Below are positions 1 through 64,000 of a stretch of 64,000 bases of DNA, piece after piece. The stretch comes from Actinomycetospora endophytica. GTDB lineage: Bacteria; Actinomycetota; Actinomycetes; Mycobacteriales; Pseudonocardiaceae. Both the position numbers and the translations under genes were made by a program. Each line of letters starts with the position of its first letter. Positions within the stretch are counted from its first letter, which is position 1. The notes under the pieces were generated by a model. It had not been told where the DNA came from. It did no database searches and saw only the letters and a program-made list of their open reading frames with translations. The DNA lies in assembly GCF_021026375.1 (NCBI RefSeq), contig NZ_JAJNDB010000006.1:310001-374000 (forward strand). Reading direction: 5' to 3'.

Positions 1-461
1 GAGGGCGACGCGTCACCGGCTCCGAGCAGGGGCGCGGCGTGCCGGAGCAGCCGGCGGGTCGAGGCGGGGTCGACGACGGCGTCGCCCCGGTGCACCGCCC
101 GCACGGCGTCGATCAGCGCCTCGGGCCGGACGTCCTTGAGCAGGAATCCGGCGGCCCCCGCTCCGATCGCGGAGACGACGGCCTCGTCGAGGTCGAACGT
201 GGTCAGCACGACGACCCGGACCTCGGGATGCGCCGCCACGGCCCGCCGGGTGGTCTCGATGCCGTCGAGGCCCGGCATGCGGACGTCCATAAGCACGACG
301 TCGACCGCGGTCGTCCCGAGCAGCGCGAGTGCCTCGGTGCCGTCGCCGGCCTGCGCGACCACCTGCAGGTCCCCGGCGGACTCCAGCACCATGGCGAAGC
401 CGGACCGCACGATCTCCTGGTCGTCGACGAGCATCACCCGGGCCGCGCCGTCCGGGTTCAC
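1..461 (-). CDS. NarL/FixJ-type response regulator (3' end cut by window)
   Basis: This is the receiver half of a two-component response regulator; the C-terminal DNA-binding domain lies outside the window. The GTG at 461 opens a frame with the acidic pair in MLVDDQEIVRSGF and the phosphoacceptor Asp at about residue 59 in VLMDVRMPGLDG. Further on are the conserved Thr in VVLTTFD and the Lys in GFLLKDV. The start overlaps the stop of the upstream kinase gene as GTGA, so the pair is translationally coupled and this protein is almost certainly that kinase's partner. The receiver assignment is firm. The LuxR-type output domain is inferred from the family and from the HisKA_3 partner. Confidence 0.9.
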   Translation of the reverse strand, partial: MNPDGAARVMLVDDQEIVRSGFAMVLESAGDLQVVAQAGDGTEALALLGTTAVDVVLMDVRMPGLDGIETTRRAVAAHPEVRVVVLTTFDLDEAVVSAIGAGAAGFLLKDVRPEALIDAVRAVHRGDAVVDPASTRRLLRHAAPLLGAGDASP

Positions 462-1588
462 GACGGTGTCCGCGGCAGTCGGGCGGTCAGGGCGAACCCG
501 CCGTCGGGACGTGGCCCGGCCTCCAGCTCGCCGCCGGCCCGCGACACCCGGTCGCGCAGCCCGGTCAGCCCGCGGCCGCCCGCGGGCACCCGCGCGGGCA
601 CGTATCCGCCGTCGTCGCGGACCTCGACGACCAGCCGGTCGAGTTCCCAGCTCAGGACGACGAGGGTACCGACGGCGGGTCCGGCGTGCTTGACGACGTT
701 GGTGAGACCTTCCTGCACCACGCGGTAGGCGGCCAGCCCGGCAGACGGGGCGACCGGGCCCGGGGAGCCGCGGGTCTCGCACGTGACCGGCCGGCCGGCG
801 GCGCGCTCGCGCTCGACGAGGGTGGGGACGTCGGCGGGGCCCGGGCCGTCGGCGGGACCACCCTCCGGTTCGGCCAGCACGGCGAGCAGCCCCCGGACCT
901 CGTCCAGCGCGGCGCGTCCGGTCTCGGCGATGCCCTCGAGAACGACCGCGGCCCGCTCCGGATCGCGCGGGGCGACCAGGCGCCCGCCGTCGGCCTGGAC
1001 GACGATGCCGGTCAGCGAGTGCGCGACGACGTCGTGGACCTCCGCCGAGAGCCGCGACCGCTCGGCCAGCACCCCGAGACGCACCTCCTGGCGCCGGGTG
1101 CCCAGTACGGCCCGGCGCAGCGCCGCGACCAGCCACACACAGGCCGCGGCCAGCACGGCGACGACCGCGGCCACCCCGACCACCGGCCCGCGGAACCCGG
1201 CCCCGACGACCGGTACGACCGAGCCGAGCAGCATCACCCCGGCCATCGCGGGCCCGGCCCAGCGCGGCCCGTGGACGACCACCGAGTACGCGGCGACGAG
1301 GATCGCCGGCGCGGCCCCGATCACCCCGACGGTGAACCCGCCGACCAGCCCGACCACGGCGACCGCCAGCGCCGCGGCGAACGGCCACCGCCGCCGAGCC
1401 GCCGGCGGGACGGACGCGGCGACCCCCGCCACCGTCGAGCCGTTCCAGAAGTGCTCGGGGCTGTGGCCCCGCCCGGCGACCACGACGCCGACGAGCGCGA
1501 CCACGGCGGCCAGCAGCGCGTCGGCCACCACGGGCCGGGCCCGCAGCGCCGCCACGGCCCGCTCGGCCGGCCACCGGTCCTCGCTCAC
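458..1588 (-). CDS. Sensor histidine kinase, HisKA_3 (NarX/DesK-like)
   Basis: Membrane sensor kinase of about 376 residues. The N-terminal half has four to five hydrophobic segments and no obvious extracellular sensor domain. The dimerisation motif has the phospho-acceptor His in SAEVHDVVAHSL. The ATPase domain has the N-box Asn in EGLTNVVKHAG, the G1 motif VRDDGG and the G2 motif GRGLTGLRDRV, so it looks catalytically intact. I chose the GTG at 1588 (VSEDRWPAERAV) because residues upstream of it are not domain-like. An ATG at 1696 in the same frame would overlap the divergent RDD gene. The stop overlaps the response-regulator start by four bases. Confidence 0.88.
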   Translation of the reverse strand: MSEDRWPAERAVAALRARPVVADALLAAVVALVGVVVAGRGHSPEHFWNGSTVAGVAASVPPAARRRWPFAAALAVAVVGLVGGFTVGVIGAAPAILVAAYSVVVHGPRWAGPAMAGVMLLGSVVPVVGAGFRGPVVGVAAVVAVLAAACVWLVAALRRAVLGTRRQEVRLGVLAERSRLSAEVHDVVAHSLTGIVVQADGGRLVAPRDPERAAVVLEGIAETGRAALDEVRGLLAVLAEPEGGPADGPGPADVPTLVERERAAGRPVTCETRGSPGPVAPSAGLAAYRVVQEGLTNVVKHAGPAVGTLVVLSWELDRLVVEVRDDGGYVPARVPAGGRGLTGLRDRVSRAGGELEAGPRPDGGFALTARLPRTPS

Positions 1589-1682
1589 CGGTCCATGATC
1601 GTGGATCTCCTCCCGTGGGTGGAGACGGAGATCGGTCCGCGGGCCGATGGCACCCGGTCGTGCGCCGGGCAGGGTCTCCGCC

Positions 1683-2144
1683 ATGACGATCACCACCGCG
1701 ATCCCGACCGCCGCCCCCGCCCCGATCGCCTCACTGCGCCGACGCCTGGCGGGCTTCGTCCTCGACCTCGTGGGCTGGGGCGTGCTCTCCCTGGGCGTGT
1801 GGGCGCTCGAGCACGGGGGCGTGCTCGGCCGCCTCGCGCCCCTGCCCTATCCGACCTGGCAGAACTGGCTGATCCCGACGCTGTTCGTCGTGCTCATGAT
1901 CATCGTGCCGGCCCTCTGCGGACGGACGGTGGGCATGGCGGTGCTGCGGATGCGGGTGCGGGCCGCCGACGGCCGGGGACGGGTCGGGTTCTGGCGCATG
2001 ATCCTGCGGGGCGCGCTGATCTACGTCGACCTCATGCTGCTCGGTCTCGTCGCGCTGGTCGCGATGCGCGGGACGCGGGAGCACCAGCGGCTCGGCGACC
2101 TGGCCGCCCGCACCGTCGTCGAGCGGTGTGCCCCGCGCCCGTGA
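1683..2144 (+). CDS. RDD family membrane protein
   Basis: Small integral membrane protein of 153 residues with the RDD layout. There is an Arg-rich start of TM1 (RRRLAGFVLDLVGWG), a second hydrophobic hairpin (LIPTLFVVLMIIVPAL), a G-x-T-x-G-M segment (CGRTVGMAVLRMRV) and the closing LGDLAARTVV motif. The function of the family is poorly defined; transport or stress roles have been proposed. The ATG at 1683 gives the natural N-terminus; an in-frame ATG at 1647 adds residues that do not resemble the family. It is divergent from the sensor kinase, with less than 100 bp between starts. Confidence 0.8.
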   Translation: MTITTAIPTAAPAPIASLRRRLAGFVLDLVGWGVLSLGVWALEHGGVLGRLAPLPYPTWQNWLIPTLFVVLMIIVPALCGRTVGMAVLRMRVRAADGRGRVGFWRMILRGALIYVDLMLLGLVALVAMRGTREHQRLGDLAARTVVERCAPRP

Positions 2145-2152
2145 GCAGCCGG

Positions 2153-3964
2153 CTACTCCTTCGGGGCCAGGCCGAGCAGCGACCGCGCCTTCGCGCCGAC
2201 GGTCTCCCGGACGCCGTTCGCGATGATCGACAGGGCGTCCGGGTCCCCGGCGGCCTGCGAGCGCGCGGTGTTCAGCGCCTGCTGCAGCGTCACGTGCGGC
2301 GGCACCAGCGGGATGTCCTTGTCGACCTTCGCGTCGATGACGAACGGCCGGTCGGCCGCCAGCGCCCGGTCCCACACCGACCCGATGGCCGAGCGGTCCC
2401 GCAGCTCGGTCCCGTCCAGCCCGAGGAGCTTCGCCCACTGCGCGTAGGGCACGTCCGGCACCGCCTGCGACTGCGGGTCGGGCGGCTCCCCGAGCATCCC
2501 GCGCGTCTCCCACGAGACGTAGGAGAGGTCGTCGTTGGAGAGCACCAGCACGACGAGCCGCGGGTCGGCCCAGGACTGCCAGTACCGCGCCACGGTGATC
2601 AGCTCGTTGACGCCGTTCATCTGCATCGCGCCGTCCCCGACGAGCGCGACGACGGGTCGCGACGGGTGCGCGGTCTTCGCCGCCAGCGCGTAGGGCATCG
2701 CGCCGCCCATGGACAGCAACGTCCCCGACAGCGAGCCCCGCTGGCCCGGCTTCAGCGCCAGGTCGCGGGCGTACCAGGAGGTGGCGGTACCACAGTCGGC
2801 GGCGACGAGGGCGTCGTCGGGCAGGCGGTCGGAGAGCTCCCGGACGACGAGCTCCGGGTTCAGTGCCGTCGTGTGCTCGTGGGCGCGCTGCTGCGAGTAG
2901 TCCCGCCACGACGCCGTCCAGCGCTCGACGTGGTCGCGCCACCGGTGATCGGCGCGCTCCGCCAGCAGGGGGAGCAGCGCCGCGAGCGTGGCGGCGGAGT
3001 CGCCGGTGAGGTTGACCTCGGTGTCGTAGCGGATCCCGCACCGGGAACCGTCGACGTCGATCTGCACCGCCCGGGCCTGCCCCGGCGCCGGGTAGTACTC
3101 GGTGTAGGGCATCGTCGAGCCGACGATCAGCAGGGTGTCGCACTCGCGCATCAGGTGCCACGACGCCGTCGTCCCGAGCAGGCCGATCGCGCCGGTGTTC
3201 CAGGGCGAGCGGTCGTCGACCACGCCCTTCCCGAGCAACGCGGTCGACAGGCCCGCGCCGAGCTTGTTGGCGACCTCCGTCAGCTCGGTCGACGCCCCGA
3301 ACGCCCCCGCGCCGGCGAGGATCGCGACCTTCTCCCCCGCGTTCAGCACCTCGGCCGCGGCCCGCAGCGCCTCGGCGGGCGGGGCACCCGGCGTCGTCGA
3401 GGGGACGGCCGAGGTCCGGTAGTAGCCGTGCGCGTCCGGCGGCTCCGGGACGGCGCCCTGCTCGAGGACGTCGCTGGGGAGGATCACGACGGCGACGGTG
3501 CGGTCGGCCAGGGCGGTGCGGCACGCGCGGTCGACGATGTGCCGGACCTGCGACGGGTCCTTCACCTCGGCGACGTAGCCGCCGACGTCGGCGCACAGCG
3601 TCGGGAGGTCGACCTCCTGGTAGTAGCCGCCGGCCTGCGCGGTCTGCGCGGTGTGACCGAGCAGCGCGACGACGGGCTGGTGGTCGAGCTTGGCGTCGTA
3701 GAGGCCGTTGAGGGCGTGGATGGCGCCCGGTCCGCTGGTGACCGCGCAGCACCCGATCGGCGAGCCGCCGTACTTGACGTCGGCGCTCGCGGCGAACGCG
3801 GCGGTCTCCTCGTGGCGGACCTGGACGAACTCGGCGTCCTCGCGCTTCGGCAGCGCGGTGAAGATCCCGCCGATGCCGTCCCCGGGATAGCCGTAGAAGC
3901 GGTGCACACCCCACGCGGCGAGGCGGTCCAGCACGTGCTCGGCGACGTTCTTCGGATGTCCCAC
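2153..3964 (-). CDS. Thiamine-diphosphate enzyme, pyruvate oxidase/dehydrogenase-like
   Basis: A 603-residue member of the acetolactate synthase / pyruvate oxidase superfamily. The N-terminal Pyr domain has the catalytic Glu in VRHEETAAFAA and the GYPGDGIGGIF opening typical of PoxB/YdaP-type enzymes. A central domain (about 190-330) would bind FAD or a nucleotide. The C-terminal PP domain carries the Mg/ThDP motif GDGAMQMNG, ending with SNDD. The family decarboxylates 2-oxoacids, usually pyruvate, to acetate or an acyl product at the membrane or in the cytosol; the substrate cannot be fixed from sequence. It is followed upstream, after 29 bp on the same strand, by the thiol-transferase gene, so the two may be co-transcribed. 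Confidence 0.85.
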   Translation of the reverse strand: MGHPKNVAEHVLDRLAAWGVHRFYGYPGDGIGGIFTALPKREDAEFVQVRHEETAAFAASADVKYGGSPIGCCAVTSGPGAIHALNGLYDAKLDHQPVVALLGHTAQTAQAGGYYQEVDLPTLCADVGGYVAEVKDPSQVRHIVDRACRTALADRTVAVVILPSDVLEQGAVPEPPDAHGYYRTSAVPSTTPGAPPAEALRAAAEVLNAGEKVAILAGAGAFGASTELTEVANKLGAGLSTALLGKGVVDDRSPWNTGAIGLLGTTASWHLMRECDTLLIVGSTMPYTEYYPAPGQARAVQIDVDGSRCGIRYDTEVNLTGDSAATLAALLPLLAERADHRWRDHVERWTASWRDYSQQRAHEHTTALNPELVVRELSDRLPDDALVAADCGTATSWYARDLALKPGQRGSLSGTLLSMGGAMPYALAAKTAHPSRPVVALVGDGAMQMNGVNELITVARYWQSWADPRLVVLVLSNDDLSYVSWETRGMLGEPPDPQSQAVPDVPYAQWAKLLGLDGTELRDRSAIGSVWDRALAADRPFVIDAKVDKDIPLVPPHVTLQQALNTARSQAAGDPDALSIIANGVRETVGAKARSLLGLAPKE

Positions 3965-3993
3965 GCCCGGCGGCTACCCGGAGCCGACGGCAC

Positions 3994-5034
3994 CTACATG
4001 TCGATCGGGCCCAACGGGCGCAGCGGGCCCGGCAGCGGCGCGGGCGGGGTGCCGTCCGGTCCGAACGGCGAGCCGCCCAGCTCCTCGCGGTGGTGCCGGG
4101 TCAGCCACGCCGACGGATCGGGGCCCAGCGGCACGACCTGCGTCGGGTTGATCGTCGTCTGGACCATGTAGTAGTGCCGCTTGATGTGGTCGAAGTCGAC
4201 CGTGTCACCGAAGCCGGGGGTCTGGTAGAGGTCGCGGGCGTAGGCCCAGAGCGCGTCGAACTCCGCGAGCTTCTGCCGGTTGGCCTTGAAGTGGCCGTGG
4301 TAGACGGCGTCGAACCGGGCCAGCGTCGTGAACAGCCGGATGTCGGCCTCGGTGATGTGGTCCCCGACGAGGTAGCGCCGGTCCTGCAGCCGCTCGTCGA
4401 GCGCGTCGAGCCGCGCGAACAGCGCCGTGTAGGCCTCCTCGTAGCGGGCCTGGGAGGTCGCGAAGCCCGCCTTGTAGACGCCGTTGTTGACGTCGTGGAA
4501 GACGCCGTCGGCGACCTCGTCGATCTCGTCGCGCAACTCGTCCGGGTACAGCGTCGGCGCTCCGGCCCGCTGGTACGCCGACCACTCACGGCCGAGGTCG
4601 ATCGTGATGTTCGGGAAGTCGTTGGTGACCAGCCGGCCGGACGGGACGTCCACGATCGCCGGGACGGAGACCCCGTTCTCGATCCCGTCCACCGGATCGC
4701 GGGCGAGGTAGGCCTCCTCGAGGTAGTGGTAGCCCAGCACCGGGTCCACGCCGCCGTCGTCGAGGCTGAACCGCCAGGACCGGTCGTCCTGCAGCGGGTC
4801 GACGATCCCCAGCGAGATCGCGTCCTCGAGCCCCATGAGCCGCCGCACGATGATCGAGCGGTGCGCCCACGGGCAGGCCAGCGACGCGACGAGCCGGTAG
4901 CGGCCGGGTTCCGCCGGCCACTCGCCGGAGCCCGACGGGGAGGCGACGATGCGATCGGTGAAGCGCGGCCCGCGGCGCTTGAACGAGCCGCTCGAGTCGG
5001 CGTAGGCCTTCGTGTTCCCGGCTGTCGTGGTCAC
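3994..5034 (-). CDS. Glutathionyl/mycothiolyl-hydroquinone reductase (YqjG/ECM4 family)
   Basis: Omega-class glutathione-transferase-like protein of 346 residues, the usual length for the S-glutathionyl-hydroquinone reductase family. The thioredoxin-like domain has the nucleophilic Cys54 in SLACPWAHRS. A helical C-terminal domain begins near residue 160 (EIDEVADGVFHDVNNGVYKAGFA), with the characteristic ITEADIRLFTTLARFD segment. The family reduces thiol conjugates of hydroquinones. Most actinobacteria make mycothiol rather than glutathione, so the physiological thiol here is probably mycothiol; that is inference. The gene is divergent from the YCII gene across about 100 bp. Confidence 0.87.
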   Translation of the reverse strand: MTTTAGNTKAYADSSGSFKRRGPRFTDRIVASPSGSGEWPAEPGRYRLVASLACPWAHRSIIVRRLMGLEDAISLGIVDPLQDDRSWRFSLDDGGVDPVLGYHYLEEAYLARDPVDGIENGVSVPAIVDVPSGRLVTNDFPNITIDLGREWSAYQRAGAPTLYPDELRDEIDEVADGVFHDVNNGVYKAGFATSQARYEEAYTALFARLDALDERLQDRRYLVGDHITEADIRLFTTLARFDAVYHGHFKANRQKLAEFDALWAYARDLYQTPGFGDTVDFDHIKRHYYMVQTTINPTQVVPLGPDPSAWLTRHHREELGGSPFGPDGTPPAPLPGPLRPLGPIDM

Positions 5035-5137
5035 GTCCCCGAGGTTCCCACGTGAGGAGTTGTCGATTCCGGGGAACGGTGCGCGACGTCATGATGAGGG
5101 CCCGGAGACGCCGGGCCCGGCACCCGAGGAGACCGTC

Positions 5138-5497
5138 ATGGCCGGTTACCTGATCCTGCTCTACGTCGACGAGGCCGCCTACGCCGCGGACAAGCCGGAC
5201 GACCTCATGGACGCGCACCTGAAGTTCCAGGCCGCGCACGGCGACGCGCTGCGCGGGGGCGCCCAGCTCGCCCCGAGCGCCACGGCGACCGCGGTCCGCG
5301 GCGCCGGCACGACGCCGGACTACGCCGCGGGCACCGACGCGGAGGTGACCGACGGGCCGTACGTCGAGACCAAGGAGGCCCTCGGCGGCTACTACCTCAT
5401 CGACGTGCCCGACCTCGACGCCGCGCTCGCCGTCGCCCGGGACGTCCCCGCGGCCTTCGGCGGGATCGAGGTCCGGCCGCTGATCCCGATGTCGTGA
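5138..5497 (+). CDS. YCII/DGPF-domain protein, partner of ECF42 sigma factor
   Basis: A 119-residue YCII-related protein with the hallmark motif in its DGPY form (TDGPYVETKEALGGYYLI). The fold is a small ferredoxin-like barrel; members act as enzymes or small-molecule sensors and are the standard genomic partners of ECF42 sigma factors. The ATG at 5138 sits behind a GAGGAG-like Shine-Dalgarno. The stop is one base before the GTG of the sigma-factor gene, so the two are co-translated. The biochemical activity is unknown. Confidence 0.88.
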   Translation: MAGYLILLYVDEAAYAADKPDDLMDAHLKFQAAHGDALRGGAQLAPSATATAVRGAGTTPDYAAGTDAEVTDGPYVETKEALGGYYLIDVPDLDAALAVARDVPAAFGGIEVRPLIPMS

Positions 5498-5498
5498 C

Positions 5499-6722
5499 GT
5501 GACACCTGACGACGCCGTCGCCGACGCGCACCGTCGTGAGTGGGGCCCGGTCCTCGCCGCGACGGTGCGCGTCACGCGCGACCTCGACACCGCCGAGGAG
5601 TGCGTCCAGGAGGCCTACGCGCAGGCGTTGGAGGCCTGGCGGACCGACGGGGTCCCCCGCAGTCCCGGCGCCTGGCTCACGACGGCCGCGCGGCGCCGGG
5701 CCCTCGACCGGGTGCGGCACGCGGACGTCGCGGCGCGCGCGCTCCCACTGCTGGTCACCGACGAGGCCGCGCCCGACGACCCGGAACCCGACCGGACCGA
5801 CCTGCTCGCCCTCGTCTTCACCTGCTGCCACCCGGCGCTCGCCGAACCTGCGCGCGTCGCCCTGACGCTGCGGCTGCTGGGCGGGCTCACCACGTTCCAG
5901 ATCGCGAAGGCGTTCCTGGTCCCCGAACCGACGATGGCCGCCCGGATCACCCGGGCGAAGAAGAAGATCGCCACCGCCCGCGTGCCCTACCGGGTGCCCG
6001 GCCCGGCCGAGCTGCCGGAGCGCCTGGATGCGGTGCTCACCGTCGTGCACCTCGTCCTCACCACCGGCCACACCGCCCCGGACGGCGAGCACCTCGTCCG
6101 CCGCGACCTGGTCGACCGCGCCCTCGACCTCGCCCGGCTGCTGCGGGCCCGCTTCCCCGACGACGGGGCCGTGGCCGGGCTGCTCGCCCTCGTGCTGCTC
6201 ACCGACGCGCGGCGGGCGACCCGGGTCGGCGCCGACGGGTCGCTCACCCGCCTCGCCGACCAGGACCGCTCCCGCTGGGACGCTCCCATGATCGCCGAGG
6301 GGACGACGCTGGCGAAGGAGGTGCTGCTCCGGTCCGGACCGGGCCGCCCGGCGTCGCGGTACGCCCTGCTCGCCGCGATCGCCGCGGTGCACTGCGAGGC
6401 ACCGACGTTCGCGGACACCGACTGGGCCGAGATCGTCGGGCTCTACGACGTCCTGCTGGCCGGGCGCCCGGACCCGGTCGTCGCGCTGAACCGGGCGGTG
6501 GCCGTCGGGTTCGCCGACGGCCCGGCCGCGGGGCTCGAGGCGTTGCGGCCGCTCGAGGCCGAGCCGCGCCTGGCGTCGTACCACTACCTCGCCGCGGCGC
6601 GTGCCGAGTTCCTGCGCCTGCTGGGTCACGACGACGAGGCGGCGCTGGCCGGGTCGGAGGCCCTGCTGTTGGCGGGCAACGCCGTCGAACGGACCTTCCT
6701 GCAGGACCGCGACGAGCGATAG
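5499..6722 (+). CDS. ECF42-type RNA polymerase sigma factor with TPR-like C-terminus
   Basis: A 407-residue extracytoplasmic-function sigma factor. Sigma-2 covers about residues 10-80 (DLDTAEECVQEAYAQALEAW, then ARRRALDRVRH). Sigma-4 covers about 110-160 (LRLLGGLTTFQIAKAFLV, then MAARITRAKKKI). The remaining 240 residues are an alpha-helical, TPR-like extension (GLYDVLLAGRPDPVVALNRA and SYHYLAAARAEFLRLLG). This architecture plus the adjacent YCII gene defines the ECF42 group, in which the C-terminal extension, rather than a classic anti-sigma factor, is needed for function. The GTG start is one base after the upstream stop. Its regulon cannot be read from the window. Confidence 0.92.
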   Translation: MTPDDAVADAHRREWGPVLAATVRVTRDLDTAEECVQEAYAQALEAWRTDGVPRSPGAWLTTAARRRALDRVRHADVAARALPLLVTDEAAPDDPEPDRTDLLALVFTCCHPALAEPARVALTLRLLGGLTTFQIAKAFLVPEPTMAARITRAKKKIATARVPYRVPGPAELPERLDAVLTVVHLVLTTGHTAPDGEHLVRRDLVDRALDLARLLRARFPDDGAVAGLLALVLLTDARRATRVGADGSLTRLADQDRSRWDAPMIAEGTTLAKEVLLRSGPGRPASRYALLAAIAAVHCEAPTFADTDWAEIVGLYDVLLAGRPDPVVALNRAVAVGFADGPAAGLEALRPLEAEPRLASYHYLAAARAEFLRLLGHDDEAALAGSEALLLAGNAVERTFLQDRDER

Positions 6723-6740
6723 AGGTCGCGGTGTGCGGGA

Positions 6741-6896
6741 CGCACACGGCGGGCGCGGGTCGACGACGAACGGTCTTCCCTGTTGCGTCCCGCACACGGC
6801 GGGCGCCGGTCGACCACGAACGGTCATCCCCGTTGCGGCACGCACACGGCCGGCACCGGTCGACCACGAACGGTCATCCCCGTTGCGGCACGCACA
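6741..6896. repeat. 50-bp tandem repeat, three units plus a partial fourth
   Basis: The block CGCACACGGC recurs at exactly 6741, 6791 and 6841, with CGCACAC again at 6891, giving a strict 50-bp period. Units two and three are nearly identical; unit one has several substitutions. Each unit contains CGAACGGTCATCCCCGTTGC or a close variant, a weak AACGG...CCGTT hairpin, and ends with GCG-N3-CGCACAC. The spacing does not fit CRISPR, because there is no unique spacer. It may be a protein-binding array or a genus-specific intergenic repeat. Confidence 0.85.
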
Positions 6897-6972
6897 CTCA
6901 GCACGGCAGCGTCCGTCGGGCGCAGTGTGCGCGACGCACCCCCACGCCGACCTGGAACCGCCGGCCACCCCG

Positions 6973-6993
6973 CCGTGTGCGGCACGCACACGG
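6973..6993. repeat. Perfect 9-bp inverted repeat with 3-nt loop
   Basis: CCGTGTGCG, GCA, CGCACACGG. It has the same core as the end of each 50-bp unit and as the hairpin at 6731-6747. It lies about 130 bp upstream of the ppc start and could be an operator or a terminator of the sigma-factor transcript; there is no T-run. Confidence 0.6.
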
Positions 6994-7119
6994 CCGGCGC
7001 GCGTGCGGCACCACACACGGCCCGACGAGGTGTGGCGGACGCCGGTTCCGGGGCACAATCGGGCACGTCCCCGGTGCTGTGGGCGTCCCAGAGAAGCTCG
7101 GCCCGAGGAGACGCGCACC

Positions 7120-9918
7120 ATGAGCACCGGCCGCCGTTCCGCCCGCGCCGACGCCGTTCCCACCGAGGGCAGCGTCGCGTCGGAGTCCGGGCACAGCGCC
7201 CTGCGCACCGATATCCGCCGGCTGACGACGCTGCTCGGGCGCACGCTCGCCCGGCAGAACGGCGACGACATGCTCGAGCTCGTCGAGAACGTCCGCCGGC
7301 TGGTGCGCCAGGTGCCCGAGAAGGGCGACACCGAGATCCGCGATCTGCTCGCCGACCTCGACCCCGGGACCGCGGCCGTGCTGGCCCGGGCGTTCGCGAC
7401 CTACTTCCACCTCGCGAACGTCGCCGAGCAGTGTCACCGCTCCCTGGAGCGCCAGGCCCGCCACGACGACGGCGAGGGCCCGATCCACGAGCTCGCCGAC
7501 CGGCTCGTCACCGAGGCCGACCCCGACGAGGTGCAGACCGCGCTGTCGCGCCTCGAGCTCAAGCCGGTCTTCACCGCGCACCCGACCGAGGCGCAGCGCC
7601 AGTCGGTGCTCGGCAAGCTGCGCGGGATCGCGAACCTGCTGGCCCAGGACCTCCCGGACGACGTCGAGGAGACCAAGCTCGCCCGGCTCGTCGACCTCAT
7701 CTGGCAGACCGACGAGATCCGCCCGGAGCGCCCGACGGTGCTCGACGAGGCCCGGTCGGTCTCCTACTACCTGGAGCAGCTCGGGCAGCACGCCGTGCCC
7801 GAGGTGCTCACGGTGCTCGACGAGGAGCTGGCCCGGGTCGGGCTCTCGCTGCCGGCCGGGGCGCGGCCGCTGGTGCTGGGCTGCTGGGTCGGCGGCGACC
7901 GCGACGGCAACCCCAACGTCACCGCCGAGCTCACCACCGAGGTCATGCGGATCTACGCCGAGCGCGGGGTCCGCATCCAGATCGGCCTGCTCGAGGAGCT
8001 CGTCCAGGAGCTGTCGGTCTCCACGCGGCTGGTCGGGGTGTCCGAGGACCTGCGCCGCAGCCTCGCGCGCGACCGCCGCCAGCTCCCCGAGATCTACGAG
8101 CGGTACGTCCGGCTCAACGCGGAGGAGCCCTACCGGCTCAAGTGCTCCTACGTCCACGCCCGTCTGGAGAACACCCGCGAGCGCTACGCCGGCGGCACCC
8201 CGCACGTCCCCGGCCGGGACTACCTGGGCGCCGACGAGTACCTCGCGGACCTCGCGATGATGGACCGTTCCCTGCGCGAGCACGCGGGTGAGCGGATCGC
8301 CGACGGGATGCTGCGCGACGTCATGCGCTCGGCGAACGCGGTCGGGCTGCACCTGGCGAGCGTCGACGTCCGCGAGCACACCAACTTCCACCACACCGCA
8401 CTCGCGGCGCTGTTCGACCGGCTCGGCGAGCTCGAGACCCCGTACGGCGAGCTGGACCACGCCGGGCGGATCGAGGTGCTCTCGCACGAGCTGGCCGGGC
8501 GACGCGCGCTCACGCCGCGGCGCAACTGGCAGCAGATCGGCGACCAGAGCTTCCGCGAGACCCTCGACGTCTTCGACACCATCCGCGACGTGCAGGAGAC
8601 CTACGGCGAGGTCGCCCTGCACACCTACATCATGTCGATGGCCCAGAACGTCGACGACGTGCTCGCCGTCGCCGTCCTCGCCCGCGAGGCCGGACTGATC
8701 GAGATCACCGCGGCGCCCGGCGGCGGGCAGCAGGCGGTGTCGTCGGTGGACATCGTCCCGCTGTTCGAGACGGCCAAGGAACTGAAGATCTCCGGTGACC
8801 TGCTCGACGGGATGCTCTCGGACCCGTCGTACCGGGCGATCGTCGCGGCCCGCGGCGACGTGCAGGAGATGATGCTGGGCTACTCGGACTCCAACAAGGG
8901 CGCCGGGATCACGACGAGCCAGTGGTCCATCCACCAGGCCCAGCGCCAGCTGCGCGACGTCGCCGCCAAGCACGGGGTGCGGCTGCGGCTCTTCCACGGC
9001 CGGGGTGGCTCGGTCGGGCGCGGCGGCGGACCCGCGGGCGAGGCGATCGCCGCCCAGCCGCACGGCGTCGTCGACGCGGTGATGAAGGTGACCGAGCAGG
9101 GCGAGGTCATCTCGGACAAGTACTCACTGCCGAACCTCGCCGAGGACAACCTCGAGATCATGCTGTCGGCGGTCCTCGACGCGACGCTGCTGCACCAGAC
9201 CAGCCGCGTCCCCGCCGACCAGCTCAAGCGCTGGGACGAGGCGATGGACGTCATCTCCGACGCCGCCCAGGCCGCGTACGGCGAGCTGATCGAGCACGAC
9301 GGCCTGCCCAACTTCTTCACCCAGGCCACGCCGGTGGACGAGCTGTCGATGCTCAACGTCGGCTCCCGCCCCGGCAAGCGCCCCGGCGCCGGCGGGAACG
9401 CCTCGCTCGACGACCTGCGCGCGATTCCTTGGGTGTTCGGGTGGACGCAGTCGCGCATGATCGTCCCGGGCTGGTTCGGCCTGGGCTCCGGGCTGAAGGC
9501 CGCGCACGACGCCGGGTACGGCGAGGTCATCGACGAGATGCGCGACTGGGCCTTCTTCGCCAACCTGCTCTCCAACGTGGAGATGACGTTGGCGAAGACC
9601 GACATGCGCATCGCCGGCTTCTACGTCTCGGAGCTGGTCGACCCGGAGCTGCAGGACGTCTTCGAGATCATCAAGGCCGAGCACGCGCTGACGCTGCGTC
9701 AGGTCCTCGCCCTCTCCCCGGGCGACGGGCTGCTCGCCAACAACCCGCTGCTGCGCCAGACCCTCGAGGTGCGTGAGAGCTACCTCGAACCCCTGCACCA
9801 CCTGCAGGTCCACGCCCTCGCCGAGCGCCGCCGGGTCGACGAGCCCGACCCGGACCTGCAGCGGGCGCTGCTGCTCACCGTCAACGGCATCTCCGCCGGG
9901 ATGCGCAACACCGGGTAG
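7120..9918 (+). CDS. ppc: Phosphoenolpyruvate carboxylase
   Basis: A 932-residue PEP carboxylase, the standard bacterial length. It carboxylates PEP with bicarbonate to oxaloacetate, replenishing the TCA cycle in the cytoplasm. The catalytic His lies in FTAHPTEAQRQS (about residue 150). Also present are the GGDRDGNPNVT loop, GYSDSNKGAG (about 587), the glycine-rich FHGRGGSVGRGGGP (about 625) and the conserved C-terminal dipeptide context MRNTG. The ATG at 7120 follows GAGGAG; an in-frame upstream extension runs through the repeat region and is rejected. It is monocistronic as far as the sequence shows. Confidence 0.97.
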   Translation: MSTGRRSARADAVPTEGSVASESGHSALRTDIRRLTTLLGRTLARQNGDDMLELVENVRRLVRQVPEKGDTEIRDLLADLDPGTAAVLARAFATYFHLANVAEQCHRSLERQARHDDGEGPIHELADRLVTEADPDEVQTALSRLELKPVFTAHPTEAQRQSVLGKLRGIANLLAQDLPDDVEETKLARLVDLIWQTDEIRPERPTVLDEARSVSYYLEQLGQHAVPEVLTVLDEELARVGLSLPAGARPLVLGCWVGGDRDGNPNVTAELTTEVMRIYAERGVRIQIGLLEELVQELSVSTRLVGVSEDLRRSLARDRRQLPEIYERYVRLNAEEPYRLKCSYVHARLENTRERYAGGTPHVPGRDYLGADEYLADLAMMDRSLREHAGERIADGMLRDVMRSANAVGLHLASVDVREHTNFHHTALAALFDRLGELETPYGELDHAGRIEVLSHELAGRRALTPRRNWQQIGDQSFRETLDVFDTIRDVQETYGEVALHTYIMSMAQNVDDVLAVAVLAREAGLIEITAAPGGGQQAVSSVDIVPLFETAKELKISGDLLDGMLSDPSYRAIVAARGDVQEMMLGYSDSNKGAGITTSQWSIHQAQRQLRDVAAKHGVRLRLFHGRGGSVGRGGGPAGEAIAAQPHGVVDAVMKVTEQGEVISDKYSLPNLAEDNLEIMLSAVLDATLLHQTSRVPADQLKRWDEAMDVISDAAQAAYGELIEHDGLPNFFTQATPVDELSMLNVGSRPGKRPGAGGNASLDDLRAIPWVFGWTQSRMIVPGWFGLGSGLKAAHDAGYGEVIDEMRDWAFFANLLSNVEMTLAKTDMRIAGFYVSELVDPELQDVFEIIKAEHALTLRQVLALSPGDGLLANNPLLRQTLEVRESYLEPLHHLQVHALAERRRVDEPDPDLQRALLLTVNGISAGMRNTG

Positions 9919-10029
9919 CGCTCAACCCCCACACGAGTGGATCTGTCAACCCGTTGAATTCGCCGGTGGTCCCGATCACCATCGACGAGTCGATCTCGAC
10001 CCGTCGCTCGGCTCACCGGGGAGCTGCCC

Positions 10030-11184
10030 ATGATCTCGATCATCGAATTCGTGCTGGGCATCGGAGTGCTGGTGTACAGCGCCGAGAAGTTGATCGGGTA
10101 TCTGGTCGGGGTCGCGAGCCGGTGGGCGATCTCGCTGTTCCTCATCGCGGTCGTCTTCACCGGGATCGAGTTCGACGACCTCACCTTCGGCATCGTCCTG
10201 AACCTCGAGGACCTCAGCCAGGTCGCGCTGGGCACGGTCATCGGCACGACGATCGCCATGACCGGCCTGGTGCTGGCCCTCGCGGCGATCATCGCGCCGT
10301 GCGAGGTCAACGTGCCGGTGTCCTACCTCGTGCTGTTCGTGCTGGCACCGGTGATCATGTGGGCGCTCGCCGCGACCGGAGCGCTGACCCTGGTGGCCGG
10401 CGTCGCGCTCGTCGTGTTGTTCGTGGCGTTCGTGGCCTGGGTCGCGTGGCGGGAGTACGCCTCGCGGCGCCCGGTGTGGCGCAACGCGGAGGTCTACGAG
10501 CAGCTCGAGAAGGCCGGCGTGACCACCGGGGGCGGCGGCACGGCGACGCTGATCCGCGAGGGCGGCGGCGGGGACGACGGCGTCGTCGGCGGTGTCGTCG
10601 GCGGTACCCGGGCCGGCGGCGGCGGCCCGAAGGGCGGCGGGCTGCTCGGCGGGTTCGACCTCCCCGACGACCTGCGCATCGACGACGGGTTCCTCAAGGC
10701 CCGCCGGCAGTCCCCGTGGGCGATCCTGGCGTTCGCGGTCATCGCGCTGGTCGGCCTGGTGATCGGCGCCGTGGTCGCCGGCGAGGGCACCAACGGCATC
10801 CTGGGCAACTTCGACATCGACGGCACGATCTTCGGCGTCACCATCGCGACGATCGCGCTCTCCCTCGAGGACATCTTCCTCACCGTGGAGCCCCAGCGCC
10901 GCGGCGCACCGGAGATCGCCGTCGCCAACATCATCGGCAGCGTCGTCTTCTCGGTGACCGGCAAGCTCGGGATCATCCTGCTGGTCGGCGGCGCGATCAC
11001 CGTCGACTCCGACGTGCTCGACTGGCACCTGCCGGTGCTGTTCGTGATGACGGCGATCTCGGCGGGCTTCCTGGCGACCGGGAAGCTCAAGCGCTGGCAC
11101 GGCGTCGTCCTGCTCGGGCTCTACGTCGCGTACTTCGTGCTGAGCCTCGTGGTGTTCAACGGGGTGCCGCTGGACACCGATTAG
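10030..11184 (+). CDS. Sodium/calcium exchanger-like (CaCA) membrane protein
   Basis: A 384-residue polytopic membrane protein with two alpha-repeat halves separated by a Gly-rich cytoplasmic loop (about residues 175-205). Repeat one contains TGIEFDDLTFGI and GTVIGTTIAMTGL. Repeat two contains TIALSLEDIFLTVEPQRRGA and then VANIIGSVVFSVTG. The acidic residues of the CaCA ion site are present, but the canonical G-T/N-S-x-P-E is replaced by GIEFDD and SLEDIF, so the ion selectivity is uncertain. The ATG at 10030 follows CCGGGGAG. The gene converges on pqqE and shares its terminator. Confidence 0.75.
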   Translation: MISIIEFVLGIGVLVYSAEKLIGYLVGVASRWAISLFLIAVVFTGIEFDDLTFGIVLNLEDLSQVALGTVIGTTIAMTGLVLALAAIIAPCEVNVPVSYLVLFVLAPVIMWALAATGALTLVAGVALVVLFVAFVAWVAWREYASRRPVWRNAEVYEQLEKAGVTTGGGGTATLIREGGGGDDGVVGGVVGGTRAGGGGPKGGGLLGGFDLPDDLRIDDGFLKARRQSPWAILAFAVIALVGLVIGAVVAGEGTNGILGNFDIDGTIFGVTIATIALSLEDIFLTVEPQRRGAPEIAVANIIGSVVFSVTGKLGIILLVGGAITVDSDVLDWHLPVLFVMTAISAGFLATGKLKRWHGVVLLGLYVAYFVLSLVVFNGVPLDTD

Positions 11185-11257
11185 GTGGCCTTCGGCCTTG
11201 TGAGCACTAATTGACGCTATAGCGTCAATTAGTGCTCACGAGCGCGAAGCGCACCTA
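11182..11257. terminator. Bidirectional hairpin terminator containing both stop codons
   Basis: The central 40 bp (11200-11239) form a perfect palindrome without a loop; GTGAGCACTAATTGACGCTA is mirrored exactly. The symmetry continues, with mismatches, out to TAG at 11182-11184 (stop of the exchanger) and its mirror CTA at 11255-11257 (stop of pqqE). The core is notably AT-richer than the surroundings. It serves both convergent genes. Confidence 0.88.
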
Positions 11258-12358
11258 CGCGTGCGGCCGGGCCACCAGCGGGAGGCTCACCGTCTCCCCC
11301 GCCCGGTCGGCGTTCGCCGCCTCGACCGCGGACTCCACGAGGTGGTGGTCCGGCGAGAGGTGACAGACCGGGTCGGTGCGGGTGGCGTCGCCGGTCAGCG
11401 CGAACGCCTGGCAGCGGCAGCCGCCCAGGTCGACGTCGCGGCGCTCGCAGGACCGGCACGGGTCGGGCATCCAGTCGGTGCCGCGGAACGCCGAGAACAT
11501 CGGCGAGTCCTCCCAGATCCAGCGCAGCGAGCCGTCCCGCACGTTCGCCCGCGGCAGCGGCAGCTCGTGCGCGGCCAGGCACGGCATCGCGTCCCCGGTC
11601 GGCACCACGACCAGCTGGCGCGCCCCCCAGCCGCCCATGCACGGCTTCGGGTAGGTGGCGTAGTAGTCCGGCACCACGTAGATGATCTCCATCTGGCCGC
11701 GCAGCCGTTCCTTCGCGGCCCGGACGGTGACCTCGGCCTGCGCCAGCTGCTCGCGGCTGGGCAGCAGCGCGGTCCGGTTGTGCCAGGCCCAGCCGTAGTA
11801 CTGGGTGTTGGCGAGCTCGATCCGGTCGGCGCCGAGGTCCTCGGCGGCGGCGAGCACCCGGTCGACCCGGTCGATGTTCTGGCGGTGCAGCACGACGTTG
11901 AGCGTCAGCGGCCACCCGAGGTCGCGGACGGTGCGCGCCGCGGCGATCTTGCGCTCGAACGACGGCGTGCCGGCGATGCGGTCCGAGAGGGTCGGCTCGT
12001 CGGCCTGCAGCGACACCTGCACGTGGTCGAGCCCGGCGTCGTGCAGCTCGGCGGCGCGCTTCTCGTTCAGGCCCAGCGCGCTGGTGACGAGGTTGGTGTA
12101 GAGCCCCAGCCCGGAGGCGGTCGCGACGATGTCGGCGAGGTCGCGGCGCAGCAGCGGCTCGCCGCCCGAGAGGTGCAGCTGGAGCACGCCGAGCTCGGCA
12201 GCCTCGGTGACCACGCGCTGCCAGTCGGCCGTGTCGAGCTCGTCGCGGTAGGCCGCGATCTCGATCGGGTTCGAGCAGTAGGCGCAGGCCAGCGGACAGC
12301 GGTAGGTGAGCTCGGCCAGCAGGCCCATCGGGGGTTCGGGGACGGCGGGCTCAGTCAT
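11255..12358 (-). CDS. pqqE: PQQ biosynthesis radical SAM enzyme PqqE
   Basis: A 367-residue radical SAM/SPASM enzyme that cross-links Glu and Tyr in the PqqA peptide, the first step of pyrroloquinoline quinone synthesis. The cluster motif is C21-x3-C25-x2-C28 (CPLACAYC). SAM-binding segments include LSGGEPLLRRD. The C-terminal SPASM cysteines appear in CMGGWGARQ and in CRSCERRDVDLGGCRCQAF. The start overlaps the 3' end of pqqD by eight bases. It is last in the pqqBCDE operon. Confidence 0.95.
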   Translation of the reverse strand: MTEPAVPEPPMGLLAELTYRCPLACAYCSNPIEIAAYRDELDTADWQRVVTEAAELGVLQLHLSGGEPLLRRDLADIVATASGLGLYTNLVTSALGLNEKRAAELHDAGLDHVQVSLQADEPTLSDRIAGTPSFERKIAAARTVRDLGWPLTLNVVLHRQNIDRVDRVLAAAEDLGADRIELANTQYYGWAWHNRTALLPSREQLAQAEVTVRAAKERLRGQMEIIYVVPDYYATYPKPCMGGWGARQLVVVPTGDAMPCLAAHELPLPRANVRDGSLRWIWEDSPMFSAFRGTDWMPDPCRSCERRDVDLGGCRCQAFALTGDATRTDPVCHLSPDHHLVESAVEAANADRAGETVSLPLVARPHA

Positions 12359-12635
12359 CGAGGATCTCCAGGTGCCGGCGTTCGGCGAGCTTGCTCAGGT
12401 ACCCGACCACCTGCTCGTCGGGAACCTCTCCGAACTGCTCGCGCAGCGCGGCGACGATGTCGGTCACGGTCCGCTGTCCGTCGCAGAGCTCGAGGATCGC
12501 GGCGCCGGTGGCGTTGAGGACGACGACGGTCTCCGGGAGCACGAGCACGTGCTTGCCGCGGGTCTTGTCGAAGCGCATGCGGACCCCGCGGCCGAGGCGG
12601 GGTCGCCCGGTCGTCGGGACGGTCAGCCCCGTCAT
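12351..12635 (-). CDS. pqqD: PqqA-binding chaperone PqqD
   Basis: A 94-residue PqqD, the RiPP-recognition-element protein that presents the PqqA peptide to PqqE. The family core LGRGVRMRFDKTRGKHVLVL is followed by VLNATGAAILELCDGQRTV and DIVAALREQFG, giving a winged-helix-like peptide-binding fold. The ATG at 12635 overlaps the pqqC stop as ATGA, and its own stop overlaps the pqqE start, so translation is coupled throughout. Confidence 0.93.
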   Translation of the reverse strand: MTGLTVPTTGRPRLGRGVRMRFDKTRGKHVLVLPETVVVLNATGAAILELCDGQRTVTDIVAALREQFGEVPDEQVVGYLSKLAERRHLEILDD

Positions 12636-13303
12636 GACGGGTACGCCAGGTCGATGGCGTCCATCATGCTCCAGAGGACGTCGTTCTTGAACGCGAGCGC
12701 GTCGAAGGCCGACTGCTGGTCGGCCTCGGTGTGGCAGTGCTCGAGCACCACCTCGAGGGCGTGCTCGGAGTCCCGCGGGGCCTGGAAGAGCCGGTTGCGG
12801 AAGTACTGCAGGCCCTCCGGGTCGATCCACGTGTAGTACTTCTCGAACGCCGCGAGCCGCTCGGCCATGAGGTCGGGCGCGAACAGCTCCGTCAACGACG
12901 AGGCCACCGCGATGACCCACGGCTTCGTCCGCGCGAAGGTCACGTAGGCGTCCACGGCGAAGCGCACGCCGGGCTGCAGGTGCCGGTGGTCGGTCATCTC
13001 CCCGCGGGGCACCCCGCACGCCTCGCCGAGGCGCAGCCAGGCCTCGATGCCGCCCTCCTCGCCGTCGTGACCGTCGTGGTCGGTGATCCGCCGGATCCAG
13101 CGTCGCCGCATGGTCACGTCGGGGCAGTTCGACAGGATCGCGGCGTCCTTGATCGGGATGGACTCCTGGTAGTGGAACCGGTTCGCGACCCAGCCGCGCA
13201 ACTGCTCGGGCGAGAGCTCACCCGCGTTCATGCGCACGTGGAACGGGTGGGCCGCGTGGTAGCGCTCAGCCTGCGAGCGCAGCCGGTCGACCAGGTCGCT
13301 CAT
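12632..13303 (-). CDS. pqqC: Pyrroloquinoline-quinone synthase PqqC
   Basis: A 223-residue cofactor-free oxidase that performs the last ring closure and oxidation to PQQ. The TenA-like helical bundle shows the family segments RYHAAHPFHVRMNAGELS, GWVANRFHYQESIPIKDAAI, and DHDGHDGEEGGIEAWLRLGE. His-rich active-site residues are in DHRHLQPGVRFAVDAYV. The ATG at 13303 overlaps the pqqB stop as ATGA. The length matches the family (about 225-250). Confidence 0.94.
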   Translation of the reverse strand: MSDLVDRLRSQAERYHAAHPFHVRMNAGELSPEQLRGWVANRFHYQESIPIKDAAILSNCPDVTMRRRWIRRITDHDGHDGEEGGIEAWLRLGEACGVPRGEMTDHRHLQPGVRFAVDAYVTFARTKPWVIAVASSLTELFAPDLMAERLAAFEKYYTWIDPEGLQYFRNRLFQAPRDSEHALEVVLEHCHTEADQQSAFDALAFKNDVLWSMMDAIDLAYPS

Positions 13304-14205
13304 GCCTCGATCTCCAGTTCGTCGGTGCCGATCTCCACCCCGGCCTTCTCGACGACGGCCCGTTCGGGCGAGTCCTCGAGCAGGATCGGGTTCGAGTTGT
13401 TGATGTGGACGAGGACGCGGCGCTCGACCGGCAGCGTGGCCAGCCGTTCCAGCGTCCCGCCCGGGCCGTCCAGGCTCACGTGGCCCATGTCCCGCGCGGT
13501 CTTGGTCCCGAGGCCGAGCCGGACGAGCTCGTCGTCGTGGAAGGTCGTGCCGTCCACGAGCAGGCACGACGCCCCGTCGCACGCGTCGAGCAGCGGCGCG
13601 AAGTCCGCCACCCCGGGGGCGTAGACCACGGTCCCACCGGTGCGGCGGTCGTGGAACCGGTAGCCGACGACGCGGCCCGGGTCGTCGGCCGACCCCACCT
13701 CGGCGAACCGTGGCTCCTTGCCCGTCGGCAGGTCGATCGCGGTGTAGGAGAGGTCCGCGGTGAGCGCGTGCGGCACCCCGGGCTCGACGGGGACGACCTC
13801 GACCGGGCAGTAGCGCTCCAGCGTCGTCAGGAACCCGGTGCCCCGGCGCAGCGTCGCCTCGGTCGCGGCGGTGGCGTGCACGGTGACGCCGCGGCCCTCC
13901 CGGAGCAGCATCAGCCCGAGGGTGTGGTCGATCTCCGCGTCGGTGAGCAGGATCGCGCCGAGCGGGGTCGCGCGGCCGTCGCGCGGGTGCAGCCCGGGGC
14001 AGGCGGTCATCTGCTGGCGGACGTCGGGCGAGGCGTTGACGAGGAACCACCGGTCGTCGTCGGCGGTCACCGCGATCGACGACTGGGTGCGCGGGGTCGC
14101 GGACCCGTCGCGCGCGGCCGTGCACCCGGCGCACGAACAGTTCCACTGCGGGAAGCCGCCGCCCGCGGCCGACCCGAGCACCCGAACCCGCACACGCCCT
14201 CCCAT
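13300..14205 (-). CDS. pqqB: PQQ biosynthesis protein PqqB (metallo-beta-lactamase fold)
   Basis: A 301-residue PqqB, an iron-dependent hydroxylase acting on the cross-linked Glu-Tyr intermediate. The N-terminus RVRVLGSAAGGGFPQWNCSC is diagnostic, with the paired zinc-type cysteines CSCAGC. The metallo-lactamase residues include LTDAEIDHTLGL, VLVDGTTFHDDE and VHINNSNPIL. I chose the ATG at 14205; an ATG at 14223 in frame adds six residues. It is the first gene of pqqBCDE. No PqqA-like peptide with E-x3-Y is encoded in the roughly 105 bp to the divergent gene. Confidence 0.93.
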   Translation of the reverse strand: MGGRVRVRVLGSAAGGGFPQWNCSCAGCTAARDGSATPRTQSSIAVTADDDRWFLVNASPDVRQQMTACPGLHPRDGRATPLGAILLTDAEIDHTLGLMLLREGRGVTVHATAATEATLRRGTGFLTTLERYCPVEVVPVEPGVPHALTADLSYTAIDLPTGKEPRFAEVGSADDPGRVVGYRFHDRRTGGTVVYAPGVADFAPLLDACDGASCLLVDGTTFHDDELVRLGLGTKTARDMGHVSLDGPGGTLERLATLPVERRVLVHINNSNPILLEDSPERAVVEKAGVEIGTDELEIEA

Positions 14206-14310
14206 CGTCGCTGACCACCCCATCGTGGTTCCCGCCCGGTGCGTGCGCAAGATCACCTCGGTGCGCACCGCGACGGATGGGTGACCGGTCCGGCCGGGAA
14301 CCCCCGGTCC

Positions 14311-15348
14311 ATGTCCGTCGACGCGTGTCCCAAACGCATGGTGTTCGGCCCCTGCGGCGGTGTCCGGTCGAGCGGCGGCTGCGAGATGGACGCCGACCTG
14401 CCCTGCCCGTGGGGCGACCCGGCCGGCGCGGTCCCGGTGCGCCCGTGGGACGGGCCGACCCCGCCCCGGGCGCCCGCGGTCGTCGGGGGCCTGCTCGCGA
14501 CGTCCGCGCGGCGCCCGGTGGTGCTCTCCGACCTGTGCATCCCGCCCTACGACGTGGCGACGCTGCGCGAGGTCGCGGGCCGGCTCGCCACCCATTCCGA
14601 CGCGCTGCTCGTGCCCGAGCACCACGACAACCCGGACTTCCCCCCGACGATGATGGCGGCCGAGCTGGCCCGGGTCGGGGCGCGGCCGTGGATCACGCTC
14701 ACCTGCCGGGACCGCAACCGCGTCGTCCTCGAGCAGGAGCTCGCGGGACTCGCCGCGCTGGGCGTCGAGGGCATCCTCTGCGTCACCGGCGACGGCCGGG
14801 GTCCGGGCACCCGCCCCGACGTCACCGGGGTGTTCGACCTCGACTCGACCCGCCTCACCCACCTGGCCGCCCGAGCTGGGCTGGTCGCGAGCGTGGCCGC
14901 GTCGCCCGCCTCGCCCCCGGCGGGTGCCCGGGCGGCGGCCCTGGCCGAGAAGCAACGGGCCGGCGCGTCGCTCGTCGTCGTCAACCACGTCTCCTCGCCC
15001 GCGGCGCTGGCCGCGTTCCTGGAGGAGACACGGGCCGCCGGGGCCGACATCCCGGTGATCGCCGGGGTGGCCGTCTACACCGACGAACGCTCGGCGCGCG
15101 GGCTCGCCGACCTGCCCGGGCTCGCGCTCGACGAGGACGCGGTGGCGTCGGTGGTCACCGCTCCCGACCCGGTCGAGGCGGGCATCGCGAACGCGGTCGA
15201 CGAGGCCCGGGCGCTCCTCGCGGTGCCCGGCGTCGTCGGCGTCAACCTCTCCGGTGTCGGGTCGAGCGCCGGTTGGGTACCAGCGGCCGACATCAAGGCC
15301 GAGATCGGGCGGCGGCTCGCGACCGAACGGGTCGGCGCCCGGGCGTGA
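14311..15348 (+). CDS. Methylenetetrahydrofolate reductase-like protein with N-terminal Cys module
   Basis: A 345-residue protein with two parts. Residues 1-35 form the Cys-rich MTHFR_C-type module (CPKRMVFGPCGGVR, then GGCEMD and CPW), which normally follows the reductase domain. Residues 60-340 form a TIM barrel of the MTHFR type (PVVLSDLCIPPYD, LVPEHHDNPDFPP, GVEGILCVTGDG, then VIAGVAVYTDE). It may move one-carbon units on folate, with 5-methyl-THF as the likely ligand; catalytic competence is uncertain. An in-frame GTG at 14281 is an alternative start. It is divergent from pqqB and coupled to the methyltransferase that follows. Confidence 0.72.
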   Translation: MSVDACPKRMVFGPCGGVRSSGGCEMDADLPCPWGDPAGAVPVRPWDGPTPPRAPAVVGGLLATSARRPVVLSDLCIPPYDVATLREVAGRLATHSDALLVPEHHDNPDFPPTMMAAELARVGARPWITLTCRDRNRVVLEQELAGLAALGVEGILCVTGDGRGPGTRPDVTGVFDLDSTRLTHLAARAGLVASVAASPASPPAGARAAALAEKQRAGASLVVVNHVSSPAALAAFLEETRAAGADIPVIAGVAVYTDERSARGLADLPGLALDEDAVASVVTAPDPVEAGIANAVDEARALLAVPGVVGVNLSGVGSSAGWVPAADIKAEIGRRLATERVGARA

Positions 15349-15365
15349 TCAGCGGGAGGTGCGGG

Positions 15366-16148
15366 TTGACCGACGAGGCGGAGGCCGACTCCTCGCTCGA
15401 GGCCGAGTTCGACACCGTCGCCGCCTGGACCGAGCGCGCGGTCGCCGAGCTCGGCGAGGACCACGCGATCCCCGCCGCCTGCCGCGGGTCGGGCCGGCCC
15501 GCGGACCTCGCCTGGCTCGCCGACGGCCTCGACCTGCACCGGGGCGACCGCTTCCTCGACGCCGGGTCCGGGCTCGGCGGGCCGACGGCGTGGCTGGCGC
15601 AGGAGCACCGCTCCGACTGGACCGGGCCCGCCGTGCTCGCCGAGCCGATGGCGCACGCCGCGGCCGCGTCCCGCCGGCTCTTCGGGCTCCCCACCGTCGC
15701 GGCCTGGACCGAGCACCTCCCCCTGCCCGACGAGGCCGTCGACGCGGCCTGGTCCCTCGGCGTCCTCGACGTCGCCGGCGACGCGCGCGCCCTGCTGGCC
15801 GAGCTGCACCGGGTGCTGCGGCCCGGCGCGCGGCTCGGGCTGCTCCAGCTGGTCGCGCGCGGCGAGCTCTCCGAGGAGCTGGCCAGCAACGACTTCCCCA
15901 CCGACGTCTCGCTGCACCGCGCGCTCGCGGCCACCGGCTTCCGGGTGTCCGACCGCCTGGACGCGTCGTCGCTGCCCGACGCGCCCGCGGACTGGTCGCG
16001 GCGGGCCGATGCCGTCGACGCCGTGGTGGCCCGGGACCACGGCGACCATCCCGACTTCGTCGAGGCCGGGCGCCAGCAGGAGATCCTCGGGCGGCTGATG
16101 GCCGCCGGGGAGGTCGTCACCGTGCTGCTGCACGTCCAGCGGTGCTGA
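15366..16148 (+). CDS. Class I SAM-dependent methyltransferase
   Basis: A 260-residue Rossmann methyltransferase. Motif I is FLDAGSGLGGPTAWLA; post-motif segments include VDAAWSLGVLDVAGD and ELHRVLRPGARLGLLQLV. The substrate is unknown. I chose the TTG at 15366 because GGGAGGT sits five bases upstream. A GTG at 15345, overlapping the upstream stop as GTGA, is the alternative. It is coupled to the MTHFR-like gene, so it could transfer or dispose of a methyl group in the same pathway. Its last 32 bases overlap the 3' end of the convergent kinase gene. Confidence 0.78.
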   Translation: MTDEAEADSSLEAEFDTVAAWTERAVAELGEDHAIPAACRGSGRPADLAWLADGLDLHRGDRFLDAGSGLGGPTAWLAQEHRSDWTGPAVLAEPMAHAAAASRRLFGLPTVAAWTEHLPLPDEAVDAAWSLGVLDVAGDARALLAELHRVLRPGARLGLLQLVARGELSEELASNDFPTDVSLHRALAATGFRVSDRLDASSLPDAPADWSRRADAVDAVVARDHGDHPDFVEAGRQQEILGRLMAAGEVVTVLLHVQRC

Positions 16149-19100
16149 TCAGGCCCTCACAGGACGACGCCAGCACCTCGGCCGCGTCGCGGACCGCCCG
16201 CTGGGCCGGGATGTGCGCAGCGAGGCGCTGCCACCGGGCGCGCTGCTCCAGCGCGGCGGTGGTGACCTCGGTGGTCTCGGCCGTGGGCTCCAGCCCGAGC
16301 CGGGCGCGCGGGGAGATCCCGTCGCGGCCGAGCAGCCGCACCGCGGCGTCGCGGTGTGCCTCGGGGAGCACCAGCCGCCCGGTCCGCAGCGCCTCGGCGA
16401 GCTCGGCCTCGGCGACCTCCTGCGCCCCGGCGGCGCGCACCCGCTCGACGTCGAAGAGGACCCGGCGCGCCCAGGGCTCGCTCCCGCCGCGCCGGGCGAG
16501 CCGGTCGAGCTCGTCGAGCACCGCGCGGGCCCGGGAGCGTGCGGCCCGGGGGCGGCAGTCGTCGACGACCACCTCGACGACGCGCTCCAGGTTCCGCCCC
16601 TCCGGCGAGCCCGGACCGGGCAGCGCGACGCGGACCGTGTGACCGACCGGGGCGAGCGGAGCGACGGGGGACGTCGTCGGTGCGGCGCTGATCGACGGCT
16701 CGTCGTCGCCGACCGAGACCGCGGGGACGACCCGCACGTCCACCGTCGGGAGGTCGGCCAGCCAGCCCGGCACCCACGAGCCGGCCTCGTCCTCGGCGAG
16801 CAGGACCAGCACGTCGACGACGTCCTCGGGTGCGAGCGGGCCCTCGGCGGCGCGCGCCGAGAGGTCGACGACGAGGGCGGGGCGCGGGCAGAGCGCGACG
16901 ACCGCCCGGGCCGTGGCCGCGGCGTCGGGCCGGTTCGGGCCGGCGACCCCGATGCGCCACGGCGTGCCGTACCGGGCGAGCAGCCCCGCGAGCGGCCGGG
17001 CGACGGGGTGCTGCGGCGGGGTCTGCGCGACGATCCGCCGGAGCAGGTCGATCGACGCGTCGAACAGGCGTGACCCCGAGGGCGGCAGCGGCGCCGGTCC
17101 GGGACCGGACGGATCGGGGGCCGGGCGCGGCGGCCCGAGCACCGGGACGACGGCGCGGATCCGCTCGACGGGCTCGGGCACGGCCGGGGAGCCCACGTCC
17201 TCCCGGGTGCTCCCTGCGGTGGTCTCGACCGGGCGGACGATCGTCGCCGCCAGGGCGGTCGTCGCGGCCGGGTCGTCGGGGACCGCCACCGGCGCGGGCT
17301 CGGCGGGGAGCGGGACCTCGACGCGGACCGTGGTCCCGGCCCCGGGGGCGGAGTCCAGCTCGACGCGCCCGGAGACCGGGGACAGCCGCGTCGTGAAGTT
17401 CCGCAGCCCCCGGCCCGGGCCCTGTCCCGGCGTGGGCGTGAAGCCGGGGCCCTCGTCCCGGACGACCGCACGCAGCACGCCGTCGGAGTCGCTGACCCGC
17501 ACCGTGATCGCGGCGCCGCCCGCGTGCTTGCGGGCGTTGTTCACCGCCTCCAGGGCGCAGAAGTAGACGGCCGACTCGATCGCCTCGTCGTGCCGGGCGA
17601 CGCCGTCGCCCTCGACGGCGATCGGCGGCTCGGCCTCGGCGAGGTCGGAGCGCAGCGTCTCCAGCGGACCGAGGCGCCGTAGCGTCGCCGACGACACCCC
17701 GGTCGCGGTCTCGGCCAGCACCGACTCGGCGGTGTCGAGCTGGGTGACGAGCGTGTCGAGGCGCTCGCGGGCGCCGTCGAGCCGCGCCGCGCCCACCAGG
17801 TGCTCGACGAGCCCGAGGGTCAGCCGCAGCGACACCAGGTGGTGCTGGGCCCCGTCGTGCAGGTTGCGCTCGATCGCCCGGCGCTCGCTGTCCATCTCGG
17901 AGACCAGCCGCCGCCGCGATGCCGCGATCTCCTCGGCGTGCGCGAGCGCGACCCGCAGCTGGCGCTCCAGCTCGATCTCGAGCCGGTGCGCCGCGAGCAC
18001 CCCGCCGAGCCCGTCGGCCACGTCGCTCACCAGCCGGCGGCGGTCGTCGCCGCCGGCGAGGGTCTCGGCGTCGACGACGAGGGTGCCGACCTCGGCGCCC
18101 TCGTGCCGCACCGGGAAGGCCACCTCGTCCTCGTCCGCGCCGCCGTCGGGGGCGCGCCAGCGCGAGGTGCGGTCGCTCATCCCGTCGCGGCGGGTCGTCA
18201 GCCGCACCGCGCGGGCGCCGAGCGCCCGGCCGACGGCCTCGGGGACCCGGTCGAGGCCGGTCGGGTCGCCGGCCGTGCGCCGGGAGAGCTCCGAGACCTC
18301 GGCGAGCACGCCCGCGGGGGTGGCCCGGGTCCCGTAGAGGAGGCGCTCGGCGAGCCGGTCGGTCCACGCGGACACCGGCAGCCACAGGGCCGCGACCACC
18401 ACGACCGCCACGACGTACCCGACGACGGCCGACCCGGTCACGGTGGCGACGACCGTCGCGAGCAGGACGGCCAGCCCGCCCAGCAGCACGATCGTGACCA
18501 GTGCCGCGAGGCCGCCGCGCATCCAGCGCTCGGCCGGTCGGGCGCGCCGCGCGACGAGCACGGCCAGCGCGATCACCGCGGCGGTCAGCCGGGCGAACCA
18601 GAACAGCAGCGCCGTGGGGACCATGCCGAGCGGGCTGTGGTGGGCGGTCGGGTCGTCGAGCGTGAGCCCCGGATGCCCGAGCGCGACGAGGACCGCGGTG
18701 AGCACCGCGAGCACCGTCGCGGCCCCCACCGCCGCGACCAGCACGCTGGTGAGCAGCCGGGCGCGGGCGCGGGCCTCCGGCGTGGGGCCGCGGCGCACCC
18801 CCGGGGCGATCGCGGCGACCCCGAGCAGCGGCACCGCGAACCCGAAGAACACCACGCAGCTCAGCGTGTGGGGCAGCAGCGCGGTCCCGACGCCCGCGAC
18901 GAACAGCGTCACCGCCACGACGGCGTAGACGACCCGGCGCCGCCCCGGGCTCCCGGCGGTCTCGACCGGCACGAGCAGCAGCGCCCCGGCGAACGCGGCG
19001 CCCGCCACCCCGTGCAGCAGGATCTGGTGCGCCTCGCCGATCTCGATCCCGGTGGCCTCCTGGACGGCCAGCGCGGCCGCGTGGGCCTGGAGGTTGAACG

Positions 19101-19389
19101 CGCCCGCCGAGCCGACCATGGCCAGGGCGAGCAGGCGCATCGCCCAGGACCGGCCGCCGTGACGCAGCAGCACCACGGCGACGACGAGGTTCACGGCGCT
19201 GGCGAGGTAGTCGACGATCGCCTGGCCGGGCGGCTCGTTCAGCGGCGTGGAGACCAGCGCGCCCACGGTCAGCCACACCAGGGTCAGCGCCGACACCGCG
19301 ACGAACACGACCCACCAGACCACCGTCAGCAGCCGGTCGGTGCCGGGCCGGTCCGCCTCGACCGGCCCGCCCGCCGCGACCGCCGTCAT
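16117..19389 (-). CDS. Membrane sensor histidine kinase fused to degenerate dynamin-like GTPase domain
   Basis: About 1090 residues. Residues 20-330 have roughly ten hydrophobic helices. A GAF-like segment follows (about 345-470). The HisKA_3 motif has the acceptor His near residue 511 in AIERNLHDGAQHHLV, and the ATPase domain is intact (N-box EAVNNARKHAGG, G1 VRDEGPGF). After a Pro-rich linker comes an extension of about 390 residues. It resembles the actinobacterial dynamin-like/IniA GTPases: P-loop position WRIGVAGPNRPDAAAT without the GKS, and the closing signature ALRTGRLVLP, LLGRDGISPRARLGL, RWQRLAAHIPAQ, SSCEGLI. The GTPase part is thus probably inactive and may bind partner dynamins. 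The start overlaps the upstream gene as ATGA. Confidence 0.8.
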   Translation of the reverse strand: MTAVAAGGPVEADRPGTDRLLTVVWWVVFVAVSALTLVWLTVGALVSTPLNEPPGQAIVDYLASAVNLVVAVVLLRHGGRSWAMRLLALAMVGSAGAFNLQAHAAALAVQEATGIEIGEAHQILLHGVAGAAFAGALLLVPVETAGSPGRRRVVYAVVAVTLFVAGVGTALLPHTLSCVVFFGFAVPLLGVAAIAPGVRRGPTPEARARARLLTSVLVAAVGAATVLAVLTAVLVALGHPGLTLDDPTAHHSPLGMVPTALLFWFARLTAAVIALAVLVARRARPAERWMRGGLAALVTIVLLGGLAVLLATVVATVTGSAVVGYVVAVVVVAALWLPVSAWTDRLAERLLYGTRATPAGVLAEVSELSRRTAGDPTGLDRVPEAVGRALGARAVRLTTRRDGMSDRTSRWRAPDGGADEDEVAFPVRHEGAEVGTLVVDAETLAGGDDRRRLVSDVADGLGGVLAAHRLEIELERQLRVALAHAEEIAASRRRLVSEMDSERRAIERNLHDGAQHHLVSLRLTLGLVEHLVGAARLDGARERLDTLVTQLDTAESVLAETATGVSSATLRRLGPLETLRSDLAEAEPPIAVEGDGVARHDEAIESAVYFCALEAVNNARKHAGGAAITVRVSDSDGVLRAVVRDEGPGFTPTPGQGPGRGLRNFTTRLSPVSGRVELDSAPGAGTTVRVEVPLPAEPAPVAVPDDPAATTALAATIVRPVETTAGSTREDVGSPAVPEPVERIRAVVPVLGPPRPAPDPSGPGPAPLPPSGSRLFDASIDLLRRIVAQTPPQHPVARPLAGLLARYGTPWRIGVAGPNRPDAAATARAVVALCPRPALVVDLSARAAEGPLAPEDVVDVLVLLAEDEAGSWVPGWLADLPTVDVRVVPAVSVGDDEPSISAAPTTSPVAPLAPVGHTVRVALPGPGSPEGRNLERVVEVVVDDCRPRAARSRARAVLDELDRLARRGGSEPWARRVLFDVERVRAAGAQEVAEAELAEALRTGRLVLPEAHRDAAVRLLGRDGISPRARLGLEPTAETTEVTTAALEQRARWQRLAAHIPAQRAVRDAAEVLASSCEGLISTAGRAAAR

Positions 19390-20669
19390 CGGGTGGCCCC
19401 GGCCTCGACCAGCGGGCTGAGCTGGATCGGAAGCCGCGCCCGCAGCACCGTGCGCCCGGCGTCGTCGACGTGCGTCTCGAGCGAGCCGCCGAGGGCGGCG
19501 AGCCGGTCGGCGTCGTCGGCGAGGGCCTCGCGGGTGGCGTCCGGGTCGGCCTCGGCGTCGATCAGCCGGACCTCGGCGCGGTCGTCGGTCTGCTCGAGAT
19601 CCAGCTCCAGCGGCTCGTCGCCGGAGCGGCCGCCGAGCAGGCCGAGCGCCGAGGCGGCGGCGTAGTACAGCCCCGACTCGACCTCCCACGGGAGGCGGTC
19701 GGTGAGACGCCCGGACAGGTGCACCGCCCGCGGCAGGTCGGCGATGATCTCCTCGAGCGCGGCGCGCGGGCCCTGGTCGCGCAGCACGGCGGGGTGGACG
19801 CCGCGGGCGATGGCCCGGAACCGGTCGAGCAGTTCCTCCAGCCGCTCGCGGGCGGTCTCCAGGTGGTGGCGGGCGAGCTCGGTCGCCTCGTCACGATCGT
19901 CCTCCGGCTCCTCGAGGCCCTCGTCGATCGACTCGCCGGCGTCGGTGACCGCGGTCCGGAAGGCGACGAGCCGGTCGGTGGTGGCGCCCCCGAGCTCGCC
20001 GACCAGGCGGCGGCGCTCGACCTCCCGGGCCCGGCCCAGGCGCCGCCGCGACGCCTCGGTCTCGCGGGCCAGCTCGCCCGCACGCGCCACCCGGCTGCGC
20101 AGCTCGGCCCCCCGGGCGACCACCCGCAGCAGCAGCCCGGCGCCCGACCCGACCTCCGCGACGAGCGTCCGGTCGGCGGCCGTCACGGGCCGGCCCGGCT
20201 TGCCGAGGGTGAGGACCGCGCGCAGCTCGCCGTCGTCGACCACCGGGAGCGCGTGGTCGACGTCCGGCCGGAGCAGCAGGTCCGTCAGCGACGCGGCCCG
20301 CTCCGGCCCGGACTGCGCGGCGAGCCCGCCGGGGACGGCCAGCCAGACCTCGGCGTGGGCGGCCCCGGTCCCCTCGCGCAGGACCTGGGCGAGGCCGGAC
20401 AAGGACGCCGGGGCGGTGGCGGCGAGCAGCGCGGAGCGGCCCGCCCGCCCGGGGTCGGTGCGGTCGTCCGGGCTCCCCGGGCGCGCCCGGCCGGTCGCCG
20501 CCAGGACCGCGGCCGCGAGCCCGGCGCCCCCGAACGGCGCGAGCAGCGGCCCGATGTCCGGGCCGAGGACCGCCTCGCCGATCACCACCGCGACGGCCAG
20601 GCAGGCAGCGACGATGGCGACGGCGCTGAGTGCTCGCCACACCCGCTCCGCACCCGATCGGTCCATCAC
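19386..20669 (-). CDS. Histidine-kinase-like protein lacking the phospho-acceptor His (pseudokinase)
   Basis: A 427-residue protein with two N-terminal hydrophobic helices (about 12-60), a GAF-like region (about 85-195) and a HisKA_3-like helical hairpin. Where kinases read E-R-R-R-L-x-x-x-L-H-D, this one reads ERRRLVGELGGATTD, so the His is Gly (about residue 226). The ATPase-like end also lacks the N-box Asn (LYYAAASALGLLGG) and the G boxes. The fold is recognisable but neither autophosphorylation nor ATP binding is expected. It probably acts as a regulatory dimer partner of the neighbouring kinase. It lies between the response regulator (68 bp gap) and the large kinase (ATGA overlap). Confidence 0.75.
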   Translation of the reverse strand: MMDRSGAERVWRALSAVAIVAACLAVAVVIGEAVLGPDIGPLLAPFGGAGLAAAVLAATGRARPGSPDDRTDPGRAGRSALLAATAPASLSGLAQVLREGTGAAHAEVWLAVPGGLAAQSGPERAASLTDLLLRPDVDHALPVVDDGELRAVLTLGKPGRPVTAADRTLVAEVGSGAGLLLRVVARGAELRSRVARAGELARETEASRRRLGRAREVERRRLVGELGGATTDRLVAFRTAVTDAGESIDEGLEEPEDDRDEATELARHHLETARERLEELLDRFRAIARGVHPAVLRDQGPRAALEEIIADLPRAVHLSGRLTDRLPWEVESGLYYAAASALGLLGGRSGDEPLELDLEQTDDRAEVRLIDAEADPDATREALADDADRLAALGGSLETHVDDAGRTVLRARLPIQLSPLVEAGATR

Positions 20670-20736
20670 ACCGCCGTCTCGTCCGCTCCTCTGGGCACGG
20701 AGAGTAGGCGGGCCGGGGCCGGGGCGGAAGAGTCGG

Positions 20737-21402
20737 TCAGGACTCCCCGCGCTGCGACCGGAGGTAGGTCAGCACGGCGAGCACCCGCCGGTGGTGGACC
20801 GAGGCGTCCCCGTGCAGCCCGAGCTTGTCGAAGATGCTCGCGATGTGCTTCTCGACCGCCTTGCCGCTGACGAACAGGGTGGACGCGATGCCGCCGTTGG
20901 ACCGTCCCTCGGCCATCAGCTTCAGCACGTCGCGCTCCCGCTCGGAGAGCGCGGCCACCACGTCCTTGCGGTCGTTGCGCGGCTTCTCGACCAGGCGCTT
21001 CGCCAGGACCGGCTCGATGACGATCTCGCCGTCGGCGATCCGGGAGAGCGTGTCGGAGAGGACCTCGACGCTGCCGACCTTCTCCTTGAGCCGGTAGCCG
21101 ACGCGGTCGGTCCCGATCTCGAGGATCCGCACGAGGTAGTGCGACTCGGCGTAGTGCGAGAGGAACAGCAGCCCCATCTCCGGGTGCGCGGCGCGCAGCC
21201 GCTCGGCGGTGACGAGCCCGCCGTCGGGCTCCGGGGGCATCCGGATGTCGAGCAGCGCGACGTCGACGGGGTCGTTCGCCAGCGCCGCGACCAGCTCGTC
21301 CCCGCCCGGCACGCACGCCACGACCTCGTGCCCCGAGGCCTCCAACAGCATGACGAGGCCCTGGCGGAAGAGCGCCCCGTCCTCGGCGACCGCTACGCGC
21401 AC
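20737..21402 (-). CDS. NarL/LuxR-type response regulator
   Basis: A 221-residue response regulator. The receiver has acidic AEDGALFRQG, acceptor Asp52 in ALLDIRMPPEPDGG, the switch residue in LFLSHYAE and the Lys in GYRLKEKVGSV. The C-terminal LuxR-type HTH is intact: LSERERDVLKLMAEGRSNGG, then SGKAVEKHIASIFDKLGL. The GTG at 21402 lies within the 3' end of the upstream kinase-like gene (10-base overlap). The three kinase-like proteins around it are presumably its inputs. It is a candidate reader of the 7-4-7 inverted motif found upstream of its own operon. Confidence 0.88.
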   Translation of the reverse strand: MRVAVAEDGALFRQGLVMLLEASGHEVVACVPGGDELVAALANDPVDVALLDIRMPPEPDGGLVTAERLRAAHPEMGLLFLSHYAESHYLVRILEIGTDRVGYRLKEKVGSVEVLSDTLSRIADGEIVIEPVLAKRLVEKPRNDRKDVVAALSERERDVLKLMAEGRSNGGIASTLFVSGKAVEKHIASIFDKLGLHGDASVHHRRVLAVLTYLRSQRGES

Positions 21403-22082
21403 GGGAACCTCGCCGTGATCGTCCCGGCGCTCCCGGGCGCACCCTCGACGTCGACGGTGCCGCCGAGCGGACCCGCCTCGTCGAGCACGGCGGGACCGAG
21501 GGCGGGGTCCGCCCCCTCGATGACGACGACCACGATGTCTCCCCCTTCGACGGTTCCTGGCTCCCGGCGGATCCGCACGGCCAGCGGGGCCCCCGACGCC
21601 TCCAGACAGTCGGCGAGCGCGAAGTACACCGCGCCCTCGACGGCGGGCTCGGCGCGGTCCGCGGCGACGTCCAGGACGACGTCGCGCTGCCGCGCGGTGA
21701 CTAGCTCGCGCAGCGCCGGGCCGAGGCCTGCCTCGTGCAGCAACGGCGGGTAGATCTGGCTCGCGACCGCCCGGAGCTCCTCGAGCGCGGCGGCCACCTC
21801 GTCCTGCAGCGCGGCGATGTCGCGGTGCCGGGCGCCGTCGTCGGGATCGACGCTGCCGTTCTCGAGCACCCCGAGCCGGAGCGCGAGCGAGGAGATCCTC
21901 AGCGCGGCGCCGTCGTGGAGCTGGCGCTCCAGGCTGCGGCGGCGGCGCCACCGTTCCTCCTGACGACGACGGTCCTCGCGGGCGTCCGTCTCGGGTGCGG
22001 GCACGGCGGCATCCCCCGATCCGGGCTGGTCGGGCCGCCGGCCGGGACGCGGGTTCCGGTCGACGACCACCGCGGGCGTCAT
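21393..22082 (-). CDS. Soluble HisKA_3 protein with degenerate ATPase domain
   Basis: A 229-residue cytoplasmic protein without membrane or sensor regions. It keeps a phospho-acceptor-type His at residue 56 (RRRRSLERQLHDGAALRI) and a dimerisation hairpin (EELRAVASQIYPPLLHEAGL). The ATPase domain lacks the N-box Asn (VYFALADCLEASGAP) and a clear G1 motif (VVIEGADPALGP). It may be phosphorylated in trans by the large kinase of the same operon and pass phosphate to the adjacent regulator, as a phosphotransfer protein would; this is inference. It is the first gene of the operon and is divergent from the Hsp70-like gene. Confidence 0.72.
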   Translation of the reverse strand: MTPAVVVDRNPRPGRRPDQPGSGDAAVPAPETDAREDRRRQEERWRRRRSLERQLHDGAALRISSLALRLGVLENGSVDPDDGARHRDIAALQDEVAAALEELRAVASQIYPPLLHEAGLGPALRELVTARQRDVVLDVAADRAEPAVEGAVYFALADCLEASGAPLAVRIRREPGTVEGGDIVVVVIEGADPALGPAVLDEAGPLGGTVDVEGAPGSAGTITARFPCA

Positions 22083-22139
22083 GGCTGCACAGCCTTCCGG
22101 GCGCGGCGTCCGACGGCGAGGGGGCGCACCCTCCCGCGA

Positions 22140-22157
22140 GGTAGGGTTCTCCCCCTT
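22140..22157. promoter_or_regulatory. Candidate operator, 7-4-7 motif (site A)
   Basis: GGTAGGG-TTCT-CCCCCTT. It lies in the divergent region 58 bp upstream of the soluble kinase gene and 114 bp upstream of the Hsp70-like gene. The left half matches the ideal half-site GGTAGGG, and the same layout recurs at 39684, 45695, 46085 and 51588. Confidence 0.45.
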
Positions 22158-22270
22158 GACGAGCGCCGTGTGACGGTCCGGAGTCGCTCCGTGATCACCG
22201 GCGTCGGGTGCTCCCCGCCCGCCGCCGATGTCATTACGATGCGTGGGCTCGTGCGCGGAGGGGAGACGGC

Positions 22271-24178
22271 GTGGCCCACGTTCTCGGGGTCGATCTCGGG
22301 GGGACGACCGTCGCGGCGGCGGTCGCGGGGGACGACGGCCGCCCCGAGATGGTCGCCCTCGGCGACCGGTCGATCATCGTCCCGGCGGTCGTGCACCACC
22401 GCGACGGCGGCTCGCTGGTCACCGGCGAGGTCGCCGCACGGCGGGCCACCACCGACCCGTCCCGGGCGGCGTGGGGGGTCCGCCGCCGCCTCGGGGACCC
22501 GGCACCCGTCCTGCTCGGCGAGGAGACACGGCCCGCGACCGACCTGCTCGCGGCCATCCTGCGCGACGTCCTCGTGCGCGTGGCGACCGTGCGGGGCGAG
22601 ACGGCCCGGCGGGTGGTCCTGACCCACCCGGCCGGGTGGGGTCCCTTCCGCCGGGGGCTCTTCGAGGACGTGGCGGCCGCGGCCGGTCTGCCCGACGCCG
22701 CGATGATCACCGACGCGCAGGCCGCCGCCGGCCAGCAGCGCGCCCTCCACGGGTTCGACGACGGGTCCGTGGTCGCGGTGTACGACCTCGGCGGCAGTTC
22801 CTTCGAGGCCTCCGTGCTCACCCGCCGCGGCGACGCGCTGGAGCCCGTGGGGTCGCCCGTCGACATCGAGCGCCTCGGCGGCACCGATTTCGACGAGGCG
22901 GTGATCGCGCTGGTCGACGAGTCCTCCGGCGGGCTGCTCGCCGACCTCGACCCCGACGACGACGCGAGCGCCGCCGTCCTCGCCCGCCTCCGCCAGGACT
23001 GCCTCGTGGCGAAGGAGGCGCTCTCCTCCGAGGACGAGGTGAACGTGCCGGTGCTGCTGCCCGGGCGGCACGCGGAGGTCTCGGTGTCGCGCGCGGCGTT
23101 CGAGGAGCGCATCCGGCCGACCGTGACCCGCAGCGTGGAGGCGCTCGGTCGGGCCTTGGAGGCCGCGCCAGTGCGGCCCGGCGCCGTGCTGCTGATCGGC
23201 GGTTCGGCACGGGTCCCGCTGGTCGAGCGGACCGTCGCGGACCGGCTCGGGCTCCGCGTGATCGTCGACGACCACCCGGAGTACATGGTGGCGCTCGGGG
23301 CGGCGCGCGCGGCGGCGGAGCTGGCGGGAGCCGACGCCCCGGCGGGCGAGGCGGCCGCCGGATCGTCGCCGGCGCGCGGGAAGGCCCGGGCGAAGGGCCG
23401 CTCGAAGCCGAAGGTGGAGACGGCGGCCGCGGCGGCCTCGTCGTCGGCCGATGCGGAGTCCTCGGCGCCGACGACGGTGACCCCACGACCGGTGGTCGAC
23501 GGTCGGGTCGCCGCCGTCAGCCAGGACGACGTGCAGACCACGGTGACCCGCCCGGGCTCGCCGGCCGACGACACCAAGACCACCGTCACCCGCCCGGAAC
23601 CCGGCGACGCGCAGACCACGGTGACTCGCGCGAGCTCGCCCGCCGACGAGACGAAGACCGCCGTCGTGCGCCCGTCGCCCGGAACCGGCCCGCAGCCGCG
23701 AACCGGCGGTCCGTCGACGCGGCCCTCCGGCGAGCAGAGCGCGCCGCGCCAGCAGCCCGCGCGGCCCGGGATGCCGAGCGGGTCGTTCCCCGCGGTGGGC
23801 CGGCCGGCCCCGGGACAGGGACCCGCACCGGGGGTGCCGATGCCGGGCCCGGGTGCTCAACGTCCCGGCGGGCAAGGTCCTGGTGGGCAGGCATCGTGCG
23901 GGCAAGGGCCGGGTGGTCAGGGTCCGGGCCGTCGTCCGGGCCCGCCGGGCGGCCGTCCACCGGCCGGTCCGCCGGGCGCGCCCCAGCGGCCGATGACGGG
24001 GCCCTTCCCGGGCGCCGGGGGCCCCGGCACCGGGCCGCCGGCGCAGGCTCCCGCCCCGTCGCCCACCGAGGCCCCGTCGGGCGGCCGGAGCTCGCGGACC
24101 GTGCTGCTCGTCGTCGCGGCCGTGATCGTGCTGCTGGTGCTCGTCGGGGGTGCGCTGCTCGCCACCGGCGTGCTCTAG
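22271..24178 (+). CDS. Hsp70-family (actin-fold) protein with Thr-repeat, Pro-rich tail and C-terminal TM
   Basis: A 635-residue protein. Residues 1-355 form an Hsp70-type ATPase: phosphate-1 VLGVDLGGTTVAAAV, phosphate-2 AVYDLGGSSFEASVL, adenosine LLIGGSARVPLVERTV. There is no substrate-binding domain. A basic linker follows, then about residues 401-480 with repeats of the form TTVTRP (QTTVTRPGSP, KTTVTRPEPG, QTTVTRASSP, KTAVVRPSPG), a long Pro/Gly/Gln stretch, and one transmembrane helix at the end (RTVLLVVAAVIVLLVLVGGA). It is therefore a cytoplasmic, membrane-anchored Hsp70-like protein. The GTG at 22271 has GGAGGGGAGA upstream. It is divergent from the kinase operon. Confidence 0.87.
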   Translation: MAHVLGVDLGGTTVAAAVAGDDGRPEMVALGDRSIIVPAVVHHRDGGSLVTGEVAARRATTDPSRAAWGVRRRLGDPAPVLLGEETRPATDLLAAILRDVLVRVATVRGETARRVVLTHPAGWGPFRRGLFEDVAAAAGLPDAAMITDAQAAAGQQRALHGFDDGSVVAVYDLGGSSFEASVLTRRGDALEPVGSPVDIERLGGTDFDEAVIALVDESSGGLLADLDPDDDASAAVLARLRQDCLVAKEALSSEDEVNVPVLLPGRHAEVSVSRAAFEERIRPTVTRSVEALGRALEAAPVRPGAVLLIGGSARVPLVERTVADRLGLRVIVDDHPEYMVALGAARAAAELAGADAPAGEAAAGSSPARGKARAKGRSKPKVETAAAAASSSADAESSAPTTVTPRPVVDGRVAAVSQDDVQTTVTRPGSPADDTKTTVTRPEPGDAQTTVTRASSPADETKTAVVRPSPGTGPQPRTGGPSTRPSGEQSAPRQQPARPGMPSGSFPAVGRPAPGQGPAPGVPMPGPGAQRPGGQGPGGQASCGQGPGGQGPGRRPGPPGGRPPAGPPGAPQRPMTGPFPGAGGPGTGPPAQAPAPSPTEAPSGGRSSRTVLLVVAAVIVLLVLVGGALLATGVL

Positions 24179-24179
24179 A

Positions 24180-24197
24180 GGTGGGGATGTCCCCACC
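24180..24197. promoter_or_regulatory. Perfect 7-4-7 inverted repeat (site F)
   Basis: GGTGGGG-ATGT-CCCCACC, beginning two bases after the Hsp70-like stop and 115 bp before the next start. It has the same geometry as the other five sites but a different core, so it may instead be the hairpin terminator of the Hsp70-like gene. Confidence 0.4.
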
Positions 24198-24311
24198 CCG
24201 ATCGCAGGGCGGGCACCCGTCGTCGTCGGGTCAGCTCCACCGCGCCCGACCAGGGGGAACGGCCAGGCTGAGTGCCATCACCAGCCGCACCCAGAACCGC
24301 CGGAGCACACC

Positions 24312-24545
24312 ATGTCCGCCACCCTCTCCTCCGCCGTCCCGCAGTTGTCCCGCCGCGACCGTGCCGTCCTGGCCGCCGTGGCCGCCGGCCGCGGGACCGT
24401 CACCGCCGGGCGCCTGCTCATCGACGGCCTGCCGTGCGCGGACCAGTTCGTGGCCGCCCGGCTGCGCGCCGCCGGCGTGCTCGAGACCCAGGTCTCCGGG
24501 CCGGCCCGGCTCACCGGCGACGGCGTCGAGGCGCTCGCCGCCTGA
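24312..24545 (+). CDS. Small hypothetical protein (possible winged-helix fold)
   Basis: A 77-residue protein that I do not recognise. The ATG at 24312 has GGAG six bases upstream. After LSRRDRAVLAAVAAG come GRLLIDGLPCADQFVAARLR and then AAGVLETQVSGPARLTGDGV, a pattern of helices followed by a short beta wing that resembles a mini winged-helix. It precedes the PIG-L gene by 39 bp on the same strand. It is probably a real gene, given its Shine-Dalgarno and typical codon use. Confidence 0.6.
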   Translation: MSATLSSAVPQLSRRDRAVLAAVAAGRGTVTAGRLLIDGLPCADQFVAARLRAAGVLETQVSGPARLTGDGVEALAA

Positions 24546-24584
24546 CCGGAGCCCGACCCGCCCGACCCGCCGAGAGGAGACGCC

Positions 24585-25367
24585 GTGCCCGACCCGACCC
24601 CCGCACCCCTGCGGTCCGCGCTGACCTCGGGGGCACGCTGCCTCGTCCTCTCCCCGCACCTCGACGACGCCGTCCTGTCCTGCGGCGCCCTGCTCCGCGC
24701 GCTCGCGCCCCGCTGCGAGATCACCGTCCTCACGCTGTTCACCGAGGCCACCGACGGCCCGCACAGCCGCGCGGCCCGGTCGTTCCTGCGCCAGTGCGCC
24801 CACCCCGACGCCGCCACGCTGTTCCGCGCCCGCCGCGCCGAGGACCGTGGTGTGGTCGAGACCCTCGGCGCCCGACCCGAGCACCTGGGGCTCACCGACG
24901 CGCTGTTCCGTCAGCGCGACGTCCCCGCCGCGCTCTCCCCGGTGGGCCGCCTGCTCCCCGAGCTGGTCCACCGCTACCCGACCTACCGCTTCGACATCGC
25001 CCGCGGGCGCGTCTCCCGCGGCGATCGACGCCTCCGCGCGGATCTCGCCGCCAGGATCGCCGTCCGTGCGACCGAGGCCGACCTGCTGCTGTGCCCGCTC
25101 GGCATCGGGCGCCACGTCGACCACCTCGTCACCCGTGACCTCGGCCTCGCCTGGCCCGGGACCGTCGTGTGGTTCTCCGACTTCCCCTACGCCCTCGAGC
25201 ACGCCCCCGACCCGGCGTTCGTGCGCCGCGCCGACCTGCGTCCGTGGTCGTTCGACGAGGGCCTGGACGCCAAGGACGCGCTGGTCCGGGGGTACGGCAC
25301 CCAGGTCGACGCGTTGTTCCCGTCCGGGACGATCCCGCGGCTGGCCGAGACGTACTGGGCCCGCTGA
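24585..25367 (+). CDS. PIG-L/LmbE-family deacetylase
   Basis: A 260-residue zinc-dependent N-deacetylase of the LmbE family. The metal motif is in VLSPHLDDAVLSCGALL, and the third ligand is in LGIGRHVDHLVTRDLGL. The family removes acetyl groups from GlcNAc-type substrates such as mycothiol or antibiotic precursors, or from surface glycans. The GTG at 24585 follows AGAGGAG with good spacing. The substrate cannot be read. The truncated SnoaL-like gene ends six bases away on the opposite strand. Confidence 0.85.
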   Translation: MPDPTPAPLRSALTSGARCLVLSPHLDDAVLSCGALLRALAPRCEITVLTLFTEATDGPHSRAARSFLRQCAHPDAATLFRARRAEDRGVVETLGARPEHLGLTDALFRQRDVPAALSPVGRLLPELVHRYPTYRFDIARGRVSRGDRRLRADLAARIAVRATEADLLLCPLGIGRHVDHLVTRDLGLAWPGTVVWFSDFPYALEHAPDPAFVRRADLRPWSFDEGLDAKDALVRGYGTQVDALFPSGTIPRLAETYWAR

Positions 25368-25372
25368 GACCG

Positions 25373-25561
25373 TCAGCCGCGGAGCTGGCGCGCCAGACCC
25401 ATCGAGTCCTGGTGCGCCCAGGTCTCGACGACGAGGCCGTCGTGCAGCCGGTAGATCCGGATGGCACCGAACTCGACCCGCCGGCCGGTGGGCTCGATCC
25501 CCTGGAACGGGCCCCGGTGGGTGCCGCGGAACCTCGCCCGGGACGGCGTCGCGGGGTGCAC
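25373..25561 (-). pseudogene. SnoaL-like/ester-cyclase C-terminal fragment
   Basis: Only the last third of a SnoaL-type (NTF2-like) protein remains: RFRGTHRGPFQGIEPTGRRV, then IRIYRLHDGLVVETWAHQDS and the usual ending LARQLRG. A full member has about 130 residues; the upstream 70-80 are missing and are replaced by DNA that encodes a TetR fragment on the opposite strand. The break lies near 25530-25560. The remaining 62 codons are open but unlikely to fold. Confidence 0.7.
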
Positions 25562-26030
25562 GGCGCGGGCGGTCGCGGACGCCAGCCCGCTGACGAAGAG
25601 CGCGATCCACTACTACTTCCGCGACATCGACGAGATCGTCGACGCCGCCGTCGCCGCCCACCTCGAGGCGATGCTGACCGGGCTGCGGGAGGTCGCGCGC
25701 TCGTACACCGATCCCGAGCAGCGGCTGCGCGCGGTGGTCACCGCCTACCTCGACACCTTCGCCGAGCGGCCGTACGCCGCGTTCCTCTGGTTCGAGCACT
25801 GGATCGCGGCGGGCCGCCGCGGCGAACGCGCCTCGACCGAGGGGATGCTGACGTCGGTCGAGTCGCTGTTCGACGAGCTCCTGGCCGCCGCTCGGCCGGT
25901 CGGGGCGCGCCAGGACTCGCGCGCCCTGGTGTCGTGGCTGCTGGGCACGGTGGTGCAGCAGCACGTCCGGCCCCTCGACGCGGCGGAACTCGGCGCGGAG
26001 GTGGGCCGGATCCTCGGCGCGGTGGGCTGA
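25461..26030 (+). pseudogene. TetR-family regulator, N-terminally truncated
   Basis: The recognisable TetR homology starts at LARDGVAGCTARAVADAS and continues IHYYFRDIDEIVDAAVAAHL with a complete ligand-binding half (AVVTAYLDTFAERPYAAFLW, then LVSWLLGTVVQQHVRPLD). The first helix of the DNA-binding domain (about 10-15 residues) is missing; codons before about 25530 are the antisense of the SnoaL fragment. The frame is open to an ATG at 25461, so a chimeric 189-residue protein could be made, but DNA binding is doubtful. Confidence 0.6.
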
Positions 26031-26237
26031 GCGACCGGAGGCTCGTTGCCGGTGATCACGCCGCGGTCTCGGGAACGCACGGCTGCCGCGGGCACCTACA
26101 CCCTGGCCACGCGAGGCAGTGGCGGTGCAGCGCGTGCCACCACCGGCGACCGGGACGGGTCGGTCGAAAGGGGCGTAACGGGACGGGCCGCGCTGCGATG
26201 GATCGGGCGACAAGATCCGTGAGCCGGGGAGATGACG

Positions 26238-26630
26238 ATGAGCGAGCAGATGATGACGCGGGCCGCGGGCCCGATGAGCTACGGCGACGCGCGACTGCTC
26301 GAGATCGCGACGTCCACGCGGAAGATCGCCTTCTGGGTCAGGCTGTGGAGCATCCTCGCGGTGGTCGGGATGGGCCTGACGGTGCTCCTCTGGCTGGTCG
26401 TGTCGATCGCGTCGGCGTCCCACTCGTCGTCGGCGGTCTCGTCGTATTCCTCGTCGTACGCCTCGTCCTCGTCGGGGCCGAGCGGGATCGTCATGCTGCT
26501 GATCGGGATCGCGATGCTCGTCGTGGTCGCCGTGGTGTCCGGGATGGCGTACCTCGCCGTCAGGGGTCCCGCCACGTCGCGCCCGGCGGCAGCCGACGCC
26601 GGTCAGGGGCGTGCTCCCCGGGCCACATGA
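26238..26630 (+). CDS. Small two-TM membrane protein with Ser-rich loop
   Basis: A 130-residue protein of unknown function. TM1 is about FWVRLWSILAVVGMGLTVLL, extending through WLVVSIA. Then comes a Ser/Tyr-rich loop (SHSSSAVSSYSSSYASSSSG) and TM2 (GIVMLLIGIAMLVVVAVVSG). The ATG at 26238 has GGGGAG at the right distance; an ATG six bases earlier is too close. The layout resembles small actinobacterial phage-shock-like or envelope proteins, but no family can be named. It is convergent with the etfA gene. Confidence 0.65.
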   Translation: MSEQMMTRAAGPMSYGDARLLEIATSTRKIAFWVRLWSILAVVGMGLTVLLWLVVSIASASHSSSAVSSYSSSYASSSSGPSGIVMLLIGIAMLVVVAVVSGMAYLAVRGPATSRPAAADAGQGRAPRAT

Positions 26631-26791
26631 GCGGACAGGCCCCGCGATCTCGAAACCACCTGTTGTGCTCGTGGTCGACGAGCTCGGCACCACGCGTGCC
26701 GACTGCACGTGATCAGGCCGAGGACGTCGCGATACACCCCGTCACGCCAGACTCGCATTCCGGCGCGCAGCTGCCCGTCGAGCATCCCGGA

Positions 26792-27766
26792 TCACCCACC
26801 CTCGGAGCGTCGCCGGATCTCCGCCACGACGGCGGGCAGCACCGCGTGCACGTCGCCGATCACCGCCCACGTCGCGCGGCTGACCATCGGGGCCTCGGGA
26901 TCGGTGTTGACGGCGAGGATCGCGCGGGCGTTCATGCACCCGACCCAGTGCTGGGTGGCGCCGCTGATGCCGCACGCGACGTAGAGGTCCGGGCTGATCC
27001 GGGTGCCGGTGAGCCCGACCTGGTCGGCGTGCGGCCGCCAACCGTTGTTCGTCGCGACCCGCGAGCACCCGACGACGCCGCCGACGAGACCGGCCAGCTC
27101 CTCGAGCACGCCATAGCCCTCGGCGCTGCCGACCCCGCGACCACCCGCGACGACCACCGGAGCGCTCGCCAGCGTCATGCCCGACGAGCGCCGGGTGCGC
27201 TCGACCAGCCGGGCGCGCGGCACCGAGGTGCCGAGCTCGGGGACCACCACGTGGACGGTCACCTCCGCGGCCGCCGCTGTCTCGCTCGGCGACGGACCGC
27301 CCGGGCGCAGCGTGCAGAAGCGCACCGGGGCGGCGAGCACGGCGTCCTCGAGCAGGATGCCGCCGGAGCGCTCCCGGGTGACCTCCCACTCGTCCCCCGG
27401 CCGGATCTCGGTGCACGCCGTGGCCAGCGGGGCGTCGAGCGCCGCGGCGGCCCAGGCCATCGCGTCGGTGCACCGGCCTCCGTCGGCGGCGAGCACCGCC
27501 GCCGGCCGCAGCGCGGTGACGAGTCCGGCGAGGGCCTCGCCCACGGACGCCGGCTCCCCGTCGGCGAGCAGCTCGTGCTGGAGCAGGTGCAGCGTCGCGA
27601 TACCCCGCTTGGCCAGGTCGTCGGGGAGGTCACCGGCGTCCCCGACCGCGACCGCCCCGACCGGGACGCCGCACTGTTCGGCCAGCCCGCGGGCGGTCGC
27701 GAGCACCTCCGCGGACTCGGCGGTGAGCGCTCCGTCGCCGTCCCGTTCGACCATCGCGAGCATCAT
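26792..27766 (-). CDS. etfA: Electron transfer flavoprotein alpha subunit
   Basis: A 324-residue ETF alpha subunit. The C-terminal FAD domain carries the signature LYVACGISGATQHWVGCMNA followed by AILAVNTDPEAPM; GGRGVGSAEGYGVLEELA and VGLTGTRISP are also typical. With EtfB it accepts electrons from the dimethylglycine-dehydrogenase-like flavoprotein encoded upstream and passes them to the quinone pool. The ATG at 27766 overlaps the etfB stop. It is the last gene of the five-gene demethylation operon. Confidence 0.93.
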   Translation of the reverse strand: MMLAMVERDGDGALTAESAEVLATARGLAEQCGVPVGAVAVGDAGDLPDDLAKRGIATLHLLQHELLADGEPASVGEALAGLVTALRPAAVLAADGGRCTDAMAWAAAALDAPLATACTEIRPGDEWEVTRERSGGILLEDAVLAAPVRFCTLRPGGPSPSETAAAAEVTVHVVVPELGTSVPRARLVERTRRSSGMTLASAPVVVAGGRGVGSAEGYGVLEELAGLVGGVVGCSRVATNNGWRPHADQVGLTGTRISPDLYVACGISGATQHWVGCMNARAILAVNTDPEAPMVSRATWAVIGDVHAVLPAVVAEIRRRSEGG

Positions 27767-28521
27767 CGGCGCACCATCCCCAGGTCGGTCAGGACGTCCA
27801 CGACGGCGGGTGCCGCGTCGGCCCCGCGACCCAGCACGATCGTCGCGGCGCGGGCCTCGGGTCGGTGCCGCAACCGCCGCAGGCGCAGGTCCCCGGCCGC
27901 CGGCGCGGCGGGGAGCACCCGGATCGGAGCCTTCTTCGCCCGCAGCCGACCCTTGATCGTCGGGTAGCGCGGGAGGTTCAGCCCCTCCAGCACGGTGACG
28001 ACGGCGGGCAACGGCGCCTCGTGGACCTCGACACCGTCCCCGACCTCGCGACGCAGGCGCACGCACCCGTCGTCGAGCTCGATGCCCTTCACCCCGCCGA
28101 CCACGGGCCGGCGCAGCGCGCAGGCGACGCGCACGCCCACCTGGGCGTGCCCGGCGTCGGCCGACGCCGCGCCGAACAGCACGAGGTCGTAGGGCGGCAG
28201 GTCGCGGAGCGCCCCGGTGATCGCCGCGGCGGTGGCCTGCGGGTCCCCGTCGGCTCCCGGGGCGTCGACCCGGACCGCGTGGTCGGCGCCCATCGACATC
28301 GCGTAGCGCAGCTGTTCCTCGGTCTCGGGCGCGCCGACGGTGAGCACGCCCGCGGCCCCGCCGGTGCGCTCGGCGATGCGGACCGCCTCCTCGACCGCGC
28401 ACTCCTCGTGCGGGCCGATCGTGAAGCCGAGGTGGCGGGTGTCGACGGCCGTGCCGTCGGCCGTCAGCAGGATCTCCGCGCCCACCGCGGGCACGCGCTT
28501 GACGCACACCAGGACGTCCAT
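27763..28521 (-). CDS. etfB: Electron transfer flavoprotein beta subunit
   Basis: A 252-residue ETF beta subunit. The N-terminus MDVLVCVKRVPAVGAEILLT and the segments HEECAVEEAVRIAERTGG, LRYAMSMGADHAVRVDA and LEGLNLPRYPTIKGRLRAKK are the standard family blocks. It binds AMP and docks to the dehydrogenase. The start is seven bases after the stop of the dehydrogenase gene, so this ETF is probably dedicated to that enzyme. Confidence 0.94.
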   Translation of the reverse strand: MDVLVCVKRVPAVGAEILLTADGTAVDTRHLGFTIGPHEECAVEEAVRIAERTGGAAGVLTVGAPETEEQLRYAMSMGADHAVRVDAPGADGDPQATAAAITGALRDLPPYDLVLFGAASADAGHAQVGVRVACALRRPVVGGVKGIELDDGCVRLRREVGDGVEVHEAPLPAVVTVLEGLNLPRYPTIKGRLRAKKAPIRVLPAAPAAGDLRLRRLRHRPEARAATIVLGRGADAAPAVVDVLTDLGMVRR

Positions 28522-28528
28522 GACCGCC

Positions 28529-31039
28529 TCACCCGCGCATCCGGGAGTCGTCGGGATCGAACAGCGGGGTGCGCCCCGCCCGGGCGACCGTCACCGGGTA
28601 CCGCTCCCCCAGGTACTCGACGACCAGCCCGGTGCCCTCCGCCGCGTACCCGGGCGGCAGGTAGGCCATCAGCAGGTGCGTCCCCAGCGACGGCGCGGCG
28701 CCCGCGCTCGTGACGTACGACGGCCGGCCCCGGCGGTCGACGACACGCCGCCCGTCGGGCGTGAGCAGCGGCTCGCCACCCTGGGGATACCGCCGCAGAC
28801 CGGCCGTGTCGCGGGCGTCGTCGAGGCGCAGTGTGCACAGCGTCGCCTCGGGCTCGCCCTCGCGCGCCTTGGTGTAGGCGGCCTTCCCGACGAAGTCCTG
28901 CGACTTGAGCCCGGACAGCGCGAGCCCGGCCTCGACCGGACCGTGCTCGGCGTCGAGCTCGTGGCCCATGAGCCGGTAGCCCTTCTCGATGCGGGCGGTG
29001 GTGCCGTAGACCCCGATGCCCGCCGGGACGAGCCCGTGCGGCGCCCCGGCCTCGACGAGCGTGTCCCAGAGCCGCAGGCCGGACTCGGGCGCCGCGTGCA
29101 GCTCCCACCCGAGCTCACCGACGTAGGACAGGCGCAGCGCGAGGACCGGCGTGGACCCGATCGTCAGCTCCCGGGCCGTCGCGAACGGGAACGCCGCGTC
29201 GGAGACGTCGTCGTCGGTGACCGCCGCGAGCACGTCGCGCGCCCGCGGGCCCCAGAGCCCGAGGGTGCACACCGCGGAGGTCACGTCCGCCAGCGCGACC
29301 GACCCGTCGCCGGGCCGGTGGCGGGCGAACCAGGCCAGGTCACGGGCACCGTCGGAACCGCCGGTGACCACCCGGAACCGGTTCTCGCCGAGCCGGACGA
29401 CGGTCAGGTCGCTGCGGAACCCGCCGTCCGGGCCGAGGACCGGCGTGTAGATCACCCGGCCGACGGGCCGGTCCATCTGCGCCACCGTCAGGTGCTGGAG
29501 GTAGGCGAGCGCGCCCGGGCCACTCACGTCGAACTGCGAGAACGCGCTGAGGTCGATCATCGCCACACCCCGGCGCATCGCCAGGTGCTCGGCGTTGATG
29601 ATCGGCGACCACCAGCGCGCGTCCCACTCGTGCGGGCGGCCCTCGACCCCGAGCTCGGCCACCAGCGGTGAGTTGGCGCCGTACCACTGCGGGCGCTCCC
29701 AGCCCGCGACCTCGAAGAACTCGGCCCCCAGTGCCCGCTCGCGCTCGTAGAACGGGGAGCGGCGGGCGCCACGGTCGGAGCCCCACTGCTCGCGCGGGTG
29801 GACGATCCCGTAGGTCTTGTTGAAGCCCTCGGAGGCGCGGGCGCGCACGTGGGACCGCGTGCGCTCGTGCGGGGCGAACCGGGCGATGTCCGCGGCGTGC
29901 GGGTCGATCTCGGGCGCGCCCGCCGTCATCCACTCGGCGATCAGCCGGCCGACCCCGGGCCCCTCCTTGATCCACACCGCGGCCGCCGACCAGAGGCCGC
30001 GGACCTCCGGCGTCTCGCCCAGCAGCGGGTGGCCGTCCGGCGTGAGCGAGAGCAGTCCGTTGATGGCGTGGCGGATGCCGGCGTCCGGTCGGTCGAGGAC
30101 GCCGGCGAACAGGTCGAGCGCCGCCTCCATCTGCGGGTCGAAGTCGTCCGGGGTGAAGGGCAGCTGGGTGGGCGAGAGCGCCGCGGCGGCCGCGGACGGG
30201 ATCTCGTCGGGCTCGTAGAGGATCGGCCGGTGGGCGTAGGAGCCGATCTCGAGGTCGGCGCCGCTCTGCCGCTCGTACATCAGCGGGTCCATGTCGCGGA
30301 TGATCGGGAACGCGATCTCCCGCCCGGTCGCGGCGAGCTCGGCGATGGGCCCGACGTCGATCATCTGGTGCACGGCGGGGGTCAGCGGGATCGTCGCCCC
30401 GGCCAGGCGCGCGATGCGCGGGCTCCACACGCCGCACGCCACGACGACGTACTCGGTGTCGACGTCACCGCGGTCGGTGCGGACCCGGCGGACGCGGTCG
30501 TCCTCGGTGTCGATGCCGAGCACCTCGGTCAGCGCCGCGACCGTGAGCGCGCCCGCCTCGGTGGCGCGCTGCCGCATCAGCTCACCCGCCCGCAACGGGT
30601 CGACGACCGCGACCGACGGGGTCCGGAAGCCCGCGAGCAGCACCGTGGGATCGAGGCAGGGGACGTCCTGGGCGACCTCGGCCGGGGTGATGAGCTCGGC
30701 GTCGATGCCCCAGGCCCGCGCCGAGGACATCCGCCGGTGCAGCTCCTGGACGCGCTCGGGGGTGCGGGCCACCTCGATGCCGCCGCACGTGGTGAGCATG
30801 CCGAGCTCGCTGTACTGCCGCATCGAGTCGCCGGTGAGCAGGGTGATCTCGCGGGAGTGGTCCACCGGGAACACGAAGTTCGACGCGTGCCCGGTCGACC
30901 CGCCGGGATCGGGCAGTGGCCCCTTGTCGAGCAGCAGGATGTCGCGCCACCCGAGCCGTGCGAGGTGGTGCACGACGGAGTTGCCGACGATGCCGGCTCC
31001 GATCACGACGACCTGGGCCCGGTCCGGGAACGGGGTCAT
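28529..31039 (-). CDS. Dimethylglycine/sarcosine dehydrogenase-like flavoprotein (FAD-oxidase + GcvT)
   Basis: An 836-residue two-domain enzyme. Residues 1-400 form a DAO-type FAD domain (QVVVIGAGIVGNSVVHHLAR, then GSTGHASNFVFPVD, whose His sits where the family binds FAD covalently). Residues 430-836 form a folate-binding GcvT half (VAMIDLSAFSQFDVSGPGAL, LSYVGELGWELHA, FVGKAAYTKAREGEPE). The family oxidatively demethylates N-methyl groups such as dimethylglycine, sends the carbon to tetrahydrofolate and gives electrons to ETF. The ATG at 31039 follows GAGGAGGAAACC. It fits with etfBA downstream and MTHFR upstream. Confidence 0.9.
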   Translation of the reverse strand: MTPFPDRAQVVVIGAGIVGNSVVHHLARLGWRDILLLDKGPLPDPGGSTGHASNFVFPVDHSREITLLTGDSMRQYSELGMLTTCGGIEVARTPERVQELHRRMSSARAWGIDAELITPAEVAQDVPCLDPTVLLAGFRTPSVAVVDPLRAGELMRQRATEAGALTVAALTEVLGIDTEDDRVRRVRTDRGDVDTEYVVVACGVWSPRIARLAGATIPLTPAVHQMIDVGPIAELAATGREIAFPIIRDMDPLMYERQSGADLEIGSYAHRPILYEPDEIPSAAAAALSPTQLPFTPDDFDPQMEAALDLFAGVLDRPDAGIRHAINGLLSLTPDGHPLLGETPEVRGLWSAAAVWIKEGPGVGRLIAEWMTAGAPEIDPHAADIARFAPHERTRSHVRARASEGFNKTYGIVHPREQWGSDRGARRSPFYERERALGAEFFEVAGWERPQWYGANSPLVAELGVEGRPHEWDARWWSPIINAEHLAMRRGVAMIDLSAFSQFDVSGPGALAYLQHLTVAQMDRPVGRVIYTPVLGPDGGFRSDLTVVRLGENRFRVVTGGSDGARDLAWFARHRPGDGSVALADVTSAVCTLGLWGPRARDVLAAVTDDDVSDAAFPFATARELTIGSTPVLALRLSYVGELGWELHAAPESGLRLWDTLVEAGAPHGLVPAGIGVYGTTARIEKGYRLMGHELDAEHGPVEAGLALSGLKSQDFVGKAAYTKAREGEPEATLCTLRLDDARDTAGLRRYPQGGEPLLTPDGRRVVDRRGRPSYVTSAGAAPSLGTHLLMAYLPPGYAAEGTGLVVEYLGERYPVTVARAGRTPLFDPDDSRMRG

Positions 31040-31058
31040 GGTTTCCTCCTCGGGCGCC

Positions 31059-31925
31059 TCACGCGGCCGCGCGGCCGGCCTGCGAGAGCCACCGCACGGT
31101 CGGCTCGATCTGGTTGAACGTGTAGACGTGGACGCGCTCGAGGTCGCAGTCGCCGGCGGCGACGTGGGCCGCGAGCCGCGCGACGAGCTCGTCGGGCCGG
31201 TGGCGGCCGGGCCGCAGGAGCGCCGCGGCGGTCGAGCGGTGGGACCGCGCGAACCGCGCGGCGTCGGTGACCCCGATGCGGATGCCGATGCGCAGCAGCC
31301 GCGCGGTGTCCACGACCCCGGGGATGCCGGCGACGACGGGCAGGTCCACGCCCCGCCGACGGGCCTCACCGACGAACGCGCAGAGGCGGTCGGCGTCGAA
31401 GCAGAGCTGCGTGACGGTGTAGTCGGCGTGCGCCTGCTTGGCCCGCAGGTCGGCCCAGAGCACGTCGTCGGAGATGCGGTGGTGGCCGTCGGGGTAGCTC
31501 GGGACGCCCACCCGCGCCGGGCGCCCGAGCTCCTCGATCGCCCGCAGCAGCGCGAGCCCGTCGGCGAACTCGCCCGCGGGCTCCCGGGCGTCGCCGCCGA
31601 CGACGAACACGTCGTCCACCCCGACCCCGGCGAGCCGCTCGAGGTACCCGGCCAGCTCGGCCCGGTCGTGCAGGCTGCGGGCCGCGAGGTGCGGGACCGC
31701 GGCGAACCCCCGGGCCGCCAGCCCCTCGGCCACCGCCACGGTGGCCTCGACGCCCCGGCCGGGCGAGGCCGTCACGGTCACCGTGGCCCCGGCCGGGAGC
31801 CCGACGGCGGCCTCGAGCACACCCGCCGTCGGGACCACCTCCCAGCGCGGGTGCGCCAGCAGCGCGGCGAGCGCGGTGGGGTCGGTGTGGTCGTCCGCCG
31901 CGCCCGGGATTCCGGCTCGGTCCAT
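31059..31925 (-). CDS. Methylenetetrahydrofolate reductase (MetF-like)
   Basis: A 288-residue TIM-barrel protein of the MTHFR family. Typical blocks are GVDDVFVVGGDAREPAGEF, the folate/FAD strand ADYTVTQLCFDADRL, LPVVAGIPGVVDTARLLR, and the C-terminal VHVYTFNQIEPTVRWL. In this operon it would oxidise the 5-methyl-THF made by the upstream demethylase to 5,10-methylene-THF, linking demethylation to one-carbon metabolism; that direction is inference. The ATG at 31925 lies 13 bases after the stop of the DmdA-like gene, with a GGGAG Shine-Dalgarno. Confidence 0.85.
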   Translation of the reverse strand: MDRAGIPGAADDHTDPTALAALLAHPRWEVVPTAGVLEAAVGLPAGATVTVTASPGRGVEATVAVAEGLAARGFAAVPHLAARSLHDRAELAGYLERLAGVGVDDVFVVGGDAREPAGEFADGLALLRAIEELGRPARVGVPSYPDGHHRISDDVLWADLRAKQAHADYTVTQLCFDADRLCAFVGEARRRGVDLPVVAGIPGVVDTARLLRIGIRIGVTDAARFARSHRSTAAALLRPGRHRPDELVARLAAHVAAGDCDLERVHVYTFNQIEPTVRWLSQAGRAAA

Positions 31926-31938
31926 GCCGTGCTCCCGC

Positions 31939-33168
31939 TCAGCCCTTGGGGGTCTGCTTGCTCGGGTCGACGAAGGGCTTCTCGACCACCACGGCGTCGC
32001 GGGTGTCGTCGAGCGTGGTGATCCGTAGCGTCGTCCCCAGCGGTGTGCATCCGACCCCGACCATGGCCAGCCCGAGGTTGCGCTCGAGCCGCGGTGACCA
32101 GCAGGCACTCGTCACCGACCCGACGATCTGGCCCGAGTCGTCCCACACCGTGAACGGCTCGATCATCGACCCGTCGTTGTACGAGCCGAGCGGTGTGCCA
32201 CCGATATCGAGCCCGACCATCGACCGCGTGAGCCCGCGCTGCTTGGCGCGGATCAGGGCGTCCTTCCCGACGAAGTCCGCCTCCTGGTCGAGGTCGACCA
32301 TCCACGTGTAGTCGTAGCCGACCTCGAGCGGGTTGGTGTCGAGGGTGATGTCGCACCCGTAGGCGAGCATCCCGCCCTCGATGCGCCGGATGTGGCACGG
32401 ACCGATGGGGCGGATGTCGTAGGGACGGCCCGCCTCCCAGACCCGGTCCCACAGCCGGCCGGCGTCGCGGGTCGCGTGCCGGAGGTAGATCTCGTAGCCG
32501 ATCTCGGCGCTGTAGCCGGTCCGGCTGATCACCACCTCCATGCCGTCCAGCACCGCGTGGCGCAGGTGGTAGTAGGGCATCTCGGCGACGGCCGCACCGA
32601 ACAGGTCGGTGATCACGGCCTTGGCCTTCGGCCCCTGGACCTGCACCGGCGCGACGTCGATCTCGCGCACCTGCACGTCCCAGCCGCCGGCGTGCGCCAG
32701 GCCCATCGCCCACAGCCCGACGTCGGAGTCGGCGAGCGAGAGCCAGAAGCGGTCCTCCTCGACCCGCAGCAGCACCGGGTCGTTGATGATCCCGCCGTCC
32801 GGCGCGGTGATGAAGACGTACTTGCACTGGCCGACCGCGCACTTCGTCAGATCGCGGGGCACGAGCATGTTGGTGAACGCGAACGCGTCCGGCCCGGCGA
32901 TCTCGATCTGGCGCTCGACGCCGACGTCCCAGAGGGTGACGCCCTCGAGCAGCGCCCAGTACTCCGCGACCGGATCGCCGTAGTGCCGGGGGTGGTAGGT
33001 GTGGTTGTAGACGCTGTACATCGCCACGCCGTGCGCCCGGGACTTCCAGAAATAGGGCGACTTGCGCAGGCGCGGGTACAGCAGGACCGCCGGGCTGGTG
33101 ACCACCGTCGAGGGCGGTGGCGCCGGCGCGATGTCGAGCGCGGCCCGGGAGGGCAGGACGTCCGTCAT
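31939..33168 (-). CDS. GcvT-family demethylase resembling DMSP demethylase DmdA
   Basis: A 409-residue folate-binding GcvT-fold protein. The layout follows DmdA rather than the glycine-cleavage T protein: AMYSVYNHTYHPRHY, LLEGVTLWDVGVERQIEIAG, LVPRDLTKCAVGQCKYV, GIINDPVLLRVEEDRFWLSL, and IRRIEGGMLAYGCDITLDTN. DmdA moves a methyl group from dimethylsulfoniopropionate to THF; related clades act on other methylated compounds, so the substrate is unproven. I chose the ATG at 33168 for its GGAG spacing; a GTG six bases upstream is possible. It is the first gene of the demethylation operon and is preceded by two palindromic operator-like sites. Confidence 0.82.
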   Translation of the reverse strand: MTDVLPSRAALDIAPAPPPSTVVTSPAVLLYPRLRKSPYFWKSRAHGVAMYSVYNHTYHPRHYGDPVAEYWALLEGVTLWDVGVERQIEIAGPDAFAFTNMLVPRDLTKCAVGQCKYVFITAPDGGIINDPVLLRVEEDRFWLSLADSDVGLWAMGLAHAGGWDVQVREIDVAPVQVQGPKAKAVITDLFGAAVAEMPYYHLRHAVLDGMEVVISRTGYSAEIGYEIYLRHATRDAGRLWDRVWEAGRPYDIRPIGPCHIRRIEGGMLAYGCDITLDTNPLEVGYDYTWMVDLDQEADFVGKDALIRAKQRGLTRSMVGLDIGGTPLGSYNDGSMIEPFTVWDDSGQIVGSVTSACWSPRLERNLGLAMVGVGCTPLGTTLRITTLDDTRDAVVVEKPFVDPSKQTPKG

Positions 33169-33224
33169 CGGCACTCCACTTCATCGTGCGTCCGGGGAAC
33201 CTCCGCGGTGGACCCGAGGGACGG

Positions 33225-33241
33225 GTTGCGAGTAGCGCAAC
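33225..33241. promoter_or_regulatory. Operator-like palindrome 1 (GTTGCG-N5-CGCAAC)
   Basis: A perfect 6-bp inverted repeat with a 5-bp spacer, ending 57 bp upstream of the DmdA-like start. It is the start-proximal of two tandem copies whose centres are 19 bp apart, roughly two helical turns. That arrangement fits a dimeric regulator binding cooperatively on one face of the DNA. Confidence 0.6.
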
Positions 33242-33243
33242 CG

Positions 33244-33260
33244 GTTGTGTCTGGCGCAAC
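33244..33260. promoter_or_regulatory. Operator-like palindrome 2 (GTTGTG-N5-CGCAAC)
   Basis: Same architecture as the neighbouring site, with one mismatch between arms. It lies 76-92 bp upstream of the DmdA-like start. No regulator gene adjoins it in the window. Confidence 0.55.
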
Positions 33261-33334
33261 GAGTCTGCGTCTGTGAGCGAGATCACGTCAATAGGGTTTG
33301 TCTCCGGTTTCGCCGCACGGCCACCCGTTGCGCG

Positions 33335-33372
33335 CCGATGCCCGGCCCCACCGAGGTGGGGCCGGGCATCGG
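33335..33372. terminator. GC-rich hairpin terminator after the SRPBCC gene
   Basis: Two perfect 18-bp arms (left CCGATGCCCGGCCCCACC) flank a 2-base turn. It starts 17 bp downstream of the SRPBCC stop on the minus strand. The core is almost identical to the hairpin at 37932-37969. There is no U-tract, as is usual in actinobacteria. Confidence 0.8.
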
Positions 33373-33388
33373 GGGTCGTGCGGGCTCG

Positions 33389-33892
33389 TCAGGTGGTGCC
33401 GGTCGGCGCGCGCTCGACCACTCGGGCCAGATTCTCCAGCGTCTCCGTGAGCCGCTGGTCCGAGACGAAGGGGCAGAACGCAGCGAACCGGGGGTCGGTG
33501 ACCCCGGACCAGTCGTAGATTTGTGTCACCTCGGTTCCGCCGGCGGTCTCCCGCAGTGCGTAGGTATACGTGTGACCGCCGGTCGTGATGTCGGCGAACT
33601 GCTCCACCAGCCAGCACTCGTAGGACCGATCGAGTTCCGGCGCCCACGCGATCCGCTCACCGTGCACGAATTCCGTGACGATGTTCCGTGATCGGTAGTG
33701 GCCGAGGTCCTCGCGGTACATGTCCATGACGAAGACCTGGCCGCGCTCGGTGATGCGGGGGCTCTCGCTGCTCGCGACGGTGCTCGATCCATCCAGGTCC
33801 GCGTGCGCGCGGGGGTTCGCGAGGATGTCGAAGACCGATTGCCTCGGCGCTGCGACCATCCTGCTCACGGTGCACTTCGTGCTGTTGTTCAT
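33389..33892 (-). CDS. SRPBCC-family (polyketide cyclase/START-like) protein
   Basis: A 167-residue SRPBCC protein. The opening VSRMVAAPRQSVFDILANPR, the hinge AHADLDGSSTVASS and the closing amphipathic helix QRLTETLENLARVVE are typical of this hydrophobic-pocket fold. The middle has strands such as NIVTEFVHGERIAWAPEL. A ligand-binding or cyclase/hydratase role is possible; the substrate is unknown. It is the last of three small same-strand genes (SnoaL-like, GYD, SRPBCC) beyond the LAL regulator. Its GC content looks slightly lower than its neighbours'. Confidence 0.8.
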   Translation of the reverse strand: MNNSTKCTVSRMVAAPRQSVFDILANPRAHADLDGSSTVASSESPRITERGQVFVMDMYREDLGHYRSRNIVTEFVHGERIAWAPELDRSYECWLVEQFADITTGGHTYTYALRETAGGTEVTQIYDWSGVTDPRFAAFCPFVSDQRLTETLENLARVVERAPTGTT

Positions 33893-33947
33893 CTCTCCTC
33901 CTCGAGGCCTCGTCGCTGATTCCCGCTGGTCGACATCGCGGGCGATG

Positions 33948-34280
33948 TCATGCGCCGGGCGCGGTGTAGACAGCGCCTTCGGTCCGGCTCAGCTCGAAGA
34001 CGTGCGGCATCTCCCCGGGGTCGAGCAGAGCGTGGGTCTGCAACTCCCTGAATGCGCCCGTGCACATCGCCACGGTCGACATCGCCGCGGCCGCGGCCGC
34101 GTCGGGCAGGTCGGTCACGACCATCCCGTCGTGGGGACCGAGCATGAAGTGCACGCTCACGAGCGTTCCGCCGAGCCGCTCGATCACTGCGCCGATCGCG
34201 GCCGGTCGATCTCCTGGATTGGCCTGCATCTTCTGCCAGGCGTCGGTCGTATAGCTGAAGAACGCCACGAACTTGGCCAT
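33948..34280 (-). CDS. GYD-domain protein
   Basis: A protein of about 110 residues of the GYD family. It opens MAKFVAFFSYTTDAWQKMQA, then GDRPAAIGAVIERLGGTLVS and HFMLGPHDGMVVTDLPDA, matching the usual GYD blocks (dimeric ferredoxin-like fold). The function is unknown; the family often neighbours oxygenases and cyclases. I chose the ATG at 34280, behind GAGGAG; a GTG two codons earlier is possible. It sits between the SnoaL-like and SRPBCC genes. Confidence 0.8.
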   Translation of the reverse strand: MAKFVAFFSYTTDAWQKMQANPGDRPAAIGAVIERLGGTLVSVHFMLGPHDGMVVTDLPDAAAAAAMSTVAMCTGAFRELQTHALLDPGEMPHVFELSRTEGAVYTAPGA

Positions 34281-34303
34281 CGTCACTCCTCGTCCGGGCC
34301 CGA

Positions 34304-34720
34304 CTAGGGGCGCACGCCGAGTTGTGCCAACAGTTCGGCGCGGTCGAAGTAGAGATGGGACGTCGCGATGCAGTCGCCGCGATACTGGTAGACGGCCGAG
34401 TAGCTGGTCCTGACCAGCCGACCGGTGGGCTGGATCCGGCTGCCGTCCGCCAGGAGCAGGACCCCGGTCTGGGTGCCCTCGAACACCGCCTCCTCGGCGC
34501 CGCGGTCGGAGGCCCCGAACGCGGTCCGCAGGGTGATGTGATTGTCCGGGAACGCATCCTGGTAGCCGTGCCAGAACAGCTCGGCCCCGTCGCGGCCGCG
34601 CAGGACGACCCCGCCAGGAGCGTTGATCTCGCAGTCGCTGTCGAACTCGGCGAGGAAGGCTTCCTTGTCCCGCTTGTTCCAGACGTCGACGCCGTCACGG
34701 ATGAATTCGGCAACGTCCAT
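34304..34720 (-). CDS. SnoaL-like (NTF2-fold) protein
   Basis: A 138-residue SnoaL/NTF2-like protein: FIRDGVDVWNKRDKEAFLAE, then the cavity strands CEINAPGGVVLRGRDGAELF, QDAFPDNHITLRTAFGA, and the signature GSRIQPTGRLVRTSYSAVYQ. The family includes polyketide cyclases, isomerases and ester cyclases. With the GYD and SRPBCC proteins it may form a small catabolic or biosynthetic unit. The ATG at 34720 has GGAGGAT upstream. It lies 146 bp after the LAL regulator on the same strand. Confidence 0.82.
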   Translation of the reverse strand: MDVAEFIRDGVDVWNKRDKEAFLAEFDSDCEINAPGGVVLRGRDGAELFWHGYQDAFPDNHITLRTAFGASDRGAEEAVFEGTQTGVLLLADGSRIQPTGRLVRTSYSAVYQYRGDCIATSHLYFDRAELLAQLGVRP

Positions 34721-34866
34721 CGGTGATCCTCCTTGCGGTGGCGCCCCGACCGTCGCGTCCGCGTTCTCGCGTCGCGCCGGCGAGGTCGGACGCCGACGCT
34801 ACGAAGGAGGGCCGCGGACAACCCCGGGGAAGACACCGGGAACTACGGGGCGTCCGGTCTCCGGGA

Positions 34867-37701
34867 TCAGCCGATCGGCCCTGGGGGAACCGCAGGGGCC
34901 GGAGCGAGCTGTTCCGATCGAACGATCAGGTCGCGGCGCGAGCGCACCTCGAGCTTCGCGTACACATGCCCGAGGTGATATTCGACGGTCCGCGCCGTGA
35001 TGGACAGGGCGACGGCGATCTCCCGGTTGGCCAGACCGTCGGCGGCCAACCGGGCCACCCGCGATTCCTGGACGGTCAGTTCCCGGGATCGGCCGCGATG
35101 GCGACGACCACCGGCTGCACTCAGCTCGTCGCGGGCCGTCCCCGCCAGTCGCACGGCGCCGAGCCCCTGCGCCCGGGCCAGGGCGTCCGCCAGGACCGGT
35201 CGGGCCCGGGCCGGCCGCCCGCGCCGGCGGAGGAACGACCCGTAGGCCAGCAGCGTCTCGACGTGCTCGAGCGGCAGCTCGACCTCGTCGTGCACGGCGA
35301 CCGCGGACCGGTGGTGGCCCTCGGCGCCGTCGAGGTCGCCGTCGGCCTCGGCGAGCGCGGCACGCCCGGCGTGGGCGGCGATCCGCGGCCAGCGGCACGG
35401 CAGTCCCCGGGCGGTGCTCCGGTCCAGCACCGAGACGACCCGCCGCGCATCGTCGGACCGGCCGCCGGCCACGTACGCGACGGCGGCGTACCGGGCCCAG
35501 TACCACATGCACGGGTTCTCGAAGCGGAGCCGCCGGGCGAGGTCCTCGACGCGGCTGAACAACTCGCACGCCGCCGCGACCGCGCCGGTGTCGAGCAGCC
35601 GGCGTGCCTGGACGGCCCAGCCGACGACGAGCGCCCCGAACTCGCCGGTGTCGGCGGTGGTCTCGATGCGCCGGTAGACGACGTCGGCCTCGGCGCCGCG
35701 CCCCAGCTCGTAGAGGATCGCGAGGAGCCCGACGTCGACGAACCTGGCGAGCATCGGCACCAGTTCGGCCAGCTCGCCCGCGCGCCGGGCGTGGCCGAGG
35801 GCGTCGTCGAGGCGACCGCGCTCGTGGCACAACCGGGCTCGCGCGATCGCGAGGGAGGCGACCGCGTCCACCGCGCCGCCGCGCTCGGCCGCCGCTGCCG
35901 CCGTCGCGAGCACCTGTTCGGCCTCGGACATCCGCTCGGTGAAGCTCAGCATGTGCCCGTAGAGCACGATCGTGCCCCACGTCCACGACAGGTCGCCGAT
36001 CTGCGCCGCCGTGTCCATCGCCAGGCCGCGGTAGGCCTCGTCGGCGGCCCGGGTGCCGCCGGCGTCTCCGGTGAGGACGGCGACGAAGGCCCAGGCCACC
36101 GTGGCCCGACGGCGGAGAACCGGGTCGGCGGCGGGGGCGAGGTCGAGCGCGCGGGCCACCAACGGCAGCGACGTGACCGGCCCGGCCGTGGCCCACGAGG
36201 CCATCGCCTCGTCGAGCAGTGCCTCGATCGCCGCCGCCGGGTCGGCGTCGGCGATCAGCTCCACCGCCTCGGCGAACCGTGCCGACGCGGCCGGGTAGGC
36301 GGCCATCGACGTATGGGCGCGCCCCAGCATCCGGAGGGCGCTCGCCCGGTCCGCGACCTGGGTCGTCGGGTCGGCCAGCAGGCGCTCGTAGATCTCGACC
36401 GCCCGCTCTGCGGCGGCGGTGCTCAGCAACGCCTCTCCGTACGCCAGCAGCAGCGTCGGGTCGGGCCGATCACCGGCCCACTCGACCGCGGCGCGCAACT
36501 GCCCGACCGCGGTCGCCGACGCGCCCGCCCGCAGCGCCGCGGTCCCGGCCCGGGTCAGCACGTCGACCACGGCCGGGTCGTCGGCGAGGTCGGATCGCAG
36601 GGCGTGCTCGGCCGCCGCCGCGTCGCGGCCGCGGGCGTGCAGGAGCGCGAACGCTCCCGCATGCAGCCGCGCCCGGACCGGCGCCGGGATCTCGTCGTAG
36701 AGGGCCTGCCGGAACAGCGGATGGACGAACTCGAGAGCCCCGCCTGGTGCGGCGGTGAACAGACCGCTCCGGCACAGCGCCTCCGTGGTCGACCCGGGCG
36801 GCTGATCGGGCACCCCCGCGAGCGCCGTCGCGAGCGTCGGGGGGAACCGCACTCCCAGCACGCCGGCCGCCCGCGCGACCCGCAACCCGTCGGGCGGCAA
36901 CCCGGCGAACCGCGTCAGCAGGACACCGTCCCCGGCCACACCTGACGACGGCACCGCGGTCTCTTCGCCGCGACACGTCGCACGGGCCAGCTGTTCGAGG
37001 AGCAGCGGGTTCCCACCCGCCGACGTCCACGCCGCACGGACCAGACGGTCGTCGACCGGGCGCCCCGCGAGGGCGGCCAGCAGCGCGCCCGCCGAGCGTC
37101 GGCTCAGGGGAGCCAGGACCTCGATCTCGGCCGCGCCGTCGTGGGCGAGCGCTTCGCACATCTGCAGAGCGGCCGGCGGAAACGGCCGGAGGGCACCCAC
37201 GACGGCCACCGGCAGCTGGGCGATCCGCCGGCACAGGAACGCCAGCATCGCCAGGGAATCCGGATCGGCCCAGTGCAGGTCGTCGGCTGCCAACAGGAGC
37301 GGTGTCCGCGATTCCCGCACCCGCCGGAGCACGCGGTAGAACCTCGACGCTCGCGCGACCCCCGCGTCCGCGGCCGGGCCGTCCCATCCGCGGTCACCGT
37401 CGCCGACCAGATCCCGATATCCCCACGCGTCGAATGCCTGGGACACCATTCCGAACGGCAACGCCGACTCCATCTCGTCGCCGCGGGCTTTCCCCACCAG
37501 ATGATCGGGGGCCGCGGCCGAACAGGCATTCCGCAGGCAGCTCGTCTTGCCCAGTCCCGCACCACCGAGCAGGAACAGTCCGCCGCCACGGCCCGACCGG
37601 GTCCGCGCGAACAGTCGGTCCACCGCACCGACCACCGACTCGCGCTCCCACATCCCGATCGAATCGATCATCGACGGATCCATTCGGCGAATCTCGATCA
37701 C
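34867..37701 (-). CDS. LuxR-family ATPase regulator (LAL type)
   Basis: A 944-residue large ATP-binding LuxR regulator. The N-terminal AAA/STAND ATPase has Walker A GGAGLGKT at residues 46-53 and Walker B PLLLAADDLHWAD. The middle is a TPR-like helical array. The C-terminal LuxR HTH is LTVQESRVARLAADGLANRE, continuing VALSITARTVEYHLGHVYAK. LALs respond to inducers or protein partners and activate adjacent pathways, so the three small genes downstream are the first candidate targets. I chose the ATG at 37701; an ATG at 37683 is also possible. Confidence 0.92.
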   Translation of the reverse strand: MIEIRRMDPSMIDSIGMWERESVVGAVDRLFARTRSGRGGGLFLLGGAGLGKTSCLRNACSAAAPDHLVGKARGDEMESALPFGMVSQAFDAWGYRDLVGDGDRGWDGPAADAGVARASRFYRVLRRVRESRTPLLLAADDLHWADPDSLAMLAFLCRRIAQLPVAVVGALRPFPPAALQMCEALAHDGAAEIEVLAPLSRRSAGALLAALAGRPVDDRLVRAAWTSAGGNPLLLEQLARATCRGEETAVPSSGVAGDGVLLTRFAGLPPDGLRVARAAGVLGVRFPPTLATALAGVPDQPPGSTTEALCRSGLFTAAPGGALEFVHPLFRQALYDEIPAPVRARLHAGAFALLHARGRDAAAAEHALRSDLADDPAVVDVLTRAGTAALRAGASATAVGQLRAAVEWAGDRPDPTLLLAYGEALLSTAAAERAVEIYERLLADPTTQVADRASALRMLGRAHTSMAAYPAASARFAEAVELIADADPAAAIEALLDEAMASWATAGPVTSLPLVARALDLAPAADPVLRRRATVAWAFVAVLTGDAGGTRAADEAYRGLAMDTAAQIGDLSWTWGTIVLYGHMLSFTERMSEAEQVLATAAAAAERGGAVDAVASLAIARARLCHERGRLDDALGHARRAGELAELVPMLARFVDVGLLAILYELGRGAEADVVYRRIETTADTGEFGALVVGWAVQARRLLDTGAVAAACELFSRVEDLARRLRFENPCMWYWARYAAVAYVAGGRSDDARRVVSVLDRSTARGLPCRWPRIAAHAGRAALAEADGDLDGAEGHHRSAVAVHDEVELPLEHVETLLAYGSFLRRRGRPARARPVLADALARAQGLGAVRLAGTARDELSAAGGRRHRGRSRELTVQESRVARLAADGLANREIAVALSITARTVEYHLGHVYAKLEVRSRRDLIVRSEQLAPAPAVPPGPIG

Positions 37702-37931
37702 GACGCCGGAGTCCTGTCCTGTTCCTTTCCGGCGTCAGTGACCCCCTTGGTCCACGGGCGACCGAGAGTGACGACGGGCCCTCTGGAATGCAAGAGGCCA
37801 GACCTGGACGGCCCAACAATTCCGCCCGCAGCGGTGCGAATCATCGATATGACCCCAAGAGCGCCCCAAGCATGCCACCGGTTCCGCACAAGAATGTCTT
37901 CATTCTCGGTGCGCGAATGCTCCGGCACGCG

Positions 37932-37969
37932 CCGCTGCCCGGCCCCACCGAGGTGGGACCGGGCAGCGG
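37932..37969. terminator. GC-rich hairpin terminator after the DUF6777-type gene
   Basis: Two 18-bp arms with one mismatch (left CCGCTGCCCGGCCCCACC) and a 2-base turn. It lies about 15 bp downstream of the stop of the minus-strand gene. It shares its core with the hairpin at 33335-33372. Confidence 0.8.
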
Positions 37970-37984
37970 GGTCGCAGGGTCAGG

Positions 37985-39553
37985 TCACTGGTCGGAGCCC
38001 TCCTTGCTGCTCTTCTGCGAGCCGCCGGTCGAGGAGTTCGAGGAGCTGCTGCTCGACGAGCCGGTCTTGGCGGAACCGCCGGTGGCGGAGGAGCCGGTCT
38101 CCCCCGTGGAGCCGGTCTCGCCGCCCTTCGTCGTGCCCGTCGCCGGTGTGGTGCCGGTCGCGGCGTCGGCCGAGCCGGTCGGGAGCTTGCAGTCCTTGGT
38201 GGCCGTGTCGGCGACGACGGTGGCGGTGCAGGTCGTGGTGCCGGTGGCCGGGCCCTGGGCCGGCAGCGTCTGCTCCTCGGCCGGGATCCCGGCCCCCGGG
38301 CCGACCGTCGGGTTGTTCTGGACCTTCGTGGCCTTGTCCTGCTCGTCCTTCGCGGCCGGGGCCTTCGCGGAGTCGTCGGCCTTCTGCTGGGCGTCCTTCG
38401 CGTTCTTCTCGGCCGCCTCGGCGGTGCCCTTGGCGCTGGTGGCCGCGGCGTCGGCGAACTTGAACTGGTTGTTCTTGGTCTCCAGGTCCTGCTTGGCCTG
38501 GTCGCGGACCTTCGTCAGCTCGGCGATCACCGTCGGGTTCGCGCCCTCGGCGATCGCGCGGGCCAGGTCGGCCTCGGCGCCGTTGAGGTTGGTCTGGGCG
38601 ATCGTGGCGGCGTTCTTGAAGCCGTCGGCCCGCTCGCGGGCGGCGGTGGCCTCGGCGCGGGCCTTGTCGGCGGTGGCCTTCGCCTCCTGGGCCTGCTTCA
38701 CGAGCGCCGGGTCGGGCTGCGGGGTGGTCGTGGGATTGGGCCCGGGATGCGGCTTGGGGTCGGGCTTGCCCGGGATGACGACGACGCGGGAGTTGTCGAT
38801 CGAGGTGAAGCTGAACTGCGTGATGACCTGGGGGGTGGGGGTGATCGTGACCGCGTCCGAGGCCTGCGCCCCGGCGGTGAGCGGGTTGCCGTTGAAGCAC
38901 TTGACGGTGGGCTCGCCGTAGCTGTTGACCAGCACCGCGGTGCCGGCGGCGAGGATCGCGGGCTGCTCGGTGAACGCGCCGTCGCTGTACGGGTGGTCGG
39001 TCACCGAGGTGTTCGCCCGCAGCACCACCGGGGAGAGGCTGTCGACGAACGCGGGGACGTCGCTCGCGCCGAGGCCGAAGACCCCGCCGAAGGCGGCGAG
39101 CTTGGCCGGGTCGGCCTGCAGCTGGCCGAGGAGGTCGGCGGTGGTGCAGGCGGGCGGGGTGGTGGCCGCATAGAGACCCTTCGTGTCACCGGACTGCGGG
39201 CCGGTGGCGGCGACGGCGGCGACCTGCGGGGCGTCGGTGCCGAACGGGCTCGTCGTCGGGTTGGCCCCGGCGAAGGAGGTCGACTGCACCGCGGCCTGGG
39301 CCGGGGAGCTGGAGAGCGCGATCCAGGTGCCGGCCCCACCGAGGACCAGGCCCGCGGCGACCATCCCGGCGACGATCTTCCCGGCCAGCGGCCGCTTGGG
39401 GGTGGACTGCCCGAGTGGAGGTGGGACCGAGCCGGCGAACTGCCGACCGGACGAGGTCTGGGGCCCGAACTGGCCGGTGCGGAACTGCGGGGCGTCATGG
39501 CGCGGGGTGCCGTACTGCTGGGGGTGGACGGTGCGGGGGTCGAAGTTCGTCAT
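37985..39553 (-). CDS. Membrane-anchored DUF6777-type protein with coiled coil and Ser/Thr-rich tail
   Basis: A 522-residue protein. A Pro/Gln/Phe-rich cytoplasmic N-terminus (about 1-54) precedes one TM helix (AGKIVAGMVAAGLVLGGAGT). An extracellular domain follows (about 105-250, with ACTTADLLGQLQADPAKLAA, VLRANTSVTDHPYSDGAF and the paired Cys of CFNGNPL), which I recognise as DUF6777-like. Then come a Lys/Ala/Glu-rich coiled coil (about 275-400), a Cys-containing stretch (TTTCTATVVADTATKDC) and a Gly/Ser/Thr tail. It is probably an exported envelope protein of unknown role. The ATG at 39553 follows GAGGAG. Confidence 0.75.
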   Translation of the reverse strand: MTNFDPRTVHPQQYGTPRHDAPQFRTGQFGPQTSSGRQFAGSVPPPLGQSTPKRPLAGKIVAGMVAAGLVLGGAGTWIALSSSPAQAAVQSTSFAGANPTTSPFGTDAPQVAAVAATGPQSGDTKGLYAATTPPACTTADLLGQLQADPAKLAAFGGVFGLGASDVPAFVDSLSPVVLRANTSVTDHPYSDGAFTEQPAILAAGTAVLVNSYGEPTVKCFNGNPLTAGAQASDAVTITPTPQVITQFSFTSIDNSRVVVIPGKPDPKPHPGPNPTTTPQPDPALVKQAQEAKATADKARAEATAARERADGFKNAATIAQTNLNGAEADLARAIAEGANPTVIAELTKVRDQAKQDLETKNNQFKFADAAATSAKGTAEAAEKNAKDAQQKADDSAKAPAAKDEQDKATKVQNNPTVGPGAGIPAEEQTLPAQGPATGTTTCTATVVADTATKDCKLPTGSADAATGTTPATGTTKGGETGSTGETGSSATGGSAKTGSSSSSSSNSSTGGSQKSSKEGSDQ

Positions 39554-39683
39554 GGCGGGCTCCTCGGTGTGTCCTGAGGGGCCTCGGCGACCCCGTCTCG
39601 GTGATGGGAGAAGCCTGTCGCGATCGTGATCGACCAACGATCGTGTGCGCCCCCGAGCAGGGCGGGGAGCACCCGCCGGGTCA

Positions 39684-39701
39684 GCGGGGGTTCTCCCTAC
39701 C
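39684..39701. promoter_or_regulatory. Candidate operator, 7-4-7 motif (site B)
   Basis: GCGGGGG-TTCT-CCCTACC. It lies 56 bp upstream of the HAD gene and 131 bp upstream of the divergent DUF6777-type gene. Its right half is the exact mirror of the left half of site A. Confidence 0.45.
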
Positions 39702-39756
39702 CGACGACCGCCGGAATCGGCTGGGCCCGCCGACGCCGGTCGGGCACGCTGCCCCC

Positions 39757-40422
39757 GTGACCGCCCTGCACGTCTTCGACATGGACGGGACCCTGCTGCG
39801 CGGCACCACCGCGAGCCGGGAGATCTGCCGCCGGCTCGACCGGATCGCGGAGATCGACGAGCTCGAGCGCCGCTTCAGGGGACGGGAGATCACCGACGCG
39901 CAGTTCGCCGTCGGGGTCCACGGACTCTGGTCGACGCTGCACACCGAGCTGGTCGACGACATCGCCGACGGCGCGCCCTGGATCGACGGGATCGCCGAGG
40001 TCTGCGCCGACATCGCCGCCCGCGGCGAGACCTCGATGCTGATCACCCTGTCGCCGGACTTCTTCGCCCGCCACCTACTGCGGCTGGGCGTCGACGTCGT
40101 GCACGGCTCGGCGTTCCCGCCCCTGCCGTTCACGGCTCCCGTCGACCCCGCCGCGATCCTGACCCCGGCCGACAAGGTCCGGATCACCGAGGCCGAGCGC
40201 GCGGCCCGCCACCTCTCGACGAACGCCTGCGTCGCCTACGGCGACTCCCGCTCCGACGAGCCGCTGTTCGCCCACCTGACGCACACCATCGCCGTCAACG
40301 CCGACCCCGTGGTCGAGGCGCTCGCCCGGGTCACCTACCGGGGCGACGACCTGCGGGAGCCCTACGCCCAGGCCCGCCGGCTGCTCGACGGCGACGGTCC
40401 GACCGGCACCTACACCCGCTGA
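39757..40422 (+). CDS. HAD-IB family phosphatase (SerB-like)
   Basis: A 221-residue haloacid-dehalogenase phosphatase. Motif I is HVFDMDGTLL with both catalytic Asp residues. Motif II is about ETSMLITLSPDFF, and motifs III/IV are PADKVRITEAE and CVAYGDSRSDEPLF. The IB subfamily includes phosphoserine phosphatase and related enzymes; the substrate is uncertain. The GTG at 39757 gives the natural N-terminus. Its 3' end overlaps the convergent flippase gene by 13 bases. Confidence 0.87.
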   Translation: MTALHVFDMDGTLLRGTTASREICRRLDRIAEIDELERRFRGREITDAQFAVGVHGLWSTLHTELVDDIADGAPWIDGIAEVCADIAARGETSMLITLSPDFFARHLLRLGVDVVHGSAFPPLPFTAPVDPAAILTPADKVRITEAERAARHLSTNACVAYGDSRSDEPLFAHLTHTIAVNADPVVEALARVTYRGDDLREPYAQARRLLDGDGPTGTYTR

Positions 40423-41888
40423 ACCCGGCGGCCGTCGAGGAACCCTCGCACCCGGGCCACGTCCTGCGCCGGGACCGCACCCAGGACGACGGCGAGCACC
40501 ACGTAGACGAGCAGCGCCACCGCGATCACGACCAGGTCCGGCCCCCGCCCCGAGGCCGCTGCCAGCGCCAGCAGACCCGCCAGCACACCCACCGAGGCAC
40601 TCCACGCCAGCGCGCGCCGCACCGGCAGCGCGCCCACCGGGTGCTGGCGCAGGTACACGGCGCCCAGCACGCCCACCCCGACCCAGGCCCCGACCGCAAA
40701 TCCGGCGGCCGCCCCCGTCGCACCGTGCCCCGGGACGAGCACGGCCATCGTCGCGACCTCGGCCACGGCGGCCGCCGGGATGCGGACCGCGGCCGCCCGG
40801 GCGAGACCCCGCGCGAAGAGCGCCTTGAGCAGCATGTCGCCGACGATCAGCCCGACGGCGCCGAGCGCGATCACCCGGGTCGGGCCCGCGGCGTCGGCGT
40901 ACTCGGCAGGGAAGAGCCGCCCGATGAACGAGTCCGGGGTCACCGCGAGCACGAGCAGCATCGGGACCAGCGCGAGGGGGACCCAGCGCATCCCGGTGAC
41001 GACCCAGCCGTGCGCCTCCGCCGCGCCGCGCGCCCGGGCGACGAACGGGAACACCACGTCGGAGAGAGCGCTCCCGACGAGGAACGGCGCCTTGGCCAGG
41101 ATGGCCGCCGCCTGGTAGCTGCCGACCGCGGCGACGGTGACGCCGTGGCCCTGGCCCAGGACGCCGAGCAGCAGCACGTCGAGCGTGCCGATCAGGCCGA
41201 AGCCGGTGGTCGCGACGGCCATCGGCGCGGCGGCCGCGAACTCCCGCCACCCGGCGACCGCGCCCCGCAGGCGGGGCAGCCGGTCACGGAACATCCACCA
41301 CCCGGTCCCCGCCGCGGCCACCGCGCCGATCAGCAGGGCCCACCCCACCCCCAGGACGCCCGCCCCGACCAAGGCGACCACGCCGAGACCGACCGCCACC
41401 TTGACGACGACCTCCGCGATGCGGACCGCGCTCACGGCGGTGAACCGCCGGGTGCCCTGCAGGCCGCCGACGAGGACCTGGCCGAGCGCGAGGAGCACGA
41501 TCGTGACCGCGACCAGCAGGGTGAGCCCCGGCCCGGCGCCGGGCAGGATCGCGCCGGTCACGAGCTGCACGCCGGCGAACCCCGCCGCGAGCACCGCACC
41601 GAGCCCGACGTTGCCCAGCAGGGCCGCGCGGAAGGACGCCGCCGCGGAGGCCGGGTCGTCGTCGCGGGCGACCCGCCGCGCCAGGGCCCAGGGGAAACCG
41701 GCCGCGAGGATCGAGGTGGCGAGCAGCAGCACGGTCAGCAGCACGCTGACGACGCCGAACTCGTCGGCGGGGAGCAGCCACGCGAGCGCGAGCCCGAAGC
41801 CGTAGTTCAGGGGGGCGGTCAGGGCGATGGCCGCCATCGAGACCGCGGTCCCGGTGACCGCGGACTGGTGTCCTCGGAGGTCTCGCAT
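40410..41888 (-). CDS. Polysaccharide flippase (Wzx/MOP superfamily)
   Basis: A 492-residue protein with about 14 hydrophobic helices typical of O-antigen or teichuronate flippases. The start RDLRGHQSAVTGTAVSMAAI is followed by LAWLLPADEFGVVSVLLTVL, the usual L-x-P-x-E/D-y/F-G motif. It probably flips lipid-linked oligosaccharide across the membrane for the polysaccharide locus. I chose the ATG at 41888; an in-frame upstream extension lacks helix character. It belongs to the minus-strand cluster with the glycosidase-like and GT39 genes. Confidence 0.85.
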   Translation of the reverse strand: MRDLRGHQSAVTGTAVSMAAIALTAPLNYGFGLALAWLLPADEFGVVSVLLTVLLLATSILAAGFPWALARRVARDDDPASAAASFRAALLGNVGLGAVLAAGFAGVQLVTGAILPGAGPGLTLLVAVTIVLLALGQVLVGGLQGTRRFTAVSAVRIAEVVVKVAVGLGVVALVGAGVLGVGWALLIGAVAAAGTGWWMFRDRLPRLRGAVAGWREFAAAAPMAVATTGFGLIGTLDVLLLGVLGQGHGVTVAAVGSYQAAAILAKAPFLVGSALSDVVFPFVARARGAAEAHGWVVTGMRWVPLALVPMLLVLAVTPDSFIGRLFPAEYADAAGPTRVIALGAVGLIVGDMLLKALFARGLARAAAVRIPAAAVAEVATMAVLVPGHGATGAAAGFAVGAWVGVGVLGAVYLRQHPVGALPVRRALAWSASVGVLAGLLALAAASGRGPDLVVIAVALLVYVVLAVVLGAVPAQDVARVRGFLDGRRVQRV

Positions 41889-42003
41889 CGTGGGTCGCCT
41901 TCCTCGCTGGTGGGCGAGTTCAGCGTCGTTGCGGCCGGGTCCGGGCGGGATGGGGACGGCCCTGGAGACGGCGGGGGCAGTCCCTACATCGGTCCGCCGA
42001 CGA

Positions 42004-43353
42004 TCAGGAGGCGGACCCCGCGATGACCCGGCCGTAGCCGGCCACGTCGATCCCCGAGCCGGGCTCGAAGAGCTGGTCCTCGAACGCGAGGTACCACGCC
42101 TCGAGGCCGCAGTCGCGCGCGTACCGGCCCGCCTGGACCATCTGGTCGGGCTCGTCGTCGGACTGGGCGGTGCCGCCGGTGTTGGTGAGGTCCGGGGGCC
42201 CGGGGTTCTCGGCCACGACGCCGAGGCCCGCCTCGTGGGCGAGCGCGACCGTCCAGCGCTGGGAGGCGCCGCGGTCAAGGCCCGCGGCGGTCAGCGACGC
42301 GGTCGTGTCGTCCGGACGGCAGGTGTCCTGCGGCGGGTCCGCGGCCCGGGCCCGGACGGCGCTGTCGTCGTCGAGGCTGGTGAAGTCGACGAGGATCCGC
42401 GACGACGGGGACGTGGCGCGCAGCCGGGCGTCGAGATCCGCGAACACCCGGAACTGCGACGGGTAGTCGAGGCCCTTCCCGAGCGCGCCGTCCGGGTCGG
42501 CCCGGCCGTCGAGCAGCCCGGCGACGGCCTCCTGCCGGTCGGCCGGGAGCACCCCGCGCCCGGCCAGCGGGACCTGGAAGTCCCCGGTGAAGCCGACCCC
42601 GCGCAGCGCGTCGGTGAGCCAGACGACGGAGTCGGCCAGCGAGCCGGTGTACCAGTCGTACCAGCGCCCGGCGTCGTCGGCGGTGACCGGCGCGTCCTGC
42701 CACGTCGGCGAGCCCGGCACCCACCCGGGCAGCGGCGACGCGTCGACGCCCGCCGCCCGGCCGGGCCCTCCCTGGGCCGGCGCGCCGAACGCCCAGAACG
42801 CCGTGCCGCCCGTTTCCGGTTCCGCGCTCGGGTAGCCGAGCTCGCCGGCCACCCGGACGGTGGCCACCCGCCCGAAGCCGACCTGACCCGCGACGTCGCG
42901 CAGGTAGGCGGTGGCGGCGTCCCGCGCCCCGGCGCTGAACACCAGGTCGGCCTCACCTTGGGAGGAGCTCCGGCCCGCCTGGTCGACGAAGGCGGCGCCG
43001 GGCAGCCCGAGGACCCACGGCGGCGGGTTCTGCAGGCCGAGTCCCAGCACGACCCGCAGTCCGCCCGCGGCGCAGGCCTCGATCCGGGCGCGCACCGACG
43101 CGAGGTAGCCCTCGTCGGTGACGCCCGGGGCCGGCTCGGCCTGGGCCCACTGCATCTCGGTCATGGCCGTGGTGACCCCGGCCTTCCGCAGCGCCGCGAC
43201 CCGGTCCGGGTCGCAGGAGGACGCGAGCACCCCGAACGCGGGCCGCTCCGGCGGCGCGGGCCGCCCGATCGACCCGAACGCCGTCAGCACAAGCACGACC
43301 ACCACCACCACCGCCGCCACGCCGCCGCCGGCGAGCCACCACCGTGCGCGCAC
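42004..43353 (-). CDS. Membrane-anchored glycosidase-like TIM-barrel protein
   Basis: A 449-residue protein with an N-terminal signal-anchor (WWLAGGGVAAVVVVVVLVLT). The extracellular domain is a glycoside-hydrolase-type barrel: GVLASSCDPDRVAALRKAGV, TTAMTEMQWAQAEPAPGV, RVAGELGYPSAEPETGGTAF (the Glu before LGYPS could be the acid/base), WYDWYTGSLADSVVWLTDAL and a late LGVVAENPGPPDLTNTGG. Beta-galactosidase-like GH families fit best, but catalytic residues are unproven. It probably trims or modifies the surface polysaccharide. The GTG start is three bases after the GT39 stop. Confidence 0.7.
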   Translation of the reverse strand: MRARWWLAGGGVAAVVVVVVLVLTAFGSIGRPAPPERPAFGVLASSCDPDRVAALRKAGVTTAMTEMQWAQAEPAPGVTDEGYLASVRARIEACAAGGLRVVLGLGLQNPPPWVLGLPGAAFVDQAGRSSSQGEADLVFSAGARDAATAYLRDVAGQVGFGRVATVRVAGELGYPSAEPETGGTAFWAFGAPAQGGPGRAAGVDASPLPGWVPGSPTWQDAPVTADDAGRWYDWYTGSLADSVVWLTDALRGVGFTGDFQVPLAGRGVLPADRQEAVAGLLDGRADPDGALGKGLDYPSQFRVFADLDARLRATSPSSRILVDFTSLDDDSAVRARAADPPQDTCRPDDTTASLTAAGLDRGASQRWTVALAHEAGLGVVAENPGPPDLTNTGGTAQSDDEPDQMVQAGRYARDCGLEAWYLAFEDQLFEPGSGIDVAGYGRVIAGSAS

Positions 43354-43356
43354 GAC

Positions 43357-45210
43357 TCATCCGCTCTCGGAGACGGGCGGGACGTCCTGGCCGGCGGCGA
43401 CGGCCGCGTCGAGGGCGGGCCGGTCGACCTGCCAGACCGTGGTGTCGCCGTTGGTCGGTCCGTGGGCGGTGTAGAGCGGCCGGGCGTGCTGGGACAGCCA
43501 GCTCAGCATCTGCGGGGCGGCGTCGCCGTAGCCCTGCTCGAGCGGCTTGGACGAGGTCAGGACGTACTGCGCGTCGTTGTCCCGCAGCTGGGTCAGGCTG
43601 GGCCAGTCCCCCCAGCCCTCGCGGGGCAGGAACGCGAGCTGGCCGACCGGCCCGGTGAGCCCCACCCGCGCGTCGGCGGGCAGGTTCGTCGCCATCCACG
43701 CCCTCGCCTGCGGGAAGGTGTCGTCGACGGTCAGCCGCGCCGAGATCCCGAGGATCAGGGTGGCCGCCACGAACACCGACCCGACGACGACTAGCGGGCG
43801 GCGCAGCGTCGGCCGTCGGTCCCGCAGCTCCGCGAGCGACGTCGCGCAGACCACGACCGAGACGACGACGGTGTAGTAGCCGAACTGCTCCTCGAGGGCG
43901 CCCGCCGCGAGCGAGTACACCCCGAACAGGCCGGTGGACACGCCGATGAGGCCCATGAGGCGCCGCGCGGTCGACTTCGCGAAGACCGTCCCGAAGCCGG
44001 CGAACAGGCACAGGCCGAGCAGCACGTAGCTGGTGCCGAAGCGCGAGAGCTCGGCGATCAGCCGGTCCACCAGGCTCACGTTGCTCGCGTGGAACCCGGT
44101 GACCTGGTCGAGCCCGATCAGCCGACGGAGGCCGCCGAGCTTCTGCCCCGCCCACTCGCCGAACTCCCCGTTCGCGGCGACCACGGCCACGATCACGGTG
44201 TAGGGCACCAGCGAGCCCAGCAGGATGCGGCCGGTCTGCGCCGGCCCGAGGGTGCGGCGCCAGACCACGGCGAGGAGCAGCGGGACGAGGATCTGGATGG
44301 CCGTCATGTCCTTGGTGGCCAGCGCGCACCCGAACACCACCCCGACGCCGACCTCGCGCCAGCGCCGGACCCACGGGGTCGCCGGGTTGGTGAGGACGCC
44401 GAGGAGCAGCAGCCAGGCCGCGAGGGTCCACATGGTGGCCGGCGTCTCGAGCATCACGCGACTGTCGTTGCGCAGGATGAACGGGTCGAACGCCAGGACC
44501 GCGGCGCCGCCCAGGGCGATCGGGAGCGGCACGACCTTGCGCAGCAGCCGGAACCCGAGCACGACGGTGATCGCGCCGAGGATCGCCGTGACCCAGCGCA
44601 GGTCGTAGACGAGATCCATGACCGGCAGCGACCCGAGCGCGAAGATCTTGATGAACGCCGCGTCGAGGAGGAACGAGCCGATCGGGTGCAGGTAGAAGTG
44701 GTCGCCCTGGAACGTCGGGGTCTGCCCCGACGCCACCGAGTTCCCGATCTGCGCGTAGATCAGCTCGTCGACGAACAGGTCGTTCGCCCGCTCCAGGCCG
44801 ATCGCCCGGATCGCGAAGGCGATCAGGCCGATGAGCGCCGTCAGCGGCCACGTCCGCCCGACGGTGAGCCACCCGAGGCGGCCGCGCTGGGAGGGCCGGA
44901 TGATCGAGGTGAGCGCCGGGCCCTGCGATCCCGACGGCGGGCCCGGGCGCCGGTCGGCGGCGGGCGGACCCCACGGCGGCCGGGTCGTCCCGGGCGGCCC
45001 GGCGGGTCCGGTCGGTCCTGGTCCGGTCGGTCCGGGTCCGGTCTGTCCTGGCGGACGGGGTGGACCCGGCGGGCGCGGCGGCCCGCCGGGGACGGGGCGG
45101 GGGCCCGGGATGCGGGTGGGGCGCGGGCCGGGCGGCCGGGGCGGTCCCGGGATCGGACCGGTGGGCCGGGGGCCCTGGGGACCACCGGGCACGCCACGGC
45201 TCTCGGGCAC
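43357..45210 (-). CDS. GT39/ArnT-type membrane glycosyltransferase with Pro/Gly-rich N-terminus
   Basis: A protein of about 617 residues. The first 105 are a low-complexity cytoplasmic tail rich in G-P-x-R-P-P-G. A polytopic GT-C domain of about ten helices follows, with the acidic loop FVDELIYAQIGNSVASGQ, HFYLHPIGSFLLDAAFIKIF, and DPFILRNDSRVMLETPATMW typical of dolichyl-phosphate-mannose transferases. It would transfer a sugar from a polyprenyl phosphate outside the membrane. The GTG at 45210 has GGAGG seven bases upstream; an ATG at 45372 in the same frame has no good Shine-Dalgarno. Confidence 0.83.
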   Translation of the reverse strand: MPESRGVPGGPQGPRPTGPIPGPPRPPGPRPTRIPGPRPVPGGPPRPPGPPRPPGQTGPGPTGPGPTGPAGPPGTTRPPWGPPAADRRPGPPSGSQGPALTSIIRPSQRGRLGWLTVGRTWPLTALIGLIAFAIRAIGLERANDLFVDELIYAQIGNSVASGQTPTFQGDHFYLHPIGSFLLDAAFIKIFALGSLPVMDLVYDLRWVTAILGAITVVLGFRLLRKVVPLPIALGGAAVLAFDPFILRNDSRVMLETPATMWTLAAWLLLLGVLTNPATPWVRRWREVGVGVVFGCALATKDMTAIQILVPLLLAVVWRRTLGPAQTGRILLGSLVPYTVIVAVVAANGEFGEWAGQKLGGLRRLIGLDQVTGFHASNVSLVDRLIAELSRFGTSYVLLGLCLFAGFGTVFAKSTARRLMGLIGVSTGLFGVYSLAAGALEEQFGYYTVVVSVVVCATSLAELRDRRPTLRRPLVVVGSVFVAATLILGISARLTVDDTFPQARAWMATNLPADARVGLTGPVGQLAFLPREGWGDWPSLTQLRDNDAQYVLTSSKPLEQGYGDAAPQMLSWLSQHARPLYTAHGPTNGDTTVWQVDRPALDAAVAAGQDVPPVSESG

Positions 45211-45368
45211 GTCCCCACCTCCCCACCCGGGCCCGAGACTCGCCGGCAGGAACTCTGTGTGAGCATCGCCCGCCGCGACTCCCGAGTGATTCACTCTATC
45301 GACCCCGCCACGACCGCGAACAGTGCTCACGACGGGTGATTTGACGGATTCGTCGGTGGTCGTCGCGC

Positions 45369-45989
45369 TCATCGCGACAGGTCCGTACGACGGCCCGTGT
45401 CGGTCGCCCGGTGGCCGGCGGCGGCCCGTGCGGCACGGGACGGGCGGCGGTGGAACAGCAGCACGGGGCACGTCTCGTCGCCCGTCGGGGCCGGGGACGC
45501 CGGGATGGTGGACGTCCGGCGACGCGCCAGACGCTCGGTCCGCAGATCGATGATCGTCGCGTTCATCCGTGACTCCTCGGCCGGTCGACCCCGGCGGGGC
45601 CGATGCTCTGTTGCTCGGGGTCGAGCCTGCGCGAGCGCGCCCGGCGATCCGAGGGGGTGGACCCGCGAGCCGCCGGGGCGCTCCCCCCGATCCGGGTGGG
45701 GTCCTCCCCCCGGCCGCGACCGGTGCCGCGCGGGCCGCGGGACGGGCACGACCGAGCCGGCCCCGTCGACGCCGTCCAGCGCGACGAGGTAGGCCACCTC
45801 GGCCGCGCCGGCCGGGGTCAGCCCCGCCGGCGTCGTCGTCGGGAGCATCGGGACGCGCGGGTACGCGGACGGGGCCGGGTAGCCGAGGCCCGACGGAGGC
45901 TCGGGCAGCAGCGCGACCTCGTCACCGCGCAGCGCCGCGACGAGCGCCCGGAGGAGCACGCCCGGTCCGCGGGCTGCGATGGCGGTCAT
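45369..45989 (-). CDS. Uncharacterised small-protein frame (206 codons, possibly two genes)
   Basis: An open frame without recognisable domains. The ATG at 45989 is preceded by GGAGGAG and gives a plausible first 60 residues (VLLRALVAALRGDEVALLPE, AEVAYLVALDGVDGAGSV). The middle is Arg/Pro-rich and looks non-coding. A second ATG at 45566, in frame and with its own AGGAG, starts a 65-residue basic peptide (MNATIIDLRTERLARRRTST). The 7-4-7 motif at 45695-45712 lies inside the frame, 129 bp upstream of that second start. I favour two small genes, with the first decayed at its end, but cannot prove it. Confidence 0.4.
   Translation of the reverse strand: MTAIAARGPGVLLRALVAALRGDEVALLPEPPSGLGYPAPSAYPRVPMLPTTTPAGLTPAGAAEVAYLVALDGVDGAGSVVPVPRPARHRSRPGGGPHPDRGERPGGSRVHPLGSPGALAQARPRATEHRPRRGRPAEESRMNATIIDLRTERLARRRTSTIPASPAPTGDETCPVLLFHRRPSRAARAAAGHRATDTGRRTDLSR
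45695..45712. promoter_or_regulatory. Candidate operator, 7-4-7 motif (site C)
   Basis: GGTGGGG-TCCT-CCCCCCG. It lies 129 bp upstream of the ATG at 45566 on the minus strand, within a longer open frame. Its core is identical to site D. Confidence 0.4.
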
Positions 45990-46084
45990 GGCGTCTCCTC
46001 CGACCCGGCGCGGCCCGGGGTGGGCCGACCGGACGAGCGTGGCAACGCGCGGCCGTCGGGTGGATGGTGCGCGCCCTCGACCGG

Positions 46085-46102
46085 GGTGGGGTCCTCCCCC
46101 GA
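46085..46102. promoter_or_regulatory. Candidate operator, 7-4-7 motif (site D)
   Basis: GGTGGGG-TCCT-CCCCCGA. It lies in the divergent region 96 bp upstream of the ATG at 45989 (minus) and 102 bp upstream of the GNAT gene at 46204 (plus). Confidence 0.45.
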
Positions 46103-46203
46103 CCCGCGGACCCCGGTGTCGCTGATCCACACCCCGCGACGGCGCGACGACGGAGCGCGACGTGCCTGGTCAGGGGCCTACCGGGCCACTAGCGTCCGCG
46201 ACC

Positions 46204-47349
46204 ATGCGACCGCGGGACCTTCGCGCCCCCGACCCCGATCTCCGCGCGCGGTGGGACGCGCTCGCCCTGGCGTCCGGAGCGGCGCCGTTCATGCGTCCCG
46301 GGTGGCTCGGCGCGTGGGCGGACGCCTTCGGCCGTGCGGACGACCTCCGGGTGCTCACCGTCGAGCGCCGCGGCGAGCTCGTGGGCGTGCTGCCGCTGCT
46401 GCCGGGTCCGCTAGGGCTCCGTGCGCCCACCAACCACGAGACCGCGCGCTTCGCCCCGGTGCTCGCCGACGACGAGGCCGCCACCGAGCTGGCCGACCGC
46501 CTCCTCGCGGCGGGCACCACCGTCGATCTCGGGGCCCTCGCCGTCGAATCCCCGGCGACTCCCGCCCTCCGGGCCGCCGCCGGCCGGGCCGGGGCACCGT
46601 CGCTGGAGCGGCCGGTCTGCGTCTCGCCGTGGATCGACACCACCGGGGACCCGGCGTCCTTCCTGGCCCGCCTGTCGAAGAACCGCCGCCACGGCCTGCG
46701 CCGGCTACGCCACCGGATGGCCGACGTCGGCGAGGTCGTCCTCGACGTCCGCGACGGCACCGAGCATCTCGACGCCCTGCTCGACGAAGGGTTCGGTCTC
46801 GAGGCGCGGCCGTGGAAGCTCGCCGCCGGCTCGGCGATCCGCTCCTCCCCGGCGAGCGTCCGCTTCTACACCGAGGCCGCCCGCTGGGCCGCCGCCGAGG
46901 GGATCCTCCGCCTGGTGCACCTGCGGATCGACGGGCGCGGGGTCGCGTTCGGCTACTGCCTGCGCCAGGGCGGCACGCTGTCCTTCCTCAAGCTCGGCAT
47001 GGACGACGAGCTCGCCAAGCTCGGGCCCGGCGTCGTGCTCACCCACCACCTCGTCGATCACTGCTGCTCCGACCCGGAGCTCGTCGAGCTGGACCTGCTG
47101 GGCGACTCCGAGTCGTACAAGGCGGACCTCGCCAGCGGCACCCGCGAGCAGGTCCGTCTCCAGGTGTTCGGCCACCGGCTGACCGGCTCCGCCCACCGCG
47201 CCGCCCTGGCCAGCGCGGCGCGGCTGCGCGCCGAGGCGGTGTCCCGCATGTCGGACGACACCCGGGCGCGACTGTCCGCGTGGCGCAACCGCTGGCGACC
47301 CGGCGGTGCGAGGGTGTCCGCGAGCAGGTCGTTGACCAGCGCGGAGTAG
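46204..47349 (+). CDS. GNAT-family acyltransferase (CelD/BcsL-like)
   Basis: A 381-residue GNAT-fold protein of the type found in exopolysaccharide loci. Blocks are GAAPFMRPGWLGAWADAFGR, LTVERRGELVGVLPLLPG, FLARLSKNRRHGLRRLRHRM, and the acyl-CoA region RIDGRGVAFGYCLRQGGTLS. It probably acylates or aminoacylates a sugar. Homology fades near 47300, yet the frame runs another 15 or so codons, overlapping the convergent GT4 gene. The ATG at 46204 is the natural start. It is the only plus-strand gene in the polysaccharide block. Confidence 0.78.
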   Translation: MRPRDLRAPDPDLRARWDALALASGAAPFMRPGWLGAWADAFGRADDLRVLTVERRGELVGVLPLLPGPLGLRAPTNHETARFAPVLADDEAATELADRLLAAGTTVDLGALAVESPATPALRAAAGRAGAPSLERPVCVSPWIDTTGDPASFLARLSKNRRHGLRRLRHRMADVGEVVLDVRDGTEHLDALLDEGFGLEARPWKLAAGSAIRSSPASVRFYTEAARWAAAEGILRLVHLRIDGRGVAFGYCLRQGGTLSFLKLGMDDELAKLGPGVVLTHHLVDHCCSDPELVELDLLGDSESYKADLASGTREQVRLQVFGHRLTGSAHRAALASAARLRAEAVSRMSDDTRARLSAWRNRWRPGGARVSASRSLTSAE

Positions 47350-48392
47350 CGGGCCTCGGCGACCCGCCGGTCGAAGGCCCGGCTGCGCACCCGGGCCCCG
47401 CGGCCGAGCTCCGCGCGCAGCGCCCGGTCCCCGGTGAGGCGCACGATCGCGGCCCGCAGCGCCCCGACGTCGAACGCCGGCACCGTGAGCCCCGCACCGG
47501 CGCCGATCCACGCCAGCCGCTCGAGGTCGAAGGTGATCACCGGGCGGCCGTGGGCCATGGCCTCGAGCGCGGTGAGGCAGAACGTCTCGTAGCGCGAGGG
47601 CACCACCATCACCGAGCAGGACCGCAGCAGTTCCTCCTTCGCCTCGCCGTCGACCCGGCCGAGCAGCCGGACCCGGTCCCCGAGCCCTCCGGTGAGCTCC
47701 CGCAGCCGGGCCTCCTCGGCCGCCGTCCCGGACCCGGCGATGTCCAGCCGGATCGTCGGGTCGTCGCGGACGGCCGCGAGGAGCAGGTCGAGGCCCTTCT
47801 GCCGGACGTCGATGCGGCCGAGGAAGAGGACCGGGCCCTCGGCGGTGTCGTCGCCGCCGTCGTCGGGCAGGTCCATCCCGTTGGGGATCACGGTGACCCG
47901 CGCCCGGGGGCTCGCTTCTCCGACCAGCCGGGCGTCGACGTCGTTGAGCACCACGAAGTGCCGGTAGAGGGCGAGTCCGCGGCGCTCGACCGCCTCGAAC
48001 GGCAGCCCGTAGCGGCGCTGCATGTCCGCCCCGCACAGCATCTGGACCAGACCGACGACGGGGCAGCGCGCCACCAGCGGCAGCAGGCTGGCCGACACCG
48101 GCGGGGTGAGGCTCTCGATCCACACGTCCGGGCGCACCACGAGCGCGAGCACCGGCACGAGCAGCGTGAACAGGATCTGCCCGCCCCGCGGCCCGGCCCA
48201 CCCGACGGGCAGGTGGACGTACCGCACGCCGTCGCGCACCCCGGACACCGCGCCCCGGTAGGAACCGCAGTAGACGGTGACCTCGTGCTCCTCGGCCAGC
48301 CGTGCCGCCACCCGCGCGACGACGGCGGCGCCACCGCCGCCGTAGTGCGGGTTGCCCAGGTCGTCGTAGATCGAGACGACGACGCGGCTCAC
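47058..48392 (-). CDS. GT4-family glycosyltransferase
   Basis: A 444-residue glycosyltransferase, GT-B fold. The N-terminal acceptor half starts VVSIYDDLGNPHYGGGGAAV. The C-terminal half has FLGRIDVRQKGLDLLLAAV, GSGTAAEEARLRELTGG, and the nucleotide-sugar motif VVPSRYETFCLTALEAMAHG with the E-x7-E pattern. The true domain ends near NDLLADTLAPPG (about 47310). The remaining 85 or so codons are antisense to the GNAT gene, so the C-terminus is an unnatural extension. I chose the GTG at 48392, just beyond a block of 15-bp repeats. Confidence 0.82.
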   Translation of the reverse strand: MSRVVVSIYDDLGNPHYGGGGAAVVARVAARLAEEHEVTVYCGSYRGAVSGVRDGVRYVHLPVGWAGPRGGQILFTLLVPVLALVVRPDVWIESLTPPVSASLLPLVARCPVVGLVQMLCGADMQRRYGLPFEAVERRGLALYRHFVVLNDVDARLVGEASPRARVTVIPNGMDLPDDGGDDTAEGPVLFLGRIDVRQKGLDLLLAAVRDDPTIRLDIAGSGTAAEEARLRELTGGLGDRVRLLGRVDGEAKEELLRSCSVMVVPSRYETFCLTALEAMAHGRPVITFDLERLAWIGAGAGLTVPAFDVGALRAAIVRLTGDRALRAELGRGARVRSRAFDRRVAEARYSALVNDLLADTLAPPGRQRLRHADSRARVSSDMRDTASARSRAALARAARWAEPVSRWPNTWRRTCSRVPLARSALYDSESPSRSSSTSSGSEQQ

Positions 48393-48400
48393 GACGGCCT

Positions 48401-48460
48401 GCTCACGACGACCCGGCTCACGACGACCGGGCTCACGACGACCGGGCTCACGACGATCGG
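48401..48460. repeat. 15-bp tandem repeat (four units) at a stop/start junction
   Basis: GCTCACGACGACCGG and close variants repeat at 48401, 48416, 48431 and 48446, with a decayed fifth copy to the left. Each unit carries TCAC, which is GTGA on the coding strand. The GNAT stop is in the last unit and the GT4 start lies just beyond the first. It looks like slippage expansion of an original GTGA overlap. Confidence 0.75.
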
Positions 48461-49557
48461 CGCAGCTTCGAGACCGCGGCGAACGCGGCGCGGGCGGTGT
48501 GCTCGGCGCGCGAGAGCGCCAGCCGCTCGAAGCGCAGCGCCGCGTACGACACCGGCTCCGCGCCGAAGTAGCGCTTGAAGTGCTCCGGCCCCGACCCGGC
48601 GTCGGACTCGCCCATGTGGAACCAGCGGATGCCGTGCTCGCAGGCGTCGCGGATGGCCAGGGAGTGCAGCAGGTAGGTCGCGAGGGTCTCCCGGGCGATC
48701 CCGGTGGTGTCCATCGCGCACATCCAGCCGACCGCGTGCCCGCCGGGCCCATCTCCCGTCGCTCCGCTCGCCCCGGCTTGCAGCACGACGTTCACCGCCA
48801 CCGGCTCACCGTCACGCAGCACCGACCACACCACGCACCGCTCCCCCAGCGCGGCGGCCGCCGCGGCCACCTGGCCCGGCCGGTCGCGGCGGGCGGCGAG
48901 CCGGCGGGCCAGCGGGAGCGGCTGGCCCCGGTCGGCGGCCCAGCGGTCGACGGACTGGGCGTAGAGGTCGCGGAACACCGCGAGCCCGCGCCCGTCCGGC
49001 CCGCTCGCCGTCGTGCCGTCCTCGCGGCGCACGTCGAGGTCGAACTTCTCCGCCTTCCGGACCGAGTTGCGGGCCTGGCGCTTGAAGCCCTTCTCCCAGA
49101 GCTGGTCCCAGCCGACGGCGAGGTCGACGACCTGCGACGTGTAGCGGACCCGCGCCACGTCGGGGCCGGCCGCCTCGTCCCAGACCTGCCCCCGCAGCGG
49201 CATCGGCACCACCGCGCGGAGCACCGCGGGCCGGGCCCGCAGGTCGTCGAGGACCAGCCGGGCGTCGGCGGCGGTGAGGTCCCCGCCTTCGACGACGGCT
49301 CCGCCGTAGCCCCAGCCGTACGGCCAGGACTCCTCGGAGAGCGTCACCCCCGCCAGCCGTCGGGCGGCGAGCGGGAGGACCAGCCGCCGTCCGTCGGCGA
49401 GGACGTAGAGCCTGCTCGCGTCGGTGTAGCCGCGAGCAGCCAGGCAGTCCATCCATTCCGGGGACTGGGTGGCCACGGCGTCGGGGTCGGCCGCGAGGAC
49501 CTCCCGCCAGACGTCGCGGGTCACCGGGGTCGAGCCGGCACGGTCGAGGAGGGTCAT
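48448..49557 (-). CDS. GNAT/FemAB-like acyltransferase
   Basis: A 369-residue GNAT-superfamily protein resembling FemAB-like and exopolysaccharide-type acyltransferases. Blocks are WMDCLAARGYTDASRLYVLA, SWPYGWGYGGAVVEGGDLTA, WEKGFKRQARNSVRKAEKFD, and AIRDACEHGIRWFHMGESDA with GPEHFKRYFG. It probably transfers an acyl or aminoacyl group to a lipid- or sugar-linked acceptor. The ATG at 49557 lies three bases after the stop of the GT2-GT4 gene. The stop falls inside the 15-bp repeat block. Confidence 0.8.
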   Translation of the reverse strand: MTLLDRAGSTPVTRDVWREVLAADPDAVATQSPEWMDCLAARGYTDASRLYVLADGRRLVLPLAARRLAGVTLSEESWPYGWGYGGAVVEGGDLTAADARLVLDDLRARPAVLRAVVPMPLRGQVWDEAAGPDVARVRYTSQVVDLAVGWDQLWEKGFKRQARNSVRKAEKFDLDVRREDGTTASGPDGRGLAVFRDLYAQSVDRWAADRGQPLPLARRLAARRDRPGQVAAAAAALGERCVVWSVLRDGEPVAVNVVLQAGASGATGDGPGGHAVGWMCAMDTTGIARETLATYLLHSLAIRDACEHGIRWFHMGESDAGSGPEHFKRYFGAEPVSYAALRFERLALSRAEHTARAAFAAVSKLRRSS

Positions 49558-49560
49558 GGC

Positions 49561-51468
49561 TCAGCCCGCCCGGGTGATGGCGGCGGGGGCCGCGGGAACA
49601 GTGGTGGTATGGGCGGCCGGCAGGACGCGGCCGCGGTCGGCGACGGTGGCGATCATGGCCGCCTCGTAGCGCTCGACGCAGGTGTCCCAGCCGAGGCCCT
49701 CGGCGCGGCGGCGGGCGCGGCGGCCCAGGGCCACCAGGCGCGACCGGTCGGCGGCGAGGCCGTCCAGCGCGGCCGCCAGGGCGTCCACGTCACGGGTCCC
49801 GACGACGAGGCCGGTGTCGGACACGAGGTCGCGGACCCCGGGCAGGTCGGAGACGACCGGGACGCACCCGGCGGCCATTCCCTCGAGCACGACCAGACCG
49901 AAGGCCTCCGCCTGGGTGACCGACGGGAGGACGACGACGTCGTGCGTGTCATACGCACGGTGCAAATCCTCGTCGGAGACGCGGCCCGCGAACAAGACAT
50001 TGTCAGCCGAACCGGCCAATGCCTCGTACTCGGCCCGATGCGCTCCGTCACCGATGAGGGTGAGCTCGAGCCCGGGACGGCCGGCGACCGCCGGGATCAG
50101 CCACTCGAGGCCCTTGTACGGGCGCATCTGGCCGACGAACAGGACCTTGAGCGGGGCACCGTCCTGGCGCGGCCGCAGCGGCTGGGGCCGGACGTCGACG
50201 CCCCACGGCACGACCTCCACCGTCGGGCCGCCCGTGCGGCGCTGCTCGTCGGCGTAGTGCTCGGAGGTGGTCAGGATGCGGTCGGCGCGACCGGACAGGA
50301 CGCGGTGGAGCCGGTTGTAGACGCGCGACAGCGTCTCCGCGCCGCGGACGGCGAGTGCGCTGTGGTGGGTGTAGAGGATCGGGGTGCCGCGGCGGGCCCC
50401 GGCGAGCAGGAGCACGACGTCGCTCATGGTCGGCACCGGGCCGTGGAGGTTGACGACGTCGTAGCCGTCGAGCAGCCGCCCGATCTGCCGCCAGTACGCG
50501 ACGAGCGGCGAGAACCGGTACTCGCCGAGCATGAGGCGCGGCATCTGCACCGAGGAGAGCACGTCGACGCGGTGGCCGCGCTCGCGCAGCCCGACGGTCA
50601 GCCGATCCACGCAGCGCGAGATGCCGGAGACGATCGGCGGCGCCTCGCTGGTGACGATGAGGACCTCGAGACGGGGCGAGGTGTTCTCGCGGGGCCGGCG
50701 GTGGTCGTCGAGGCGGATCGGGGCGGCGGACGGCGTCACGACCCGCTGGGCCCGACGCAGCGTCCGGAGGTGCTGCAGGAAGCGCATCCCCTCGCGGGCG
50801 GTCGACTTCGACTCCTCCGCGTGGCGGACTCCGAAGGTGAAGGGGACCTCGGCGATGCGCTCCAGCCCGGAGCGGACGACCAGCTCGAGGAGGATCTTGT
50901 AGCCGATGGGGTCGACGGCGTCGAGGTCGAGGGCGGCGCGGCGGACGGCGAAGAAGCCGGAGAGCGGGTCGCTCATCTGCGCCACGGCGCCGCCGAGCAG
51001 GCGGGCGGCCAGTGCCTTGGAGCCCCGCGAGACCGCGTGGCGGTACGGCGAGCCGAGGCCCGACCCGTCGCCGCCGTGGGCGTAGCGGGTGGCGACGACG
51101 ACGTCGTGGCCGGGCGCGGCGGCGAGCAGCTCGGCGACGACGGCCGGCGGGTGCTGGAGGTCGCCGTCCATCACGACGGCCCAGTCGGCCCGCGCGGCGC
51201 GCAGCCCCTCCACGACCGCCCCGCCGAGGCCGCCGGACGGCTCGTCGCGGTGGATCACGGTGAGGGTGAAGGGGACGGTCGCGGCGCGGGCGCGGTCGGC
51301 GGTGTCGTCGGTGGAGTCGTCGACGACGACCACCTCGGCGCCGGCGGGCAGGGCCTCGGCCAGGCGACGGAGCAGCTCGTCGACGTTGCCGGCCTCGTTG
51401 AAGGTCGGGATGACGACGGACACCGTCGGGGTGACCGTCCGTGGCGTGGTGGCGAGAGTGGTGAGCAT
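49561..51468 (-). CDS. Fused GT2 (polyprenol-phosphate sugar synthase-like) and GT4 glycosyltransferase
   Basis: A 635-residue bifunctional protein. Residues 15-235 form a GT2 domain of the Ppm1/DPM type: [46 protein letters not shown] (DxD-like) and [17 protein letters not shown]. Residues 265-610 form a GT4 domain: [59 protein letters not shown]. It could make a polyprenyl-phosphate sugar and use or extend it in the same locus, possibly supplying the GT39 protein. The ATG at 51468 starts the minus-strand group. Site E lies 120 bp upstream. Confidence 0.88.
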
Positions 51469-51839
51469 GATCGTCGGACCTCCCCGGTGTCGTCGTGCTC
51501 CCTGGTGACACCGAGAAGACTGCTGGTCAGCGCTTTACCGGACGATGGAGCGGACCCCCGGACGGCCGGGGACGTCCCCCGGGCCGAGGTGGGGTTCTCC
51601 CCCCGCGCCGGACACGCTCCGGGACGGGTCGACCCCGACGGTGATCGGGCTCTCGGAACGACGTCGCCCGGCGGTACGTCCTGTCGAGTGAGGCCTCGAT
51701 CGGCGGCACCATCCGGCGCGGAATCGGTTCAGTTCGGCGCGACACCCCGCGTGCCCACTGGGCGCGGAGGGCCCGGAACCGTTGTCTGGAGCAGGACGCA
51801 CAAGAGCCCCGGAACTCGTCCGGGGCGTGAGGAGGGTCC
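51469..51839. other. Gene-free interval upstream of the GT2-GT4 gene
   Basis: About 370 bp without a credible gene. It holds the perfect 12-bp palindrome GGGGACGTCCCC at 51568-51579 immediately followed by site E of the 7-4-7 motif, and so is presumably the promoter region of the minus-strand glycosyltransferase group. The Shine-Dalgarno GAGGAGGGT of the plus-strand gene ends it. Confidence 0.6.
51588..51605. promoter_or_regulatory. Candidate operator, 7-4-7 motif (site E)
   Basis: GGTGGGG-TTCT-CCCCCCG. It lies 120 bp upstream of the GT2-GT4 start on the minus strand, with the palindrome GGGGACGTCCCC just beside it. Confidence 0.45.
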
Positions 51840-52190
51840 GTGACGTACGACGCGGTCAGCGCCTACACCGTGCTGCTCGGGGACGGTGTCGGCCCGACGA
51901 CGGTCAGCGTGCACGGCAGCGCCGTCGACGCCTGGGCGGCGCTCGCGACCGCGCTGGGCGCGCAGTCGGCGCCGGACCGGGTCGACGCGCCACGCCGTCG
52001 CTGGCTGCCGGTGCCCCGTCCCGTCGCCGTGGTCCCGCGCGACGGGCTGTCCCAGGACGAGGTGCACGACGCGGCGGAGTCCTGGCGGCAGGTCGACCCC
52101 GCGCGCCGCTTCTGGCAGGTCACCTCGCACCGACTGCAGGTGACGGTGCCCGCGATCAACACGAGCCCCGTCGTGAGCCGGTCGGCCTGA
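51840..52190 (+). CDS. Small hypothetical protein
   Basis: A 116-residue protein that I do not recognise. The GTG at 51840 has GAGGAGGGT upstream. It reads as a soluble alpha/beta protein: AVSAYTVLLGDGVGPTTVSV, HGSAVDAWAALATALGAQ, then VPRDGLSQDEVHDAAESWRQ and RRFWQVTSHRLQVTVPAI. No signal peptide or metal motif is visible. Its stop codon is embedded in the terminator shared with gltD. Confidence 0.65.
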   Translation: MTYDAVSAYTVLLGDGVGPTTVSVHGSAVDAWAALATALGAQSAPDRVDAPRRRWLPVPRPVAVVPRDGLSQDEVHDAAESWRQVDPARRFWQVTSHRLQVTVPAINTSPVVSRSA

Positions 52191-52248
52191 CGGCCATGTG
52201 CGTGCGTTTCCGTGTTCAGACACGGAAACGCACGCACATGCCGTCAGG
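52186..52248. terminator. Bidirectional hairpin terminator containing both stop codons
   Basis: A 30-base arm and a 29-base arm pair fully except for one bulged C, with a 4-base loop at 52216-52219. The TGA of the small plus-strand gene (52188-52190) pairs with the TCA of gltD (52244-52246). It serves both convergent genes. Confidence 0.9.
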
Positions 52249-53699
52249 CGAACGCGCGATCCCCCGGGTTGATCGGCCGCGGGAGCACGCCCCGCCCGGT
52301 CAGCTTCTCGTCCACGCCCGCCGCGGCGGAGCGGCCCTCGGCGATCGCCCACACGATGAGCGACTGCCCGCGGCCCGCGTCGCCGGCCACGTACACGCCC
52401 GGCACCGAGGTCTCGTACGACGCGTCGCGGCGGATGTTGCCGCGCTCGTCGCACTCGACGCCCAGCGTCTCGACCAGGCCCTCCTTCTGCGGGCCGAGGA
52501 AGCCCATCGCGAGGAAGACCAGGTCGGCCGGGATCTCGCGCTCCGACCCCTCGACCGGGGTGAACTTCCCGTCGACCCGCTGCACGTCGACGAGCTTCAG
52601 CGCCCGCAGCTCGCCGTCCGGGCCGCCGAGGAACTCCTCGGTGTTCACCGAGAACAGGCGCTCGCCGCCCTCCTCGTGGGCCGAGGAGACGCGGAAGATC
52701 GCGGGGTAGGTCGGCCACGGGTTCGACGCCGGCCGCTCGTGGGGCGGGATCGGCATGATCTCGAGCTGGGTCACCGAGGCGGCGCCCTGCCGGTGCGCGG
52801 TGCCGACGCAGTCCGCGCCGGTGTCGCCGCCGCCGATCACGACGACGTGCTTGCCCTCGGCGTCGATGTCCGAGCGGGCGTAGTCGCCCTGCTGCACCCG
52901 GTTCGACGGCGGCAGGTACTCCATCGCCTGGTGGACGCCGGCGTACTCGCGGCCGGGGATCGGCAGGTCGCGCCAGGCGGTGGCCCCGACGGCGAGCACG
53001 ACGGCGTCGAAGCGCGAGCGCAGCTCCTCCACCGACAGGTCGTTCTCGCCCCGGCCGCCGACCTCGACGCCGGCGAGGAAGTGCGTGCCCTCGGCCGCCA
53101 TCTGCTCGAGACGCCGGTCGAGCCGCTTCTTCTCCATCTTGAACTCGGGGATGCCGTAGCGCAGCAGCCCGCCGATGCGGTCGGCGCGCTCGTAGACCGT
53201 CACCTCGTGCCCGGCGCGGGTGAGCTGCTGGGCGGTGGCGAGACCGGAGGGCCCGGAGCCGATGACGGCGACCCGGAACCCGGTCTTCGCCTCGGGGGGC
53301 TCGGGGCGCACCCAGCCCTCCTCCCAGGCCCGGTCGATGATCTCGATCTCGACCTGCTTGATCGTCACCGGATCGGAGTTGATCCCGAGCACGCACGCCG
53401 CCTCGCACGGGGCGGGGCACAGCGTCCCGGTGAACTCCGGGAAGTTGTTCGTGGCGTGCAGCCGGTCGATCGCGACCGACCAGTCGTCCCGCCAGACCAG
53501 GTCGTTCCACTCCGGGATCATGTTCCCGAGCGGACAGCCCTGGTGGCAGAACGGGATGCCGCAGTCCATGCAGCGCCCGGCCTGCTTCTTGAGCGTGGTC
53601 TCGTTGAGCTCCTCGTAGACCTCGTGCCAGTCGCGCAGACGCAGGTCGACGGGCCGGCGGCGCGGCAGTTCGCGGCCGGTGGTGATGAATCCACGGGGG

Positions 53700-53707
<8 letters not shown>
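52244..53707 (-). CDS. gltD: Glutamate synthase small subunit
   Basis: A 487-residue NADPH-dependent glutamate synthase beta subunit. The N-terminal Fe-S cysteines are in [20 protein letters not shown]. The FAD motif is [19 protein letters not shown], and the NADPH motif is [18 protein letters not shown]. It feeds electrons from NADPH to the large subunit for reductive transfer of glutamine's amide to 2-oxoglutarate. The start overlaps the gltB stop by eight bases. Confidence 0.96.
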
Positions 53708-58382
<4,675 letters not shown>

Positions 58383-59074
58383 GTGCCCCTCCCGTCGTCG
58401 ACGAAGGTGGTGAGCCGGTCCACGACGGTGTGCGGCCGAACGGCCGAGCAGCGCATACGAAGAGCGGCGGGTCTGGGTGGTTCCGGCGGGCGAGGAGGCG
58501 GTCGGCGAGCGGCGGCCGGAGACCGTCACCCGGATACGGGCGGGGGTGAGGAGACGGGCCGGAGAGCGGGAGTCGGGGGACGGCGTCCCGGGTCGGGCCG
58601 GAGCGTCGACCGCCGGCCCGGGGCGGACGTCTCCGTGGTGTGGTCCGAAGCAATAAGACGTTAACGGTGCGGAACGTCCTGCGCACTGCCCCGGACGAGA
58701 TCGGGAACGTGCTGATCGCCACGTTCCGGCAACCTGCCGGCCGTATCCACGACGCTCCCGGCATCCCGACGTGACGTCGTTGTCACTGCCGGTGTCGGCT
58801 CGCCCGGGGGCGTCGGTTCCGGCGCCGGGGGCGGGATCGCCGCCCTCGTCGTCGGAGTCCCCGTGCACCGACGGTCCGCTCCGCAGCCCGATCTGCGGGG
58901 ACCGACGGGTATCGGGGTCGTGGTGTCGGGGTATGCCCTTATGGTCTCGAACGGATGTTCGATCGCACGGAGCGCCTCCGACGCGTGATGCGTCTGTGAC
59001 GCCCCGCGGCGGTGGGACCGCCCGTGCGAGAAGCAGCAGCACGACCCACGACGGCCACGACCTCGGGAGCCATC
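58383..59074. other. Divergent intergenic region of gltB and the DUF3072 gene
   Basis: About 690 bp, with no credible gene on either strand. A relatively AT-rich patch near 58650-58665 is the likeliest gltB promoter area. Within it, TAAC-GGTGCG-GAACG at 58662-58676 loosely resembles an actinobacterial GlnR site, with low confidence. The SOS box at 58947-58962 is nearer the plus-strand gene. The gltB leader would be long (about 250 nt); I see no known riboswitch in it. Confidence 0.5.
58947..58962. promoter_or_regulatory. Perfect actinobacterial LexA (SOS) box
   Basis: TCGAAC-GGAT-GTTCGA matches the Gram-positive/actinobacterial LexA consensus (CGAACRNRYGTTCG) in both half-sites. It lies 113 bp upstream of the double-DUF3072 gene and about 565 bp from gltB, so the plus-strand operon is the likely target. 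Confidence 0.75.
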
Positions 59075-59584
59075 ATGAGTGAGACCGACACGCGGGACAG
59101 TCTGCCGTCCGACACGCCGTCCGGCCAAGACCCTGGACGTCACACAGCTGACACACAGTCGCCGGAGGCCGCTCCGGACCCCCACGGGGTGAAGGCCCAG
59201 GGGGACGGATCCGCCGCCGAGAAGGACTCCGCGCAGTGGGTCACAGGGGGCGAGGCGATGACCGGTCCGCAGGCCTCCTACCTGGAGACCCTGGCGCACC
59301 AGGCGGGCGAGAAGGTGCCGGAGGGGCTCTCCAAGGCGCAGGCCTCGGACGAGATCGAGCGCCTGCAGTCGTCCGGCGCCGACCGGTCGGGCGAGAGCCC
59401 TGGTCCGGACGGGGTGGAGCGCCCGACCGACGAATGGGTCACCGGCGAGGAGCCGATGACCGGCCCGCAGGCCAGCTACCTCGAGACGCTGGCCCAGCAG
59501 GCGGGCACCGATCCGCCGACCGGGCTCACGAAGTCGCAGGCCTCGCGGGCGATCGACGAACTGCAGGCGCAGGCGAAGGGGTGA
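59075..59584 (+). CDS. Double-DUF3072 protein
   Basis: A 169-residue protein with an acidic, disordered N-terminus (about 1-55) and two copies of the DUF3072 motif. Copy one is WVTGGEAMTGPQASYLETLA with GLSKAQASDEIERLQ. Copy two is WVTGEEPMTGPQASYLETLA with GLTKSQASRAIDELQ. The family is a short helical domain of unknown function and usually occurs singly. The ATG at 59075 has CGGGAG upstream. The stop overlaps the next start as GTGA. The SOS box suggests DNA-damage control. Confidence 0.85.
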   Translation: MSETDTRDSLPSDTPSGQDPGRHTADTQSPEAAPDPHGVKAQGDGSAAEKDSAQWVTGGEAMTGPQASYLETLAHQAGEKVPEGLSKAQASDEIERLQSSGADRSGESPGPDGVERPTDEWVTGEEPMTGPQASYLETLAQQAGTDPPTGLTKSQASRAIDELQAQAKG

Positions 59585-60372
59585 GGCACGTCTGGCCGCC
59601 GGGCGGCCCGCCGGGCGAGCTCGACCGGGCGGCCCTCGCGGGGGTCTACGCCTACCCCGCGCGCCTCGACCGGCCCTTCGTGCGCGTGAACTTCGTCGCG
59701 AGCGCGGACGGCGCGGTCAGCGCGGGCGGGCTCTCCACCGGCCTGTCCGCGCCGGGCGACCGGCAGGTGTTCGGGCTGCTGCGCGAGCTCGCCGACGTCG
59801 TCCTCGCCGGCTCGGGCACGGTCCGCGCCGAGCGGTACCGCGGCGTGCGCACCTCGCCCGAGCTGCGCGAACGGCGCCGGGCGCGGGGTCGGACCGAGGT
59901 CCCGCCGGTCGCCGTCGTCACCGGCACCGCCGACCTGGAGCCGGACGCACGGCTGTTCACCGACACCGCGGTCCCGCCGCTGCTGCTGACGACGACGGGC
60001 GCGGCCGGCCGGGCGCGGGAGCGGTTCGGCGACACCGCCGAGGTTCTCGCGGTCGGTGAGGAGGTCACGCCCGGGGCGGCGCTCGACGCGCTGGCCGGCC
60101 GCGGGCTGTGCCGGGTGCTCTGCGAGGGCGGACCGGCCCTGTTCGGGTCCTTCGCGGCGGCCGGGCTGGTCGACGAGCTGTGCCTCAGCGTGGCGCCGCA
60201 GCTCGCCGGCGCCGGGGCGGACCGGATCCTGGGCGGCCCCGCGCTCGAGGACGGGCCGGAGCCGTTGCGGACGGCGTCGGTGATCGCCCACGACGACGGG
60301 CTGATGCTCCGGTACCGGACGACGCGCGGCGACCGGGCCGACCCGGACGGTGCCGACCCCGAGGGCGGGTGA
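59581..60372 (+). CDS. RibD C-terminal-like (pyrimidine/dihydrofolate) reductase
   Basis: A 263-residue NADPH-dependent reductase of the RibD_C/DHFR-like fold. The start of the fold is FVRVNFVASADGAVSAGG, then the cofactor strands LADVVLAGSGTVRAERYRGV and RVLCEGGPALFGSFAAAGLV, and the closing LSVAPQLAGAGADRILGG. It lacks the deaminase half of RibD, so a role in riboflavin synthesis is uncertain; stand-alone homologues may reduce other pyrimidine- or pterin-like substrates. The GTG at 59581 overlaps the upstream stop, and its stop overlaps the next start. Confidence 0.83.
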   Translation: MRHVWPPGGPPGELDRAALAGVYAYPARLDRPFVRVNFVASADGAVSAGGLSTGLSAPGDRQVFGLLRELADVVLAGSGTVRAERYRGVRTSPELRERRRARGRTEVPPVAVVTGTADLEPDARLFTDTAVPPLLLTTTGAAGRARERFGDTAEVLAVGEEVTPGAALDALAGRGLCRVLCEGGPALFGSFAAAGLVDELCLSVAPQLAGAGADRILGGPALEDGPEPLRTASVIAHDDGLMLRYRTTRGDRADPDGADPEGG

Positions 60373-61469
60373 AGATCCTCGATGTGACACCCGACGACCG
60401 GAGCGCCGCCTACGGCCACGCGCCGGCACACTACCTGTCCCCGGACCGCCGGGACCCGGTGAAGCGGCTCTGGGAGGAGCCGGTGAACCACCGGGTGATC
60501 GCCGCCGCCGTCGACGCCCTGCCCGCCTCGTCCCGCCCGCTGCGGGTGCTCGACGTCGGCGCCGGCACGGGCGACGGGCTGGCCCTGCTGGAAGGGGGTC
60601 TCGCGCTGTCGTCCGATCCCGGACGACCGATCCACTACGTCGGGCTCGACCCGGACCCGGTGATGATCGAGACCGCCCGGGCGGCCCACGCCGACCGCCC
60701 GGACGTCGAGTTCGTCCTCGGCGACGTCCGCGACGACCTGCCCGTCGACGACGTCGACCTCCACCTGTCCGCGGGCGTGCCCTGGTCGCACCTGCGACAC
60801 GCGGAGTTCCGCGGCGCGCTGACCGGGGTCCTCGCGGCCGCGGCCCGGCGGCGCGGCCCGACGGCGGTCGTCGTCGACGTGCTGGGGCGGTACTCGATCG
60901 AATGGACCACCCGCTGGGCCCTCGACGCCTGGGACTACCGGATGTCGTTCTTCCACGGCGCCGGCGAGGGCGACGACGCCGTCGCGATGCCGATGAGCGT
61001 CCACAGCCGCCGCACCGTGGCGGCCGCACTGGAGGCCGCCGCGCACGAGACCGGCACCGTGCTGCGCTCGGTGACCTTCCACGACCGGTCGGTGATGGTC
61101 GGCCGTCACACCACCACCGGCGCGTTCACCCCGGACCTGCCCGAGTACCGGTCCCTGGTCAACCGCCTCCACGACGGCGACGTCACCCTCGACCTGGACC
61201 GGCTGCGCTTCACCGCGCCCACCGTCGACGCCCCGGCCGAGATCGCCGACTTCTTCGCCACGCTCGAGCCCGCGTGGAACGCGCGCGTCGCGGCCGCCGC
61301 GGCGCACGAGGCCGCCGCCGGGCCGGCCGCCGCGGTGCGCACCGGTCTGGCGGCGGGGCTGCGCGAGGTCGAGCACAGGCTCCAGCGCGGTCTCGGCGCG
61401 GCCCACTCGCTGATCGGCGTCGCGATCGTCGCTCCGCGGGGCGGCGGACCGACGGACGGAGCCGGGTAG
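60369..61469 (+). CDS. SAM-dependent methyltransferase with C-terminal extension
   Basis: A 366-residue class I methyltransferase. Motif I is LRVLDVGAGTGDGLALLEGG, motif II HYVGLDPDPVMIETARAAH, and motif III VEFVLGDVRDDLPVDDVDLH. After about residue 250 a C-terminal region (TGAFTPDLPEYRSLVNRLHD, then DFFATLEPAWNARVAAAAAH) is not part of the core fold. The substrate is unknown. The GTG at 60369 overlaps the reductase stop as GTGA, so the three genes from 59075 are translated as a unit. Confidence 0.82.
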   Translation: MKILDVTPDDRSAAYGHAPAHYLSPDRRDPVKRLWEEPVNHRVIAAAVDALPASSRPLRVLDVGAGTGDGLALLEGGLALSSDPGRPIHYVGLDPDPVMIETARAAHADRPDVEFVLGDVRDDLPVDDVDLHLSAGVPWSHLRHAEFRGALTGVLAAAARRRGPTAVVVDVLGRYSIEWTTRWALDAWDYRMSFFHGAGEGDDAVAMPMSVHSRRTVAAALEAAAHETGTVLRSVTFHDRSVMVGRHTTTGAFTPDLPEYRSLVNRLHDGDVTLDLDRLRFTAPTVDAPAEIADFFATLEPAWNARVAAAAAHEAAAGPAAAVRTGLAAGLREVEHRLQRGLGAAHSLIGVAIVAPRGGGPTDGAG

Positions 61470-61593
61470 TCCGTTCGAGTGACATGCCGTGACGATCCCC
61501 CTTCAGGCCGAGTCCTACGGGTAGTCGGCGGCCGCGAGCGTGATCGCGCCGCCCGGCACGCTGCCCCAGTCCCCCAGCGCAGAGGAGCGCTAC

Positions 61594-62091
61594 ATGACGA
61601 CCGCGGACTCCCCCTCGACGTCGACGCCCACCCCCGCCGGTCCCCGGACCGGTGGCGGCGCCTCTCCGTCCCGCCTCGCCGACGACTCCGGCCAGGGCAA
61701 GACCACCATCGCCTCCGGCGTGGTGCAGAAGATCTCCGGCATCGCGGCCCGCGAGGTCTCGGGTGTGCACTCGATGGGCGGCGGCGTCTCGCGCGCCTTC
61801 GGCGCCATCCGGGAGCGCATCCCCGGCGGCACCGGCACCTCGCAGGCCGCGGGCGTGCAGGTGGAGGTCGGCGAGAAGCAGGCGGCGATCGACCTCGACA
61901 TCATCGTCGAGTACGGCGCCGGCATCGTCGAGCTCGCCCGCGCCGTGCGCCGCAACGTCATCGGCGCCGTCGAGCAGATGACCGGCCTCGAGGTGATCGA
62001 GGTCAACATCGCGGTCAACGACATCCACATGCCGGGCGACGACGGCGACGACTCCGAGCCCGCGCCGGCTCCGTCCTCGCGCGTCGAGTGA
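61594..62091 (+). CDS. Asp23/Gls24 family envelope stress protein
   Basis: A 165-residue protein. A disordered Thr/Pro-rich N-terminus (about 1-35) precedes the Asp23 core: KTTIASGVVQKISGIAAREV, GVHSMGGGVSRAFGAIRERI, then VEVGEKQAAIDLDIIVEYGA and VEQMTGLEVIEVNIAVNDIH. The family is cell-envelope associated and alkaline/stress induced. The ATG at 61594 follows GAGGAG. It is the first gene of an operon that runs to the end of the window; its stop overlaps the next start as GTGA. Confidence 0.9.
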   Translation: MTTADSPSTSTPTPAGPRTGGGASPSRLADDSGQGKTTIASGVVQKISGIAAREVSGVHSMGGGVSRAFGAIRERIPGGTGTSQAAGVQVEVGEKQAAIDLDIIVEYGAGIVELARAVRRNVIGAVEQMTGLEVIEVNIAVNDIHMPGDDGDDSEPAPAPSSRVE

Positions 62092-62471
62092 GCGGCCCCG
62101 CGCCGGACGCTCCCGGGGCGATCCCCGCGTCGGCCCCGGGGGTGCGCGCCACCTCCCCGGGGGACGCGTCGTCCCCGGGCCGCGGGGCGCTGTCCGAGCG
62201 CGTCGCCGACGCCCTGCTCGCGCACCCCGACGTGGTGCGGCTCTCCGGCGGCCGGTTCGGGTCGATCGCGACCTACCTGCCGGGGCGCCGTCTGATCGGG
62301 GTCGCGCTCGGCGAGGGTGACGAGCCGGCGCGGATCGGCGTCGTCCTGCGCCTGGGCGCACCGGTGCCCGCGACCGCGGACGCCCTGCGCACCCTCGTCG
62401 GCGCCGAGACCGGGGCCGAGCGGGTCGACGTCGTCGTCACCGACGTCGAGCCCGCCGGCCCGACGCCGTGA
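62088..62471 (+). CDS. Small Asp23-operon protein (degenerate Asp23-like)
   Basis: A 127-residue protein of unknown function. The N-terminal 35 residues are Ala/Pro/Gly-rich. The rest (LSERVADALLAHPDVVRLSG, then IATYLPGRRLIGVALGEGDE and IGVVLRLGAPVPATADALRT) reads like a shortened Asp23-type alpha/beta domain. The GTG at 62088 and the stop at 62471 both overlap neighbours, so it is translationally coupled on both sides. Confidence 0.75.
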   Translation: MSGPAPDAPGAIPASAPGVRATSPGDASSPGRGALSERVADALLAHPDVVRLSGGRFGSIATYLPGRRLIGVALGEGDEPARIGVVLRLGAPVPATADALRTLVGAETGAERVDVVVTDVEPAGPTP

Positions 62472-62833
62472 CCGCGGTGGACGACCGGGAGCACGGTCCG
62501 GACACGGGCCCGGCGGCGGACCCGGCCGCCGCGCGCTTCCGGGCGTTCGCCCGGCGCCACCACCCGGACGTCGGTGGGGACCCGGAGACCTTCCGGCTCG
62601 GTGTGGAGGCCTTCCGCGCCGGCCGGTCGCCCTTCGCCGCGGTGGGCGAGGTCGATCCGTCCGGAACCACGGAGGAGCCCGCGCCGCGGTGGACGGTCCC
62701 CGACGACGACCCGCGCCTGGACGCGCCGGTCGTCGCGGTCTCCGGCCACGTCGTGCCCCGCACCCTCCGTGCGGGCCGTCGGTGGCTCGGCCGCGGCCCG
62801 CTCCATCCCGTCCGTTCCCGCCGGGTGATCTGA
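62468..62833 (+). CDS. Small protein with J-domain-like HPD segment in Asp23 operon
   Basis: A 121-residue protein. Residues about 20-50 read RFRAFARRHHPDVGGDPETF followed by RLGVEAFRAGRSPF, which matches helix II, the HPD loop and helix III of a J-domain (compare DnaJ HPDxxxD). Helices I and IV are not evident. The remainder is unstructured or basic (VVPRTLRAGRRWLGRGPLHP). It might contact an Hsp70, but this is inference from one motif. The GTG at 62468 overlaps the upstream stop. Confidence 0.7.
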   Translation: MTAVDDREHGPDTGPAADPAAARFRAFARRHHPDVGGDPETFRLGVEAFRAGRSPFAAVGEVDPSGTTEEPAPRWTVPDDDPRLDAPVVAVSGHVVPRTLRAGRRWLGRGPLHPVRSRRVI

Positions 62834-62879
62834 CCCGACGGCCCCGTCCCGCTTCTCGCTCTGCCTGGAGGTCCTTCCC

Positions 62880-63059
62880 ATGAGCGCAACCACGGCCGGT
62901 CTGTTCGTCGGCCTCCTGCTCGGCATCGCCGCAGCAGTCGCCGGAGTCACCGGCTTCCTCATCGCCCTCCTCCTGGGGGTCATCGGCCTGATCGTCGGGC
63001 GGGTGCTCGACGGCGAGCTCGACCTCACCCAGTTCACCGGCCGCGGCCGCGACCGATGA
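62880..63059 (+). CDS. Small two-helix membrane protein (DUF2273-like)
   Basis: A 59-residue membrane peptide. Two hydrophobic helices fill most of it (GLFVGLLLGIAAAVAGVTGF and LIALLLGVIGLIVGRVLDGE), ending with LTQFTGRGRDR. The size and position inside an Asp23 operon match the DUF2273 proteins that anchor Asp23/Gls24 proteins to the membrane. The ATG at 62880 follows TGGAGG. The stop overlaps the next start as ATGA. Confidence 0.82.
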   Translation: MSATTAGLFVGLLLGIAAAVAGVTGFLIALLLGVIGLIVGRVLDGELDLTQFTGRGRDR

Positions 63060-63490
63060 GCGAACCCGCCAGCGACGCGACCACGCCGGTCCCGACCGCC
63101 ACCGGCGCTGCGACCGCCGCGGCGTCCGAGGACGAGGCGGGCGAGCGCGGCACCCTCGCGATCTCCTTCTCGGTGGTGCGCCGCATCGCCGAGCACGCCG
63201 CGGACACCACCGAGGGCACCGTCCGCACCGAGCGGCGCCTGGTCGGGGTCGGCCTCGGCGAGGCCGGGGCGACCGCCAAGGTCTCCGGCTACGGCGACCA
63301 GGTCGACCTGCGCCTCGAGGTGCCGCTGGCCTACCCCGCGCCGATCGCGCTCACCGTGGACGCGGTCCGCGGCAACGTCCGCGAGCGCGTCCAGACGCTC
63401 ACCGGCTACGCGGTGCGCGCGCTCGACGTCACCGTCTCGGCGCTCGCCGTCCCGGCCGGTCCCGCGGCCCCCACCCGACGGACGGAGTGA
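63056..63490 (+). CDS. Asp23/Gls24 family protein (second copy)
   Basis: A 144-residue Asp23-family protein with a low-complexity N-terminus (about 1-32) and the core LAISFSVVRRIAEHAADTTE, then LGEAGATAKVSGYGDQVDLR and VRERVQTLTGYAVRALDVTV. It is distinct in sequence from the copy at the head of the operon and may form hetero-oligomers with it. The ATG at 63056 overlaps the upstream stop. Confidence 0.87.
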   Translation: MSEPASDATTPVPTATGAATAAASEDEAGERGTLAISFSVVRRIAEHAADTTEGTVRTERRLVGVGLGEAGATAKVSGYGDQVDLRLEVPLAYPAPIALTVDAVRGNVRERVQTLTGYAVRALDVTVSALAVPAGPAAPTRRTE

Positions 63491-63498
63491 GGTCTCCC

Positions 63499-64000
63499 AT
63501 GCGCTTCGTGCTGCGCCTGCTCTCCCCGGTGCTCGGCCTGCTGGTGGCAGCGGTCGGGCTCATCACGACGATCGAGGTCGTCACCGCGTGGGTCGCGCCC
63601 GCGTCCTCCCCGCTCGTCGTCCCGTGGCCGACCTGGCAGGCCGCCCTGCTCTCCTCGACGTGGTCCTCGCCGGTCGTGCGCGGCGTGGCCATCGGGGTCG
63701 GCGTGGTCGGGCTGCTCGTGCTGCTGGTGGCCCTCGTCGCCCGCCGCCACGACGTCCGTCTCACCGACCCGGTCCCCGAGGTCACGGTGACCACCTCGCC
63801 GCGATCGCTCGCCCGCGCCGTCGGGCACGAGGTCCGGTCGCACGCCGACGTGGTGTCCGCGTCGGTCGTCGCCTCGTCGAAGAAGGTCGTGATCAAGGCC
63901 GGGACCCTCGACGCCCCCGACGACGTCCGCGCCGGCGTCCGCGAACGGGTCGACGAGCTGCTCTCCCGCCTGCCGCTCGCGCGCCGCCCGCGCGTGTCGG
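63499..64000 (+). CDS. DUF6286-type membrane protein (3' end cut by window)
   Basis: The first 167 codons of a membrane protein. There are two TM helices (LRLLSPVLGLLVAAVGLITT and VVRGVAIGVGVVGLLVLLVA), then a cytoplasmic/periplasmic alpha-beta domain: EVTVTTSPRSLARAVGHEVR, SASVVASSKKVVIKAGTLDA, VRERVDELLSRLPLARRPRV. This is the usual DUF6286 partner found after Asp23 genes in actinobacteria. The function is unknown; membrane anchoring of the Asp23 complex is plausible. The ATG at 63499 lies eight bases after the upstream stop. Confidence 0.82.
   Translation, partial: MRFVLRLLSPVLGLLVAAVGLITTIEVVTAWVAPASSPLVVPWPTWQAALLSSTWSSPVVRGVAIGVGVVGLLVLLVALVARRHDVRLTDPVPEVTVTTSPRSLARAVGHEVRSHADVVSASVVASSKKVVIKAGTLDAPDDVRAGVRERVDELLSRLPLARRPRVS

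Follow-up and report, generated by a model that had tools for sequence, protein, structure and literature searches.

What does a membrane histidine kinase do with a C-terminus that resembles the end of a dynamin-like GTPase, and why should its gene lie beside one for a membrane-anchored Hsp70-like protein? This question was raised by an original prediction made for a 64,000-nucleotide stretch of the Actinomycetospora endophytica genome (here called the window). All five reading frames of the block at 16117–24178 are open, and their Pfam domains agree with the proposed layout: four minus-strand genes, encoding a membrane histidine kinase (P0001), a pseudokinase without the phosphoacceptor histidine (P0002), a NarL-type regulator (P0003) and a histidine-bearing kinase relative without an ATPase (P0004), are divergent from a gene for a membrane-anchored Hsp70-like ATPase (P0005). 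An assembly or frame artefact was ruled out, as the fused frames are open across many genomes. We assign a probability of about one half to the reading that the block is an envelope-sensing system, which arose when an ini-type (isoniazid-induced) dynamin/Hsp70 locus became coupled to two-component signalling through three kinase-like proteins.

Pfam, hydropathy and alignment were used to characterise P0001 (1090 amino acids; 16117–19389, minus strand). The protein has about nine hydrophobic segments by hydropathy, a membrane region without a Pfam family (residues 20–339; 18373–19332, minus strand) and a kinase core (residues 495–700; 17290–17907, minus strand) in which Pfam identifies HisKA_3 (residues 502–554) and HATPase_c (residues 607–695) and in which the phosphoacceptor histidine, N box and G box are all intact. 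The kinase gene was found in 32 of 33 related blocks, and the histidine and the N-box asparagine are kept in all 32; a count of profile-score rows, as opposed to blocks, gives 33 kinase rows, including L137, where there is no block, and missing L125. The two-helix membrane pseudokinase P0002 (K2; 19386–20669, minus strand) belongs to no kinase family by Pfam and has lost both the LHDG-type histidine motif and the N box (among the corresponding 35 pseudokinase rows are L134 and L136, which have no blocks and where the histidine is kept). P0004 (K3; 21393–22082, minus strand) is a soluble protein that matches HisKA_3 alone, with LHDG kept, the N box lost and the ATPase part degenerate. The regulator P0003 (20737–21396, minus strand; start codon uncertain) combines Response_reg and GerE domains and possesses the receiver Asp, Ser/Thr and Lys residues together with a LuxR-type HTH. 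Inert kinase relatives are also part of other two-component networks, as far as the available accounts go, as seen in the ChrS version of C. glutamicum and in a repurposed Caulobacter kinase, which we take to be DivL; unlike these, the operon of the block conserves two different partial kinases together with an intact one. A whole-protein search of the genome contigs recovered one remote kinase only.

Around 390 residues follow the kinase core of P0001, and the proposal that they carry a dynamin-like end signature was borne out. The last ~150 residues (residues 936–1090; 16120–16584, minus strand) show homology to the tail of dynamin-like GTPases from actinobacteria, both by phmmer (E 4.7e-19) and in an hhalign comparison of hybrids-only with intact-dynamin profiles (probability 99.3%, E 7.5e-21, 147 columns). 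Because an independent comparison of profiles finds this homology significant and the fusion recurs, a chance C-terminal resemblance on a plain two-component operon was ruled out. Residues 777–935 (16585–17061, minus strand) form a conserved, degenerate G-like region from which the GTPase P-loop (GxxxxGKS/T) is absent; GPNRPDAAA, which had been read correctly, stands at its place. This region matches a dynamin G profile weakly (hhalign probability just 21.8%), and a Foldseek search with the model of the window C-terminus gave no match below 0.001. The model has a beta-alpha fold, to which MFN2 aligns with a Z of 9.2 over 202 residues and receiver domains at similar Z; mitofusin 2 was the sole dynamin-family chain among the 50 VIA matches listed, and this does not prove the fold to be a different one. 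A pseudo-GTPase identity for the region is weakly supported, with homology to dynamin G domains only suggestive. The block's free dynamin relatives resemble BDLP, IniA, SynDLP and the C. jejuni DLPs in having Dynamin_N and a dynamin-superfamily fold (their model matches SynDLP, mitofusin, IniA and BDLP), whereas P0001 differs from bacterial dynamin-like proteins in its missing P-loop and in a C-terminus without a Pfam match, to Dynamin_N included.

IniA and IniC are dynamin-like proteins and IniR is an ATPase regulator. Dynamins with the tail seen in P0001 hold the IniC position of ini loci. Two such loci, L182 and L183, possess IniR at 1279 and 1415 bits (cut-off 750), and each encodes, besides IniB-type proteins that pass the cut-off, an Hsp70-like protein and two dynamin-type GTPases, the second of which (494 and 497 amino acids, in the IniC position) matches the G and tail profiles of the family. 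At locus L009 of the block's own genome the gene set is the same, except that its IniR relative is a more distant one, and Hsp70-like and dynamin genes co-occur there and at two further own-genome loci (L007 and L010), as had been expected for this group of bacteria. The block resembles the mycobacterial iniBAC/IniR system in the IniC-position dynamin family (~500 amino acids) and the Hsp70-like neighbour seen at L009, L182 and L183, and a further likeness is that the locus encodes a regulator with a LuxR-type HTH. In contrast to iniBAC/IniR, the regulator of the block is a two-component system that includes three kinase relatives, and its dynamin is reduced to a kinase-fused tail. None of the five block proteins is IniA, IniB, IniC or IniR as a whole protein; what the block shares with the ini loci is limited to an IniC-type tail and an Hsp70-like gene.

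The Hsp70-like protein P0005 (22268–24178, plus strand) is encoded by an ORF open from 22208, with the start, judging from the alignment, probably at 22268 and not at 22208. It matches Pfam HSP70 at 2e-36, the best stretch covering profile positions 107–377 of 599 in PF00012. The substrate-binding domain is absent from P0005, the remainder consisting of a Pro-rich stretch and a single helix (residues 632–650 of the 656-residue ORF) that anchors the protein in the membrane by its tail. DnaK-type nucleotide-binding domains are characterised by the motifs DLGTT, DLGGGT and GGSxR and by a catalytic Lys; P0005 has DLGGT, DLGGSS in place of DLGGGT, and a K-to-R change in its KRRLGDP motif, and on this basis looks catalytically impaired. 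The block Hsp70s nest within the Hsp70s of ini loci, separate from DnaK. Since in some relatives the Hsp70-like protein carries a beta-propeller or galactose-binding-like domain beyond the membrane helix, it looks like a receptor, adding a receptor-like architecture to those of Hsp70 domains. P0005 has nothing beyond its helix, and for this reason, together with the K-to-R and DLGGSS changes, the receptor-ATPase role may have been lost in the window protein.

As judged by comparison across genomes, gene content and order are conserved among the related blocks, and a second block is present in the same A. endophytica genome. A fused tail was identified in 28 of the 33 related blocks (on the kinase in 18 and on the pseudokinase in 10), so the fusion is no freak; equally, as five blocks have no tail (L123, L131–L133 and L135), it is not essential to the block. 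The claim that the fusion ties a membrane-remodelling scaffold to two-component output does not hold in that form: a dynamin-derived tail is indeed fused, but the G-like region of the window kinase is degenerate and weakly supported, no active remodelling GTPase is joined to it, and not every block has the tail. In a phylogenetic analysis, the 24 of 28 fused tails that passed filters (L048, L050, L052 and L053 were dropped; L020–L023, L034 and L037 were omitted as duplicates) grouped in a single clade (0.94), from which 36 free IniC-type dynamins were separate. This separate clade, the five tail-less blocks and a P-loop missing from 26 of 28 tail-bearing blocks would all suit an ordinary NarL-type two-component system, the tail of which supplies only dimerisation or localisation helices, unconnected with dynamins, Hsp70 or envelope state. 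However, the fused proteins of L052 and L120 keep an intact P-loop (GKT), and tail-family dynamins are encoded beside the same Hsp70-like subfamily, a kinship for which a plain dimeriser has no need; we consider an ordinary system rather unlikely.

Alternatively, the main targets of the kinases might be the dynamins and Hsp70, which they would recruit to, or scaffold at, a stressed membrane; transcription would then be feedback and the tail an effector instead of a sensor. Output modules are often located after the kinase catalytic core, which is where the tail is placed, and free dynamin relatives have profile matches in 25 of the 26 genomes with tail-bearing blocks (presence being judged by profile only). 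Against this, G044 has a tail-bearing block and no free IniC-type dynamin at E 1e-10, free dynamins also occur in genomes of the genus that have no fused tail (in G005, G009, G011 and G012, as judged by the absence of a tail match; these may yet contain a tail-less block), and the phosphorylation-pocket residues of the regulator are intact in 33/33 loci, indicating a transcriptional output. We judge such an arrangement improbable.

The inverted repeat GTAGGG-N4-CCC marks block promoters. In the window, AGGGGGCGCACCCTCC (22119–22134) lies 22 bp from a second copy, GTAGGGTTCTCCCCCT (22141–22156), which is in the K3/Hsp70 divergent promoter region and is followed by TTGAC. A further site, GGTAGGGAGAACCC (39688–39701, minus strand), was found outside the block, upstream of a gene for a DUF6777 protein with one apparent membrane helix (37985–39553, minus strand), a candidate target. 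In seven genus genomes with this form of the block, the repeat is upstream of 13 of 19 DUF6777 genes, compared with 0 of 29 elsewhere (48 of 49 genes were scored; G002 C7 was omitted); 0.33 of the 48 upstream regions would be expected to carry it. By genome, DUF6777 promoter repeats were found in 7/7 clade-A genomes and 0/8 other genus genomes scored, and clade-B blocks are without GTAGGG-N4-CCC. Strict matches number 9–22 per genome where there is no fused tail and 8–18 in the others, so that only their position speaks, and 18 of the 98 strict matches in the seven genomes are at block or DUF6777 promoters. Repeats with gaps of 5 and 6 also score high (12 and 8 of 48; 13 and 11 of 25), an effect of C runs. 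The link between the repeat, the block and the DUF6777 genes is correlative, and the genomes compared are related. Given the repeat at both sets of promoters, a self-regulated circuit feeding envelope proteins would follow naturally. It would predict a regulator for the DUF6777 proteins, whose name was not found in the literature searched. None of the 11 strict matches in the block's own genome falls at the dynamin loci L007, L009 and L010, leaving unsupported the idea that the repeat marks free-dynamin loci too; the remaining six of the 11 have no obvious target (with crude gene calling). That the module is a degenerating paralogue which does little in the window lineage, as its dead P-loop, altered Hsp70 motifs and lack of anything past the Hsp70 helix might suggest, is very improbable, as the pseudo-G region and tail have a mean pairwise identity of 64% across seven species (linker 44%, kinase core 69%), and these seven genomes have retained the DUF6777 sites.

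For the envelope-sensing system that we favour, we infer from sequence what is sensed, which way control runs and what the tail binds. Against this reading stand the tail-less blocks, the lack of a free IniC-type dynamin in G044 and the absence of the strict repeat at the own-genome dynamin loci. The Hsp70-like protein or its partners would read envelope state, and the state of this protein, or of membrane-assembled free IniA/IniC-type dynamins, would reach the kinase via the dynamin-tail module, perhaps conveyed by homo- or heterotypic tail contacts. P0001 would then autophosphorylate and/or phosphorylate the P0004 histidine in trans, with the P0002 pseudokinase as a putative allosteric partner, and phosphate would pass to P0003, which may bind GTAGGG-N4-CCC and thereby regulate its own operon together with the genes for the Hsp70-like protein and the DUF6777 membrane proteins. 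A bolder version, which we advance tentatively, is that of a new class of transmembrane signalling with an Hsp70-like receptor (one whose exported propeller or galactose-binding-like domains are known from relatives) and a dynamin-derived module, in which the kinase would directly read the assembly state of dynamins that remodel the membrane and pass this on to transcription of DUF6777 envelope proteins. The hypothesis of a sensor of membrane or envelope state, part of the original prediction, gains weight from the kinship with ini loci, the extra Hsp70 domains of relatives and the DUF6777 promoter sites. In mycobacteria, cell-wall drugs induce ini-type dynamins, the cellular role of which is poorly understood. 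The natural joining of their tail to a kinase, next to a membrane protein of Hsp70 type, suggests that dynamins, Hsp70-like proteins and stress signalling cooperate; with its kinase, DNA site and target genes, the block also offers a direct handle for assays in harmless soil actinobacteria.

LiaRS-type envelope systems pair a NarL-type regulator with a HisKA_3 kinase, as the block does. In actinobacterial PspC-kinase fusions, according to the available text of one study, membrane-stress proteins serve as kinase modules (PMC9239133). The block differs from both in having no PspC, LiaF or PspA among its proteins, with a dynamin tail and an Hsp70-like protein instead. GTPase-centred conflict systems, found in actinobacteria among others, combine a GTPase with an HSP70 that lacks the peptide-binding domain (PMC7159879); as far as the available text describes them, these differ from the block in using other GTPases, partnered with tubulin, GrpE or effectors, and the main text contains no mention of 'dynamin' and reports no histidine kinase among the vWA-associated effectors. 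The block itself was not described among the matches listed from the searchable open-licence literature, in keeping with its proposal as an undescribed system. A role in anti-phage defence was rejected on the outcome of PADLOC, which returned nothing for P0001, P0002, P0004 and P0005, and weak CARF-model matches for the regulator P0003. PADLOC also gave weak LeoA/LeoBC matches for the free dynamins, which we attribute to their shared GTPase family.

Within the 6.98-Mb genome (17 contigs), in which the window occupies C14:310001-374000 of assembly G000, the block comprises four minus-strand genes and one divergent gene. The minus-strand genes encode P0004 (21393-22082), a HisKA_3 protein, P0003 (20737-21396), a NarL-type response regulator, P0002 (19386-20669), a pseudokinase, and P0001 (16117-19389), a membrane histidine kinase with a dynamin-derived C-terminal extension. 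P0004/P0003 and P0002/P0001 each overlap by a few bases, and the two pairs lie 67 bases apart. The divergent P0005, an Hsp70-like protein with a C-terminal membrane anchor, probably spans 22268-24178, its reading frame being open from 22208.

We compared 33 related loci, defined by the presence of the regulator together with at least two of the kinase, pseudokinase and Hsp70-like gene. P0001 combines about nine hydrophobic segments with HisKA_3 and HATPase_c domains (Pfam), and the kinase was identified in 32 of the 33 loci, the exception in the stretch covered being L125. All 32 retain the LHDG histidine and the N-box asparagine; a G2-box-like stretch is variable in more distant loci. The pseudokinase has no histidine at the phosphoacceptor position in 32 of 33 loci (L128 is gapped there; in L049, L118, L121 and L122 a histidine is shifted one position on), and no N-box motif was found in it in any of the 33. 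The P0004-type protein, a separate gene in 27 loci, retains its histidine and has lost the N box in all 26 read (with LHNG in L126), while the Asp, Ser and Lys of the regulator are retained throughout (33/33). Judging from the motif state of the three kinase-related proteins, the block is predicted to contain a single working kinase, accompanied by a His-only protein and an inert partner.

The C-terminal part of P0001 matches four other places in the same genome: L008, which encodes another hybrid, and L007, L009 and L010, whose GTPases all have GKS P-loops and Dynamin_N domains (Pfam). The original prediction had related this C-terminus to actinobacterial dynamin-like GTPases, and profile comparison bore this out, as a tail profile built from hybrids only (n=7) matched the intact-dynamin profile (n=8) with a probability of 99.3 (E 7.5e-21, hhalign). 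The G domain of the intact dynamins matches BDLP (2.9e-14) and IniA (1e-12) chains in sequence, and their AlphaFold2 model (pLDDT 84.8, pTM 0.85) matches the folds of SynDLP, mitofusins, IniA and BDLP. Between kinase and tail, residues 777-935 of P0001 are conserved without a P-loop; mean pairwise identity in seven species is 64% here, 44% in the linker and 69% in the kinase core. In a model of the C-terminus (pLDDT 85.5, pTM 0.74) these residues adopt a small beta-alpha fold, and long helices come after it. Because of its position and a clear series in relatives, this region is likely a dead G domain. L121, L125, L126 and L128 together match the dynamin G profile at 99.5% (E 1.8e-21), but the window-type region itself matches it at 21.8% (hhalign). 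Foldseek with the window C-terminus returned no match below 0.001, and a VIA comparison placed mitofusin 2 (Z 9.2 over 202 residues) amid receiver domains at Z 8-10.

Further kinship emerged with ini, the mycobacterial iniBAC/IniR system. In two mycobacteria-like ini loci, L182 and L183, the Hsp70-like gene directly adjoins a true IniR gene (1279 and 1415 bits; cut-off 750). IniB-type proteins there score above their cut-offs, and each locus encodes two dynamin-type GTPases, of 619 or 618 and 494 or 497 aa, with Dynamin_N (Pfam) in all three scanned of the four. The smaller GTPase matches both the G and tail profiles of the dynamin family of the P0001 tail; from the gene order and size in iniBAC we take it to be IniC, although no IniC model gave a match. 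L009 encodes an IniB N-terminal domain (1.5e-15), two Dynamin_N proteins, an Hsp70-like protein and an IniR relative (9.7e-96, but at 322 bits under the model's cut-off). The expected co-occurrence of Hsp70-like and dynamin genes is found in L009, L182 and L183. In the Hsp70 tree, block Hsp70-like domains sit inside those of ini loci and separate from DnaK (node of 27 block and 2 ini rows, 0.988; block-only node, 0.352). The IniR paper describes iniBAC induction as dependent on IniR, and the term 'Hsp70' is absent from its text (PMC5760070); for IniC, the IniA study proposes a possible role in regulating IniA or in hetero-oligomers of the two (PMC6715688).

The kinase-fused tail occurs in 12 of the 18 genus genomes (G000-G017). 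Across the 33 related loci the tail is carried by the kinase in 18, by the pseudokinase in 10 and by neither in 5, and among tail-bearing loci the P-loop (GNHRCGKT) is retained only in L052 and L120. In these two (9509-12439 and 8575-11460, respectively) the pseudokinase is joined to a dynamin with an intact P-loop, a full kinase-relative/GTPase fusion. A joined tree of kinase, pseudokinase, regulator and Hsp70 domains places the kinase-tail clade (87) inside the pseudokinase-tail loci, and in the tail tree the 24 fused tails passing filters form one clade (0.94), separate from 36 free tails. The simplest reading is that the block captured an IniC-type dynamin once, that the tail moved from pseudokinase to kinase, and that the GTPase was lost repeatedly. 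Of the 26 genomes that carry a tail-bearing block, 25 have putative free dynamin relatives, recognised by profile matches that are partial in some cases, and in G044 no free relative was matched by profile; such matches occur also in genus genomes without the fused tail. The second complete block of the genome, L008 (2887-10084), has a co-directional Hsp70-like gene bearing a beta-propeller.

The Hsp70-like gene is found within the stretch covered in 30 of the 33 loci, and is absent there from L123, L130 and L135. In all 26 block proteins with a complete C-terminus the ATPase domain is followed by a single hydrophobic helix, beyond which lie 326-340 residues in 7, 200-249 in 4 and at most 10 in 15, including P0005. 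The longer extension is a YNCE/Lactonase-type beta-propeller (4/4 scanned, Pfam) and the shorter an Exop_C galactose-binding-like domain (4/4 scanned, Pfam), the latter observed in L125, L126, L127 and L129. Because basic residues precede the helix in the sequences viewed, we suggest that the part beyond it is extracellular. In the window's clade (seven loci) the Lys of the KRRLGDP motif is replaced by Arg and DLGGGT by DLGGSS or DLGGTS (DVGGTS in L041), changes through which ATP hydrolysis may be impaired.

Of the 25 divergent intergenic stretches between the Hsp70-like and P0004-type genes, 13 contain the 4-mer palindrome AGGG-N6-CCCT (0.17 expected; at most 8 for any pattern in 60 shuffled sets). 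GTAGGG-N4-CCC occurs in 15; with spacers of 0-3 the two half-sites turn up in 0-1, and the reversed pattern with a spacer of 4 in none. The window has two such inverted repeats, at 22119 and 22141, 22 bp apart. The genome has 11 copies of the strict form, GGTAGGG-N4-CCC, and 31 of the reversed control; the places of the strict form include the window block, the L008 block (67 bp before the P0004-type gene, in a locus that played no part in deriving the repeat) and the upstream regions of three of six DUF6777 genes. One of these lies in the window (37985-39701) and encodes a single-helix protein with an upstream GGTAGGGAGAACCC site at 39688, an arrangement repeated in two paralogues. We found 49 DUF6777 genes in 21 of 24 genomes searched; the repeat precedes 13 of the 48 scored (0.33 expected), counts that are not independent since the genomes are related. 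By group, it precedes 13 of 19 genes in the seven genomes whose block has the window's form, 0 of 9 in the four genus genomes that lack a fused tail, 0 of 8 in the clade-B set (four genomes) and 0 of 12 in other genera. Block (7) and DUF6777 (11) promoters account for 18 of 98 strict hits over the seven genomes; with 9-22 strict hits in each of the four genomes without the fused tail, the seven show no excess overall and differ only in the places. DUF6777 genes without the repeat were also seen about 5.6 kb upstream of the L008 block (C13:358777) and, on the same strand, just downstream of an IniC-type dynamin (G007:C1:42700-45104).

Most likely, the block couples envelope state via the kinase to P0003 and so to control of the block and DUF6777 genes. 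Its gene content, homology and sites are established at the sequence level; for signal, direction and partners, we infer that envelope state would be conveyed to the kinase through the Hsp70-like protein and dynamin-type module, that P0003 would receive phosphate by way of P0001, perhaps with P0004 as a further step, and that it would control its own block and the DUF6777 membrane proteins. No description of this kinase/dynamin-tail/Hsp70-like arrangement was found in the open-licence literature, among the matches listed.

The flanking genes look unconnected with the block: PIG-L, TetR and ETF genes on one side, and PQQ-type biosynthesis and MTHFR/methyltransferase genes on the other, where the adjoining PQQ-type genes (11255-14218) encode radical SAM/SPASM, PqqD, PQQC-family and beta-lactamase-fold proteins.
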